A program made the translations under genes and the position numbers. Below are positions 1-64,000 of a stretch of 64,000 nucleotides of DNA, one piece after another. The stretch lies in NCBI GenBank assembly GCA_030426085.1, contig JAUHYW010000004.1, forward strand, positions 1 to 64,000, given 5' to 3'. This DNA comes from a bacterium (GTDB lineage Bacteria; Myxococcota_A; Bradymonadia; UBA7976; UBA1532). The notes beneath the pieces are model-generated. The model did no database searches, was not told where the DNA came from, and worked only from the letters and a program-made list of their open reading frames with translations. Numbering within the stretch: the stretch's first letter is position 1; every line of letters starts with the position of its first letter.

Positions 1-462
1 CTCGGCGGCGCCCCGGGCCCGGGCGTCCCAGCCGCCGGGCTCGTCGGCGGGCATCAGCCGCCGCAGCCGGCCGGTCGCGATCACCCGGGCCCCGGGCGCC
101 ACGCCGGGCGGCCGCCGGCTCGACCGAAGCCGGATCCGGTGGCGGGGCCAGGCGTCGGGTCTCAGCCGCACGTCGACCCACGGGCCGCGCAGCTCGACCG
201 CCTCGACGGTGGCCGACAGCGGCATGTCCGGCGGATGGGGCGGGGTGTCGGCGGACCAGCGGTGCTCGATGGCCCCGGCCAACGCCCCGCCGACCAGCGC
301 GGCGAGCAGCATCGTCGGCCCGCCGGCGCCGTCGAGGCGGCGGGCGGCGGCGAGCAGGCCGAGGCAGGCGGCGCCGGCGATCCAGGCGGCGCCGGGCAGG
401 GCCCCGAGGGGGGCGCCGAGCCAGAAGGCGAGGGGCAGGGCGAGGGCCAGCGGGCGCTGCAT
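1..462 (-). CDS. comEC: ComEC/Rec2 competence channel, N-terminal fragment
   Basis: The reading frame runs off the left edge, so only the first 154 codons are present. After an ATG at 460-462 there are two hydrophobic segments (about residues 3-40 and 50-66), then a soluble region with a DUF4131-like ending in which a Pro-Gly-Gly-Trp-Asp element followed by an Arg/Ala-rich stretch matches the conserved 'NPGGFD' region just before the ComEC channel domain. In the family, ComEC is the inner-membrane channel that passes single-stranded DNA into the cytoplasm during natural transformation. The start is supported by a GGAG about six bases upstream. It is divergent from the next gene. The competence domain and any beta-lactamase domain would lie outside the window, so the name rests on the N-terminus only. 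Confidence 0.72.
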   Translation of the reverse strand, partial: MQRPLALALPLAFWLGAPLGALPGAAWIAGAACLGLLAAARRLDGAGGPTMLLAALVGGALAGAIEHRWSADTPPHPPDMPLSATVEAVELRGPWVDVRLRPDAWPRHRIRLRSSRRPPGVAPGARVIATGRLRRLMPADEPGGWDARARGAAE

Positions 463-628
463 CCGGGCTCCACGGGTCGAGCGTCTACCTCCTCCATCGA
501 TCAGCCGCGGCGGTTGTTGCGCAGAAAATGCACCGGGCGACCCCCGAGCGCCCCCCGGCGAGCCTCATTGAATGTGCGCCGCGGGCCGTGCTACCCCCGC
601 CGCATTGGCTCGACCGGGGGATGCCGGG

Positions 629-1993
629 GTGCGCACATCGCTGATCCTGTTCGGGGTGGGCCTGGTGGTCTTCTCGGCGTTCGCCAACCGCCGGCTGATG
701 ATCCACAGCCCGGACAACCACTTCGTCTATCTGGCGGACGCCTTCCTCGACGGCTCGCTCGAGCTGACCCGCAAGCCGCACCACCAGAACGACTGGGCGA
801 GCTACGTCGACCTCGAGCTGAAGGGCCGCTCGGCCGAGACCCACGGGCCGTCGGTGAAGGGCTTCTTCACCCGGATCAAGGGCGAGCCGAACCAGTTCCA
901 GACCCTGGAGGGCGAGCGGATCGACATCCCCCGCCGCGACCGGGGCAAGCAGGTCACCCGCCACTTCGTCTCGTTCCCCCCGGGGCCGGCGGTGCTGATG
1001 ATCCCGATGGTGGCCGCGGTGGGCTACGGCACCAACGACGTGCTCTTCACGGTGCTCTTCGCCGCCTTCAACGTGGCCCTGATCTTCGGCTTCCTCCAGC
1101 TCTTGACCCGCCTGGGGCACTCGACCCGCACCGACCGCGAGAACCTGTGGCTGACGGCCCTCTTCGCCTTCGGCACGGCCCACCTGTGGTGCAGCGTGCT
1201 CGGCCGGGTGTGGTTCACCGCCCTCATCGTGGGGGTGACCTTCCACCTGATCTATCTGTACTTCGCCGTCGACGCCCGCCGCCCGCTGCTGGCCGGGGCG
1301 GCGCTGGCGATGGCCTTCGCCAGCCGGGCCTCGCTGGTCTTCGCGGCGGTGTTCTTCTACTGGCAGCTCTTCCTCTCGGAGAAGGGCCGGGCCCTCGAGG
1401 CCCGCGAGCGGTGGAAGCGCTTCGCCCTGTTCAGCGCGCCGTGCCTCGTGGTCGGGCTGCTGCTGCTGGCCTACAACGCCGCCCGGTTCCACGACCCGGC
1501 GGAGTTCGGCCACAGCTACCTCGCCGGCGGCACGATGCCCCGCATCCGCGACTTCGGGCTGATGCATTGGAACTTCCTCGACCGCAACCTGCACGCCGCG
1601 CTGACCCTCGTGCCGCGCATCGTCGACCACCCGCCCTACATCCAGCTCAGCAAGCACGGCATGAGCCTCTTCCTGACCACCCCGGCCCTGATCCTGCTCT
1701 TCCGCCCGGCCCGCAGCCACGCGCTGAGCCGGGCGTTCGCGGTGACCGCGGCGGTGGTCGCGCTGCCGATCGCCTTCTACCAGAACACCGGCTGGGAGCA
1801 GTTCGGTTTCCGGTTCTCGCTGGACTTCATGCCCTACCTCGTCGGCTGCCTCGCGCTGGGGGCCCGGCCGATGACCCGCTGGTTCAAGGGGCTGATCATC
1901 GCCGGGGTGCTGGTCAACGCGGTGGGGGCCGGCACCTTCCACCGGGTGGGCGGGCTCTATGGGCATCACATGGCCGAAGAGCCCAAGCGCTGA
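629..1993 (+). CDS. Multi-pass membrane protein, glycosyltransferase-39/PMT-like
   Basis: About 454 residues with roughly nine to ten hydrophobic segments spread over the whole length and a large early extramembrane loop (roughly residues 20-110) holding the HSPDNHF and ADAFLDGSLEL region. A short acidic/aromatic loop before many TM helices is typical of GT-C glycosyltransferases and of dolichyl-phosphate-mannose-type transferases that act on lipid-linked sugars at the outer face of the inner membrane, but I do not see a diagnostic motif. I chose the GTG at 629 over an ATG at 572 because the intervening codons have poor GC3 (CGT, GCT, GCA, CGA, GAT), unlike the rest of the gene, and a purine-rich GGGGGA sits upstream of the GTG. 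The gene is followed by a promoter-like sequence, so it is probably monocistronic. Confidence 0.6.
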   Translation: MRTSLILFGVGLVVFSAFANRRLMIHSPDNHFVYLADAFLDGSLELTRKPHHQNDWASYVDLELKGRSAETHGPSVKGFFTRIKGEPNQFQTLEGERIDIPRRDRGKQVTRHFVSFPPGPAVLMIPMVAAVGYGTNDVLFTVLFAAFNVALIFGFLQLLTRLGHSTRTDRENLWLTALFAFGTAHLWCSVLGRVWFTALIVGVTFHLIYLYFAVDARRPLLAGAALAMAFASRASLVFAAVFFYWQLFLSEKGRALEARERWKRFALFSAPCLVVGLLLLAYNAARFHDPAEFGHSYLAGGTMPRIRDFGLMHWNFLDRNLHAALTLVPRIVDHPPYIQLSKHGMSLFLTTPALILLFRPARSHALSRAFAVTAAVVALPIAFYQNTGWEQFGFRFSLDFMPYLVGCLALGARPMTRWFKGLIIAGVLVNAVGAGTFHRVGGLYGHHMAEEPKR

Positions 1994-2028
1994 GCGGTGT
2001 CGCGCGGGGGGTCCCGGGGGGGACCCTC

Positions 2029-2058
2029 TTGGGCGAAGACCGAAGGCGGTGCTATAAC
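2029..2058 (+). promoter_or_regulatory. Sigma70-type promoter for the FHA gene
   Basis: TTGGGC at 2029-2034 and TATAAC at 2053-2058 are separated by 18 bases. The predicted start near 2065 leaves a leader of about 43 bases containing GGAGGA at 2095-2100 before the GTG at 2108. TATAAC is striking in DNA this GC-rich. Confidence 0.6.
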
Positions 2059-2107
2059 TCGCGGCCATGAGGCCGAGTCGCTGGCAGAGCCGGCGGAGGA
2101 ACGGCGG

Positions 2108-3688
2108 GTGAGCAGGCGCTCCCGAACCGGAGAAGTGGACCCCATCCCGGCGCCCGAGGAGCGCCCGGAGCGGCCCGCGCGCGCGTCGGCCCCCTTCGAC
2201 TTCGGCGACATCGACGCCGCCATCGGCGACCTGACCGCCGACGTGGCCGCCGGCCCGGTCAACGCGGTCGAGCTGCCCCCGATGCCCTCGTCGGCCAGCG
2301 CGCCGGTGCCCGGGCTGGCGGCGGTCGAGGCCGGCTTCGGGCTGACCGACGAGCACCTCCCGGTGCCCCGGCCGGTCTCCCCCGGGCGGCCCGATGCGTT
2401 CGCGATCACCGGCGACCAGAAGGACTCGGCCCCGGTCCCGCCTGCGGCCCGGCCCCCGAGCGTGCCCCCCGGGGCGTGGTCCGGCCCGCCGCCCGCGGCC
2501 CATCATCCGCCGCCCTCGGCGGCGCCGCGCCCCTCGCCGGGCCAGTACCTGCCGTCGTCGGCCCCGCCCAGGCCCCCGGCCGCGACGCCGGCGCCCCCCG
2601 GCTTCTCGGGGCCGGTCTCGTCGGGCCCGCCGCCGGCCGGGCGCCCGATCCAGAACATCGAGACCGCCTTCGTCCGCAACCCGCTGCTCGCCGCCCGCCC
2701 GTCGGCCCCGACCCCCGCCGGCCCGCCGCCGGGCACCGACCCCCACGCGCCGACCGCCGCCCAACCCTCGGTCGGCGCGCCGCCTCGGGGGCGGCTGATC
2801 GTGCAGGGCGGCGACTGGAACGGCACCACCTGGTACCTCAACCGGGCCGAGACCCGCCTCGGCCGGGGCGAGGAGAACGACATCGTCGTGCTCGACATCG
2901 GGGTGAGCCGGCAGCACCTGGTCTTCGTGCGCCACCCCCAGGGCTTCCGGCTCGTCGACCTGCAGAGCGGCAACGGCACCTATGTCAACGGCCGGCGGGT
3001 GGTCGAGGCCGAGGTGTACGACGGCGACCGCATCGACATGGGCCACACCACCCTGCTCTTCGGCACCATCGGCCAGCCCCGGCTGCGGGCCCCGGGCACC
3101 GGCGAGCACGGCCGCGCGGGCGGGCGGCAGCTCCCGACGAGCTGGCTGATCGTGATGGCGCTGACCACCTTCTTCACCGTGCTGGGCACGATGTACCTGG
3201 TGCGCACCCTCAAGGGGGACGACAGCCCGCCGCCGACGCTGACCACGACCCGGGAGGCGGTGGCCAACCAGGACTGGAGCGCCGCCCGCGCCGCGCTGGA
3301 GCAAGCCCGCTCGGCGGGGGCCGACGAGGCCGAGCTGGCCGCGCTCGACGCCCGCATCGGGCGGGAGGAGAAGGCGCAGGGCCTCATCGAGCAGGCCCGG
3401 GCGCTGATGGTCGAGCCGGTGTCGACCGACGCGGCGAAGGCGATGCCCGAGAAGGTGGGCGCGCTGCTGGCCGGGGTGCCGCCGACGAGCGTCTACTCGG
3501 GCGACGCCCGCAACCTCGAGGGGCAGGCCGAGCGCATGCGCATCGACGCGCTGCTCGACGAGATCGAGCGGATGGTGGACGAGGGGCGCTCCGCGGCGGC
3601 CCTCGTCGGGGTGGAGGCGATCCTCGAAGAGGCCCCGGGCAACCCCCGGGCGAAGGCGCTGCGCCGCCGGCTGGCCGAGGACCGCTGA
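2108..3688 (+). CDS. FHA-domain membrane protein with proline-rich N-terminus
   Basis: 526 residues. Residues 1-225 are a low-complexity Pro/Ala-rich region. Residues about 228-320 form an FHA domain with the classic landmarks: LGRGEEND (about 251), SRQH (267-270) and NGTYVNG (289-295), the phosphothreonine-binding surface. One TM helix lies at about 346-365, followed by a charged helical tail of about 160 residues that looks TPR-like. FHA domains read phosphothreonine made by Ser/Thr kinases, so this protein could be a reader for the kinases of the island 35 kb downstream, but that link is inference. The GTG start at 2108 has GGAGGA seven bases upstream and a promoter further up. The FHA must be cytoplasmic, which places the tail outside the membrane. 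Confidence 0.82.
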   Translation: MSRRSRTGEVDPIPAPEERPERPARASAPFDFGDIDAAIGDLTADVAAGPVNAVELPPMPSSASAPVPGLAAVEAGFGLTDEHLPVPRPVSPGRPDAFAITGDQKDSAPVPPAARPPSVPPGAWSGPPPAAHHPPPSAAPRPSPGQYLPSSAPPRPPAATPAPPGFSGPVSSGPPPAGRPIQNIETAFVRNPLLAARPSAPTPAGPPPGTDPHAPTAAQPSVGAPPRGRLIVQGGDWNGTTWYLNRAETRLGRGEENDIVVLDIGVSRQHLVFVRHPQGFRLVDLQSGNGTYVNGRRVVEAEVYDGDRIDMGHTTLLFGTIGQPRLRAPGTGEHGRAGGRQLPTSWLIVMALTTFFTVLGTMYLVRTLKGDDSPPPTLTTTREAVANQDWSAARAALEQARSAGADEAELAALDARIGREEKAQGLIEQARALMVEPVSTDAAKAMPEKVGALLAGVPPTSVYSGDARNLEGQAERMRIDALLDEIERMVDEGRSAAALVGVEAILEEAPGNPRAKALRRRLAEDR

Positions 3689-3706
3689 CGGCGCCCCGGC
3701 GGGCGG

Positions 3707-4102
3707 TCAGCCCCCCGCGCCGCGCTCGGCGAGCAGCTTCTCGACCGTCTCGAGGATCTCGCCGATGTCGAACGGCTTGTCGTGGTAGGCGTCGGCCCCG
3801 TAGAGGGGCGAGGTCATCTCGTTGACCGTCTTGCCGATGGCGGTGAGCATCAGCACCTTGATGTCGGCGTACTCCGGCTTGCTGCGGATGTACTTGCAGA
3901 TCTCCCAGCCCGAGAGCGTGGGCATCATCACGTCGAGCACCACCAGATCGGGGCGCTCGGTGATGATCTTCTCGAGGGCCTCCTCGCCGTCCTGAGCCTC
4001 GATGACGTCGCAGTCGAGCCGCCCGAGCGCCCGGGTGAGGATGTGGCGGATCTCGGGATCGTCGTCGGCTGTCAGCAACAGGGGCTTTTGGCGCTCGGCC
4101 AT
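3707..4102 (-). CDS. Single-domain CheY-like response regulator
   Basis: 131 residues, a receiver domain and nothing else. The acidic pocket is D13-D15, the phosphoacceptor is D57 (VVLDVMMP), the switch Thr is T87 and the conserved Lys is K109 (DKPF). There is no DNA-binding or enzymatic output domain, so it must act through protein-protein contacts. GGAGG lies about six bases before the ATG. It converges on the FHA gene with an 18-base gap and diverges from the protease gene. No histidine kinase is nearby, so its partner is unknown. Confidence 0.9.
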   Translation of the reverse strand: MAERQKPLLLTADDDPEIRHILTRALGRLDCDVIEAQDGEEALEKIITERPDLVVLDVMMPTLSGWEICKYIRSKPEYADIKVLMLTAIGKTVNEMTSPLYGADAYHDKPFDIGEILETVEKLLAERGAGG

Positions 4103-4271
4103 GCATCACCTCCGTCGGGGTCACCGAGAGTCTGTGCCGTCGCGCCGCCGGGTGTCAACCTCGTGGGCGGGCATGAACCCCCCGCCCCGGCGGTTGCGAC
4201 ATGGCCCGCACGCGCCCCGATCCATTAGAATCCTCCCGGCGCCCGGCGGCGCCGTGGGACATCGAGGACGA

Positions 4272-7268
4272 ATGAAGTCGATTCAGCGCACGCTGCCCAA
4301 GACCTTCCTGGCCCTCGCGGCCCTGCTGGGGGCGTTCTACCTCAGCATCTCGTACCGCTACGGCGACCCGGGCTGGCGGCTGGCGTTCGAGACCCGCACC
4401 GCCGAGGCCAAGGGGGCCATCGAGGGCTATGACCTCGGCAGCCTGTCGATCCTCAACCGGGCGGTGATCCACATCAAGGAGAACTACGTCGACCCCGGGC
4501 GGGTGAACGAGCGCAAGATGCTCGGCGCGGCCATGGAGGAGGTCCAGCGGGCGGTGGCCGAGCTGCTCGTCGAGGTCGAGCGGGACGGCGAGGGCGTGCC
4601 CCACGCGCTGACGGTCCGCATCGACGCGGCCAGCCGGCGCTTCGACCTCACCGACGTCGGCAACCTGTGGAAGATGTCCTTCAAGTTCAAGGACATCTTC
4701 CGCTTCGTGCAGGAGAACCTGCGCCACCACACCCGCCTGCAGGACATCGAGTACGCCGCGATCAACGGCATGCTCTCGACCCTCGACCCCCACAGCGTGC
4801 TGCTGCGGCCCGAGGACTACCGCGAGATGAAGCTGTCCACCCGGGGCAAGTTCGGCGGGCTGGGCATCGTGATCAGCATCCGCGACGGGCAGCTCACCAT
4901 CGTCAACCCCATCGAGGACACCCCCGCCAGCCGGGCCGGGCTGCGGGCCGGCGACCGCATCACCCAGATCGGGCAGGACAGCACGGTCAACATGGCGCTG
5001 TCCGACGCGGTCGACCTGCTGCGGGGCCCGCCCGACACCCAGGCGGTCATCTGGGTCCTGCGCGACGGCTGGAAGCGCGCGCGCGAGTACGCCCTGACCC
5101 GGGCCGACATCAAGGTCAAGAGCGTCGCCTCGAAGATGCTCGACCACAAGATCGGGCTGGTGCGGCTGCGCAACTTCCAGAATACGACCTTCGACGAGCT
5201 GCAGTCGGCGATGCGCAGCCTCGACCGCAAGGCGAAGGGCCGCATGGCGGGGCTGGTGCTCGACCTGCGGGGCAACCCGGGCGGGCTGCTCGATCAGGCC
5301 ATCAAGATCGCCGACCTGTTCATCCGCTCGGGGCCGCTGGTGACCACGGTCGGCTTCGGCGACCGCATGCGCGAGCCGAAGATGGCCACCCGGGCCGGCA
5401 CCGAGTCGGCGCTGCCCATCGTGGTGCTCACCGACGCCCAGAGCGCCTCGGCCAGCGAGATCGTCGCCGGCGCGCTCAAGAACCACCACCGGGCGCTCAT
5501 CGTGGGCCAGCGCACCTTCGGCAAGGGCTCGGTCCAGATCATCTACGACAACAAGGACGACTCGGCGCTCAAGCTGACCATCGCCCAGTACCTGACCCCG
5601 GGGGACGTCTCGATCCAGTCGGTGGGCATCACCCCCGACCTCGAGACCCGGCCGGTGGTCATCACCGACGAGGGCACCGACCTCTTCGAGAGCGAGGACG
5701 AGCAGGGGGGCGAGGTGTCGCTGCCCGAGCACCTCGAGCACCACCGGGCCGAGGTCTCCAAGCAGGCGAAGCCGGCGCTGTCGCTGGAGTACCTGCGGGA
5801 CGAGGCGCTGCAGAAGCGCGTCGAGGAGAACCCCAACGACCTCATCGTCGACTTCGAGATCGCGCTGGCCCGCGATCTGCTCGTCGCCACCCGCAAGCCG
5901 GAGAGCGACGGCATGATGGCCGACATCGGCCCCACCGTGGAGCGGCTGCGGGTCGCCGAGCAGGGGCGCATCGCCGCCGCGCTCGACGCCCGGGGGGTCG
6001 ACTGGCGGCAGGCGGCCCTCGAGCCGAAGGCCGGCCGGCCGGCGGCCGAGATCGAGGTCCGGGCGCTGCCCGGCGACGCGGTCACCGCCGGGGAGACGTT
6101 GGCCATCGAGGCCACCGTGCGCAACACCGGCGACGCGCCGTTCACCCGGCTGCACGCGATCACCGCCTCCGACAACCCGCTGCTGGCCGGCCACGAGCTG
6201 GTCTTCGGCTTCGTGCCGCCCGGCGAGCAGCGCACCTGGAAGGTGGACGTCGAGCTGCCCAAGAGCGCGCTGACCCGGCGGGACGCGGTGAAGCTGGTCT
6301 TCACCGACGACGCCGACAGCGTCGTGGCCGAGGCCGGGCTCAAGGTGGGCATCACCCAGCTCCCCCGCCCCCGCTTCGCGGTGCACTGGCGGGTGGACGA
6401 CCGGGCCGAGGGCAACGGGGACGGGCTCCTGCAGCTCGGCGAGCAGGCCGAGCTGGTCGTCGAGGCCCGCAACGTCGGCGAGGGGCGCAGCTACACCGTG
6501 CTCGGCACCCTGCGCAACGACGACACCGACCCCCTGCGCGGGATCTACATCCGCCGGGGGCGGGTCGAGCACGACGGGCTGGCCCCCGGCGAGGGCGCCG
6601 GCATGCGCATGGCGTTCAAGGTCAAGGCCGAGAAGCCGGGCGCGATCCCGGTGCTGGTGGGGGTCTACGACGGCGACATCCGGGAGAGCACCACCGAGAA
6701 GGCGCTGCTGCCGGCGGTCGCCCGGGACGCGTCGGTGAAGCCGGTCGACGTGCGGCTCGCGCCGGCGGCGGGCGGGGCGGTCGACCTGCGGGGCGTGCCC
6801 CGGGCCGGGGCCCCGATCGTGGCCCGGGCCGCGGGGCACGCGGTGGCCGACGGACGCTACGGGGACTGGTTCCGGGTGCCGATCGAGGGGGGCTACGGCT
6901 GGGTCGTCGCCGACGCGGTCGAGCCGGTGCCGCCCACCGCCACGCCCCCCGGCAGCGGCGCGGTCGCCGCGGTCGAGCCCACCGGGCCCCCGGTCATCGA
7001 GCTGGCCGGCAGCGCGGTCGAGACCCGGGCCCGGGCGCTGACCCTGGCCGGCGCGGTCTCCGGGCCCCGGGCGGTCCAGGATCTGCTGATCTACGTCAAC
7101 GACCGCAAGGTCTACTTCCAGTCGAACGCCGCCGCCCGCCTGGGCGACGACTTCCGCTTCTCGGCCGAGGTGCCGCTGGAGGAGGGGGTCAACCGGATCA
7201 CCGTCGTCGCCCGGGAGGACGAGGACTACGCCAGCCGGCGCACGGTGATCATCAACCGCACGCCCTGA
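4272..7268 (+). CDS. S41 C-terminal processing protease with long C-terminal extension
   Basis: 998 residues, about twice the usual CtpA length. An N-terminal hydrophobic helix (about 10-27) exports or anchors it. A PDZ domain (about 185-270, with the GGLG carboxylate-binding loop at 195-198) is followed by the S41 core: S393 in SASASE and K418 in TFGKGS, spaced 25 residues apart as in E. coli Prc, form the Ser/Lys dyad. The last 400 residues hold beta-rich modules, probably CARDB-like repeats at about 580-800, a short SH3-like stretch near 850 and a terminal beta-sandwich. Such tails are a feature of delta-proteobacterial homologues and may bind the envelope. Expected role: trimming C-termini of periplasmic proteins. 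The ATG at 4272 starts just before the signal helix. Confidence 0.85.
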   Translation: MKSIQRTLPKTFLALAALLGAFYLSISYRYGDPGWRLAFETRTAEAKGAIEGYDLGSLSILNRAVIHIKENYVDPGRVNERKMLGAAMEEVQRAVAELLVEVERDGEGVPHALTVRIDAASRRFDLTDVGNLWKMSFKFKDIFRFVQENLRHHTRLQDIEYAAINGMLSTLDPHSVLLRPEDYREMKLSTRGKFGGLGIVISIRDGQLTIVNPIEDTPASRAGLRAGDRITQIGQDSTVNMALSDAVDLLRGPPDTQAVIWVLRDGWKRAREYALTRADIKVKSVASKMLDHKIGLVRLRNFQNTTFDELQSAMRSLDRKAKGRMAGLVLDLRGNPGGLLDQAIKIADLFIRSGPLVTTVGFGDRMREPKMATRAGTESALPIVVLTDAQSASASEIVAGALKNHHRALIVGQRTFGKGSVQIIYDNKDDSALKLTIAQYLTPGDVSIQSVGITPDLETRPVVITDEGTDLFESEDEQGGEVSLPEHLEHHRAEVSKQAKPALSLEYLRDEALQKRVEENPNDLIVDFEIALARDLLVATRKPESDGMMADIGPTVERLRVAEQGRIAAALDARGVDWRQAALEPKAGRPAAEIEVRALPGDAVTAGETLAIEATVRNTGDAPFTRLHAITASDNPLLAGHELVFGFVPPGEQRTWKVDVELPKSALTRRDAVKLVFTDDADSVVAEAGLKVGITQLPRPRFAVHWRVDDRAEGNGDGLLQLGEQAELVVEARNVGEGRSYTVLGTLRNDDTDPLRGIYIRRGRVEHDGLAPGEGAGMRMAFKVKAEKPGAIPVLVGVYDGDIRESTTEKALLPAVARDASVKPVDVRLAPAAGGAVDLRGVPRAGAPIVARAAGHAVADGRYGDWFRVPIEGGYGWVVADAVEPVPPTATPPGSGAVAAVEPTGPPVIELAGSAVETRARALTLAGAVSGPRAVQDLLIYVNDRKVYFQSNAAARLGDDFRFSAEVPLEEGVNRITVVAREDEDYASRRTVIINRTP

Positions 7269-7302
7269 TGAGAGCGGCGCACACATCCCGGCTTCGAAAA
7301 GC

Positions 7303-7337
7303 CGAAGGCCGACACCGCTGAGCGATGTCGGCCTTCG
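7303..7337 (-). terminator. Intrinsic terminator after tRNA-Pro
   Basis: A perfect 12-bp inverted repeat (7303-7314 with 7326-7337) around an 11-base loop is followed on the minus strand by GGCTTTT. It begins immediately after the tRNA CCA end, so it should end the rpe-tRNA transcript. It may also stop the protease transcript arriving from the other side, although that strand lacks a T run. Confidence 0.75.
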
Positions 7338-7414
7338 TGGTCGGGGCGAAAGGATTTGAACCTTCGACCCCCTGCTCCCGAAGCAGGTGCGCTACCAGAC
7401 TGCGCTACGCCCCG
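7338..7414 (-). tRNA. tRNA-Pro (anticodon CGG)
   Basis: Cloverleaf readable on the minus strand: acceptor CGGGGCG paired with CGCCCCG, D arm with TAGCGCAG and GGTAGCGCA, anticodon stem CCTGC/GCAGG around loop TTCGGGA (anticodon CGG, decoding CCG), and T arm containing GGTTCAAATCC. Discriminator A, and CCA is encoded at 7338-7340. The 5' ten bases overlap the 3' end of rpe. Confidence 0.95.
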
Positions 7415-8115
7415 ACGGAGGCGGCTTTCGAGGCGGCGGCTCTCGCTTCGAGACCCTCTCGGGCCAGATCTCGAATCGCGCTGATGGCCGCTGCATAGGG
7501 CCGGGCCCCGAAGACGGCCGAGCCGGCGACGAAGACGTCGGCGCCTGCGCGAGCCACCTCGAAAACGGTGCGCGTATTTACGCCACCGTCCACCTGGATG
7601 TCAACATCGAGCCCCCGGGCGTCGATCATTTTTCTGAGCGCGGCGATCTTGTCCAGGGTCCGGGGGATGAAGCTCTGCCCCCCGAAGCCGGGGTTGACCG
7701 ACATCAGCAGCACCAGGTCGAGGTCGTCGAGCACGTACTCCAGCACCGACAGCGGGGTGTGCGGGTTGAGGCTGACCCCGGCCCGGGCCCCGGCCTGCTT
7801 GACCCCCTGGATCGAGCGGTGGAGGTGCTGCACCGCCTCGGCGTGCAGCGTGACCGAGTCGGCCCCCGCGTCGCGGAACGCCTGCACCCAGTCGTCGGGG
7901 CGGCTGACCATCAGGTGGGCGTCGAACGGCAGCGGGCTCGCCCCGCGCACCGCGGCGACGATCTTCGGCCCGAAGGTCAGGTTGGGCACGAAGTGGCCGT
8001 CCATCACGTCGAGGTGGATCCAGTCAGCGCCGGCCTCGGTGACCGCGGCGACCTCGTCGGCGAGGCGGCCGAAGTCGGCGGAGAGGATCGAGGGGGCGAT
8101 CAGCGGGCCGGGCAT
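7405..8115 (-). CDS. rpe: Ribulose-phosphate 3-epimerase
   Basis: 236 residues, normal family length. TIM barrel with [10 protein letters not shown] at the N-terminus, the metal-binding [12 protein letters not shown] segment (H34, D36), AHLMV with the second metal His, [10 protein letters not shown] phosphate loop and VDGGV near the C-terminus. Interconverts ribulose-5-phosphate and xylulose-5-phosphate in the pentose phosphate pathway, feeding the Prs enzyme encoded 6 kb away. The stop codon TAG is read from inside the acceptor/D-arm junction of the downstream tRNA-Pro, so the last few codons and the tRNA share sequence. rsmB ends 22 bases upstream of its start, so rsmB-rpe-tRNA-Pro is a probable operon. 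Confidence 0.96.
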
Positions 8116-8136
8116 GGCGTCTCCAGAGCGGGCGGG

Positions 8137-9471
8137 TCAGTCGGCGCGGCGCAGCCGGGCGGCGAAGAAGCCGTCGGCCCCGTGGCGGTGGGGGTCGAGG
8201 CGCAGCGTGCCGTCGGGGTCGAGCGGCAGCGCGGGGTCGGCCGGCGGGGCGAGGGTGAAGTCGGGGCGCCGGGCGACGAACGCGGCGATCTGGTCGGGGC
8301 CCTCTTCGGGGGTGTCGCTGCACACGCTGTAGACCAGCAGCCCCCCGGGGCGGACCGCGTCGGCGGTGGCGTCGAGCAGCCGCCGCTGGGCCGCCGCCCG
8401 CTGCTCGATGTCGGCCGGGCCCCGGCGCCACTTGATCTCGGGGTGGCGCCGCATGATGCCCAGCGCGGTGCACGGGGCGTCGAGCAGCACCCGGTCGAAT
8501 CGGCGGGCGTCGGGCGACCCCTCCCCAGCGTCGTGGTGGCGCACCTCGACCGCCGCCCGGTCGCGCAGCGCCCGCCCCAGCCGGGCGGCCTTGTCGGGGT
8601 GCACGTCGGTGGCCAGCACCGCGCCGTCGTCGCCCATCAGCCGGGCGATGTAGCGGGTCTTGCCCCCCGGGGCGGCGCAGACGTCCCACACCCGCTCCCC
8701 GGGGCGGGGGTCGAGCAGCCGCACCACGAGCTGCGACGCCTCGTCCTGGGCCTGCCACCAGCCGTCGCGGAACGCCTCGCCGTCGAACGGCGCCGGGTGA
8801 CCCTCGATGTGCAGCCCGTCGGGCGCGTGGCGGGTGGGGCGCACGGTGGCCCCCTCGGCCTGAAGCCGCGCGGCGAGTGTCTCCCGATCGGGGGCCGGGC
8901 CGGCCGCGCGCACCGTCAGCGGGGCCGGGCGGTTGTGGGCCTCGGCCATCGCCACCGCCCGCTCGGGGCCGCCGGCGGCCAGCCAGCGCTCGATCATCCA
9001 CCGGGGGGTGCTGGTGCGCACGGCGATGGCCTCGGGGTCGACCCCCTCGGGCAGCGCCACCTCGGCCCGGGTCAGGCCGCGCAGCACCCCGTTGACGAAG
9101 CCCGCCGTCCGCTCGCCCATCGAGGCCCGGGCCAGCTCGACGGCGCTGTGCACCGCCGCCCGGGGCGGGATGCGGTCGAGGAAGAGGAGCTGATAGGCGG
9201 CGAGGCGCAGCACCCGGCGGGCGGTGGGCTCGGTCTGCTCCAGCCCCCGCCGCACATGGGGCGCCAGCGCGTGGTCCAGCCGCAAGCGCCAGCGCTCGAC
9301 GCCCATCACCAGCTCCAGCGCCAGCCCCCGGTCGCGGGGGTCGAGCCCGGCCCGGGCGGTGGCCGATTGCAGCGCCGGCTGCAGGAAGGCGTCCTCTTCT
9401 TCGAGCTGCCCCAGGACCAGCAGGGCGACCCCCCGGGCGTCGCGGGGGCCGCGGCGGCGGCGTCGGCTCAT
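8137..9471 (-). CDS. rsmB: 16S rRNA m5C967 methyltransferase
   Basis: 444 residues. Residues 1-140 form a NusB-like RNA-binding domain; the rest is the Fmu/Sun SAM-dependent methyltransferase. Visible are the SAM loop CAAPGGKT, the motif DAPCTALG (usually PCSG) and YSVCS holding the catalytic cysteine (usually YSTCS). Methylates C967 of 16S rRNA in the ribosomal P-site region. It lies 22 bases upstream of rpe in the same orientation. The substitutions in the two cysteine motifs keep both cysteines, so activity is expected. Confidence 0.93.
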   Translation of the reverse strand: MSRRRRRGPRDARGVALLVLGQLEEEDAFLQPALQSATARAGLDPRDRGLALELVMGVERWRLRLDHALAPHVRRGLEQTEPTARRVLRLAAYQLLFLDRIPPRAAVHSAVELARASMGERTAGFVNGVLRGLTRAEVALPEGVDPEAIAVRTSTPRWMIERWLAAGGPERAVAMAEAHNRPAPLTVRAAGPAPDRETLAARLQAEGATVRPTRHAPDGLHIEGHPAPFDGEAFRDGWWQAQDEASQLVVRLLDPRPGERVWDVCAAPGGKTRYIARLMGDDGAVLATDVHPDKAARLGRALRDRAAVEVRHHDAGEGSPDARRFDRVLLDAPCTALGIMRRHPEIKWRRGPADIEQRAAAQRRLLDATADAVRPGGLLVYSVCSDTPEEGPDQIAAFVARRPDFTLAPPADPALPLDPDGTLRLDPHRHGADGFFAARLRRAD

Positions 9472-9505
9472 CGGGGCTGTCCCTGGAGCGGGCGGCGGGC
9501 AGGGT

Positions 9506-11293
9506 TCACGCGGCGACCTCGTCGGCGTCGAGCAGTTGGATGAAGCCCTTCTTGGCCGCGTTGCGCAGCACCGCCAGCGCGCCCTGGCGGATGGCGGCCG
9601 GATCGGCGAAGCCGGGGGGCAGCAGCGCGGGGGCCGCCTCGAGCAGCCCGTCGACCGTATCGAACCGGGCGACGGCGTCGACCACCGGGGCCAGCGCCGG
9701 GGCGATGCGGCACGGCGCGGCGGCGTAGCGGTGGGCGAAGGCGAAGTCCTCGGCGACCAGATCGTGGTGGGTCGTCAGCCGCCCCGGGCGGGCCTTGGGG
9801 TCGGCCTCGGCCCGCAGCGCCAGCCGGAACGGGGTCTTCACCGCGATGCGCTTGCCCCGCAGCCCCTCGAGCTCGCCCACCCCGTCGTCGTGGTAGATGT
9901 TGAACAGGTCGGCCTCGGCCCCGGTGAGCCCCCGCAGCAGCGGGGCCATGATCTCGAGCGAGATCGCCCGGGGGTTGGGGAAGAACCCGGCGGTGGCCAT
10001 GGTGAACGCCGCCCGGTCGGACAGGTCGAGCCGCCCGGCGCAGTTCACCAGCCGCTGGGCCTGCCACCACCACGACTCGGTCGCCCGGTTGTTGCCATAA
10101 TAGTAGCGGGCGAGCTGGAGGTAGCTGCCCGCCTCGCCCCGGATGTAGTCGGCGTACGCCCCCCACAGGGCCTCGGCCCGCTGCGGCGTCTCGCGGGCGG
10201 TCAGCCAGGTGTAGGCCGCCCGGTGCCCGCTCTGCACCGCCAGGGTCACCCCGCTCGACAGCACCGGATCGATGAAGATCGCCGCGTCCCCCGCCGCGGC
10301 CCAGCCGGGGCCCACCGGGCGCTCGGCCCACGACGACCAGTCCCGGTGCGCGGCGACCCGCCGGCCCCCGGGCAGCACGTCGTCGGCCAGCGTCGCCCCC
10401 TCGACGAGGGGCACGATCTCGGGGCAGGCCCGCACCATCTCCCAGAAGAAGGTCTCGAGGGCGACCGCCTTCATGCGGTCCTTGAAGTGCGCGGTGTTGG
10501 TGACCGCGCCCACCGAGATGAGGTCCTCGTCGACCGGGATGTACCAGATCCAGCCCCGGGGCACGGTGGCGATGAAGACCGTCGAGGCGTCCTTGCGGCC
10601 CTTGAACAGGATCTTCCAGTCGGCCCCCCGCAGGTAGCCGTTGACCGCGAAGTTGGCCAGCCCCTCGTCGTAGCGCCGGGCCCCGCGGGTCATCAGCGCG
10701 CTCTGGCCCGAGGCGTCGAGCACGAAGCCGGCCTCGATGCGGCCCGCCTCGCCGCCCTCGCCGCGCCACTCGACGACGTGCCCCCCGTCGCCCCCCGGGT
10801 GGATCCCGCGGACCTCGACCCCCTCGCGCACCTCGGCCCCGAAGTGGCGGGCCTGATCGAGCAGCAAGTGGTCGAACTCGGCCCGGCGCACGTTGATCGC
10901 GGTCAGGGGGATGTCCCGCCGCATCTCGGCCCGCATCAGCTCGGAGAAGTCCTGCCCGACGACGTTGATGACCTGCCCCTCGCCGCCCTCGGCCGCGAAG
11001 CGCTCGATCTCGAGGTAGTCGGCGTCCCACGGGGTGCGGTCGGCGCCCCAGACGAAGGTGACCCCCATCTTGCGCACGAAGCGGCCGTCGTAGAGCGTCT
11101 CGAACAGCTCCAGGTCGCGGAAGACGCCGTTGATCACCGGGATGGTCGACTCGCCGACGTGGTACCGGGGGTGGTGGGCCCGCTCGAGCACGACCACCCG
11201 GGCGTCGGGGGCGTACTTGCCGACGATGGCGGCGAACGTGCTGCCCGCCGGGCCGCCGCCGACGACCGCGATGTCGTACTGCTCGGTGCGCAT
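9506..11293 (-). CDS. Flavin-dependent halogenase-like FAD monooxygenase
   Basis: 595 residues. FAD-binding GGGPAGS at 12-18, GESTIP at 48-52, and the halogenase hallmark G-W-x-W-x-I-P at 247-253. GDAAIFIDPVLSSGV starts at 335, matching the second FAD motif of this family. K75 lies in KMGVTFVWG at the place of the catalytic lysine that carries hypohalous acid or a chloramine in tryptophan and phenol halogenases. These enzymes use FADH2, O2 and halide, and need a separate flavin reductase; none is in the window. Substrate is unknown. Some family members (alkylhalidase and geranylgeranyl-reductase relatives) do not halogenate. ATG 11293 has GAGGAGG upstream. Divergent from an Asp/Asn hydroxylase-like gene across 85 bases. 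Confidence 0.82.
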   Translation of the reverse strand: MRTEQYDIAVVGGGPAGSTFAAIVGKYAPDARVVVLERAHHPRYHVGESTIPVINGVFRDLELFETLYDGRFVRKMGVTFVWGADRTPWDADYLEIERFAAEGGEGQVINVVGQDFSELMRAEMRRDIPLTAINVRRAEFDHLLLDQARHFGAEVREGVEVRGIHPGGDGGHVVEWRGEGGEAGRIEAGFVLDASGQSALMTRGARRYDEGLANFAVNGYLRGADWKILFKGRKDASTVFIATVPRGWIWYIPVDEDLISVGAVTNTAHFKDRMKAVALETFFWEMVRACPEIVPLVEGATLADDVLPGGRRVAAHRDWSSWAERPVGPGWAAAGDAAIFIDPVLSSGVTLAVQSGHRAAYTWLTARETPQRAEALWGAYADYIRGEAGSYLQLARYYYGNNRATESWWWQAQRLVNCAGRLDLSDRAAFTMATAGFFPNPRAISLEIMAPLLRGLTGAEADLFNIYHDDGVGELEGLRGKRIAVKTPFRLALRAEADPKARPGRLTTHHDLVAEDFAFAHRYAAAPCRIAPALAPVVDAVARFDTVDGLLEAAPALLPPGFADPAAIRQGALAVLRNAAKKGFIQLLDADEVAA

Positions 11294-11339
11294 GGCGTGC
11301 CTCCTCGGGGCGGAAGACTCTTTTCGGTTCACAGGACGC

Positions 11340-11367
11340 TCGACCCGCTGGCCGGAGAGAGTATACT
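11340..11367. promoter_or_regulatory. Bidirectional promoter with palindromic -10
   Basis: AGTATACT at 11360-11367 reads TATACT on both strands (11362-11367 plus, 11360-11365 minus). On the plus strand TCGACC (11340-11345) is a possible -35 at 16 bases. Plus transcription would start about 11374, only five bases before the ATG at 11379, implying a leaderless or nearly leaderless mRNA. Confidence 0.5.
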
Positions 11368-11378
11368 GCCCCCCGAGG

Positions 11379-12104
11379 ATGTACCAGCGCCCCCACGAAC
11401 GCAGCCCGAACGCCGTCCGCAAGCCGCGCACCTTCGCCCGGCTGCCGGGCAGCTTCGACCCCGCGCCGCTGCTCGCCGAGCTGGCGGCGGTCGCGCCCTG
11501 GGAGCGCCGGGAAGAGCCGTGGCTGCCCAGCCAGTGGAAGTGGCACCTGCGCACGTTCTTCCTGGTGCTGCGGGGCGGCGAGCCGACCTCGGTGCCCGGG
11601 GGGCAGCTCACCAGCGGGGGCGGGGTCGACGCCCCGCTGCTCGAGAAGCTGCCCCGCTTCGCCGAGGCGATCGACACCTGGTTCCCGGTGCCCGCGGCCA
11701 CCGCCTGGATCGGGCTCAGCCCGCCCAGCGCCCGCATCTTCATGCACGTCGACAATACGCAGCACTGGGACGAGCACCACCGGGTGCACCTGCCGCTGAC
11801 CACCAACTCCGAGGCCCGGCTGTGCGTGCGGGGGCGGTTCATGCACCTGCCGGCGAGCACCACCTGGGCCATCAACAACAGCGCGCCCCACGGCGCGATC
11901 AACGGCGGGCGCTTCGACCGGCTGCACCTGATGGTCGACCTGCCCTCGACCCCCGCGGTCGAGGAGTGGATGGCCGCCGGCGAGCCGCGCCACGGGATCG
12001 CCGACGACCCGGTGCTCGTCGAGCTGTCCCAGGACCCGTTCGTCGCGCTCGGCCCCGCCGAGCGGGCCAACCGGGCGCTGATGGCCCGCCTCGGCCGCCA
12101 GTAG
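11379..12104 (+). CDS. Aspartyl/asparaginyl beta-hydroxylase-like dioxygenase
   Basis: 241 residues. The 2-oxoglutarate/Fe(II) motif is visible: H123-x-D125 in HVDNTQHW and a distal H171 in APHGAING, with a nearby RFDRLH that could supply the 2OG-binding Arg; HRVHLPL at 134-140 is typical of the Asp_Arg_Hydrox family. Family members hydroxylate Asp, Asn or Arg in proteins or in peptide precursors of natural products. The pairing with a halogenase-like enzyme suggests tailoring of a shared small molecule or peptide, which is inference. The ATG lies directly behind CGAGG with no usable spacing, and the nearest -10 puts the transcript start almost on the ATG. Confidence 0.75.
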   Translation: MYQRPHERSPNAVRKPRTFARLPGSFDPAPLLAELAAVAPWERREEPWLPSQWKWHLRTFFLVLRGGEPTSVPGGQLTSGGGVDAPLLEKLPRFAEAIDTWFPVPAATAWIGLSPPSARIFMHVDNTQHWDEHHRVHLPLTTNSEARLCVRGRFMHLPASTTWAINNSAPHGAINGGRFDRLHLMVDLPSTPAVEEWMAAGEPRHGIADDPVLVELSQDPFVALGPAERANRALMARLGRQ

Positions 12105-12117
12105 CGCCGCCGGCCCG

Positions 12118-14106
12118 CTACCGCTCCTCGCCTCTCATCCGCCGCAGCGTCTCCACGCCCGCCCGGGCCTCGGGCTGGTTCGGATCGAGCGCCAGGGCCG
12201 CGTCGAAGTCGGCCCGGGCCCCCGCCAGATCACCCCCGTTGCCCCGGATGACCCCCCGCAGCGCCAGCGCCGGGGCGGTCGGCAGCTCGCCGATGAGCCG
12301 GTCCAGCTCGGCCCGGGCCGCGGCCGCATCGCCGGCGTGCATCGCATAGCGGGCGAAGTTCAGCCGGGCGTTGCGGTCGCTCGGGGCCAGCGCCACCGCC
12401 CGCTCGGCGGCCTGGCGGGCCTCGGGGTGCCGCCCGGCGGCGGCGAGGGCGGTCGCCAGATTGTCCCAGCGGAGGCCCGACGCCGGCTCCAGGGTCAGCG
12501 CCTCTTCGAACGCAGCCCCGGCCAGCGGCACCCGCCCCGCCGCCAGTTCGAAGCGGCCCCGATCGGAGAGCCAGTTGGCCAGCGCCCGCCGCCCCTGGGG
12601 CCCCAGCCCGGCGGCGAGCTCCGGCGGCGGCGTGACCGGCTCGTCGGCCTCCGCCGGCCGGGCCAGCAGCGGGAAGCGCGGCCTCAGCCCCGCCGGGCGG
12701 GCGGCGCGATCGAGGCCCTCGGCCCCCTCCCAGCCCACCGGCCAGCCGGGCTCGCCCAGCCGCCGCAGCGCGCCCAGCCCGGCCCCCGGACGCCAGCCGG
12801 CCAGGGCGTGGGGCAGGCGGCGGGCCACCGGCTCGACCGACGAGGCGTAGCGCACATGCTGCCGCACCACCACCGCCAGATCGGGCCGGCTGCCCTCGAC
12901 CACCTGACGCCAGGCGAGCCCCGCGGCGAGGTTGTCGCTGGCCACCAGCACCAGGGCCTCGGGAGGCTGGGTGTCGACCACCCGCTCGATCACCCGGGTC
13001 AGCCCCCGATCGGCGACGTACAGCTCGGCCCGGGGGATCGTCCACAGCCCGGCGGCCAGCACCGCGCCCGCCGCCACCAGCCGGTGTACGCCGGGCCGGG
13101 CCGCCGACAGCCGCCCGGCCGTCAGCAGCCGCTCGACCCCCAGCCCGGCGCCGATCGCCAGCGCCGCCAGCCCGGGCAGCCCGTTCTGGGCGTCGGGCAG
13201 CCCCATCGGGTTGAGCGTCGTCGCGTAGAGCGCGTCCACCAGCCACGCCGCCGGCAGCAGCCAGCCCCCCGGGCGGCGGGCGACCGCGGCGAAGCCGACG
13301 AACCCCAGCAGCACCGCCAGCGGCGCCCCGCCGAGCAGCTGCCGGGCGTAGAGCGCCATCGCGCCGAGGTCGAGGCGCCCGAAGCGATCGGCGAACGCCT
13401 CCCGGATGCGGGACCCGTTGAGGTGATGCCAAAGCCCGCCGAGCGTCGAGGGGTCGCCCCAGTTGCGCCACGGATCGGCCCCCGCCCGCAGGGGCAGGTA
13501 GAGCACCACCAGCCCCCCGATCACCGCCGCGATCACGATCGGCCAGACCGCCCGCCGATGCCCCCGGATCCGGGCCAGCCCGGCCAGCATCACGAGCCCC
13601 GCGAACAGCCGCAGCTCGGCGTGATGCCCCGCGGCCAGCCCGACCCCGAAGCCCAGGGCCAGCGCCGGCCGCAGGTCGCCGCCCCGCCCCAGCGCGCCCA
13701 CCGCCCACAGCCCGGCGGCGGTCATCGCCGCGGCCCCGGTGTAGACCTCGATCGTCGTGCCGTGCAGCAGCAGCCAGGGGGACAGCGCGAAGAGCCCGGC
13801 CCCGGCCGCCGCCGCCGCCCGCCGGGCGCCGAAGGCCCGGGCCGCCCCGAAGATCGCCGCCGCCGCCGCCGCCGCCCACAGCGCCGAGGCCAGGTTGCCC
13901 CGGAACGCGGCGTCGCCCACCGGCACCAGCCGCATCACCCCGTGGGTCACCGCCGCGAAGATCGGGAAGCCCGGGGGGTGGGCCACGCCCAGCTCGGCCG
14001 CCGCCGCCCCCAGCTCGCCGGCGTCGAGCCAGGTGAGCCCGGGGGCGGCGAGCAGCCCGCACAGCGCGCCCACCGCCAGCCCGACCAGGGCCGCCGGACG
14101 GCTCAC
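12118..14106 (-). CDS. DUF2723 membrane protein with C-terminal TPRs
   Basis: 662 residues. The N-terminus carries the DUF2723 signature: D28-x-x-E31 in LDAGELGAAAAELGVAHPPGFP (HPPGFP at 43-48), followed by about nine TM helices to residue 360. A soluble periplasmic part follows, and residues about 520-650 are TPR repeats (ALTLEPASGLRWDNL and similar). The family is a GT-C-like group thought to transfer sugars to exported proteins; the acidic pair in the first loop is the expected catalytic site. It converges on the dioxygenase gene with 13 bases between stops. Ala makes up an unusually large share, including a run near residue 80. Confidence 0.82.
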   Translation of the reverse strand: MSRPAALVGLAVGALCGLLAAPGLTWLDAGELGAAAAELGVAHPPGFPIFAAVTHGVMRLVPVGDAAFRGNLASALWAAAAAAAIFGAARAFGARRAAAAAGAGLFALSPWLLLHGTTIEVYTGAAAMTAAGLWAVGALGRGGDLRPALALGFGVGLAAGHHAELRLFAGLVMLAGLARIRGHRRAVWPIVIAAVIGGLVVLYLPLRAGADPWRNWGDPSTLGGLWHHLNGSRIREAFADRFGRLDLGAMALYARQLLGGAPLAVLLGFVGFAAVARRPGGWLLPAAWLVDALYATTLNPMGLPDAQNGLPGLAALAIGAGLGVERLLTAGRLSAARPGVHRLVAAGAVLAAGLWTIPRAELYVADRGLTRVIERVVDTQPPEALVLVASDNLAAGLAWRQVVEGSRPDLAVVVRQHVRYASSVEPVARRLPHALAGWRPGAGLGALRRLGEPGWPVGWEGAEGLDRAARPAGLRPRFPLLARPAEADEPVTPPPELAAGLGPQGRRALANWLSDRGRFELAAGRVPLAGAAFEEALTLEPASGLRWDNLATALAAAGRHPEARQAAERAVALAPSDRNARLNFARYAMHAGDAAAARAELDRLIGELPTAPALALRGVIRGNGGDLAGARADFDAALALDPNQPEARAGVETLRRMRGEER

Positions 14107-14240
14107 GGCGCGCCCGTCGGAGCGGACCGGAGCCCGGGGAGCGGGGCGAGGAATCGGGGGGCGGGGCGCATGCCTCTACATACCATCGACCCGGGCCCCT
14201 CGGGCCCGATAGACCGGCGCCCGGACGCCGCGGACCGCCG

Positions 14241-14269
14241 TTGACAGGGGTCGGACCCTGTGCTAAGAA
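14241..14269 (+). promoter_or_regulatory. Promoter of the tRNA-Gln-prs-rplY-pth operon
   Basis: A perfect TTGACA at 14241-14246 is followed after 17 bases by TAAGAA (14264-14269). It lies about 80 bases upstream of tRNA-Gln, and no other promoter-like sequence is seen before prs. Confidence 0.65.
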
Positions 14270-14346
14270 CCGCCTCCAATTTACGGCCGCGGCGCCTCGG
14301 GGATGCCGAATTCGTCGGTATTTTCCGGGTTTGCGCGCCTTTCTGA

Positions 14347-14418
14347 AGGGGCGTGGGCTAGCGGTAAGCCACGGGATTTTGGTTCCCGACGACGTAGGTT
14401 CGAATCCTACCGCCCCTG
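14347..14418 (+). tRNA. tRNA-Gln (anticodon TTG)
   Basis: Acceptor AGGGGCG pairs with CGCCCCT, anticodon stem CGGGA/TCCCG closes loop TTTTGGT (anticodon TTG, codon CAA), and the T arm GTAGG-TTCGAAT-CCTAC is perfect. Discriminator G; CCA is not encoded. Twenty-four bases separate it from prs, so both probably sit on one transcript from which the tRNA must be processed. Confidence 0.95.
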
Positions 14419-14442
14419 CTCGCTCGCTCTGGAGGCCCGTCG

Positions 14443-15378
14443 ATGTCGGTCCGGATCTTCGCCGGAAACTCCAACCCGGAACTGGCCCGGGCGATCTGTG
14501 CCTATCTCGGCACCGATCTGGGCAACGCGCGGGTGGGACGGTTTTCGGATGGTGAGATCCGGGTCGAGATCGACGAGTCGGTGCGCGGCGCCGACGTCTA
14601 CGTGATCCAGAGCACCTGCGCCCCGGTCAACGACAACCTCATGGAGCTGCTGATCATGCTCGACGCCCTCAAACGGGCGTCGGCGGGCAGCATCTCCGCG
14701 GTCATGCCCTACTTCGGCTACGCCCGGCAGGACCGCAAAGCCGCCCCTCGAGCCCCCATCTCGGCCCGGCTGGTCATCGACCTGCTGACCACCGCCGGGG
14801 CCGACCGCATCATCACGATGGAGCTGCACGCGGGGCAGATCCAGGGCTTCTTCAACGGCCCGGTCGACCACCTCTACAGCTCGCCGGTCATGCTCCGGTC
14901 GATGAAGGCCCTCGGCCTCGAGCGGCCGGTCATCGTCAGCCCCGACGCCGGCGGCGTCGAGCGGGCCCGGGCCTACGCCAAGAAGATGAGCACCTCGCTG
15001 GCCATCCTCGACAAGCGGCGGGCGGGGCCCAACGTGGCCGAGGTGATGAACCTCATCGGCGACGTCGACGGCTGCGACGCGATCATCGTCGACGACATGA
15101 TCGACACCGCCGGCACGCTGGTGCAGGGCGCGCAGGCGCTGCGCCGGTTCGGCGCCCGGTCGGTCTACGCCTTCGCCAGCCACCCGGTGCTGTCCGGGCC
15201 GGCGATCTCCCGCATCTCGGAGAGCGGCCTCGAGCGGGTCGTCGTCTCCGATACCATCCCGCTCAACCCCGACGGGCGGGCCTGTCCCAAGATCCACGTG
15301 CTGTCGGTGGCCAACATCTTCGGTGAGGCCATCAAGCGGATTCACGACCTCGACTCGGTCAGCAGCCTCTTCGACTGA
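14443..15378 (+). CDS. prs: Ribose-phosphate pyrophosphokinase
   Basis: 311 residues, standard length for class I PRPP synthases. Visible are the ATP-binding RQDRK (95-99), H129 in MELHAGQIQGFF, the ribose-5-phosphate/PRPP loop IIVDDMIDTAGT (214-225) and the SPDAGG segment (166-171). Makes PRPP from ribose-5-phosphate and ATP for purine, pyrimidine, His, Trp and NAD synthesis. GGAGG lies eight bases before the ATG. First protein gene of the conserved prs-rplY-pth order. Confidence 0.98.
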   Translation: MSVRIFAGNSNPELARAICAYLGTDLGNARVGRFSDGEIRVEIDESVRGADVYVIQSTCAPVNDNLMELLIMLDALKRASAGSISAVMPYFGYARQDRKAAPRAPISARLVIDLLTTAGADRIITMELHAGQIQGFFNGPVDHLYSSPVMLRSMKALGLERPVIVSPDAGGVERARAYAKKMSTSLAILDKRRAGPNVAEVMNLIGDVDGCDAIIVDDMIDTAGTLVQGAQALRRFGARSVYAFASHPVLSGPAISRISESGLERVVVSDTIPLNPDGRACPKIHVLSVANIFGEAIKRIHDLDSVSSLFD

Positions 15379-15408
15379 GGCCGGCCTCTCCCAGGAAGGA
15401 CGACACCC

Positions 15409-15996
15409 ATGGAAGCCATCGCCCTCGAAAGCACCATCCGCGAAGGACGCGGCAAGGGCCCGGCCCGCCGGCTGCGCGCGGCGGGCCGGGTGCCCGCCGT
15501 CGTCTACGGTCACAACGTCGAGGAGGCCATCGCCGTCTCGCTCGACCCCAAGGCGCTCGACAAGGCGCTCGAGAACCCCAAGCAGGCCAACGCGCTGTTT
15601 CAGGTCTCCATCCCCGGGGCCGACGACCACACGGTGATGGCCCGCGAGATCCAGCGGCACCCGGTCAGCCGGGCCATCCTGCACCTCGACCTCGTCGCCC
15701 CCGACCTCGACAAGCCGATGGTCACCAGCGTGCCGTTCGAGGCCACCGGCCGCTCGAAGGGCGTCGTCGGCGGCGGTCGGCTGCGCACCCCGTACCGCGA
15801 GATCAAGCTGCGGGCGAAGCCGGCCGACATCCCGGCGCTGGTCAGCATCGACATCACCGAGATGGACATCGGCGATACGCTGCACGTCAGCGGGCTCGAT
15901 CTGCCCGAGGGGGTCGAGGCGATCTACGACCGGGACTACGTCGTCGCCAAGGTGCTCAAGCCGCGCGGCAAGAAGAAGGAAGAAGAGCAGAAGTGA
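15409..15996 (+). CDS. rplY: 50S ribosomal protein L25, Ctc/TL5 long form
   Basis: 195 residues: the N-terminal 5S rRNA-binding L25 domain (about 1-95, starting with STIREGRGKGPARRLR and containing RVPAVVYG) plus the C-terminal beta domain of the TL5/Ctc form (about 100-185). It ends in a lysine/glutamate-rich tail. Binds 5S rRNA in the central protuberance of the large subunit. AGGAAGG precedes the ATG. Located 30 bases after prs and 41 before pth, the usual order. Confidence 0.96.
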   Translation: MEAIALESTIREGRGKGPARRLRAAGRVPAVVYGHNVEEAIAVSLDPKALDKALENPKQANALFQVSIPGADDHTVMAREIQRHPVSRAILHLDLVAPDLDKPMVTSVPFEATGRSKGVVGGGRLRTPYREIKLRAKPADIPALVSIDITEMDIGDTLHVSGLDLPEGVEAIYDRDYVVAKVLKPRGKKKEEEQK

Positions 15997-16037
15997 GCCG
16001 CGCGGGCGCAGCCCCGCCGCGGTCCCGGTGAAGACCC

Positions 16038-16604
16038 GTGGAACGTCACCTCGTCGTCGGCCTCGGCAACCCCGAGCCTCAATACGCCGCCCATCGGCAC
16101 AACGTGGGGTTCATGGTGCTCGACCGGCTCGCCGACGGGCACCGGGTGGCCCTGAGCCGCTCGAAGTTCAAGGGGGTCTACGGCACCGGCAGCGTCGGCC
16201 CGGTGCCGGTCGCGCTGCTCAAGCCGATGACCTTCATGAACCTGTCCGGGCGCTCGGTGGCCCCGGCGGCCCGGTTCTTCGGGGTCGAGCCGGGGCGCAT
16301 CGTCGTCGTGCACGACGAACTCGACCTGCCTTTCGGCCGGCTGCGGCTGAAGGTGGGCGGGGGGCATGCGGGCCACAACGGCCTGCGCTCGATCTGCGCC
16401 GAGCTCGGCAGCCGGGACTTCGTGCGGCTGCGGGTCGGCATCGGGCGACCACAAAAAGGGTCGGTGAGCCGCTACGTGCTCTCCGACTTCGCCGGCGAAG
16501 AGACCGAGTGGCTGCCGGACCTGCTCGAGCGCGCCGCCGCCGCGGTGCGGGCGGCGCTCGAGGACGGGCCGCGCAAGGCCATGAACGCGGTCAACGCGAG
16601 CTGA
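16038..16604 (+). CDS. pth: Peptidyl-tRNA hydrolase
   Basis: 188 residues, standard size. GLGNP with N11, H21 (catalytic base) in [23 protein letters not shown] with the catalytic-site Asp and [12 protein letters not shown]. Releases tRNA from prematurely dropped peptidyl-tRNA. Starts with GTG, with only a weak upstream purine stretch (GGTGAAG), so translation may be coupled to rplY. Last gene of the tRNA-Gln-prs-rplY-pth unit. Confidence 0.96.
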
Positions 16605-16710
16605 CCGGCGCCCCCGGCGCCGGGCGAGACATCGAGGGGGAGGGCGCCGCGCTCTCCGGACGAGCATTTCAACCGGGTGCGCCCCGCGCGCCCACGAGAG
16701 GAGCAGAATC

Positions 16711-18834
<2,124 letters not shown>

Positions 18835-18877
18835 TCGGCCCGGCGCCCGGCGGGGCGCGGGTCGGCGCACGAGCGAC

Positions 18878-18906
18878 TTGACCCCGACCGCCGCCGGCCG
18901 TATGTT
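18878..18906 (+). promoter_or_regulatory. Promoter of the rpsF-rpsR-rplI-dnaB block
   Basis: TTGACC at 18878-18883, 17-base spacer, TATGTT at 18901-18906. Transcription would start near 18913, leaving a 5' leader of about 120 bases before rpsF. Confidence 0.68.
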
Positions 18907-18962
18907 CCCGACCCCGCGTCACGGCGTGGGGTCGCCCGGTTCGAAGAGAGCCGGCGGTTTCC

Positions 18963-19006
18963 GGGGCCTTCGGGTCCCCTCCCTGCTCGCGGCCACGGCC
19001 GCGGGC
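18963..19006 (+). promoter_or_regulatory. Structured 5' leader of rpsF
   Basis: Two adjacent hairpins can be drawn in the leader: 18963-18979 (GGGGCC against GGTCCCC) and 18985-19006 (CGCGGCC against GGCCGCG around a short loop). rpsF leaders in several phyla bind the S6:S18 complex for autoregulation; these hairpins sit in the right place, but I cannot confirm the specific motif. Confidence 0.3.
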
Positions 19007-19035
19007 TGACTCAACCCACAGGGAGATTCGCGACA

Positions 19036-19410
19036 ATGGCGAACGACAAGCTCCGCAAGTACGAGCTGATCTACCTCGTACAGCCGGAAGCCAACGACGA
19101 CGATCGGCAGAAGGTCGCCGATCGGGTCGACGGCGTGCTCTCGGAGTACGGCGCGACCATGATCAAGCGCGAGGACTGGGGCAAGCGCAAGCTGGCCTAC
19201 GAGATCCAGAAGCAGAACAAGGCCTTCTACACCTACCTGGTGTTCATCGCCCGGCCGGGCACCACCGCCGAGATCGAGCGGGTGCTGCGCATGCTGGACA
19301 ACTGCATCCGCTGGCAGACCATCAAGCTCGAGGACGGCATCCGCCCCGACGACATCGAGCGGCACCTGCCGACCGACGCCGAGGGCCCCTCGAACGACGA
19401 GGAGGAGTGA
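19036..19410 (+). CDS. rpsF: 30S ribosomal protein S6
   Basis: 124 residues. KYELIYLVQPEA at the N-terminus, WGKRKLAYEIQKQNKAFY in the middle and RVLRMLDNCIRWQTIKLE are standard S6 features, followed by an acidic tail ending in three glutamates. Binds S18 and 16S rRNA on the platform of the small subunit. GGGAG precedes the ATG. rpsR follows after 3 bases; there is no ssb gene between them, unlike in Bacillus. Confidence 0.97.
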   Translation: MANDKLRKYELIYLVQPEANDDDRQKVADRVDGVLSEYGATMIKREDWGKRKLAYEIQKQNKAFYTYLVFIARPGTTAEIERVLRMLDNCIRWQTIKLEDGIRPDDIERHLPTDAEGPSNDEEE

Positions 19411-19413
19411 GCA

Positions 19414-19662
19414 ATGCGTAACCCGCGTTTCGACGGGCGCCGCGGTCGGCGGCGCAAGGTCGACCGGTTCCTGGCCGACAAGTCGCTGGTGATCGACTAC
19501 AAGGATCCCTCGATCCTGAAGTACTTCATCACCGGCCGGGGCAAGATCGTGCCCCGCCGCGTCTCGGGGCTGTGCGCCAAGAATCAGCGCAAGATCACCA
19601 CGGCCATCAAGCGGGCCCGCATGGTCGCGCTCCTGCCGTTCACGACCGTCAAGGCCCACTGA
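19414..19662 (+). CDS. rpsR: 30S ribosomal protein S18
   Basis: 82 residues. Basic N-terminus with [11 protein letters not shown], then the S18 core: [33 protein letters not shown] and [13 protein letters not shown]. Partner of S6. GAGGAG lies at the end of rpsF a few bases before the ATG, giving translational coupling. Confidence 0.97.
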
Positions 19663-19675
19663 GGGGAGGTGCACA

Positions 19676-20143
19676 ATGCAGGTGATCCTGCGGGAAGACG
19701 TGCCTCACCTCGGCGAGGTGGGTGAGGTCGTCACGGTCAAGGCGGGCTACGCCCGCAACTACCTGCTGCCGCGGGGGCTGGCCATCATGGCCAACGCCCG
19801 GCAGCTCAAGCGGCTCGAGCACGAGCACCGGGTCATCGAGGCCCGGGTGGCCAAGGCCCGGGCCGGGGCCGAGGGCGAGGCGGCGAAGCTGTCGCGGGTC
19901 GAGCTGCGCATCGAGAAGGCGGCCGGCGAGAACGACAAGCTCTTCGGCTCGGTGACCGCGATGGAGATCGAGGCCCTGCTGCGCGAGCGCGGGTTCGAGG
20001 TCGACCGTCGCAAGATCCTGCTCGACGAGAACATCAAGCAGCTCGGCGACTTCGAGGTCGACATCAAGCTGCACCGCGACGTCAAGGCCACCATCATCGT
20101 CCGGGTCGTGCCCCGGGACGACGGCGAGGCCGCGGCCGAGTGA
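19676..20143 (+). CDS. rplI: 50S ribosomal protein L9
   Basis: 155 residues. N-terminal 23S-binding domain MQVILREDVPHLGEVGEVV with GYARNYLLPRGLA, a long charged connecting helix (about 45-85) and a C-terminal domain with GENDKLFGSVT. Elongated protein of the L1 side of the large subunit. GGGGAGG precedes the ATG; 13 bases after rpsR. Confidence 0.97.
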   Translation: MQVILREDVPHLGEVGEVVTVKAGYARNYLLPRGLAIMANARQLKRLEHEHRVIEARVAKARAGAEGEAAKLSRVELRIEKAAGENDKLFGSVTAMEIEALLRERGFEVDRRKILLDENIKQLGDFEVDIKLHRDVKATIIVRVVPRDDGEAAAE

Positions 20144-20198
20144 GCCCCCGGCGCGGCGCCCCGGCGTCGCGCCCCCCTGCCCACCGACGGGAAGCCCG

Positions 20199-21533
20199 AT
20201 GAGCGCCGCCCGCCACCTCGAAGCCCGCGAGGCCGAGCTGTCGGTGCTCGGCGCGATCCTGCTCGACAACGGGGCCTACGACCGGGTCGCCGAGTTCCTC
20301 GACGACGCCGACTTCTACGTGCCGGCCCACCGGCTCGTCTTCGAGCAGATGCGGCTGCTGTCGGAGGACGACCAGCCCATCGACCCGGTGACCCTGTCGA
20401 CCGGCCTGCAGCAGCGGGGCCTGATCGACGACGTCGGCGGGGTCGACTACCTCATCAGCCTCGACCAGACCGCGGCCACCGCGATCAACATCGAGCACCA
20501 CGCCCGCATCATCCACGAGTCGGCCGAGATCCGGCGGCTCATCGCCACCTGCACCTCGGTCGTCGAGAAGGCCCAGACCGGCGATTACGAGGACACCACC
20601 CGGCTGTTCGACGAGGCGCAGGCGCTCATCTACGAGCTGGGCCAGAACCAGCGCTCGAAGAGCTTCACCGACCTGCCGACGGCCCTCAAGGCGGTGGTGG
20701 AAAAGGTGCAGACGGCGTTCGAGGCCAAGTCCTCGGTCACCGGGGTGCCCACCGGCTTCATCGACCTCGACCGGATGACCGCCGGCCTCCAGGGCGGCGA
20801 TCTGCTGATCCTGGCCGCCCGCCCGGCGATGGGCAAGACCGCCTTCGCGCTCAACCTCGCCTCGAACGGCGCCGGGCTCGGCCACTGCACGGTGGCCTTG
20901 TTCAGCCTCGAGATGCCCACCACCCAGCTCGCCGCCCGGATGCTCGCCTGCGAGGCCCGGGTGGACTCCGAGCGCATGCGCACCGGGCACCTGAGCGACG
21001 GGGACATCGACCGGCTCCTGCAAGCGGTCAAGCGCATGAACGACTGGTCGGTGCACATCGACGACACCGCCGGCATCGGGGTGATGGAGCTGCGGGCCAA
21101 GTGCCGCCGGCTGGCGAGCGACCGCAACATCCCCAAGCTGGGGTTGGTGATCATCGACTACCTTCAGCTCATGAAGGGCCGCCCGGGCATCCGCAGCCGG
21201 GAGCAGGAGGTCAGCGACATCAGCCGCAACCTCAAGAGCCTCGCCAAAGAGCTGGAGGTGCCGGTCATCGCGCTCAGCCAGCTCAACCGGGGGGTCGAGA
21301 GCCGGCCCAACAAGCGGCCGCTGATGAGCGACCTGCGCGAGTCGGGGGCCATCGAGCAGGACGCCGACATCATCATGTTCGTCTACCGGGACGAGTACTA
21401 CAATCCCGACACCGAGGACCAAGGCGTCACCGAGATCATCATCGGCAAGCAGCGCAACGGTCCCATCGGCACCTGCAAGCTGCGCTTCTTCAAGGAGTGG
21501 AGCCGCTTCGACAACCTCCAGATGGACGCCTGA
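20199..21533 (+). CDS. dnaB: Replicative DNA helicase DnaB
   Basis: 444 residues. N-terminal helical domain (about 5-115, EAELSVLGAILLDN), linker, then the RecA-like helicase: Walker A ARPAMGKT (207-214), FSLEMP (235-240), Walker B with D320 in LGLVIIDYLQLM, and the DLRESGAIEQDAD segment with the arginine-finger region. Hexameric 5'-3' helicase of the replication fork. No intein, which this gene often carries. Stands 55 bases after rplI in the conserved rpsF-rpsR-rplI-dnaB order. Confidence 0.97.
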   Translation: MSAARHLEAREAELSVLGAILLDNGAYDRVAEFLDDADFYVPAHRLVFEQMRLLSEDDQPIDPVTLSTGLQQRGLIDDVGGVDYLISLDQTAATAINIEHHARIIHESAEIRRLIATCTSVVEKAQTGDYEDTTRLFDEAQALIYELGQNQRSKSFTDLPTALKAVVEKVQTAFEAKSSVTGVPTGFIDLDRMTAGLQGGDLLILAARPAMGKTAFALNLASNGAGLGHCTVALFSLEMPTTQLAARMLACEARVDSERMRTGHLSDGDIDRLLQAVKRMNDWSVHIDDTAGIGVMELRAKCRRLASDRNIPKLGLVIIDYLQLMKGRPGIRSREQEVSDISRNLKSLAKELEVPVIALSQLNRGVESRPNKRPLMSDLRESGAIEQDADIIMFVYRDEYYNPDTEDQGVTEIIIGKQRNGPIGTCKLRFFKEWSRFDNLQMDA

Positions 21534-21550
21534 GCGTACGGGAGGCCGCC

Positions 21551-21970
21551 ATGGGGACCGCCGACGCCCCGCTCGACGCCGCCGTGCTCGTCATCGAGGA
21601 CGACCGGTTCAACGTCAAGCTGCTCACCGAGGCCTGCCGCAGCATGGGCTGCGCGGTCGAGAGCGCCATGGACGGCGAGGCGGGGCTGGCCGCCTTCGAG
21701 GCCGGCGCGCCCGATCTGGTGCTGCTCGACGTGATGCTGCCCAAGCTCGACGGCTTCGGCGTGCTCGCCCGCATCCGGCGGCACCCCGAGCGGGGCGACA
21801 CCCCGGTGGTGATGGTCACCGCGCTGCAGAACGCCGAGGATCGGGCCCGGGCCCTCGAGCTGGGGGCCGACGACTACGTGGGCAAGCCGTTCCGCCTCGG
21901 CGACCTGCGCAGTCGGGTGCGCAGCGTCGTCGAGATGCGCCGGATGCAGGCCGAGCTGGGCGGCTTCTGA
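21551..21970 (+). CDS. Single-domain response regulator downstream of dnaB
   Basis: 139 residues, receiver domain only: E16-D17-D18, phosphoacceptor D60 (VLLDVMLP), T90, and K112 in GKPF. No output domain. GGAGG sits five bases before the ATG, and only 17 bases separate it from dnaB, so it is likely cotranscribed with the ribosomal-protein/replication genes. This would tie its level to growth rate; its partner kinase is unknown. Confidence 0.92.
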   Translation: MGTADAPLDAAVLVIEDDRFNVKLLTEACRSMGCAVESAMDGEAGLAAFEAGAPDLVLLDVMLPKLDGFGVLARIRRHPERGDTPVVMVTALQNAEDRARALELGADDYVGKPFRLGDLRSRVRSVVEMRRMQAELGGF

Positions 21971-22145
21971 GCCCGAGTCCGCCCCACTCCACCGAGCGTG
22001 GGCGCCCCCTCTCAATATGTATGTGTGATTTCCCGGGCGTCGCGGGCTGGCCTCGTCTGCCGGTTGCGGGTCATGATGGGGGCACGAGGGGGACGGCCCG
22101 GCGGTCGGGGAGGCCGGCGCGACGCCCTCCGCTTGTGAGGTCGTC

Positions 22146-30809
<8,664 letters not shown>

Positions 30810-30813
30810 GCCC

Positions 30814-31377
30814 ATGGCGGAACACCTGTCGACCGCGGCGCTCCTGCTCGGCCTCACCCTGCTCGGGGCGCTGACCTGGACCCTGGCCGAGTACCTGCTG
30901 CACCGCTTCGCGGGGCACGTCTGGCGCAAGAACCCGTTCGGCGCCGAGCACACCCGGCACCACATCGAGGGGGGCTACTTCGCGCCCAGCCTCAAGAAGG
31001 CGGCCTACGTGACCCCGGTGGCCGTCGCCCAGACCGCCCTCTTCGCCTTGTGGCTGCCGCCCGCGATGGCGGTGGCCTACGGCGTCGGGCTGTGGGGGGG
31101 CTATGTGCTCTACGAGGTCATCCACCGCCGGGCGCACACCCACCCCCCGCGCCACGCCTACGGCCGCTGGCGGCGGCGGCATCACTTCTGGCACCACTTC
31201 GGCGACGCCCGGGTCAACCACGGGGTGAGCGTGCCCCTGTGGGACCACGTCTTCCGCACCCACCGGGCCCCGGGCGTGATCAAAGTGCCCCGCAAGCTGG
31301 CGATGCCCTGGCTGCTCGACGAGGCCGGCGAGCTGCGCCCCGAGCTGCGCGAGGACTACGCCCTGCGCGGCCGCTGA
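30814..31377 (+). CDS. Fatty acid hydroxylase / sterol desaturase superfamily protein
   Basis: 187 residues with two to three TM segments and the full set of His clusters of the di-iron membrane hydroxylase family: EYLLHRF near 26, HTRHH near 46, HRRAHTH near 104, RRHHFWHHF near 122 and NHGVS-PLWDH near 134. Family members hydroxylate fatty acyl chains, sterols or carotenoids at the membrane. Starts four bases after the giant lipoprotein stop, so translation is probably coupled. The short length fits fatty-acid hydroxylases rather than sterol desaturases; substrate unknown. Confidence 0.82.
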   Translation: MAEHLSTAALLLGLTLLGALTWTLAEYLLHRFAGHVWRKNPFGAEHTRHHIEGGYFAPSLKKAAYVTPVAVAQTALFALWLPPAMAVAYGVGLWGGYVLYEVIHRRAHTHPPRHAYGRWRRRHHFWHHFGDARVNHGVSVPLWDHVFRTHRAPGVIKVPRKLAMPWLLDEAGELRPELREDYALRGR

Positions 31378-31390
31378 GCCCCCGCGCGCG

Positions 31391-32101
31391 TCACTGCGGG
31401 GGGTAGCCCGGCAGCGGCTCGGCCCGCTCCACCTCGAAGTTCATCACCCCCTGATTCAGCCGGGCGTGCCACTTCTGGCGGCTGTTCGACCGGGGGAAGG
31501 GCACGTCGGGCGCCGGCACCCCCAGGAACGCGCACAGCGGCCCCCAGCCGTCGGCGACCCGCATCACCAGCAGCCGCTCGGGGGGGATGGTCGCCTTCAC
31601 CTCGGCGATGTGGGCCTCGAACTTCTCGATCGCGAACGCCTTGTCCTCGAAGCGCCCCTCGAAGATGCCGTCCCACAGCCGCCCCACGTTGCCGAACAGC
31701 CGGATGATCTGGCGGGCCCGCTTGTCGAACACCGCCCGCCCGGCCAGCGCCAGCTTGGCCCCGATGCCCGGCTCGGCCCGATAGATCGTCTCGTAGGCGC
31801 TCTGCCACCACTTCTCGGGGTCGCGCACTGTCAGGATCACCTTCGACTCGGGGTACTTCTCGGCGAGGGCGGCGTAGAACTCGAAGACCGGGAAGTCGAC
31901 CGCGCTGCGGTACCCGTCGAAGATCGCGTCCCAGTCGGTCGGGCGCCCCTTCCACGCGTCGACCCAATGCCCCACCCGGCTCGGATCGGCGATCAGCTCG
32001 ATCATGTGATCGCACGGCCCGAACCCGAGCATCTCCAGGGCGAGCTTGAGCGAGAGCGTGCCGGTGCGTCCGTGCCCGGCCCCGATGACCTTCAGCGCCA
32101 T
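31391..32101 (-). CDS. Sulfotransferase family protein
   Basis: 236 residues. The PAPS 5'-phosphosulfate loop GAGHGRTGTLSLK (7-19) and the 3'-phosphate element VILTVRDPEKWW (about 97-108) match the Sulfotransfer_4 group. Transfers sulfate from PAPS to an unknown hydroxyl acceptor. The ATG at 32101 gives the expected N-terminus right before the phosphosulfate loop, with GGAG upstream. Converges on the hydroxylase gene with 13 bases between stops. Acceptor could be a lipid or sugar; the neighbouring lipid-active genes favour a lipid, as inference. Confidence 0.8.
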   Translation of the reverse strand: MALKVIGAGHGRTGTLSLKLALEMLGFGPCDHMIELIADPSRVGHWVDAWKGRPTDWDAIFDGYRSAVDFPVFEFYAALAEKYPESKVILTVRDPEKWWQSAYETIYRAEPGIGAKLALAGRAVFDKRARQIIRLFGNVGRLWDGIFEGRFEDKAFAIEKFEAHIAEVKATIPPERLLVMRVADGWGPLCAFLGVPAPDVPFPRSNSRQKWHARLNQGVMNFEVERAEPLPGYPPQ

Positions 32102-32242
32102 GTGCGTAGCTCCTACGCGGTTCTCCTCATACAACCCCCAAACCCCCTCGCCGGGCAAGCGGATCGAACAGAGCGGGGCGCCGCGGTTGACAGCCGCGGC
32201 CCGGCGGGCGCGTCATCGGGGATCCCTCGACGCGGAGCGCGC

Positions 32243-33010
32243 ATGAACCGACTGCCATGGATGACCTGGGCCCCGCTGCTGCTGCTGGCGGCCTGCACCA
32301 CCCACCCCGAGCGCAACCCGACGCTGGCCGAGCTCCAGCAGGCGGTGGCCGCCGACGAAGCCGAGAAGGCCGGCGACTGGCTGATGGACCGCCCCGAGGG
32401 CCTCAACCCGCTCGACGGGCGGGCGACGGCGGCGCCGCTGGTCGCGGTGCACGGCTACGGCAGCGAGGGCACCGAGTGGGTCGGGCCGCTGGCCACGATC
32501 GAGGCCCCGGGCACGACCTGGTACCGCTGGGACTGGATGACCTGCCCCGACGACGGGGCGGCGCTGCTGGCGAAGGCGGTGGCCGAGGTCGCCGCCCGGC
32601 CGGGTATCGAGCGCATCCGGCTCGTGGGCCACAGCTACGGCGGCCTGATCAGCGCGCTGGTGGCCCACCGCTACGCCGGCCCGGTGCCGCTCGAGGCGCA
32701 CGTCGTCGCCGCGCCGCTGGCCGGGGTGCCCCGCATGAACCGGCTGTGCGGGGCGGTGAAGCCCGGCCCGGCGGGCGGGGGCGAGGCGGCGATCACCCAG
32801 TGGCGCACGGTGCACGCCCAGGACGGCGCGTTCCGCGATCTGGACGCCGACCCCCAGGTGGCCGACTGGGCCGGGGACGCGGTCGTCGCGCTGCCCGCCG
32901 AGTGGCAGGGCCGGCGCCTGGGGCACAACCGATCGCTGCAATGGGTGGCCGAGCGGCTGGCCCGGCCGGATGGAGGCGCTGCCGAGGGCGCCGAGGCCGA
33001 TGCCCGGTGA
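32243..33010 (+). CDS. Lipoprotein alpha/beta hydrolase (lipase-like)
   Basis: 255 residues. N-terminal signal with lipobox LLAAC (Cys at about 18). The oxyanion region VAVHGYGSEG and nucleophile elbow GHSYGG identify the alpha/beta hydrolase fold. The family includes esterases, lipases and acyltransferases. The pattern fits a small periplasmic or outer-membrane esterase; the catalytic His may be in LGHNRSLQW near the C-terminus. Located between the sulfotransferase (divergent) and the metallophosphoesterase (convergent, 12 bases between stops). Confidence 0.78.
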   Translation: MNRLPWMTWAPLLLLAACTTHPERNPTLAELQQAVAADEAEKAGDWLMDRPEGLNPLDGRATAAPLVAVHGYGSEGTEWVGPLATIEAPGTTWYRWDWMTCPDDGAALLAKAVAEVAARPGIERIRLVGHSYGGLISALVAHRYAGPVPLEAHVVAAPLAGVPRMNRLCGAVKPGPAGGGEAAITQWRTVHAQDGAFRDLDADPQVADWAGDAVVALPAEWQGRRLGHNRSLQWVAERLARPDGGAAEGAEADAR

Positions 33011-33022
33011 GGCGCATGAGGC

Positions 33023-34543
33023 TCAGGCCTGGATCTCGACCTCGAGCGGCTCTCCGCGGCGCACGCACCACCGCTGGAGGTGGGCCCGGGGCAGGTCGGC
33101 CGGGCCGTCGATGACCCCGTAGCGGGCCGGGCAGTCGCAGGGCGCGTCGGCCCGGTGGGGCGTGTGGCGGGGCACGTGCTCCCAGGCGCCGGGGTTGAGC
33201 CAGCGGGTGCGGCCCAGGCGGCGCAGCACCGGGCGGTGGGTGTGCCCGAAGACGACGATCGGGGCCCCGGTCAGCCGGCCGATCCGGCGGGCGATGCGCC
33301 CGAGCTGGGGGTGGATGTCGGCCGAGGGCCGGGTCCGGTCGAGCCGCCACCACGCCAGCGCGCTGCCCCCGAGCACGCCCATCGCCAGCCAGGTCCCGGT
33401 CTCGGCGTCGTCGGCGGCGAAGCCGGCCACCAGCCCGGCGACGACGATCAGCACCAGCATGATCCGGTCGAACATCATGCCGTGGGCCAGCCGGGGCAGG
33501 CTCTGCCCGATGTGTGGCCGGCGCAGGCCGTCGAGGGCCAGGATGCGGGCCAGCGGCATGCCGTAGCGGGCGGCGAACTTGCGCAGCCGGGCCCGCCGCC
33601 GGGCGCGGGTGGCGGCCTCCCGTCGGCGGCGGCTGAGGCGGTCGCGGGTGGTGGCCCGGGCGTAGTGCCACAAGAAGGCCACCGTCTGCCACGCGGCCCG
33701 GGCGAGCACCAGCGGCGAGTGGCGCTTCATCCACCGCCAGAGGTCGCCCAGGGTCCAGGTGTCGAGGTCGTGCACCGGGAAGCTGCGCACCCGATTGCAG
33801 AAGTAGCGCAGCCCGAAGTGGCCGAAGTTGGGGGCCAGGTGCCCGTCGCGGTCGGCGGCGAGCGGGGCGAGCGGGTCGGGGAAGGTGGCGTAGGGGTCGA
33901 AGCGGTGGCCGTGCTCGATGTAGGCCCGCCCCGGCTCGTAGAAGAACCACGGCTCGAAGCGCACCCCGGCCCGCACCGCCTCGGGCTCGTCGGCGTGCAG
34001 CGCGACCTGCTCGACGAACGCCGCCCGCACGTCCCCGAACCACAGGTCGACGTCGTGGTTGCCCACCACGAGCACCAGCCGGTGGCCGGCCTCGACGAAG
34101 CGGGCCAGCGCGGCGAAGGTGCGCCGGTGGTAGGCGGCGATGATCCCCATCTTCCACACCGCCCGGTGGGCCTCGAAGGCCAGCCCGTGCAGCGCCTCGT
34201 CGGCGTCGGGCGCCGGCGCGTCCCGCCCGTCGGGGCGCAGGTCCATGTGCAGGAAGTCGATGCTGTCGCCGTTGAACAGCAGCGTCCACCGCCCGCCGCC
34301 TCGGGGGCCGTGGGTCCGGTGGTGGTCGACGAAGCGGGCCAGGGCGTGATCGAGCCGCACGACCTGGCGCAGCGCGCCGAAGCCGACCCGCAGGGGGGCG
34401 GCGGGGTCGAGACCCGGCGCCGGGCGCAGCGGGCCGCCGAGGTGCAGGTCGGAGACGATGAGCAGGTTCGACGGCTCGTCGGGGGCGCCCGGTGTGGGGA
34501 CCGGGCCACGCGGGGCCCGGGGGGGACGACGGGTCGAAGGCAT
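33023..34543 (-). CDS. Calcineurin-like metallophosphoesterase, membrane-associated
   Basis: 506 residues. All five metal motifs are present in order: SDLHLGG (about 31), NGDSIDF (about 90), GNHDVD (about 160), EHGHRFD (about 210) and VVFGHTHRP (about 424). An insert of about 200 residues between the fourth and fifth motifs contains an Arg-rich segment and one or two TM helices (about 360-395). Similar proteins hydrolyse phosphoester bonds in lipids such as UDP-diacylglucosamine; the substrate here is unknown. RBS GGAG before the ATG is visible. The Pro/Arg-rich first 25 residues may include extra codons. Confidence 0.85.
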   Translation of the reverse strand: MPSTRRPPRAPRGPVPTPGAPDEPSNLLIVSDLHLGGPLRPAPGLDPAAPLRVGFGALRQVVRLDHALARFVDHHRTHGPRGGGRWTLLFNGDSIDFLHMDLRPDGRDAPAPDADEALHGLAFEAHRAVWKMGIIAAYHRRTFAALARFVEAGHRLVLVVGNHDVDLWFGDVRAAFVEQVALHADEPEAVRAGVRFEPWFFYEPGRAYIEHGHRFDPYATFPDPLAPLAADRDGHLAPNFGHFGLRYFCNRVRSFPVHDLDTWTLGDLWRWMKRHSPLVLARAAWQTVAFLWHYARATTRDRLSRRRREAATRARRRARLRKFAARYGMPLARILALDGLRRPHIGQSLPRLAHGMMFDRIMLVLIVVAGLVAGFAADDAETGTWLAMGVLGGSALAWWRLDRTRPSADIHPQLGRIARRIGRLTGAPIVVFGHTHRPVLRRLGRTRWLNPGAWEHVPRHTPHRADAPCDCPARYGVIDGPADLPRAHLQRWCVRRGEPLEVEIQA

Positions 34544-34676
34544 CGGGAGGACTCCGCTCGGAGAGGCGGGCGCGACCCGCCGCCTCTATGATGCACGAGC
34601 GGGCCCGATCGATACATCCATCGAATCCGGTCGACCCGAAGCAGGCTGCGGTCGGCGGGCCGCCGTGGGCCCCGGA

Positions 34677-34705
34677 CTGTCACGAAACGGGGGGATCGGT
34701 ATCAT
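34677..34705 (+). promoter_or_regulatory. Promoter of the ceramidase-like gene
   Basis: CTGTCA at 34677-34682, 17-base spacer, TATCAT at 34700-34705. Predicted start near 34712, just before GGAGG at 34717-34721 and the GTG at 34729. Confidence 0.55.
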
Positions 34706-34728
34706 GGGCGCCCACTCGGAGGTCGCCC

Positions 34729-37602
34729 GTGCCCACGCTGCCCGCCCGCCTGCAACGCGCGCTGTTCGCCGCGCTCGCCCTCGCCTGCCTGTCTGCGTGC
34801 GACGACGCGCCGGACGTCCTCGACGCCGGCCCGCCGGACGCCGACGGGCTCGACGCCGAGATCGGGGACGCCCCTCCGCCCGCGCCGGACGCCCTCCCGC
34901 TGGACGAAGCCCCCCCGGCCACCCCCTGCGTCTGGCCCGCGGACTGCCCCGAAGGGGACTGCATCGACGGGGTCTGCGCGCCGATGGTGAGCGACCGCTG
35001 CTCGGGGGACGCCACCTGCCCCGAGGACGAGCAGTGCGGCGGCTTCGAGCGGCGCTTCTACTGCCTGCTGCCGTGCGAGGCCGACCGGAGCTGCCCCTGG
35101 CGCCCCCGGCTCTGCGCCAACCGCCAGGGCTGCCTGCCCAACGCCAACTGCAAGGACGGCCGCTGCATCAACGACTGCGTGCTCGACAGCGACTGCCCCG
35201 CCGGCGGCCACTGCGTGGAGGGCGAGTGCCGGCCGCTGCCCGCGCTGTTCCCCGGTGATCCGATCGGCCCGCTCGCCGGCCCCGGCCAGCTCGTGGCGGG
35301 GGTCGGGGTCGCCGCGCTGGACTACCCGATCGGGGTGTCGATGGCCGGCTACGGCGCCCGCTCGGGGGCCTCGACCCCCTACAACGCGGCCCTCGGAGGC
35401 AGCGACCGGGTCTTCGACCACCAGGACGGCCGGGCGCTGGTGCTCTCCACCGAGGACGACATCCTCATCGTGCTCCGGCTGCCGCTGGGCTGGTCGACCG
35501 ACTACCTGCGCACGCTCATCGCCCTCGAGGTGCAGGCGCGGACCCACAGCCCGGCCCACCCCGCGGGGCTGAACGTGCTCGACAAGCTGATCACCGTCGC
35601 CACCCACTCCCACAGCGGCCCGGGGCGCTTCTGGAACCTGCTGGCGGGCACCGGCCTCGGGGTCTTCGGCCACGGCGAGTTCTCGTCCGAGATGGTGCAC
35701 CGCTACGCCGAGTCGTTCGCCACGGCCATCGTGCAGGCCCTCGAGGACGTGCAGCCGGCCCGCTTCGGCTACACCGTGATCGACGACTTCGACCCCGAGC
35801 GCATCGTGCACAGCGACCGCCGGAGCGAGTCGCCGCCGCTGCTCGACGACCGGCTGATGGTGTGGCGGGTCGAGGACCTCGGCGGCCGACCGCTGATGGG
35901 GGCCATCAGCTTCGCCCTGCACGGCACCCACATGCAGGAGACCTGGGTCACCGGCGACGTGGCCGGCGGCATCGAGCAGGTGGCCAGCGACCGGCTCTCG
36001 GCCGAGGCGGGGCGCTTCGTGCCGGTGATGTTCCTCAACGGCAACGCGGGCAACGTCAGCCCCCGGGGCGACCGGGCCACCGACGTGAGCTGGGGCAAGA
36101 TCCAGACCCTGGGCCACCTCGTCTGGCCCATCTTCCGCGACGCCTGGCAGCGGGCCACGCCCCGGGATCACATCGCGCTCGAGGTCGTCTCCCGGCGCAT
36201 CCCCATCACCTACGACCGGCTGGGCTACGACCGCAGCGTGCCCGACTTCCGCAGCGCGGAGGGCACGCCCTACGAGTACGGCGGCTTCTCGTGCGTGGCC
36301 GGCTCGCGGGAGGCCGACAACCCCCACCAGGACGGCATGCTCGGCTGCCGCATCGACCTCCAGAGCTTCCTCGGCCACCCGGTGATGCAGGGCCACAAGA
36401 CGGCCATCGCCGCCCTGCGCATCGACGATCTGGTCGTGACCACCCTGCCCGGCGAGCCCACCAGCGAGCTGGGCCTGCTGCTCGCCAACGGCGTCGAGCA
36501 GGACGCCGCCGCGGCCGGCATGCCCCAGGTGCGGGCGCTCAACTTCGGCTACGCCCAGGACCACCAGCTCTACCTGCTGACCCGGGAGGACTGGTTCCTC
36601 GGGGGCTACGAGGCCAGCCAGAACTGGTTCGGCTGGGCGCTGGGCGAGTACATCGCCGCCGAGTCCCGGGCCCTGGCCGGGCAGCTCTTCACCCCCGGGC
36701 GGGAGGACAACGCCACCGGCATCCAGCCGACGTGGTTCCCCGACCTCGCCGACGACACGGTCGACCCGACCCCCACCGTCGAGACCCCCGGCCGCTTCGC
36801 GGTCGACGCCCCGGGCCACCTCACCCGGGGCGCGCTGCTCGAGGTGCAGTGGCACGGCGGCCACCCCGGCATCGACCTGCCGTGGGTCGTGCTCGAGCGG
36901 CTCAACGACCGGGGCGGCTTCTCGCCGGTCTATCGCAGCCCGGGGGTGATCTTCGACCACAAGGGCTTCGAGGCGGTGACCCTCTACCGGGGCAACTACG
37001 GCCAGGACCACCGCTGGTCGAGCCGGTGGGAGTTGCCGTTCGACTTCCCGCTCGGCACCTACCGCCTGCGGGCCGTCGGCCAGGCGTTGATCGACGCCCG
37101 GAGCCGGACCTACGAGGCCCGGAGCGCCCCGTTCGAACTGCGCCCGGCGACCCTCGCGATCCACGACTGGCAGATCGAAGCGGGCACCGTCAGCCTGACC
37201 TTCACCCTGCCCGACGGCCCGACCAACGACGACGGGCGCAGCCCGTTCGACGGCCTCGAAGCGCGGGGACACCTGCTGCGGGTCGACCCGTTCTGGCGCC
37301 TCGACGGCGCCCAGCGGCGGTGGTCGTTCGTGCTCGGCCAGCCCGTCGCCGACCCCGAGGTGACGGTGACCGTGGCCGGCGGCGGCGGCCCCTACCGGGT
37401 CGAGGCCCGCAGCGCCACCGTCGACCGGGCCCTGGTGACCGGCCGGGCGGATGACGGCACCGAGCGGGTCACGACCGTGCCCGACTGGCCGGCCCACGCG
37501 GTCGACATCGACCTGCCCGGCCCGGGGGGCTACACCCTCTTCGTCGACGACGCCTGGGGCAACCGGGCCCGGCTGACGATCAGCCCCGACCAGAACCGCT
37601 GA
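34729..37602 (+). CDS. Neutral/alkaline ceramidase-like lipoprotein
   Basis: 957 residues. Signal peptide with lipobox LSAC, a Cys-rich segment (residues about 60-175) with DCP-type motifs common in myxobacterial surface lipoproteins, then a ceramidase-like domain: THSHSGPG (H293, H295, Zn site region), FALHGTHMQ (about 395-403) and NGNAGNVSP (437-445) match neutral ceramidase landmarks. A C-terminal beta-sandwich of about 230 residues follows, as in other family members. Neutral ceramidases cleave the amide of ceramide. The GTG at 34729 has ideal SD spacing and keeps the signal peptide intact. Exact substrate is unproven. Confidence 0.8.
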   Translation: MPTLPARLQRALFAALALACLSACDDAPDVLDAGPPDADGLDAEIGDAPPPAPDALPLDEAPPATPCVWPADCPEGDCIDGVCAPMVSDRCSGDATCPEDEQCGGFERRFYCLLPCEADRSCPWRPRLCANRQGCLPNANCKDGRCINDCVLDSDCPAGGHCVEGECRPLPALFPGDPIGPLAGPGQLVAGVGVAALDYPIGVSMAGYGARSGASTPYNAALGGSDRVFDHQDGRALVLSTEDDILIVLRLPLGWSTDYLRTLIALEVQARTHSPAHPAGLNVLDKLITVATHSHSGPGRFWNLLAGTGLGVFGHGEFSSEMVHRYAESFATAIVQALEDVQPARFGYTVIDDFDPERIVHSDRRSESPPLLDDRLMVWRVEDLGGRPLMGAISFALHGTHMQETWVTGDVAGGIEQVASDRLSAEAGRFVPVMFLNGNAGNVSPRGDRATDVSWGKIQTLGHLVWPIFRDAWQRATPRDHIALEVVSRRIPITYDRLGYDRSVPDFRSAEGTPYEYGGFSCVAGSREADNPHQDGMLGCRIDLQSFLGHPVMQGHKTAIAALRIDDLVVTTLPGEPTSELGLLLANGVEQDAAAAGMPQVRALNFGYAQDHQLYLLTREDWFLGGYEASQNWFGWALGEYIAAESRALAGQLFTPGREDNATGIQPTWFPDLADDTVDPTPTVETPGRFAVDAPGHLTRGALLEVQWHGGHPGIDLPWVVLERLNDRGGFSPVYRSPGVIFDHKGFEAVTLYRGNYGQDHRWSSRWELPFDFPLGTYRLRAVGQALIDARSRTYEARSAPFELRPATLAIHDWQIEAGTVSLTFTLPDGPTNDDGRSPFDGLEARGHLLRVDPFWRLDGAQRRWSFVLGQPVADPEVTVTVAGGGGPYRVEARSATVDRALVTGRADDGTERVTTVPDWPAHAVDIDLPGPGGYTLFVDDAWGNRARLTISPDQNR

Positions 37603-37646
37603 AGCCCGTTGGGCGGCGACCGTATGCGGACGCCTGAACTCGGCAA

Positions 37647-37660
37647 TTGAAGCGGCGCCC
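37647..37660 (+). promoter_or_regulatory. 14-bp shared upstream motif, copy 1
   Basis: TTGAAGCGGCGCCC lies 73 bases before the GTG of the pseudokinase-ATPase gene. The same motif with one change stands before the operon at 42584. TTGAAG could be a -35 with a weak TAACCG at 37670, or the whole may be an operator. Confidence 0.4.
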
Positions 37661-37732
37661 ACGATGCTCTAACCGATGACGAGAAGCTGTCGCGCCCCCG
37701 GGCCGTCGGGCGCGCAGCGCATCGGAGGCAGC

Positions 37733-40700
37733 GTGAGCGACCCCTGCACCCTCGTGGGCTCGGCGTTCGACGAGTGGCACATCACCCGGCCGATCGATCG
37801 CATCGGCGACGAGGTGGCCTTCGAAGTGCGCCGGGACGACACCGGCGCGGTCGCCCGGCTGCGCACAGCGACCCGCCCGGGCCCGTCCCCCCTGCTCCTC
37901 GCCCAATACGGGAGCTGGGCCTACATCCGTCACCCGGTGTGGTCCCGCCCGCTGGGCGTGGTGCGGCTGCCGGACGGCCGCCCGGGGCTGCTGATCGATG
38001 GGTCGGCCCCGCCCGACTGGCCGGCCTTCGACCGGGTCGTGCTGGAGCCGGCCGACTGGGTGCGCGCGGCCGCCACCCTGAGCGACGCGCTGGCCGCGCT
38101 GCACGCCGAAGGCATCGGCTACGGGTCCATGCGGCCGCGGCAGGTGCGGGTCGACCCCGACGGCGGGGGGCGGCGGGTGCGGGTGATCGGCCTCAGCGCC
38201 GAGCCGGCAGGCGAAGGCGGCCCCCGCACGCTGCCCGACCCCACCGACGATCAAGCCGCCCTCGCCCGCCTCTTCGGCGCCTGCCCGCCGGTGGGCGCCT
38301 CGCCGCTGCTCGACGACGCCCGGGCGATCCTGGCGCGGGGCGCCGAGCGGGATCCCGGGGCGCGCTTCCCCAACATGGCCTCGATGTGCGCGGCGCTGAC
38401 CGGGCTCCTGGGGCCCGGCGGGCGCCCGAGCCGGGATCGGCGGCCCACCCTGGACGACTCGCCGGGGGTCTACCCCGCGCTGCCGTCCCCCGAAGCCGAA
38501 GGCCGGGCCACGCTGGAGGCGCTGCCCGCGGCGCTGGAGGGCGACCTCGAAGGCGACACCGACGAGGTCTCGCTCGACCTGCCCTTCGAGCCGGCCGGGT
38601 CGATCCTGCGGACCGCCGCCGAGATGCCGATCCCCAGCCCGCCCGTCGAGCGCGCCGCCGAGGTCCGGCCGGGCCTCGCGGTCGAGGGCCTGCCCATCCC
38701 GCCGACCTGCGCGCTCGGGCCCGAGGCGGACCGCTGGACGGTGCCCACCGTCGTGCCCGGCGGGGTCCTGCGCCACCGCCTCCGGCTGCGCCCGACCGAC
38801 GCGGCCACCGCCCTCGGCGCGCTGCGCGGGGCGCGGATCACCGCCGCCGACGGCGCCGCCCCGGGCGGCCTCGAAGCCACCGTGGAGCCGGTCGGGCGTG
38901 GGTGGCCCCTGCCGCTCGACCGGCCGGCCGACCTCGACCTCGTCTTCAGCTTCGCCGACGCGCGCCCCCCGGGCCCCGACGCGCCGCTGCGCCTGCACCT
39001 GACCTTCGACGACGGCGGCGAGGCCCTGCCCCTCGAGCTGCCCCGGGCCGGGCGCCGGGTGGACGCCACTTTACTCATCGACATCGGCGCGAGCGCCATC
39101 CGGTTCGCGGCGCTCGTCGACGACCGGCTGCGCCCGCTGCCCGACCCGTCGACCGGAGACGACGCCGCCCCCGCCGGCCGCGCCGACCCCCGGGGCGCGG
39201 CGCTGCTCGCGGGGCTCCAGGGCGCCATCAACGACGGGCGCCTCGCGCCCCGGGACGTCATCCTGCTGCCCTCGCTCGACGACGACGCGCTGGCCATCGA
39301 GCGCCACCGCCGGGTCGTGCGCCGCATCCTGCCGGCGGCCCCCATCCGGATCGGCCTCGCCGCGTCGGTGGCCGCCGCGTTGAGCCGGTCGGGCCCCGAG
39401 CCGCTCCTGGTGGTCGACGTCGGGCGCCGCTCGACGCACTGCATCGCGGTGGACGGCGCCACCGTGCACGCCCGGGGGCGGATCGACGGCGGGGGGCGTG
39501 GGCTGGGGCGGGCCCTGGCCGCGGTGGAGATCTTCGACGCCGCCGAGTCGACCTCGCCCGCGCCGGCCGACGACCGCGAGCCGCCGGCCGGCGCCATGGC
39601 CCTGTTCCGGCTGCCCACCCGCGCCGCGCCCGACCCCCGCGCGGCCCCGGCGCTGCCCTGGCGCATCCGGGCGGCCGACGGCGAACCGCAGACCGACCCC
39701 GGGCCCGTCGACCGCACCGACTGCCTGCGGCGGATCGCGGTGCAGCTCGAGCCGCCCCCCGACGACCCGGCGCGGGCCCGCCAGCATCAGCGATTCGAAG
39801 CGGCCCTGCGCGACCGCGACCCGGCGATCATCGACGCCCTCGGCCCCACGCTCGGATGGTCCGTGGACGGCGAACCGCCGACGACGCTGAGCCCCGGCCG
39901 GTGGGCGGCGGTGCGGGCGGTGCTCTGCGCCGAGCGGACCCACGGCGCCCGGCTCGACGCGGCGTGCGACGCCATCGCCCGCTGCGCGTGGTCGGTCGCC
40001 CGCACCGCGTGGGGCGAGGCCCCCGACGGCCTGGACGTGATCCTGACCGGCCGCGGCGCCCGGGGCACCCCGCTCGCCGCCGCGCTGGAGCGCCAGCTCC
40101 CGGTCGAGGTGCACCAGCCCCGGGGGCCCCTGGTCTTCGACGGCGCGGTCCGCTGGCGGGCGCGGGGCCACCTGCCGACGTGGCCCGGCCCCGACCGGCT
40201 GGGGTTCCGGCTGCTGCAGCTCGCCCCCGAGGCGGTCACCCTGTTCGACGCCGACTGCCACCTCCGCCGGGCGGTGGCCTGGCGCCCGCTGCCCACCGAG
40301 CCGATCACCCTCGCGGTGGCCTGGGGCGACGAAGACCCCCGGATCTGCGCCACCCTCGACCCGCCGAGCGGCGAGGCGACCGCCCTCAAGATCCGGCTCG
40401 TCAGCGACCCCGGCGCCGAGGCCCACCGCCTGGAGGCGACCTTCGTCGCCCTGCCGGCCCCGCTCGATGCGCTCACCGACGCGATCGAGCACCTGCTGCG
40501 CAGCCAGCCGCCGATGCCCGACCGGGACGACCTCGACGGGGCCCTCGACGCGTGGTGGGCCACCCCCGAACCGCGCCTGGACGGCGAGCGCGCCGTGGGG
40601 ACCCCCCAAGTGCTGGGCGTGCTCGGCGAAGACCCGCTGGTGCCGCCGGCGCAGTGCGTGGAGACGCCCCCCGCGCGCCGTCGGGCCCAGACCCGCATCA

Positions 40701-40738
40701 CGTTGCAGATGCCGGGGCTGGGGATGCTGCCGGACTGA
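37733..40738 (+). CDS. Pseudokinase fused to Hsp70/actin-type ATPase
   Basis: 1001 residues, no TM. Residues about 1-235 have the length and layout of a protein kinase, but the catalytic loop reads GYGSMRPRQV instead of HRDxKxxN and the DFG position reads GLSAEP, so it is predicted dead. Residues about 235-425 are a linker. From about 446 the segment LLIDIGASAIRFAALV is a phosphate-1 loop, LLVVDVGRRSTHCIAV at about 559 a phosphate-2 loop, and VILTGRGARGTPLAAAL at about 769 an adenosine loop of the Hsp70/actin/hexokinase fold, with a large insert of about 130 residues between the last two. A C-terminal beta-rich part of about 200 residues sits where Hsp70 has its substrate domain. GTG start with CGGAGG upstream. 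I know no described family with this pairing. Confidence 0.72.
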   Translation: MSDPCTLVGSAFDEWHITRPIDRIGDEVAFEVRRDDTGAVARLRTATRPGPSPLLLAQYGSWAYIRHPVWSRPLGVVRLPDGRPGLLIDGSAPPDWPAFDRVVLEPADWVRAAATLSDALAALHAEGIGYGSMRPRQVRVDPDGGGRRVRVIGLSAEPAGEGGPRTLPDPTDDQAALARLFGACPPVGASPLLDDARAILARGAERDPGARFPNMASMCAALTGLLGPGGRPSRDRRPTLDDSPGVYPALPSPEAEGRATLEALPAALEGDLEGDTDEVSLDLPFEPAGSILRTAAEMPIPSPPVERAAEVRPGLAVEGLPIPPTCALGPEADRWTVPTVVPGGVLRHRLRLRPTDAATALGALRGARITAADGAAPGGLEATVEPVGRGWPLPLDRPADLDLVFSFADARPPGPDAPLRLHLTFDDGGEALPLELPRAGRRVDATLLIDIGASAIRFAALVDDRLRPLPDPSTGDDAAPAGRADPRGAALLAGLQGAINDGRLAPRDVILLPSLDDDALAIERHRRVVRRILPAAPIRIGLAASVAAALSRSGPEPLLVVDVGRRSTHCIAVDGATVHARGRIDGGGRGLGRALAAVEIFDAAESTSPAPADDREPPAGAMALFRLPTRAAPDPRAAPALPWRIRAADGEPQTDPGPVDRTDCLRRIAVQLEPPPDDPARARQHQRFEAALRDRDPAIIDALGPTLGWSVDGEPPTTLSPGRWAAVRAVLCAERTHGARLDAACDAIARCAWSVARTAWGEAPDGLDVILTGRGARGTPLAAALERQLPVEVHQPRGPLVFDGAVRWRARGHLPTWPGPDRLGFRLLQLAPEAVTLFDADCHLRRAVAWRPLPTEPITLAVAWGDEDPRICATLDPPSGEATALKIRLVSDPGAEAHRLEATFVALPAPLDALTDAIEHLLRSQPPMPDRDDLDGALDAWWATPEPRLDGERAVGTPQVLGVLGEDPLVPPAQCVETPPARRRAQTRITLQMPGLGMLPD

Positions 40739-40744
40739 GGCGGA

Positions 40745-41899
40745 TCAGTCCCGGCGTGGCCCGCGGTCACGGGCTTCGGCCGGCTCGCCGGGCTCGAACG
40801 GGGGCGCCTGGACCGTCGGCGAGCTGTCGGCTCGACTGTCGAGCCCGAACCGGATCGCCTCGCCGACGAGCAGCGCCAGCCCGCTCCCGTAGCCCAGGGC
40901 CGCCGCGGTCTCGGCCACCGCCGCCTCGCCATCGGCCGCGGCGGCGATCACGTTGCTGATCAGCCCCACCGCCACCAGCCCCCCGCCAACGGCCACCCCG
41001 GTCATGCTGAACCGCTCGACCGGCGGCGGGGGCGGCGCGAGCAGGTAGTCCAGCTCGACCGGCGCGGTGCGTCGGGCGGTGATCGCCTGCTGATGGGGCA
41101 CGGTGCCCCCGTCGACCCCGTCCTGGCCCCGCTGCCAGACGACGACCGTGTACCGGCCGGGCTCGACCTCGACCGGATCGGGCGAGCAGCGACGCGGCGG
41201 CGCCGCATCGGGCGCGCCACCGCCCCCCAGAGGCTGCACGGCGAAGTACACCTCCCGACCCCCGCGGCACGGCACCCGGAGCCGAGCCGGGTGCTGCGCT
41301 TTCAACGCCTCGGCCTGCTTCGCCGCCCGTTGGGCCAATCGCTTGCCGGCGGCGGTGTTGCCCGCCAGCCGCTCGAAGACCTCGACCGCAGCGTCATATT
41401 GCCGATCGTCGGCGAGCGCCAGGGCCAGGATGTAGTCCATCCGGGCCTGCCACCGGGGGGCCGGCTTGCGGCGCCACCCCATCTCACGCAGCGCGTCGAT
41501 CGTGCGGTGGTCGCCGACGTCGACCTGCGTGGACGACGGGTCGAGCAGGGCGTCGAGCGCGTCCTCGCCCAGCCGGCGGTGCGTCGCCGGCATGTCGGGG
41601 GTGCTCAGGAACGCCAGATACATGTCGACGGCCTTGAGCGCGCGCTCGGACTGCTCGTACGCCATCGCGAGCGCGAGGCGGATCGACCCCTGCTCGGGCG
41701 AGTCGTCGGTCGAGTCCTTCAGCGGCTCGAGCAGCTCGATGCCGCAGGCCATGTCGCCCGCGTTGACGCACATCACCCCTCGCCGGGCCTGCTCGTGGTC
41801 CGCCTCCTCGGACGTGCCGGCCGGGTTCGCATAGCCGACGGACGCCACCAGCCCCCCCCCGAGGAGCAGCCACAACGCGCCAGACCTCATGGCGCTCAC
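40745..41899 (-). CDS. Exported TPR-like protein with C-terminal TM helices
   Basis: 384 residues. Signal peptide (about 5-24, ending near Tyr-Ala-Asn), a helical TPR-like region (about 30-200), a beta region with Cys pairs (about 210-290) that resembles a PEGA-type repeat (VEVEPGRYTVVVW), and two hydrophobic helices (about 303-345). Function unknown. It follows the next gene through a 4-base ATGA overlap. The architecture (signal, TPR, two TM helices) is the same as in the divergent gene at 42584, suggesting related roles on both sides of a shared control region. Confidence 0.62.
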   Translation of the reverse strand: MSAMRSGALWLLLGGGLVASVGYANPAGTSEEADHEQARRGVMCVNAGDMACGIELLEPLKDSTDDSPEQGSIRLALAMAYEQSERALKAVDMYLAFLSTPDMPATHRRLGEDALDALLDPSSTQVDVGDHRTIDALREMGWRRKPAPRWQARMDYILALALADDRQYDAAVEVFERLAGNTAAGKRLAQRAAKQAEALKAQHPARLRVPCRGGREVYFAVQPLGGGGAPDAAPPRRCSPDPVEVEPGRYTVVVWQRGQDGVDGGTVPHQQAITARRTAPVELDYLLAPPPPPVERFSMTGVAVGGGLVAVGLISNVIAAAADGEAAVAETAAALGYGSGLALLVGEAIRFGLDSRADSSPTVQAPPFEPGEPAEARDRGPRRD

Positions 41900-42423
41900 C
41901 GGGGTCGCTTCGGGACGGGCAGAGGCACTTTGGAGTCCACCGAGTGGATGCTCGGGCGCGCTCGCTTCTGCCGCTCACCCGCCGGCTTCGCCTTCTGCGG
42001 GGTGGACGACTTCTTCTTCCCGGTGGGCGGCCTCTGCTTCCCTCGCCCCCGCCGCCTGCGCTTCTTGCGTACGGGCGCCTTCTCGGGGACCACCCGCCAC
42101 TCTTCCAGCCGGGCGCTGAGCACTTCGTCCCGACAGAGCGCCTTCAACGCCTTCTGCGCGCAGATCTGCGCGTCGATGGCCGCCACGAGCCGCCCCCGCG
42201 ACTCGGGGCGCTCCAGCGCGAGCCCCACCAGCAACGCGTCGATCACCGGCCGCTCATGCTCCTCGCCATACTCGACCGCATAGGCCAATCGGGCCCGGCC
42301 CCCATCGCTCACGCCTTCGGGCGGCTCGCCCCGGCTCGGCAGTGGCACCAGCAGCGTCAGCGATGTCAGCATGAGCGTCGCCGCCCCGCCGCGCCCGACC
42401 CGACCCACGAGCCCGTCTCGCAT
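41896..42423 (-). CDS. Small exported protein with basic tail
   Basis: 175 residues. N-terminal hydrophobic segment (about 14-30), a short helical region with three Cys (about 75-100), then a Lys/Arg-rich tail (about 118-175) containing RKKRRRRGRGK. No family recognised. The basic tail could bind nucleic acid, polyanionic lipid or polysaccharide. GGAGG is eight bases before the ATG and a promoter is visible at 42447-42475. Start codon of the downstream gene overlaps its stop (ATGA). Confidence 0.58.
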   Translation of the reverse strand: MRDGLVGRVGRGGAATLMLTSLTLLVPLPSRGEPPEGVSDGGRARLAYAVEYGEEHERPVIDALLVGLALERPESRGRLVAAIDAQICAQKALKALCRDEVLSARLEEWRVVPEKAPVRKKRRRRGRGKQRPPTGKKKSSTPQKAKPAGERQKRARPSIHSVDSKVPLPVPKRPR

Positions 42424-42446
42424 GGTTCGACCTCCTCTCGACGCGC

Positions 42447-42475
42447 ACTCTACGGCCCCTCTGCGCCCGAATCAA
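42447..42475 (-). promoter_or_regulatory. Promoter of the minus-strand two-gene operon
   Basis: On the minus strand TTGATT (42470-42475), 17-base spacer, TAGAGT (42447-42452). Predicted leader of about 20 bases to the ATG at 42423, containing the GGAGG. Confidence 0.55.
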
Positions 42476-42495
42476 CGCCCCGGCGAGCGAGGGTG

Positions 42496-42509
42496 TTGAA
42501 GCAGCGCCC
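42496..42509 (+). promoter_or_regulatory. 14-bp shared upstream motif, copy 2
   Basis: TTGAAGCAGCGCCC, one base different from the motif at 37647-37660, 75 bases before the GTG at 42584 (73 in the first case). A CATTGT lies 17 bases downstream. Confidence 0.4.
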
Positions 42510-42583
42510 GAGGTGGGGCATTGTGAAGTGGAACGTCAGGGTCCCACCGGGCCGGAGTCAGGACCTCATCCGGGAGATGCCGC

Positions 42584-43366
42584 GTGTACGCACGCCCACT
42601 CATCGCCGCCGCCATGCTCTGCGCGCTGCCCGCAGCCCCCGCCGCCGGGCAGACGCCGGACGCGTCGTTCGACGCGCTGTACAAAGAGGCGAGCGAAGCC
42701 TATCGCCAGGGTCGCCACGGGGACGCGGCCCCGCTCTTCCGCCGCCTGATCGATCGGGACCCCGAAGACCCGGCGCTCGAGTTCTACCTGGCCGACGCGC
42801 TGAGCCACATCGGGCAGCACGACAGCGCTCGCCTCCGCCTGCGCGGATTCCTGGACCGGGTGACGCGCAGCGCGGTCCCCATCGGGGACTACCAGCCCGA
42901 GATCGAGGCCAGCGTCGAGCTGCTCGGGCGCCTGCGCACGGCGGACGCGACCGACCCCCGAGAGGGCGACGCCGCCACCATCTTCGGCGGCGTCGCGCTG
43001 GGCGCAGGCGTCGCTGCGGCCGGCTTGCTGGCGGGCTATCTGATCACCGACGCGCAGGCCGACGACGCCGAGGCGCGGTACGCCGAGGTCAGGGACCACC
43101 CGAAGCCCTGGAGGGCGTTGCCCGATGGGACCAGAGACTACTCCGCGCGCAGCACCGAAGAGAACCAGAAGCGGCGCGACATGGACGAAGCCAACGGCCG
43201 GGCCACGGCCTTCGGCGTCGCGGCCGGTCTCTCGGCCGGCATCGCGGTCGTGAGCGCCGTTGTGTGGGGGTTCCTCCCCGGAGGGGGCGCGGGGCCCGAT
43301 GTCACGCCCGTCATCGAGGCCGGCGGCGCGGGCTACGGCGGGGTCATGCTCGGAGGTCGATTCTGA
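42584..43366 (+). CDS. Exported TPR-like protein, first gene of kinase operon
   Basis: 260 residues. Signal peptide ending AAG-QTPD (cleavage near 22), two TPR-like helices pairs (about 28-90, DALYKEASEAYRQGRHGDAA), and two hydrophobic helices (about 130-150 and 210-230) separated by a charged loop. Starts with GTG; GGGAG is eight bases upstream. Its stop TGA shares bases with the next start (TGATG). Function unknown; the layout repeats that of the 40745-41899 product. Confidence 0.62.
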   Translation: MYARPLIAAAMLCALPAAPAAGQTPDASFDALYKEASEAYRQGRHGDAAPLFRRLIDRDPEDPALEFYLADALSHIGQHDSARLRLRGFLDRVTRSAVPIGDYQPEIEASVELLGRLRTADATDPREGDAATIFGGVALGAGVAAAGLLAGYLITDAQADDAEARYAEVRDHPKPWRALPDGTRDYSARSTEENQKRRDMDEANGRATAFGVAAGLSAGIAVVSAVVWGFLPGGGAGPDVTPVIEAGGAGYGGVMLGGRF

Positions 43367-44571
43367 TGCGATTCACCGGCCTCGTCATCAGCCTGATGTG
43401 CGCGCTGGCCCCGGGCTGTCGGGACTCGATCCCGGTGACGGCTTGCGGAGGGGGCTGCCCGTTCACCTGCGCTGAGCTGTCGAGTGGTGAGTGGGCGTGC
43501 TTGCGGTTCCCCGATGGGGGCGTCGGCGATGTGGCGCCCGACGGGTGGGCGCTCGACGCGCAGCCTTCGCCGGACCTGCCGATCGACGTCGACCGGCCGC
43601 CGGTGGGCGCTGAGATGGGGATGAGCGACGCTGCGCCGGATACGGCGCCGTCCGATGGATGGATCCCCGACTCCGAGCCGGTGCCCGACATGGGAGCGCC
43701 CGATGGCCCGGCACCCTTGCCCACTCTAATGCTCCAGCCCGTCGGCCGAGGCTGCGCGGAGCGGGACGCAATGGAGGTCGAGGTGACGTCGCTGGGCGCC
43801 TACCTGGAGGGAGCGGCGCCGGAGGGCAGCGAAGATGTCGAGATCTACCTGCCGACGGCGCCGCCCGATTGTAGTTGTCCGTATGCCTTGCCGGCGGCTC
43901 AAAAGGTCGCCGACGAGCGTCCCCTGATCCCGCGGTGGCGGATCGTGGGCTGCCTGGGGAGTGTCTGTGCCGAGAACTGTGCGCCCGAGTTGATGTGCGT
44001 GGGCGGTTGGTGCACAGCCGCTTGCCCTCAGTACCGAGACGGAGGATCGGGCGAAGACAGGTGTATCGCCAACGACGATAGGGACCCTTCAGACAGTCGT
44101 CTGGATTCTGCATGTGCGTGCAGCGCCGTCGGTGCAGCCTGCGTCCGCTCCACAAACGACGCGATGGCGCAGTATGAATGTCGCCTGCCTTGTACGGACG
44201 TGTCGGACTGCCCCCCCCGGATGGCTTGTCTGGGTCCAGAGAGGAAGACGTGGCTGGTGAGAGGCCAAAGTAGTGACCATCAACGGAGCGTTGGCTCTTT
44301 GAAGTTCTGTGTGCCGGGTGAACGGCCCCATCGCGCTGCCTGCCTGACGCCGCTCGGCATCGAAGGTTTCGACGGGGAACCAGACGCCGACTTCGAGGAT
44401 TGGGCCGAATTTTTCGAGGGTTGGGACGAATATATGGAATGCATCGTCGGGTGTTTCAGGCCCGAGAGGTCGTGTGACTGCCTACTCGAGCTGGCCGGCA
44501 CAGCCCACGCTTGCAGTCGAACCCATCACCCTGAACGATGCCTCTTCATGCCTGAATGCGCAGACGAATGA
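43366..44571 (+). CDS. Cys-rich lipoprotein
   Basis: 401 residues. Lipobox LAPGC (Cys18), an Asp/Pro-rich linker (about 45-130), then a domain with about 28 Cys, including DVSDCPPRMACLG, the DCP-type motif seen also in the ceramidase-like lipoprotein. No catalytic motif recognised; a disulfide-rich surface sensor or ligand binder is plausible. Codon use in the second half (43.9-44.6 kb) is clearly less GC3-biased than neighbours. Overlaps the next gene by ATGA. Confidence 0.68.
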   Translation: MRFTGLVISLMCALAPGCRDSIPVTACGGGCPFTCAELSSGEWACLRFPDGGVGDVAPDGWALDAQPSPDLPIDVDRPPVGAEMGMSDAAPDTAPSDGWIPDSEPVPDMGAPDGPAPLPTLMLQPVGRGCAERDAMEVEVTSLGAYLEGAAPEGSEDVEIYLPTAPPDCSCPYALPAAQKVADERPLIPRWRIVGCLGSVCAENCAPELMCVGGWCTAACPQYRDGGSGEDRCIANDDRDPSDSRLDSACACSAVGAACVRSTNDAMAQYECRLPCTDVSDCPPRMACLGPERKTWLVRGQSSDHQRSVGSLKFCVPGERPHRAACLTPLGIEGFDGEPDADFEDWAEFFEGWDEYMECIVGCFRPERSCDCLLELAGTAHACSRTHHPERCLFMPECADE

Positions 44572-45842
44572 CCATGGCATCATCCACCAAGCCCATGGTG
44601 CGAGTGCATCTCGGCTTCCGGTCGCACATCTGGGCTCAGATATGCCTATGCCTTCATCTGTGTCTGTGGCTCGGCCCCGCCGCCGCTGAGACACGCGCGG
44701 CCGACACCGGGCTGCTCGTCCTCCTCCCCGAGAGCGACGCCGCCGACCGGGCACGCGCCACCGCGGTCGCGGAGCTGGCGCGCAGCGGAGCAATCCGGCT
44801 CCTGCTGCTGAGCGATACGGGGCCGACCCATCTCGATCTCCGGCAGCCGGTCGGGCCGGAGATCGAGGCTCAGATGCGAGAGCAGGGCGACGACACTGTT
44901 CATCCAGCGGAGTTGCTCGCCAAAGCCACGGACATCGCGAAGGCCGAAGGCGCTGTCATCTGGTACTTTGGGCCTTGCTCCTACCCGGCAGCCGGCGGTA
45001 TGGGAGATGCTTTCCTGAAAGCCAATCAGGCACTGGCCAACCAATGGCGGGTCGCTCTGACTTCCAAAGCCCGCGTGGTGTGCGACGAAGAGCCCAAAGG
45101 TTACGAGTGGCAGGACGCCTGCGAGCAGAGGTATCTCCGCTGCCTGCCGATCGACCTCGACGCGCTTCGTGCCACCGCCCGCGCGCTCTGGCCCCCATGG
45201 GGTGAGCAGATACTGGCCCGGCTCCCGGGCTGGCCACAGCGCAAGATCGGCGACCTCCGGGGCGACGCATCTCCCGCGCCCGACCCCCCGCCCGCCGCGC
45301 CGGTCGCCCGGACCGAGAGCGACCCGCCGGACGCCGGCGTCGCCGCCGCGCCACCCACCCCGCCCCCATCCAGCGGCGCCGTCATCACCTACGCCCCCGA
45401 ACCCCCCGCCGACCCCGGCCTGCCGCTGTGGAAGATCATCCTCGCCTGCGCGCTCCTGCTCGGGGTGGCGATCGGCGGGTGGGTGCTCCTCCGGCCGCGC
45501 AGCCGGGTGCCGGCGATGGCGGCGCCGACGCGGCGCAACGGCGAGCTGCTGCTGCTCGACCTCTTCAGCCGGTCGCTGGTGCTCGAGCGGGTGCGGGTGC
45601 CGCTGGGGCAGGCCAGCCGGAGCCAGATCCACCCGCTGCCGTGCGAGCCGCAGGGGCGGCAGGCGATCGTGGCGATCGAGGTCGAGCCGGTGGCCCAGCG
45701 CAAGGACGCGATCACCGTCAACCTCATCGTGGACGACCTCTCCGACCCCGAGGCGCCGGCCCGCAGCGGGCAGGTGGTCGAGCTGACCCACGGGGGCGAG
45801 GCGGTGGCCTTCGGGCTGCTGCGGGTGCGCTGGGCGGGGTGA
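44568..45842 (+). CDS. Bitopic protein with exported vWA/Rossmann-like domain
   Basis: 424 residues from the ATG at 44568, chosen for the ATGA overlap; an ATG at 44556 is an alternative. Signal segment (about 15-40) ending AAAET, an alpha/beta domain (about 45-220) starting GLLVLLPESDAADRA, a Pro-rich stretch (about 230-280), one TM helix (about 287-307) and a beta-rich cytoplasmic domain (about 320-424). The first domain resembles the start of vWA-type folds but a full MIDAS is not visible. Topology suits carrying a signal across the membrane to the kinase encoded four bases downstream, an inference. Confidence 0.6.
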   Translation: MTMASSTKPMVRVHLGFRSHIWAQICLCLHLCLWLGPAAAETRAADTGLLVLLPESDAADRARATAVAELARSGAIRLLLLSDTGPTHLDLRQPVGPEIEAQMREQGDDTVHPAELLAKATDIAKAEGAVIWYFGPCSYPAAGGMGDAFLKANQALANQWRVALTSKARVVCDEEPKGYEWQDACEQRYLRCLPIDLDALRATARALWPPWGEQILARLPGWPQRKIGDLRGDASPAPDPPPAAPVARTESDPPDAGVAAAPPTPPPSSGAVITYAPEPPADPGLPLWKIILACALLLGVAIGGWVLLRPRSRVPAMAAPTRRNGELLLLDLFSRSLVLERVRVPLGQASRSQIHPLPCEPQGRQAIVAIEVEPVAQRKDAITVNLIVDDLSDPEAPARSGQVVELTHGGEAVAFGLLRVRWAG

Positions 45843-45846
45843 GCCG

Positions 45847-47988
45847 ATGCGGCGGTTCCGGGGCGCAGCGCGCGAGTGGCAGGTGGTCGGCACCCTGGGG
45901 CGGGGGGGCACGTCCACCGTCTACGGGGTGGTGCCGGCCGCGGCCGAGGACGGCGCGGGCACGGTGTACGCCCTCAAGCACGCCCTCGAGGTCGAGCGGG
46001 CGGGGCTGCTCGACGAGTGGGACCGGCTGGGGCGCTACGCCGGGCGGGCGGTCGAGCTGTTCGGGGCGCCGGCGGCGGCGCTCTTCCCGGCGGTGCACGA
46101 TCACGACCCCGAGGGCCGCTTCTTCGTCATGGATCGGGTCGACGGCACGCCGCTCGCCGAGCTGCTCGAGCGGGGCCCGCCGCTGGCGCCGGGGCATCGG
46201 GCGCGCATCGCGGCCGACGTCGCCGAGGCGCTGGCGGTGGTCGAGGACGCCGGGGAGTCGGCGCCCGATCTGAAGGCCGACGCGGTCTTCTGGCGGCCGG
46301 GGGCCGGGCGGGCGACGATCATCGACTGGAACGTGCTGCTCGAGGCCGATCCGGCGACCGGCCGGCGGCACGCCCGGCGGGCGGCGACGGTGCTCGACGC
46401 GCTCTTCGCCGGGCGCCCGGTGGAGGAGCCGGGCGACGGCGCCTCCCCCGGGCGCTGGCAGCGCTACCCGGCCCCGGTGCGGGATGCGTTGGAGCGGCTG
46501 TACAAGCAAGCGGGCGACGCCCGGGAGGCGGCGCAGGTCCTCGGCGGGCTGGCCGAGGCGCTCGACGCCTCGCCCGAGAGCGCGCCGCCCCGTCGGCGCG
46601 CCCCGACGCCGCCGCCCGATATCGGGGGCGGGGGCCCGACCGCCGACCCGCTGGCCGAGGAGCGGCGGCGCTTCGTGCTGCACGCCCGAGCCCGGCCGGT
46701 CCGGCTCGGGGGCGCCGAGGGGCGGGCGTTCGTCGACGCGGTGGCGGCGTGGCAGGCGCTGCGGGCGGTCGAGCCGGATGATCTGCGGCGCATGATCGGG
46801 GCCCTGAAGACGGCGCTGCACCGCTCGGCGCGGGCCGAGGGCTGCCTGCCGCCGACGACGCTGGCGCTGTACGGCGAGGCGCTGGATACAGCCGTCCGGG
46901 CGGCGCTGGAGGCGGCGACCGATCTGGCCCGTCCAGAGCGGCTGGAGGTCGACCTGCGGGCGATCGTCGGCGGCTGCGAGGCGGCGCTGCGCTCGGCCGA
47001 GGGCGGCGCGCTCGACCCGGAGTCGCAGGCGATGGTCGAGGGCGCCCTGCGGGGGGCGTTGGCCGGCCTGGGGGTGACCCGGGGCCGGGTGTCGGACCTG
47101 ATCGCGGCGGTGGAGCGGTGGCGGGCGACGACGTGCGACGGGCCGGTCGCCGAGGCGGCCGCCTTGCAGCGGGCGCTGGACGAGGTGGGCCCGGTGCGGC
47201 TGCTGGTCGATGCCCGGGGTGAGCTGGCGCGGCGCCTCGAAGCGCTCGACGGTGATCGCTCGATGCGGGGGGCGGTGCGCGCCGCCCGGCGGCTGCTGGG
47301 GCTGCCGGTGGGTCCGCGGCTCCCAGGGCGGGCGGCGGCGGCGGCGCTGCTGCTGCTGTGCCTGGCGGGGGCCATCGCGCTCTTGATCCCGTCGTCCCCT
47401 GAGCGAGCGTCGGGCGCGGGGCAGGCCCAGCCGGCCGACGCCCGGATCCATCTGGCGGTGGGGCAGCCGGTCCAACCGCTGGCGCCGGAGACGGCGGTGG
47501 TCGACGCGGGGCCGCCCGCGCCGGATGGCGCCGTCGGGGGTGCGGCCGACGCGGCGCGGCCGGCCGACGGGGCGGCGCCCCGACCGGAGAGGGCCGGATC
47601 ACCCGAGCGCGTGGAGGGCGCCCTCCAGCGCAGAGCGGCCCCCGAGCCCGAGCCGCCGATGGAGCCCGAGCCCGAGCCGCCGATGGAGCCCGAGCCGCCG
47701 ATGGAGCCCGAGCCCGAGCCCGCGCCGCCGATGGAGCCCGAGCCCGAGCCGCCGATGGAGCCCGAGCCCGAACCACGAGAGCCCGACGCCCGGGCCCCTC
47801 GGGCGGCGGCCGCCCCCGACGCCGGCCGGATGCCCCCTGCTGACGCCGCGCCCGGCGCTCGGCACGAGCCACCTGCTGGGCATGGGTCACCCGCAAGGGC
47901 CAAGCGCAAGCGTCCACCCATCCAGCGGACCGATGCGCGGCAATCGAACCAACCCCGTGCCGACAAGCCCCGCGAGAGGTCCCCATGA
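45847..47988 (+). CDS. Transmembrane Ser/Thr kinase-like protein with EPEPPM repeats
   Basis: 713 residues. Kinase domain about 8-245: GRGGTSTVYG loop (18-27), K44 in YALK, hinge FFVMDRVDG, catalytic loop reduced to DLKADAV (141-147; HR lost but D141, K143 and D145 kept) and D160 in IIDWN in place of DFG. Activity is uncertain but not excluded. A helical region (about 275-490) precedes one TM helix (about 496-516), then a long exported tail of Asp/Pro/Ala with EPEPPM repeats (about 600-645). The first kinase residues start at the extreme N-terminus. Its last bases overlap the next gene by ATGA. Confidence 0.78.
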   Translation: MRRFRGAAREWQVVGTLGRGGTSTVYGVVPAAAEDGAGTVYALKHALEVERAGLLDEWDRLGRYAGRAVELFGAPAAALFPAVHDHDPEGRFFVMDRVDGTPLAELLERGPPLAPGHRARIAADVAEALAVVEDAGESAPDLKADAVFWRPGAGRATIIDWNVLLEADPATGRRHARRAATVLDALFAGRPVEEPGDGASPGRWQRYPAPVRDALERLYKQAGDAREAAQVLGGLAEALDASPESAPPRRRAPTPPPDIGGGGPTADPLAEERRRFVLHARARPVRLGGAEGRAFVDAVAAWQALRAVEPDDLRRMIGALKTALHRSARAEGCLPPTTLALYGEALDTAVRAALEAATDLARPERLEVDLRAIVGGCEAALRSAEGGALDPESQAMVEGALRGALAGLGVTRGRVSDLIAAVERWRATTCDGPVAEAAALQRALDEVGPVRLLVDARGELARRLEALDGDRSMRGAVRAARRLLGLPVGPRLPGRAAAAALLLLCLAGAIALLIPSSPERASGAGQAQPADARIHLAVGQPVQPLAPETAVVDAGPPAPDGAVGGAADAARPADGAAPRPERAGSPERVEGALQRRAAPEPEPPMEPEPEPPMEPEPPMEPEPEPAPPMEPEPEPPMEPEPEPREPDARAPRAAAAPDAGRMPPADAAPGARHEPPAGHGSPARAKRKRPPIQRTDARQSNQPRADKPRERSP
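47641..47777 (+). repeat. EPEPPM coding repeat
   Basis: Tandem hexa- and tetracodon repeat giving (EP)n-PM units in the exported tail of the TM kinase; six to seven EP-rich blocks. Probably an extended spacer that spans periplasm or wall. Confidence 0.85.
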
Positions 47989-50900
47989 GCGACATCGCCG
48001 ATCCGCTCTCCCAGATCACGGTGCGCACCGACACCGACCAGCTCTTCGCGACCCAGGCGATGCCGCAGCGCACGCTCCAGGATCTGGAGACGCACTTGCA
48101 GCGGCTGTCGGTCTCGCTGGGGGAGCCGTGCCACCAACTCCTGGCCGAGGAGCGCTTCGACCAGCTCGTGGCGGTGCTCGAAGCGCAGGGGCCGGCGCTG
48201 CTCGATGTGCGCGAGCAGCAGTACGTGTTGCAGCAGGTCGAGCACCGTCGGGCGGCGGTCTTCGACGACGTGCGGCGGGCGTTCGAGCATCGGCTCGAGC
48301 TGGGTGACCTGGGGCCGGCCGAGGGCCTGCTCGACCGGGCGCGGCGGATCGACGCCGGGGCGGTCGGGGGCATGGAGGTCGCGTTCCAGCAGGCGCGGCG
48401 GCTGGCCCGGCGCAGCGGGGAGCGGGCCCGCGCGCTGGAGGACGCCCGGCGGCTGGCGGCGGACGGGCGGCTGGAGCAGATGCGGGACGCCCGGGCGATC
48501 TTCGAATCGCTGCTCGAAGGGCCCGATGACGACGAGGTCGACCGGGGGCAGATCGAGCGCGAGCTGAGCCGGCTCGACGACCGCATGGACTTCGAGATGG
48601 CCGGGCAGGCGGCGACCCACACCAAGATGCTGCTGGGGCACCTGCCGCCCAAGCTGGAGGCCCTCGACGAGCTGTACACCCTGCGCGAGCGGGGCGATCA
48701 GCGGTTCTACGCCCAGGGCGACCGGGCCGAGCCGCTGCCGGCGGTGATCGATCGACTCGAGTGCGAGCTGCGGCCGATGCTGACCGCCCGGGTCGAGTCC
48801 GATCTGGCGGGTGTCGAGCGCCTCGTCGAGAGCGAGCGCCTCGCCCCGGCCCTGCGGCGGCTGCTGCGTTATCGGGGCTACTGGTCGCTCATCGGCGACG
48901 ATCTGCGCGAGCGGGCCCTGGCCCGGCAGCAGGATCTGGAGGCGGCGCTGGCCCGGCAGGCGCTGGTCGACGCGGCGGTGGAGCGGGCCTTCGAGCTGAT
49001 GGAGGGCGGCGAGACGGCCCGGGCGGTGGAGCTCATCGAGCTGTCCCGGACCCGCATCGGCGGCGAGGTGACCCGGCTCGACGAGCTGCTCGAGACGGTG
49101 CATCGCCATCGGCTCCAGCCGCTGACCAACCGGGTGGACGATCTGGTCCAGCAGGCCGGCCGGCTGGGCGGGCTGTGGTCGAAGCAGCTCGATACGCTGC
49201 TGGCCCAGGCCGAAGAGGTGGGGTTGGCGTTCGGGGAGGTCGTGCGGGCCGACGACGCGGTCTTCGCCGATCTGCGCGGCCGCCATCGGGCGCTGCTGGC
49301 CTACCTGCGGGGGCTGGCCGAGGCCCGCCGGCTGCACGACGCGGGGCGCTTCGAGCCGGCCCGGTGCCAGCTCGAGTCGCTGGCGACGATGCTGCCGGCG
49401 CACGCCGACGCCATCCGGGTGCTGCTCGAAGGGCTGGGGGTCGACCGCTCGATCGAGGAGCTGATGGCCCGCATCCGGGGGCTGTACGGTCACGAGCCCG
49501 ATCAGGCCCTGGCCCTGGCCCTGGAGAACGCGGCGCTCGACGGGCGGGTGCGCGACTTCGCCGACTTCGCGACGGTGGAGCGGGCGCTGTATCGGGCCGA
49601 TCGGCTGGAGCGGGCGGGGCGCTATCGGGAGGCGCTGGATACGCTGCAAAGCACCCGGGGTCGGCTGAGCAACCGCGATCATCGCGACCTGATGGCGGCG
49701 ATCGAGCGCATGATGTCGGTGATCCGCGACGCGGGCCGGGTGGCGCGGCTGCTCGAGCAGCAGGCGGAGAGCGACGACCCGGCGGAGCACGAGCTGATCG
49801 CGAACCGGCTGCACGACCTGTCGGTGGGGCTCGACCGCGCCGAGCAGGTCGACCTGATGCTCTCGGCCCAGATCCCGCGTCGCCTTCAGTCGCTGCGGGA
49901 GGCGATGGCGAGCTGGCGGCAGTCGGGCGCGCTGGACTTCGAGGCGGTGGAGGCCGACGCCCGCTTCTTGCGGGCCCGGGCCCACCCGCCGGGCCCCGAG
50001 CTGACCCATCTGCTCCAGGAGTACGACTTCGCGGTGCGGCTGCTCGAGGCCCGTCAGACGCTCTTCGCCGGGGCGTTCGACGAGGCCGAGGGGCTGATCG
50101 AGCCGTTCCTCGGCGGCCCGTTCGGCGGGCGGGCCAAGGCGTTCATCGTGCGCTGCCGGGCCCAGCGGGCGCTGGCCCGGGCCCACGCGGCGGTGGCCGA
50201 GCTGGACATGGACGGCGCCCGCGCGGCGCTGCAATCGGCGCCGCCTGCGGACGTGCAGGTGCAGGCCGCCCGGCTGTTCGTCGAGCGCTTCGCGGCGGCG
50301 ATCGAGCCGCTGGTCGACCCCGAGTCGGGCGCCGAGCCGGCCGCGTCCGACGGGTCGGGGCGGGACGCGATCGAGGCGTTCCGGGTGGCCCGGGTCCTCA
50401 TCGAGCAGCAGCCGGCGTCCCCGGCCTTCGAGCAGGCGCTGGTCCGCCTGGGCCGGGCCCGCACCGGCTTCACCCAGCGGCGGATCGCGGCGGCCGACCC
50501 CCGGCTGCCGGGGGTCCAGGTCGAGGTGATGACCTGGCTGGCCCGGGACTACGACGCCGCGGGGGCCATCGAGCCCGAGTTCGAGGCCCTGATCCACGAG
50601 GCGCAGCACCGGGCGCCGGCCGACCTGCGGGCGCTCTTCGCCTGGGTCGAGGCGCGGGAGGCGGCGATCGATCGCGCGGGGGCCGACGAGGTCGGGCTGG
50701 CGCTGGGGCGGCTGCGGGCGGCCCTGGCGCTGAGCGTGGAGCTGCCCGGCTTCCCCACCCGGGCCGAGATCGAGGCGGCGGCCGGCCGGGCCGAGGCGCT
50801 GCGCGACGCGGTCGCCCGCCGGTCGAGCGATCGGGAGCGGGTGCTGGGGCTGTTGCAGCAGTCCCGGGTCCGGGCCCACCGCGGGCCGCTGGAGCAGGCG

Positions 50901-51647
50901 GCGGAGATCGAGGCGGCCCACCCCGGCCGGCCGTTCGGGGCCGCCGCCCGCCTCGCGGCGTGGGACGCGGCCGAGGCGCTGGTCTCCACGGCCCGCTCGC
51001 ACCTGTCGGCCGATCGGGTCGCCGACGCGATCGAGGCCATCCGCGAGCTGGTGCGGCTGTGCGAGGCGCACCCCCTGCCCCACGCCGAGCGCCTCGACGT
51101 CACCGGGCCCGGCGGGCGCATGCTGGGCCCGGGCGCCGAGCCGGTCCTGAGCCACCTGACGGCCGATCTGGAGAAGCGCCGGGTGCAGCGGGCGGCGCTG
51201 GCCGACGAGCTGGCCGACTTCGAGCAGCGCACCGCAGAGTTCGAGGCCCAGCGCGATCTGGCGCTGGAGCTGGCGGTGCGCGAGCGGGAGCCGGGGCTGG
51301 TCGAGGAGCAGGCCCGCCGGCTGGGAGCCGAGGTGGAGACGGTCGCGCTGGCGGTGCGCGCCCGCCGGGTCGAGGCCGCCCGGCTGGGCGACGAGCCCCG
51401 GGTGCGGGCGCTGCTGATCCGGCTCGACGCGATGAACGTCGACGCGCTCGAGCAGGAGGTCGGCCGCCGCCGGCGGGAGGCGAGCGACGCGGTGCGCACG
51501 CTCAACGACTATCGCCGCAAGGGCGAGCGGGTCATCGAGCGTCACTTCGACGAGATCGAGCGGCTGAGCGCGCAGTTCCAGGCGTCGGCCCGGGTGCAGC
51601 GCTACGTCAACCACTTCCGGGTGCTGCTCCGGCGCCCGCCGGCCTGA
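47985..51647 (+). CDS. Large all-helical cytoplasmic protein (1220 residues)
   Basis: No signal or TM. Almost entirely predicted helix with Leu/Ala/Arg/Glu heptad-like patterns and TPR-like stretches (for example ALYRADRLERAGRYREALDTL near 530, and RRLHDAGRFEPARCQLESLA near 450); the last 160 residues look like coiled coil. No known domain recognised. Begins inside the stop of the TM kinase (ATGA), so it is made with it at similar levels and may be its scaffold or substrate. Contains few Cys and many Arg, fitting a scaffold. Confidence 0.7.
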   Translation: MSDIADPLSQITVRTDTDQLFATQAMPQRTLQDLETHLQRLSVSLGEPCHQLLAEERFDQLVAVLEAQGPALLDVREQQYVLQQVEHRRAAVFDDVRRAFEHRLELGDLGPAEGLLDRARRIDAGAVGGMEVAFQQARRLARRSGERARALEDARRLAADGRLEQMRDARAIFESLLEGPDDDEVDRGQIERELSRLDDRMDFEMAGQAATHTKMLLGHLPPKLEALDELYTLRERGDQRFYAQGDRAEPLPAVIDRLECELRPMLTARVESDLAGVERLVESERLAPALRRLLRYRGYWSLIGDDLRERALARQQDLEAALARQALVDAAVERAFELMEGGETARAVELIELSRTRIGGEVTRLDELLETVHRHRLQPLTNRVDDLVQQAGRLGGLWSKQLDTLLAQAEEVGLAFGEVVRADDAVFADLRGRHRALLAYLRGLAEARRLHDAGRFEPARCQLESLATMLPAHADAIRVLLEGLGVDRSIEELMARIRGLYGHEPDQALALALENAALDGRVRDFADFATVERALYRADRLERAGRYREALDTLQSTRGRLSNRDHRDLMAAIERMMSVIRDAGRVARLLEQQAESDDPAEHELIANRLHDLSVGLDRAEQVDLMLSAQIPRRLQSLREAMASWRQSGALDFEAVEADARFLRARAHPPGPELTHLLQEYDFAVRLLEARQTLFAGAFDEAEGLIEPFLGGPFGGRAKAFIVRCRAQRALARAHAAVAELDMDGARAALQSAPPADVQVQAARLFVERFAAAIEPLVDPESGAEPAASDGSGRDAIEAFRVARVLIEQQPASPAFEQALVRLGRARTGFTQRRIAAADPRLPGVQVEVMTWLARDYDAAGAIEPEFEALIHEAQHRAPADLRALFAWVEAREAAIDRAGADEVGLALGRLRAALALSVELPGFPTRAEIEAAAGRAEALRDAVARRSSDRERVLGLLQQSRVRAHRGPLEQAAEIEAAHPGRPFGAAARLAAWDAAEALVSTARSHLSADRVADAIEAIRELVRLCEAHPLPHAERLDVTGPGGRMLGPGAEPVLSHLTADLEKRRVQRAALADELADFEQRTAEFEAQRDLALELAVREREPGLVEEQARRLGAEVETVALAVRARRVEAARLGDEPRVRALLIRLDAMNVDALEQEVGRRRREASDAVRTLNDYRRKGERVIERHFDEIERLSAQFQASARVQRYVNHFRVLLRRPPA

Positions 51648-51701
51648 GGCGCCGGCCCACAGCGCCAGCCCGCAGCGCCGGCCAGAGACGGCGGCCCGCG
51701 G

Positions 51702-53486
51702 TCAGCCGGTGAGCAGCGCCACCGCGGTGGCCGCGGCGCCGGTGAGCCCCACCAGGGCCGTCGCCGCCCGTCGGGTGCGGCCGAGCGGTGACGACGACAG
51801 GATGTCCTGCATGAGCTGGTGGTGGATGCCCTTGATGCCGTGCAGCACCGCCTGCGACGCCTCGGGGCCCCGCTGGGTCCGGGTGGCGAGGAAGCTGTTG
51901 CGGGCGCCCCGGATCATCATCCGCAGGATGAGCAGCATCAGCTCGTCGCGGTAGTAGGGCTCGCGGATGGCGTTGCGCCGCCGGGCGTAGCCGGTCTGGG
52001 CCGCGAGGTACTCGATCGTCAGCGCCCGATCGGCGACCTCGCCCTCGATGGTGCCCGCCATCTGGCGCAGCGCCCGGACCTCGTCCTCGTCGCCGTCGGT
52101 GAGCACGAAGTAGAACAGCGTGCCCAGCGAGAAGACGTCGTGAGCCTCGCCGAGCATCGGGATGTGGGCGTAGCGCGGCTCGCCGGTGGGATCCGGGGTG
52201 CCCTCGTAGTAGGCGTAGGCCTCCTGCTGGTCGGAGTCCATCTCGATGCGCAGCACGGTGATGTCGTGCCGGTGGTCGGGGTAGCGAGCGTCGGCGATGA
52301 TGTCGCCCTCGCGGATGTCCTTGTGGGCCAGCACGCTGAACCGGGGCTCGGTGCGGTCGAAGTGCAGCATGTGGTTGAGCTTGCTCGGCCGCTTGATCGC
52401 CTCGGGCGACATATAGGGCGACTTGTTCTGCCCGGCGGGGGTCTCCTCCTCGTACCAGCTCCGGGTCAGCTTGCCCTGGTCGGCGAGGCCGAAGTCGATG
52501 ACCCGGGTGGCCACGGTGGGGTAGGTCACCATCTCGTCGAGCAGCGCTTGCAGCGGCAGGTCGCCGCCCCCGCGCCAGGCCGCCGACAGCCCGCCCACGC
52601 TGTGCACCATCACGTTGTCCGGGGCGAGGTCCTTGTGCACGATCTGCCGCTCGTCGTGATGCAGCCAGGCCACCGCCTCGGCGAGCTGCACCATCATCAG
52701 CAGCTTCTCGAGCAGCAGCGCCTGGGTCACCAGCGTGGTGGGGGTGTCGGGCTGCCACCAGCGGCCGAGCCGCTCCCCGACGCGCGGGCGGGGCGGCGTC
52801 TGGCCGGTCACCCGGGTGATGTCGTCCTCGATCGGCGGCAGCGCGACGCCCCGCCGGCGCCACGCCTCCACCTGGAACCGCCGGCGGTTGACGAGGTAGT
52901 CGGGCAGCTTCGACTCGAGCAGCTCCATGACCAGCGCCTTGCGGTGCACGAAGTTGACCACCGTGCCCTGGTCGGCGAACACCCCCTCGATGTCGAACGG
53001 CTTGGCCTGGGCCAGAAACAGCTTGCGCACCTCGTCCCGGTGCTTGGGCGAGATAGGGGGCATGGTGCACTCGTCGCACGCGAGGCAGGGGTGCTCCTCG
53101 CCCTCCGGGTCGAGGCGCCGCAGGGGGCCCTCGCCGCACTGCGGGCAGTGCGGGCTGTAGAGCGCGCCCGAACCGCACATCACCAGGGGCGGCAGCTCGA
53201 TGATGTCGAGGGCGGTGACGACGTTGACGCTGCCGGTGGCGTTGAGCTCCTTGACCAGTCGGATCTCTTGATCGAAGAGGCGCTCGTGGCTCAGGGTCGC
53301 GTCGTCGCGCAGGATCTTGATCGCCACCTGCCGGACCCGGTTGTCGTCGGTGCGCTGCCAGGCCTTGAGCACCCGGGCGAAGGCGCCGGTCCCGATCTCG
53401 CACGGGCGGGAGAGCCCGTCGTCGCCGGCCTGCACGATGAACTCGTACTTCACCTGAGAGCGGATGGCGGACGGGGTCTGGGTCAT
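51702..53486 (-). CDS. Ser/Thr kinase with zinc ribbon inserted in the N-lobe
   Basis: 594 residues. GTGAFARV (32-39), K57 (VAIK), E74, catalytic loop HKDLAPDN (284-291), DFG (331-333), SPE (360-362, in place of APE), so active-site residues are complete. Between the N-lobe and hinge there is an insert of about 80 residues with C114-x2-C117 and C134-x2-C137-x2-C140, a zinc-ribbon or knuckle. A hydrophobic helix closes the protein (about 573-592), making it tail-anchored. Starts in the stop of the upstream kinase gene (ATGA at 53483-53486). Partner and substrates unknown. Confidence 0.85.
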   Translation of the reverse strand: MTQTPSAIRSQVKYEFIVQAGDDGLSRPCEIGTGAFARVLKAWQRTDDNRVRQVAIKILRDDATLSHERLFDQEIRLVKELNATGSVNVVTALDIIELPPLVMCGSGALYSPHCPQCGEGPLRRLDPEGEEHPCLACDECTMPPISPKHRDEVRKLFLAQAKPFDIEGVFADQGTVVNFVHRKALVMELLESKLPDYLVNRRRFQVEAWRRRGVALPPIEDDITRVTGQTPPRPRVGERLGRWWQPDTPTTLVTQALLLEKLLMMVQLAEAVAWLHHDERQIVHKDLAPDNVMVHSVGGLSAAWRGGGDLPLQALLDEMVTYPTVATRVIDFGLADQGKLTRSWYEEETPAGQNKSPYMSPEAIKRPSKLNHMLHFDRTEPRFSVLAHKDIREGDIIADARYPDHRHDITVLRIEMDSDQQEAYAYYEGTPDPTGEPRYAHIPMLGEAHDVFSLGTLFYFVLTDGDEDEVRALRQMAGTIEGEVADRALTIEYLAAQTGYARRRNAIREPYYRDELMLLILRMMIRGARNSFLATRTQRGPEASQAVLHGIKGIHHQLMQDILSSSPLGRTRRAATALVGLTGAAATAVALLTG

Positions 53487-55915
53487 CGGTCTCCTCCCGC
53501 GCAGATCGCCAGACAGGCGACGTGGGTCTCGTCGGTCTGCGGCGTGACGACGTACAGCGACACCCCCATCCGGGCCTCGGGGGGCAGGGCGAGCGCCGCG
53601 CCGAGCCCCGGCGGCTCGAGCACCCGCGGCTCGCCGACGGCGAAGGCCCGGCTGTGGCAGTGCACCCGGTGGCAGTGGCCCCGGCGGTACCCGTAATCGA
53701 CGTGGGCCGGGGCCGCGGTGGGCCGCAGCATCACCGACTGCAAGATGGTGCCGCTGCGATAGATCTTGGGCAGCCGGCCGACCGAGCCCGCCGTGAGGCG
53801 GATGCGCAGGATCGGATCATCGGCCCCCCGGTCGATGTCCACGACCAGCGAGGACGGCGCCAGCCCCTCCAACTCGGGGAACGGCAGCGTCGCGCGCCGC
53901 GCGCCGGGGCCCAGCTCGAGCATCGTCAGCCAGACCCGGCGGCTGCCGATGGTGGTCGCCGTGCGCTGGCCGGGCGGCGCGCGCAGGCCGGCCCCCGCGG
54001 CGGCCGGCCGGGCGGAGCCGGCGGCCGAGGTCCGGATCCGGTCGGCGATCTCGGCGAGCGTCGGGCGGGCGTCGGGATCGGCCCGCATCGCGGCCAGGAT
54101 CACCCCCTCGATCCGGGCGTCGAGCGCGTCCGCCTTGAGCCGGATGGGGGGCCGGCCCCGGGCGATGCGCTGGGACGCGTCGACCGGATCACCCCCCAGC
54201 AGCCCGTGGGCCATCGCCGCCACCGCGTACACGTCCATCGCCGGGGTGGGCCGATCCTCGGCGCCGAACTCGGGCGCCCGATAGCCCTCCGGAGGGCCGA
54301 TGAGCCGGCTGCCACCCGGGGTCGGCGACGACGGATCGAGCACCCCCAGCGAGACCCCCAGCAGGCTCGCCTCGTACCGCTCGTGGTCCAGCCGGCGCAG
54401 GCCGACCAGCCGGGGGATCAGCGCGCCGTGCACGAAGTCGGGGCGGGCCCGGCGGCACTCCTCGAGGGCGTGCACCAGGGCGTGCAGGACGGCGAGCCGC
54501 TGCGCCATGGGCAATCGGCGCCCCTGGAGGTCGGCCAGGGTCGCGTCGGGTCGCCCGAAGACGAGCGCCAGCGGCCCGCCCGGATCCAGCGCCCCGCTGT
54601 CCACGAGCTGGCCCCGCGCGGGGTACACCCGCCGGATGTGCTCGACCTCGGCGGCCAGCGCAGCGGTGACCACCTCGGGCATCGACGCCTGACCGCACGC
54701 GGCCAGCGCCATCAGCCGCACCGGGCGCTCGAGGTGCGCGTCCTGCCCGTCGAACCACCGCGCCTCCAGCCCGCCCAGCCGCTCGAGGCTGCCTTCGAGC
54801 GCCGCGCGCAGGGTGAAGCGATCGCGCCGGGGGCGGCCGTCGAGCAGCGCGGCCCACGGGTCGCCCTCGCCCTCGACGACCGTGGTGTCGTCCCGGGGTG
54901 AGCCGGCCCGGACCGACTCGATCCACGCCAGATCCATACCCGACAGCGCCCGGGGGGGCTGGGGCTCGAGCGAGATGTCGCGCTCGGTGAAGTAGCGCAC
55001 GATGCTCCCCCGATCGGCGAAGCGGTTGCCGGCCTCGGCGACGACCGCGCGCAGCGCGTCGGCCACCGCCCGGGCGCTCTCCGGCCGGTCGCTCTGCGCG
55101 CAGCTCATCAGGCGGTCGTACAGCGCGCACAGCGCGGGCGACGCGTCTTCCCGGGCCTCGGCTAGCGAGCCGACGCCGCCGCCGCGCACTTTCTCCAGGA
55201 TCTCGAGCAGCCCCGACCCCCGGAACAGCCGTCGCCCGGTGCACATCTCGAAGAGCACCGCCCCCACCGCCCACAGATCGGCCCGGTGATCGACCAGATC
55301 GACCCGCTGCGCCCGGGCCTCGGCGATCTGCTCGGGGGCCATATAGGCCGGCTTGCCGACCATACGCCCGGGGCGGGTCTCCCAGGTGCGGTTGCTCGAA
55401 CGGGCCACCCCGAAGTCGATGACCTTCACCACCCCCTGCCCGCTGAGCATGATGTTGTGGGGCGAGATGTCGCGGTGGATGAGGCCGAGCGGGCGCCCCT
55501 CGTGATCCCGCTGGGTGTGCGCCGAGTGCAGGCCGTCGCAGGCCCGGGCGAGCAGCGCGGCGACCAGATCGGTCGGCGGCGGGGGCCCCTCGATGAAGAG
55601 CTGATCCCGCAGCGCGCGCAGCGAGATGCCCCGGATGTACTCCATCTCGATGAAGAAGCGCCCGCCGAGGGTGCCCACCCGGTGCACCGTCACCAGGTTC
55701 GGGTGGTCGAGGTACGAGAGGTTCACCGCCTCGTCCCGCAGCAGCAGGCTCGCCTGACGGATGGCGGTGTCGGGGCGCATCAGCTTGAGCGCGACCCGCC
55801 GCCGGAACCGCTGCTCGGGGCCGGCGATGTCCGCCAGATAGATCGCCGACATGCCGCCCGCGCCCAGCAGGCCTCGCAGCATGTAGTCGCCGACGGCGTA
55901 GCCCTCCGCTGACAT
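53483..55915 (-). CDS. Tandem Ser/Thr kinase plus pseudokinase
   Basis: 810 residues. First kinase about 8-300 with LGAGGMSAIY, K44, E62, HRDISPHN (147-154), DFG (167-169) and APE (193-195): canonical and probably active. Residues about 390-660 form a second kinase fold with FVHGALIPRLVGL where HRD should be and LLGVSLG where DFG should be, but YRAPEF kept; a pseudokinase. A beta-rich C-terminal domain (about 680-810) has a His/Cys-rich HCHRVHCH cluster. ATG 55915 has AGGAG at good spacing; a longer ATG 57 bases upstream has no RBS. Promoter visible at 55971-56000. Confidence 0.85.
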   Translation of the reverse strand: MSAEGYAVGDYMLRGLLGAGGMSAIYLADIAGPEQRFRRRVALKLMRPDTAIRQASLLLRDEAVNLSYLDHPNLVTVHRVGTLGGRFFIEMEYIRGISLRALRDQLFIEGPPPPTDLVAALLARACDGLHSAHTQRDHEGRPLGLIHRDISPHNIMLSGQGVVKVIDFGVARSSNRTWETRPGRMVGKPAYMAPEQIAEARAQRVDLVDHRADLWAVGAVLFEMCTGRRLFRGSGLLEILEKVRGGGVGSLAEAREDASPALCALYDRLMSCAQSDRPESARAVADALRAVVAEAGNRFADRGSIVRYFTERDISLEPQPPRALSGMDLAWIESVRAGSPRDDTTVVEGEGDPWAALLDGRPRRDRFTLRAALEGSLERLGGLEARWFDGQDAHLERPVRLMALAACGQASMPEVVTAALAAEVEHIRRVYPARGQLVDSGALDPGGPLALVFGRPDATLADLQGRRLPMAQRLAVLHALVHALEECRRARPDFVHGALIPRLVGLRRLDHERYEASLLGVSLGVLDPSSPTPGGSRLIGPPEGYRAPEFGAEDRPTPAMDVYAVAAMAHGLLGGDPVDASQRIARGRPPIRLKADALDARIEGVILAAMRADPDARPTLAEIADRIRTSAAGSARPAAAGAGLRAPPGQRTATTIGSRRVWLTMLELGPGARRATLPFPELEGLAPSSLVVDIDRGADDPILRIRLTAGSVGRLPKIYRSGTILQSVMLRPTAAPAHVDYGYRRGHCHRVHCHSRAFAVGEPRVLEPPGLGAALALPPEARMGVSLYVVTPQTDETHVACLAICAGGDR

Positions 55916-55970
55916 GTCCGACTCCTGGCAGCAGCCCATGCGTCGACCGACCCGCCCCGTGCGGAGAGCC

Positions 55971-56000
55971 AATGTATTTCAAGGGCTACGCCGAGCGCAA
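55971..56000 (-). promoter_or_regulatory. Promoter of the kinase pair
   Basis: On the minus strand TTGCGC (55995-56000), 18-base spacer, TACATT (55971-55976); the latter is in the only AT-rich part of this spacer. Confidence 0.5.
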
Positions 56001-56099
56001 CATCTGCGCGGGCGCTGGCGAACTGTCAGGAGGGCAGCATCGGGCGCCTGCCCATCGGGGTGGAGCGACGGGCGGGGGCAGGCGGGGCCCGGCGGGCGC

Positions 56100-56732
56100 T
56101 CAGCCGCCCTTCTTCTTGCGCTTGCGGCGCTTCTTGCGCTTCTTCTGCTTGCGCTGGGCGACGCCGTCTTTGTACTGCGCCTCCTCGCCGGGGCCCGAGT
56201 CGTCGATCCAGTAGTAGCTGCGGTCGCGCACGTCCATGTGCACGAAGTTGGAGCTGGGGTAGAGCCCCAGGCCGACGTTGTCGAAGCGCTTGCAGTAGTT
56301 CCACACCTCGCGGTTCGAGACCCCGACCACCCGGAAGTCCACCGCCCGGCCCTGCTTGTGGCGGCTCGACTTGCGCTCCTTGTGGCGGTAGGCGCTGATG
56401 ACCTCGATCGGGGCGTCGAAGCGCTGGCCGACGAGGTAGAGGTACCACAGCAGCCGCTCGGGGATGCGCTTGGTCTTGCCGGTGCGCCAGTCGCGCAGGA
56501 AGTGGGTCAGCCGCTTGCGGGCCCGCTTGCCGACCCACTGCTTGTCCTTGTTCTTCGGGTCGACCCGGATGACCCACAGGTTGTCGAAGCGCTCCTTGGT
56601 GTTCACATGGCGCATGCTCATGTGATAGCGCTTGATCTGCTTGCGTTTACGGGGCTTTGCGAGCGCCGACGGCACGCACAGCGCCAGCCCGACCCCCGCG
56701 ATCAGGGCCCAGATCCAGCCCCGGCGCCTCAC
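56100..56732 (-). CDS. DUF882 / M15-like peptidoglycan peptidase homologue
   Basis: 210 residues. GTG start inside the stop of the upstream gene (GTGA, 56729-56732), signal peptide ending ALA-KP (about 26), then a domain with SAYRHKERKSSRHKQGRAVD: H and D of the zinc-binding His-x6-Asp, and the third ligand in NFVHMDVRD. Family members (DUF882, M15 type) cut cell-wall peptides or bind peptidoglycan. Ends in a very basic tail (KKRKKRRKRKKK). No clear functional tie to the neighbouring oxidoreductase subunit other than coupling. Confidence 0.8.
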   Translation of the reverse strand: MRRRGWIWALIAGVGLALCVPSALAKPRKRKQIKRYHMSMRHVNTKERFDNLWVIRVDPKNKDKQWVGKRARKRLTHFLRDWRTGKTKRIPERLLWYLYLVGQRFDAPIEVISAYRHKERKSSRHKQGRAVDFRVVGVSNREVWNYCKRFDNVGLGLYPSSNFVHMDVRDRSYYWIDDSGPGEEAQYKDGVAQRKQKKRKKRRKRKKKGG

Positions 56733-57715
56733 GCCGCGGCCTCCTCGCCGAGCGCCTCGGCGAACGCCCGCCGCAGCAGCACCGGCACCATCTCCCGGCG
56801 CCAGGCGACGTCGCCGTTGATGTTGGTCAGCGGGCGCACCTGCTTGTGGGCCAGCGCCGCCGCCTCGTCGATCAGGGCCGCCGACAGCGGACCTTCGGGC
56901 AGCCGCTTGACCCGCCGGGGGCGGGCGGCGACCGCGCTGACGACCACGTCGAGGTTCGAGACGACGCCGCCGTCCAGGTCGAAGGCCAGGGCGAGGTTGA
57001 GCATCGGGTAGTCGATCGAGTCCCGCACCCGCAGCTTCTGATAGGCCATGCGCCGGGTCGGCGCCGGGCGGGGCACCCGGACGTGGGTCAGGATCTCGTC
57101 CGGCGCGAGCACCGTGTTCTTCTCGCCGTCGTTGACGTAGAAGTCCTCCAGCGCCAGCTCGCGCACCCCCCGGGGCGAGGCCAGCCGGACCGAGGCGCCG
57201 AGGGTCCACAGCACCGGCGCGGTGTCGTTGCTCGCCGCGGCCACGCACTTCTTGCCCACCTTGGTGACGTGGCAGACGGTGCCGTCCTTCTTGATGCAGT
57301 AGCCCAGCGCGTCCCGCCAGAAGTGGGTCTGGTTGATGTAGACGCAGCGGGTGTCGAGGCAGATGTTGCCCCCCAGGGTGCCCATCCGCCGGAGCTGGGG
57401 CCCGGCGATGAGCCCCGCGGCCCGGGCCAGCGACGGCAGCGCGGCCTGCACCCCGGGGTGTCGGGCCAGGTCGTGGATCGCGACCAGCGCGCCGAGTTCG
57501 AAGACGTCGCCCTCGAGGTCGACCACCCGCAGGCCGTCGATGGCCTTGAGGTCGACGAGCACCTCGGGGGCGTGCAGCCCGTGCTTGATGTTGACCAGGA
57601 TGTCGGTGCCCCCGGCCACCAGCCGGGCTTTGTCCCCGTGCGCGTCGAGCAGCGCCAGGGCGGCGGCGACCGTCCGGGGTCGCTCCACGACGAAGGTATC
57701 GGCGATGCGCAGCAT
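56729..57715 (-). CDS. FAD subunit of molybdenum hydroxylase, 4-hydroxybenzoyl-CoA reductase beta-like
   Basis: 328 residues, CoxM/XdhB fold: FAD-binding loop VAGGTDILVNIKHG (about 33-46) and GTLGGNICLDTRC (112-124). An insert carries C124, C140, C148 and C157; the 16-8-9 spacing matches the four ligands of the extra [4Fe-4S] cluster of the 4-hydroxybenzoyl-CoA reductase beta subunit. That enzyme reductively dehydroxylates 4-hydroxybenzoyl-CoA in anaerobic aromatic degradation. The alpha (Mo) and gamma (2Fe-2S) subunits are not in the window, so this may be an orphan or work with remote partners. Coupled to the downstream DUF882 gene by GTGA overlap. Confidence 0.85.
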   Translation of the reverse strand: MLRIADTFVVERPRTVAAALALLDAHGDKARLVAGGTDILVNIKHGLHAPEVLVDLKAIDGLRVVDLEGDVFELGALVAIHDLARHPGVQAALPSLARAAGLIAGPQLRRMGTLGGNICLDTRCVYINQTHFWRDALGYCIKKDGTVCHVTKVGKKCVAAASNDTAPVLWTLGASVRLASPRGVRELALEDFYVNDGEKNTVLAPDEILTHVRVPRPAPTRRMAYQKLRVRDSIDYPMLNLALAFDLDGGVVSNLDVVVSAVAARPRRVKRLPEGPLSAALIDEAAALAHKQVRPLTNINGDVAWRREMVPVLLRRAFAEALGEEAAA

Positions 57716-57993
57716 CAGTGCCCCTGTTCTCGGCCAATCGAACCGGCGACATGATGGCGCAAGTGGGGCGATGAAGAGAAGTCCGCCGCGCGCCGAGGGG
57801 TCGCGAGCGGCCCGATGACCCCGGTGTGCGCGCCCCGCGCCATGCCCGAGGCAAGCGGCGGTCGGGGTCGGCCGGGCTCGGCAGGCGCTGGCAGCGGTCG
57901 GCCGGGCGTTGGCAGCGTCGGCGGCCGAGCCGGCCGGTTGGCGTATGCCGCCGGCCGCGTCGGCCGATTCTCTACCGTATCAATGATCAGTGA

Positions 57994-60234
57994 TCAGGGT
58001 GCTCGGGGGGCGCGGACGGGGCGGAACCCGAGGACGCGGTACCGGTTCCCGGGGGACCTCGTAACGCGGTACGCCGACCGGACCCTGCGGGCCCAGTTGT
58101 AGAACGAACCACCGCGGATGACCCGGTCCGCGCCGTCCGCGGGGCCGGCCGGGTCGGCCAGCGGGGCGCCCGCGGGGCTCTCCGGGTAGGCGGCGTAGCG
58201 GTCCCAGGTCCACTCGTAGATGTTGCCCAGCATGTCGTAGAGCCCCCAGGCGTTCGGCCGCTTGCCCTTCACCGGCTGGGTCGACGCCCTCCCGTGCGTG
58301 CGCTGCTTCCCCGGCCAGCCCGACGAGTCCACCGCCTTCGGGTGGGCCGAGCCGCTGTTGCCCCCGTACCACGCGATGCCGTCCAGCACCGGCGCGTCGT
58401 TCGCGTCTCGGATATCCAGGTCCCCGGCGTAGGTCGCCGTCGCCGCGCCCGCCCGCGCCGCGTACTCCCACTCGGCCTCCGTCGGTAGCCGGTAGCCCCC
58501 CGCCGTGCGGTCCCAGGTCACATCGCCGCCCTCGATGACATACGCCAGCGCCAGCCCCTCCGCCTTCGACAGCGCGTTGCAGTACCGCACCGCGTCGAGC
58601 CAGCTCACGCGCTCCACCGGCCGCCGCCCGTCGTCGGGTCCGCCCTGGAAGTGCGCCGGGTTGCCCCCGATCAGCGCCGCGTACTGCGCCTGGGTCACCG
58701 CCGTCTCGGCCATCAGGAAACGCCGGGTCAGCCTCACCCGGTGCGCCCGCTCGTCGTGGTAGCGCCCCGCCTCGCCCTCGGGGCTGCCCATCGTGAACGC
58801 GCCCGGCGCGATCGGCACCAGCGCCGGGCGGTGCGCAGTGGCGGGCTCCAACGCCAGCGCCGCGCGCAGCTCGGCCGCGAAGGCCGCCGCGTCGGCCGGC
58901 CGCCCCGCTTCTTCGAGCGCGATCGCCCGCAGCAGGCACGCCCGCACCGCCGCGCTGGCCGGCAGCCGCGCGACGGCGGCGTCGGGCCGCCACTTGGTCA
59001 TCGTCGCCGGCTGCCGCCCGCTCAGCGCGAACACCGCCGTCATGCCCAGCGCGTACACATCGGCCCGCGGCCCCACGTCCTGCGGCCGGTCGAGCTGCTC
59101 CGGCGCCGCGTACAAGAAGGTGCCCAGCGCCCCGGTCCCCGTGCCGCCCGTCGTGTCCAGCGCCCGCACCAGGTCGAAGTCCGACAGCTTCGCCCGGCCC
59201 TCGGCGTCGAGGAGGATGTTCCGCGGCTTGACGTCCCGGTGCACCATGCCCCGGCCGTGGGCCACCGCCAGCGCGTCGGCCACCTCGAGCACCGCCCGCA
59301 GCCCCTCGTCGGCCGACAGCGGCCCGTCGGCCCGGGTGATCGCCCGGAAGAGGTCGCCCCCCGGCATCCAGGCCATCACGAAGAAGTGCCAGCCGCCGTC
59401 TTCCCGGCTGACGTCGAGCACCGGCACCACGGCCGGGTGTTGCAGCCGGGCCATCTGCTCGACGCCCCGGCGGAAGCGGTCGACCCGGGTGGCGTCCCGG
59501 TTCCAGCGGCCGTGCAGCACCTTGACCGCGACGTGCGCCTTCCGGGTGGGGTCCCACGCCCGCCACACCGACGCGAAGCCGCCGTGCCCCAGGCGCTCGG
59601 CGAGCACGTAGCGGTCGATCTTGTCGCCCGCGACGAGCTGCCCCCCGGCGCGCAGGCTGCGCTTGATCGCGATCTTCGTGCTGATCGCGGCCTCGATCTC
59701 GGCCCGGTCGGCGCCCTGGGCTTCGAGGGCGTGGATGCGCGCCTCGGCCTCGGCCAGCCGCGGGTTCAGCGCGGGCACCGCGGGCGAGGTCAGGGCGCGG
59801 GTGCGGCGCTCGAGAGCCCGACTCAAGCCATCGACGATGGGTCCCGGGTCGGTCGCAGCGGCCTCGATCTCGACCAGCCGGCGCAGGCCGTAGGGCAGGC
59901 GCTCGGGGCCGGCGCCGTCGAGGCGGGCCGGCACGATGACCATGCGGGGGTCGACCCGGCGGGCGTGATCGATGGCGATGGCGACCTCCTCCGGACCGTA
60001 CCAGCCAGCGCCCTCATCGCCGACGACGGGCCAGCGGTCGGTGACCAGCACCAGGACCGCCGCCGCCTGCTTCAGCGCCCGGGGGATGGCCTCGCCCCAC
60101 CGCTCGCCGGGCGCGAGGTCGACGGCGTCGCACCACGGGCGCATGCCGGCCCGATCGAGCGCGCGGTGCACCCGGATCGCGAGCGGCCGGTCGGGGCCGG
60201 CGTAGCAGATGAAGATGTGCGGGGCCGGGGACAT
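57994..60234 (-). CDS. TIR - Ser/Thr kinase - FGE-sulfatase fusion
   Basis: 746 residues. TIR-like domain about 5-145: HIFICYAGPDRPLA (6-19), WCDAVDLAPGERW (34-46) and E82/E83 in GPEEVAIAID as candidate catalytic Glu of NADase TIRs. Linker helix 155-200. Kinase 208-465: GHGGFASVW (216-224), K238, HRDVKPRN (332-339), DFD (352-354, Asp for Gly) and APE (377-379). FGE-sulfatase domain 473-743 without the catalytic Cys pair of true formylglycine-generating enzymes, so a ligand-binding version. Residues 704-738 align with DGR variable regions. No TM; weak RBS before ATG 60234. Fusions of this kind are known in bacterial conflict and sensing systems; role here is inferred. Confidence 0.85.
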   Translation of the reverse strand: MSPAPHIFICYAGPDRPLAIRVHRALDRAGMRPWCDAVDLAPGERWGEAIPRALKQAAAVLVLVTDRWPVVGDEGAGWYGPEEVAIAIDHARRVDPRMVIVPARLDGAGPERLPYGLRRLVEIEAAATDPGPIVDGLSRALERRTRALTSPAVPALNPRLAEAEARIHALEAQGADRAEIEAAISTKIAIKRSLRAGGQLVAGDKIDRYVLAERLGHGGFASVWRAWDPTRKAHVAVKVLHGRWNRDATRVDRFRRGVEQMARLQHPAVVPVLDVSREDGGWHFFVMAWMPGGDLFRAITRADGPLSADEGLRAVLEVADALAVAHGRGMVHRDVKPRNILLDAEGRAKLSDFDLVRALDTTGGTGTGALGTFLYAAPEQLDRPQDVGPRADVYALGMTAVFALSGRQPATMTKWRPDAAVARLPASAAVRACLLRAIALEEAGRPADAAAFAAELRAALALEPATAHRPALVPIAPGAFTMGSPEGEAGRYHDERAHRVRLTRRFLMAETAVTQAQYAALIGGNPAHFQGGPDDGRRPVERVSWLDAVRYCNALSKAEGLALAYVIEGGDVTWDRTAGGYRLPTEAEWEYAARAGAATATYAGDLDIRDANDAPVLDGIAWYGGNSGSAHPKAVDSSGWPGKQRTHGRASTQPVKGKRPNAWGLYDMLGNIYEWTWDRYAAYPESPAGAPLADPAGPADGADRVIRGGSFYNWARRVRSAYRVTRSPGNRYRVLGFRPVRAPRAP
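58021..58125 (-). other. DGR-like variable region in the FGE domain
   Basis: Encodes residues 704-738 (RGGSFYNWARRVRSAY and onward to LGFR). Aligned to the remembered DGR template consensus (RGGSWNNNANN..., ...NPGNRNNNIGFR) there are no gaps, and the Asn positions hold Y, N, W, R, R, Y, V, T, R, S, Y, R, V. Most of these codons end in C. Rare codons for this genome (GGT, GTT, AGG, TCG) cluster here. No template repeat or reverse transcriptase was found in the window. Confidence 0.42.
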
Positions 60235-60292
60235 GCTGCCGTCGGTTGTCGGTCATGGCGCGACCGGGCGCAAGGGCGCGGGCGGCGAGATC

Positions 60293-60420
60293 CGGCGGGG
60301 TCTTCGCGCCAGGATGCCGGGCGGTGGCCTCCCCGGGCGGGGTCTCTGCGCCAGAATCGCAGGCGGTGGCCTCCCCGGCGCGGGGTCTTTGCGCCAGAAT
60401 CGCGGGCGGTGGCCTCCCGG
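60293..60420 (+). repeat. 42-43 bp tandem repeat, block A (3 copies)
   Basis: Unit begins GCGGGGTCTTTGCGCCAGAA and ends GGTGGCCTCCCCGG; copies step by 42 then 43 bases. A fourth, degenerate copy follows to about 60470. Confidence 0.8.
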
Positions 60421-60631
60421 CGCGCGCCGTTTGCCGGGCGGGGCCCACCCGGTGGCCTTCCTCGGCCAGTCGGCTGCCCGCGAGCCCCGGCGCCGGGCGG
60501 CCTGGACCAGACGGATGGCCGAGGGCCCCGCCCGAGGGCTCACCGGGCCGTTGCTCTGCCGGCCGCGCGCCGCCCGGTGGGCCCCCGGACGCATAGCCTA
60601 TGGCCGCTCGGGGGCGGTCACCCCGGGCATT

Positions 60632-60733
60632 GCTCTGCCCCGGACACCCCACCCCCCGGCGCGCCGAGGCCATCGCTCTGCCCCGGACACCCCACCCCCC
60701 GGCGCGCCGAGGCCATCGCTCTGCCCGGGGCGG
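60632..60733 (-). repeat. 43 bp tandem repeat, block B (2 full copies plus partial)
   Basis: Two identical 43-base units starting GCTCTGCCCCGGACACCCCA and a partial third, at 60632, 60675 and 60718. The GAGGCCATCG element links it to the other blocks. Confidence 0.85.
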
Positions 60734-60778
60734 CCCGCCGGCCGGGGCGCCCGCGCCAGACGGCTGCCGACGAGGCCC

Positions 60779-60942
60779 CGATGACCGGCGTTTTCGGGCA
60801 GAGGCCTGCCGCCGGGGTCCCGGTGACCGCAGATTCTCGGCAAAGCGTCGCCGTCGAGGTCCCGGTGCCCGGCGATTTTCGTCAAAGACCCGCCGCCGAG
60901 GTCCCGGTGACCGGGATCCCTGGCGCAAAGGGCGCCGGCCGA
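60779..60942 (-). repeat. 42 bp tandem repeat, block C (4 copies)
   Basis: Units starting CGGTGACCGGCGATTTTCG, at steps of 42 bases (60821, 60863, 60905, plus an earlier copy). GAGGTCCCGG...GCGATT...CAAAGACCC aligns to the reverse complement of block A (GAGGCCACCG...GCGATT...CAAAGACCC), so A and C are inverted copies of one family. Confidence 0.75.
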
Positions 60943-61134
60943 TGGGCCACCGGGCGCGATCCCGGGCCATCGGACCGCGCAGGGCAGGCCGCCGCCCGGC
61001 ACCCCGGGCCAGAGCATCGCCCGCCGAGGCCCTCGGCCGGCCCCCCGAGAGCGATGCCATGCCCGGAGGCGCCGCCGCCCGGCGCCGCGGGGCAGAGCGA
61101 TGGCGGGCGAGGCCCGGGCGCGCCGCCCGCCGGA

Positions 61135-62556
61135 TCAGCCGGGCTTCTTCAGGCTGCCCAGCAGATCCTTCAGCGGGTGGGCGGCGCCGTCGAAGCGGTC
61201 CTTGTGGGTCGAGCCGTTCTCCAGCTTGAGCACGCCCCGGGGGCAGACGGCGGCGCAGACCCCGCAGCCCACGCACGAGGCCCGCACGATGTTCTCGCCC
61301 CGCATGGCGTAGGCCCGCACGTCGATGCCCATCTCGCAGTAGGTCGAGCAGTTGCCGCACGACATGCACTGCCCGCCGTTGGTGGTGATGCGGAAGCGGC
61401 TGAAGAAGCGCTGGATGATGCCCAGGATGGCGGCCATCGGGCAGAAGAAGCGGCACCACACCCGGCTGCCCATCAGCGGGTAGAAGCCGACGCCGACCAC
61501 GCCCGAGAGCATCGAGACGACCACGAAGCCGTAGATCTTGTTGGCCGTCGCCGAGGCCCCGCCGAGGATCGCGCCCTCGGTGGTGTTGTTGATCCACAGC
61601 ATCGCGGTGACGACGACGACGCTGACCAGGGTCAGGTGGATCGACCACCGCTCGAACTTCCAGGCGGCCATCTTCTTCGAGCTGAGCTGGCGGAACGGGT
61701 CCCCGGCGGTCTCGGCCAGCCCCCCGCAGCCACAGACCCACGAGCAGTACCACCGTTTGCCGAAGCGCCAGGTCAGGATCGGGGTGAGCACGAAGCTGGC
61801 GATGATGCCCCATCCGATCATGAACAGCCCGACCCCGCCGGCCTTGCTCGTCAGCTCGCTGATCTTGCCGGGGAAGAGGTACTCCGGCTTCAGCGGCCAG
61901 AAGTAGGTGAAGTAGAATTCGGGCTGGCTGAAGGCGATGAGCAGCGCCGGCAGCAGGAAGGCGAAGCCGAGCTGGAAGAACATCACCGAGGCGGTGCGCA
62001 GCAGGTGATAGCGGTTGTGGCGGTAGCGGTAGAACATGCGCACGCCCATCACCAGCACGGCGACGGTGTACATGAACCCGTAGAGGAACCACTGGTCGGC
62101 GTGGGTCCCGCGCAGGGCCTGGCTGAGCGGCTCGAGCAGCGCGATGACGCCGCCGGCGGGCTGGCCCCAGTCAACGAAGCCCAGGTGGCGGGGGAACCAG
62201 TAGAGCACGACGTAGAAGCCGGTGATGGCCACGCCGAGCAGGATGCCGGCGGCCTTGCGGCCCTTGAAGACGTCGAAGAAGGTGCCATCGTGCTTGATGC
62301 CGGGGGTGGTGCCGGCATAGCTGGCCCAGATGAAGAGCAGCGCGAAGCCGATCAGGGGGCCGAAGGCGAGGGCGAAGGCGCCCCAGCCGCTGCCGAGCAT
62401 GTGGCCGAAGCCGGCGGCGATCGAGGGGATGAGCGAGAGCCAGATGCCGGCCCCGGCGATCGTGCGCAGGGTCGGGTGGCCCCCGGGCTGGTGGGGGTGC
62501 TCGGCGGCGGAGGCCGAGGCGTGCACCCCGGTCGGCGGGTTGGCGTCGGCGGTCAT
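61135..62556 (-). CDS. NapH/NosR/YccM-type 4Fe-4S membrane protein
   Basis: 473 residues with about eight TM helices. Membrane Cys motifs CSWVCGCGG (about 275) and CRFFCPMA (about 365) are followed by two cytoplasmic 4Fe-4S clusters, CMSCGNCSTYC (about 395) and CVGCGVCAAVCPRG (about 427). Family members move electrons between the quinone pool and periplasmic or cytoplasmic partners. Starts by ATGA overlap (62553-62556) with the oxidoreductase gene, so the two are made together and probably form one electron path from NAD(P)H. Downstream is the repeat region. Confidence 0.88.
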   Translation of the reverse strand: MTADANPPTGVHASASAAEHPHQPGGHPTLRTIAGAGIWLSLIPSIAAGFGHMLGSGWGAFALAFGPLIGFALLFIWASYAGTTPGIKHDGTFFDVFKGRKAAGILLGVAITGFYVVLYWFPRHLGFVDWGQPAGGVIALLEPLSQALRGTHADQWFLYGFMYTVAVLVMGVRMFYRYRHNRYHLLRTASVMFFQLGFAFLLPALLIAFSQPEFYFTYFWPLKPEYLFPGKISELTSKAGGVGLFMIGWGIIASFVLTPILTWRFGKRWYCSWVCGCGGLAETAGDPFRQLSSKKMAAWKFERWSIHLTLVSVVVVTAMLWINNTTEGAILGGASATANKIYGFVVVSMLSGVVGVGFYPLMGSRVWCRFFCPMAAILGIIQRFFSRFRITTNGGQCMSCGNCSTYCEMGIDVRAYAMRGENIVRASCVGCGVCAAVCPRGVLKLENGSTHKDRFDGAAHPLKDLLGSLKKPG

Positions 62557-63863
62557 CGGAGCTGCTCCCGGAGGCTGCCGACGATGGCCGGCTCGTAGCG
62601 GTGGTAGAACTCGGGGTCGAAGTTGCCGTCGCTCAGGTTGTCGAGCACGTAATCCGGCGTGCGCTGCTCGGCGATCCACCGCTCGCAGACGCGGTGCCGA
62701 TAGCGGATGCCCATCGCGTTGACTCCGATGACGTGCCCCCCGGCGTCCATCACCAGCCGGAAGCTGTGGCGCTGGGCGGCGTCCTCCCAATAGATCTGGG
62801 TCACCCCGTCGGGCGCCGGGCGGCCGGCGGGCGGCACCTGGCCGTAAGTGTGCCACTCGAGGTCGAGGAACTTCGCCGAGTTGAACCAGATGCCGCGGTC
62901 GTAGGTGGCCTCTTCGCCGGCGAGCACCCGCCCGAGCACCTCGCCGTGCATCCGGCCGGTGTACCAGAGCTGCTCGATGCGGTTGCGCTCGCCCTCGGGG
63001 GTCACGATCTCGGCGCAGTCGCCCACCGCGAAGACGTCCGGGGCCTGCGCGCGGAACGAGAGGTCGCACAGGACGCCGCGCCCGGTGGGCACCGCGCTGC
63101 CCTCGAGCGCCGAGAGGTTGGGCCGCACGCCGGCGGTCAGCCCGACGAACTGGCACGCGATGCGCTCGCCGCCCTTGGTGACCACCGCCGAGGCCCGCCC
63201 CTGCCCGTCGGGCACGATCTCGGCCAGCTCGGCGCCGCAGCGCAGCTCGATGCCGCCCTCCCGGATGAGGTCGCCGACCATCAGCGACTCCTCGCGGGGC
63301 ATGGCGTTGTCCCAGTAGCTCTCCTCGCGGGCGAGGATGGTGACCCGCTTGCCCCGGCTGTGCAGCATCTCGGCCAGCTCGATGCCGATGAGGCCGCCGC
63401 CGACGATCACCCCGTGCTCGATCTGGTCGCTGATGGCTTCGAGCGACTCGACGTCCTGGAGCCCGTAGAGCCCCTGCACCCGCGCGAGGTCCTGGCCGGG
63501 CCAGCCGAACTTGTTGGGGGTCGAGCCGGTGGCGAGCACGAGCTGGTCGTAGTCGAGCGTCTCGCCGCCGGTGAAGCGCAGCGCTTTGTTCTCGACGTCG
63601 ACGTGCTCGACCCAGCCCCGTTTCAGGTCGATGCGCTGCTTGCGCCACATGTGGTCTTCGTAGGGCTTGGTGTCCCAGAGGCGCATGTGCCCCATGTAGA
63701 GGTACATGAGCGCCGGCCGGCTGTAGAAGTGGTCCGACTCCCCCGAGATGAGGGTGATGCGGGCCTTCTTGTCCCGCCGGCGCAGGGTCAGCGCGGTGGT
63801 GACCCCCGCGATCCCGTTGCCGATGATCGCGACGTGGCGACCCTTCTTCTTTCCGAAGAGCAA
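62553..63863 (-). CDS. FAD-dependent pyridine nucleotide oxidoreductase
   Basis: 436 residues, two-dinucleotide-binding fold: FAD loop IIGNGIAGVT (13-22), LVLATGSTPN (about 107-116), NAD(P)H loop VIVGGGLIGIELAE (about 150-163) and FAVGDCAE (about 286-293). Closest in pattern to NADH-dependent nitrite-, rubredoxin- and ferredoxin-reductases; no redox-active Cys pair. TTG start: GGGAGG precedes it by a short gap and the frame has no better ATG. First gene of the pair with the polyferredoxin protein, likely its NAD(P)H input module. Confidence 0.87.
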   Translation of the reverse strand: MLFGKKKGRHVAIIGNGIAGVTTALTLRRRDKKARITLISGESDHFYSRPALMYLYMGHMRLWDTKPYEDHMWRKQRIDLKRGWVEHVDVENKALRFTGGETLDYDQLVLATGSTPNKFGWPGQDLARVQGLYGLQDVESLEAISDQIEHGVIVGGGLIGIELAEMLHSRGKRVTILAREESYWDNAMPREESLMVGDLIREGGIELRCGAELAEIVPDGQGRASAVVTKGGERIACQFVGLTAGVRPNLSALEGSAVPTGRGVLCDLSFRAQAPDVFAVGDCAEIVTPEGERNRIEQLWYTGRMHGEVLGRVLAGEEATYDRGIWFNSAKFLDLEWHTYGQVPPAGRPAPDGVTQIYWEDAAQRHSFRLVMDAGGHVIGVNAMGIRYRHRVCERWIAEQRTPDYVLDNLSDGNFDPEFYHRYEPAIVGSLREQLR

Positions 63864-64000
63864 AGCGACCTCCCTGTGATGTGGTGTGTCGCGCGGGACT
63901 ACGGGGCGGCGGTCGCCGGGTTACCGCCGACCGCGTCGCGATCCGACCGCCACTGGCGGCCGGTCTCGCGCATCTGATGACCCGAGCGTGACACCTCCCC

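Follow-up and report, generated by a model that had tools for sequence, protein, structure and literature searches.

The 64,000-nucleotide stretch of DNA analysed here (the window), which is 74 percent GC, carries a gene, P0001, whose reading frame runs from a GTG codon at 37733 to a stop at 40738 and encodes 1001 amino acids with zero internal stops. Based on its codon-position signature (a third-position GC of 0.96), we regard P0001 as a real gene; with the frame intact and a GGAGG ribosome-binding site upstream, the coordinates assigned to it in a preliminary description of this locus proved correct. P0001 is the first gene of a block that also encodes TPR and secreted proteins, the genes P0002 and P0003, and two more kinase genes. 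The features discussed below are the following.

37618–56089 (no strand assigned): 18.5-kb block missing at this site from a same-genus genome (G001), with P0001 as its first gene; from genome comparison
37724–37728 (+): GGAGG ribosome-binding site, 4 bases 5' of the GTG start; from sequence
37733–40738 (+): P0001, read as pseudokinase, linker, unclassified region, putative degenerate ASKHA domain and C-terminal tail; from frame, codon bias, phmmer and signature
37733–38467 (+): pseudokinase domain, residues 1-245, with a short activation segment and the C-lobe helices kept; from phmmer matches to kinases and alignment
38468–38716 (+): low-complexity linker, residues 246-328, for which relatives were not found; from sequence
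38717–39052 (+): unclassified region, residues 329-440, with neither a Pfam match nor relatives found
39053–40177 (+): putative ASKHA (actin/Hsp70-fold) domain, residues 441-815, lacking subdomain IB and containing a long insert (about 595-700); from motif triad, alignment and assisted model
39071–39094 (+): PHOSPHATE-1 loop LLIDIGAS, residues 447-454; from motif and alignment
39344–39382 (+): CONNECT-1 helix IRIGLAASVAAAL, residues 538-550, with Ala544 at the position of the Hsp70 catalytic Glu; from manual reading of the alignment
39407–39436 (+): PHOSPHATE-2 loop LVVDVGRRST, residues 559-568, with GRRS in place of GGGT; from motif and alignment
40037–40072 (+): ADENOSINE loop VILTGRGARGTP, residues 769-780, starting VILTGR; from motif and alignment
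40178–40735 (+): C-terminal region, residues 816-1001, with six low-confidence predicted strands; from a model with pLDDT under 50 there
45847–47988 (+): divergent kinase gene P0002, paired with a coiled-coil gene; same block
47985–51647 (+): P0003, a long helical/coiled-coil protein of 1220 amino acids, paired with P0002; same block
51702–53486 (-): kinase gene in which a long insertion, weakly matching a zinc ribbon, lies between the N-lobe and C-lobe matches; same block
53483–55972 (-): canonical Ser/Thr kinase gene; same block

Searches of all parts of P0001 against Pfam, NCBIfam and PDB sequences returned no match, the Pfam Pkinase model (PF00069) not reaching its threshold, and the PHROGs and PADLOC profile libraries gave nothing useful. 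Residues ~40-163 nevertheless match protein kinases of related genomes, with phmmer E-values of 4.7e-12 (the kinase at L026, the best match), 1.4e-9 and 6.2e-9, and the two best of these partners have Pkinase scores of 6.7e-34 (L026) and 1.8e-32. When P0001 is aligned with the kinases, the HGD of its relatives at the HxD motif reads YGS, the catalytic Asn is replaced by Gln, the DFG Asp is deleted (the aligned kinase has DPG), the VAIK Lys is replaced by Arg, and there is no APE region; LARGAERDPGARFPNMASMCAAL, which closes the domain, retains a resemblance to the final kinase helices. This alignment shows the N-terminus to be, as judged from its sequence, a protein-kinase domain lacking every residue needed for phosphotransfer, and we call it a pseudokinase because the Lys, the HRD Asp, the Asn and the DFG Asp have all been lost. 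The kinase-shaped N-terminus without catalytic residues that had been proposed for this protein is thus borne out. Following the linker, the alternating hydrophobic pattern of residues 329-440 suggests a beta domain.

Three nucleotide-binding loops had been placed at about residues 446, 559 and 769 of the C-terminal half, and we located them at residues 447, 559 and 769, in the order expected of ASKHA proteins. In an unguided MAFFT alignment with the Hsp70s and the MreB of the same genome, the PHOSPHATE-1, PHOSPHATE-2 and ADENOSINE loops of P0001, an AAAL helix and a GG turn all fall in register, and the GA that follows the ADENOSINE loop also fits. We scanned 229 natural proteins, most of them from related genomes, with a loose signature made of two hydrophobic-Asp-hydrophobic-Gly motifs followed by hydrophobic-x-Gly, in this order and with ASKHA-like spacing. 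It matched six ASKHA proteins and P0001 and no others, and it also matched 29 of 20,000 shuffles; these counts are supporting rather than independent evidence, because the pattern was written after the P0001 sequence had been seen. The profile methods gave no such signal: block-PSSM and HMM scores of the C-terminal half for Hsp70 were not above those of shuffles, the Hsp70 family (PF00012) gave no match to P0001 at E-values up to 10, and hhalign against an Hsp70/MreB profile returned an E-value of 0.078 and a probability of 0.7 percent. Because the profile scores do not exceed those of shuffles, we do not call this domain an Hsp70; kinship to Hsp70 in particular would go beyond what the sequence establishes, and the case for it is weaker than the preliminary description held.

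When AlphaFold2 was run without relatives, confidence in the model of P0001 was very low (pLDDT 36). Chains of actin, Arp, TsaB or hexokinase make up about half of the 50 best Foldseek matches to this model, each of them on its own far from significant. When an alignment of Hsp70 and MreB proteins was supplied, the loop-bearing parts reached block-mean pLDDT values of about 55-85 and adopted a duplicated ASKHA strand order. This assisted model superimposes on MreB and DnaK with Z scores of about 12-13 and rmsd values mostly of 5-7 over 220-259 residues, the best matches belonging to the MreB/actin family (Z 13.0, rmsd 4.9 over 226 residues), an agreement that is partly circular because the supplied alignment consisted of Hsp70 and MreB proteins. 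The duplicated beta-beta-beta-alpha-beta-alpha-beta-alpha core likewise appears in this partly circular model, the alignment-free model being too poor to display it. Beyond the ASKHA domain, six strands are predicted in residues 816-1001, with pLDDT values under 50.

Since the profile libraries miss the C-terminal half, we infer the ASKHA fold from the motifs, the strand order and the weak fold matches; the assignment of residues 441-815 to an actin/Hsp70-type domain is well supported but not proven. Alternatively, only the pseudokinase may be real and the C-terminal half may have another fold, its loops being coincidental in an Ala/Gly/Val-rich protein from a 74 percent GC genome. This would agree with the silence of every profile over the C-terminal half, with the devising of the signature after the sequence had been seen and with the recovery of its loose form from shuffles, but it does not account for a signature without an evident false positive among the natural proteins, for alignment-free fold matches that lean towards actin-fold proteins, or for the fit of the AAAL helix, the GG turn and the GA, and we consider it quite unlikely.

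Granting an ASKHA domain, its active site appears worn. Both loop aspartates (Asp450 and Asp562) and the first glycines are kept in the alignment. The two phosphate loops are 112 residues apart in P0001 versus 181-210 in the Hsp70s and 147 in the MreB of the same genome; because this spacing leaves no room for it, subdomain IB, and with it the catalytic Lys, is taken to be absent. The CONNECT-1 Glu is replaced by Ala544 (a residue pairing read manually from the alignment), the GGGT loop of Hsp70 by GRRS at residues 564-567, and the GG of the ADENOSINE loop by GR. No peptide-binding domain was recognised in residues 816-1001, where there is no Pfam match and relatives were not found. From these residues, nucleotide binding by the ASKHA domain seems possible and ATP hydrolysis doubtful.

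The preliminary description had envisaged an ATP-driven clamp, in which the ASKHA domain would be a working ATPase and P0001 a noncanonical Hsp70-like clamp aimed by the dead kinase at phosphoproteins or other kinases. Such a clamp would be compatible with the conserved aspartates and glycines and with the strands predicted where Hsp70 would carry its substrate-binding domain, and actin and MreB hydrolyse ATP without a subdomain IB of Hsp70 size. However, the Hsp70 features that hydrolysis and clamping require are missing or changed, namely the CONNECT-1 Glu, the GGGT loop, the ADENOSINE GG and the Lys-bearing subdomain IB, and no substrate-binding domain is matched by the region C-terminal to the ASKHA domain. 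The loss of subdomain IB, the catalytic Glu and GGGT makes a doubly degenerate scaffold the likelier reading, and a clamp now looks doubtful; since it would require an active site that is not apparent in the sequence, we rate it as unlikely.

P0001 is known from one genome only. Searches of 57 class genomes, including the same genus, of 284 genomes of the phylum, and of GTDB contigs, plasmids and viral contigs yielded no relative of its C-terminal half; the first-look stage of all these searches is non-exhaustive and may let distant relatives escape. The sole sub-threshold match in the phylum (E 0.007) pairs the PHOSPHATE-2 loop of P0001 with the PHOSPHATE-1 loop of a type III pantothenate kinase, so named from a reading of its sequence and itself an ASKHA protein. 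The genome of P0001 also encodes tandem noncanonical Hsp70s of 930 and 602 amino acids (L021, 6643-11244); these were rejected as relatives of P0001, being clear Hsp70s that begin with the nucleotide-binding domain and have no kinase ahead of it. Noncanonical Hsp70s whose role is unclear are numerous in M. xanthus and its relatives (PMC8265645).

This restricted occurrence, together with the loss of catalytic residues from both domains, could also fit a decaying gene, that is, a formerly active kinase-Hsp70 fusion losing its function in one lineage. Against this stand an intact 3-kb frame with strong codon-position bias and a good ribosome-binding site, and losses that are clearest in the catalytic loops whereas the surrounding hydrophobic pattern is kept. 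We consider decay distinctly improbable.

The order of domains had been thought to belong to no described family; this is not so, as a 2005 paper (PMC1262709) listed 'Kinase + HSP70' for gi|32474490, which is a protein of Pirellula sp. Compared by description only, that protein resembles P0001 in carrying, on one chain, a protein-kinase domain and, C-terminal to it, a domain related to HSP70, and differs in that its HSP70 is recognisable, whereas the kinase of P0001 is dead and its C-terminal domain lies beyond the reach of profiles. With the kinase + HSP70 order already known, what is new in P0001 is that both halves look catalytically degenerate. A search of eleven planctomycete genomes for Hsp70 proteins yielded large frames from seven loci without a kinase domain, and these were rejected as kinase fusions.

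With the nucleotide-binding domain of Hsp70/DnaK (PF00012), P0001 shares the order PHOSPHATE-1, CONNECT-1, PHOSPHATE-2, ADENOSINE and the loop aspartates; it differs in lacking any Pfam match, a subdomain IB and a recognised substrate-binding domain, and the equivalents of Glu171, GGGT and Asp201 (DnaK numbering) are changed. The MreB/actin family resembles P0001 in its smaller subdomain IB and provides the best matches of the assisted model (a partly circular result, MreB being in the alignment), but P0001 departs from MreB in its shorter spacing of the phosphate loops, in the loss of the CONNECT-1 Glu and in a long, disordered-looking insert after PHOSPHATE-2. A further bacterial pseudokinase occurs in a genome of the same class (L027, 7791-9536), with HGK in place of HRD and the DFG Asp gone; it is thus comparable to P0001 in its kinase fold and in the loss of HRD and DFG, and carries a membrane segment and a repeat tail instead of an ASKHA domain.

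The genomic setting of P0001 was compared with that of G001. DNA similarity between the two genomes ends at 37617 and resumes at 56090, with about 178 bases between these points in G001. The ceramidase-like gene upstream of the block has a 72 percent identical counterpart in G001, where it directly precedes the ortholog (87.5 percent) of the window gene at 56729-57715. A recent foreign origin of the block was rejected: its composition equals that of its flanks, there are no flanking repeats over 9 bases, and its edges are without tRNA; the genes scanned included no recognisable integrase. The difference from G001 may stem from an insertion long ago or from a deletion in G001. The pair P0002-P0003 recurs at about 27 percent identity in the same genome (L040) and in the same-genus genome (L042), and was rejected as a partner system of P0001 for want of conserved linkage, paralogs at G000:C73 and G001:C95 having no adjoining P0001. 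The proposed tie of P0001 to the neighbouring kinases is only positional, since P0002-P0003 paralogs occur without P0001, and gains in interest from the block that P0001 and three kinase genes have in common.

Pseudokinases are known allosteric holders of active kinases. The explanation that we favour for P0001, to which we give an even chance, is a lineage-specific signalling scaffold built from two worn-down nucleotide-binding folds. The fuller version, somewhat short of even in our estimation, is that a pseudokinase and an actin/Hsp70-fold pseudo-ATPase have been fused, with catalysis lost and the folds kept, giving a scaffold, either insensitive to nucleotide or sensing it slowly, for a lineage-specific kinase block. 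The pseudokinase would hold a partner, most likely from the same block, such as one of the three kinases or their substrates, and the ASKHA domain, binding nucleotide weakly or not at all, would serve as a conformational or docking module. P0001 would in this way gate or assemble a phosphorylation pathway, itself catalysing no step. A dead kinase joined in one chain with a degenerate actin-fold domain, next to active kinases, would offer a compact test of whether such a domain can act simply in docking or as a conformational module. P0001 also illustrates that current family libraries recognise little of such proteins.

Further along the window, at 57994-60234 on the minus strand, one protein combines a TIR domain with a Ser/Thr kinase and an FGE-sulfatase domain.
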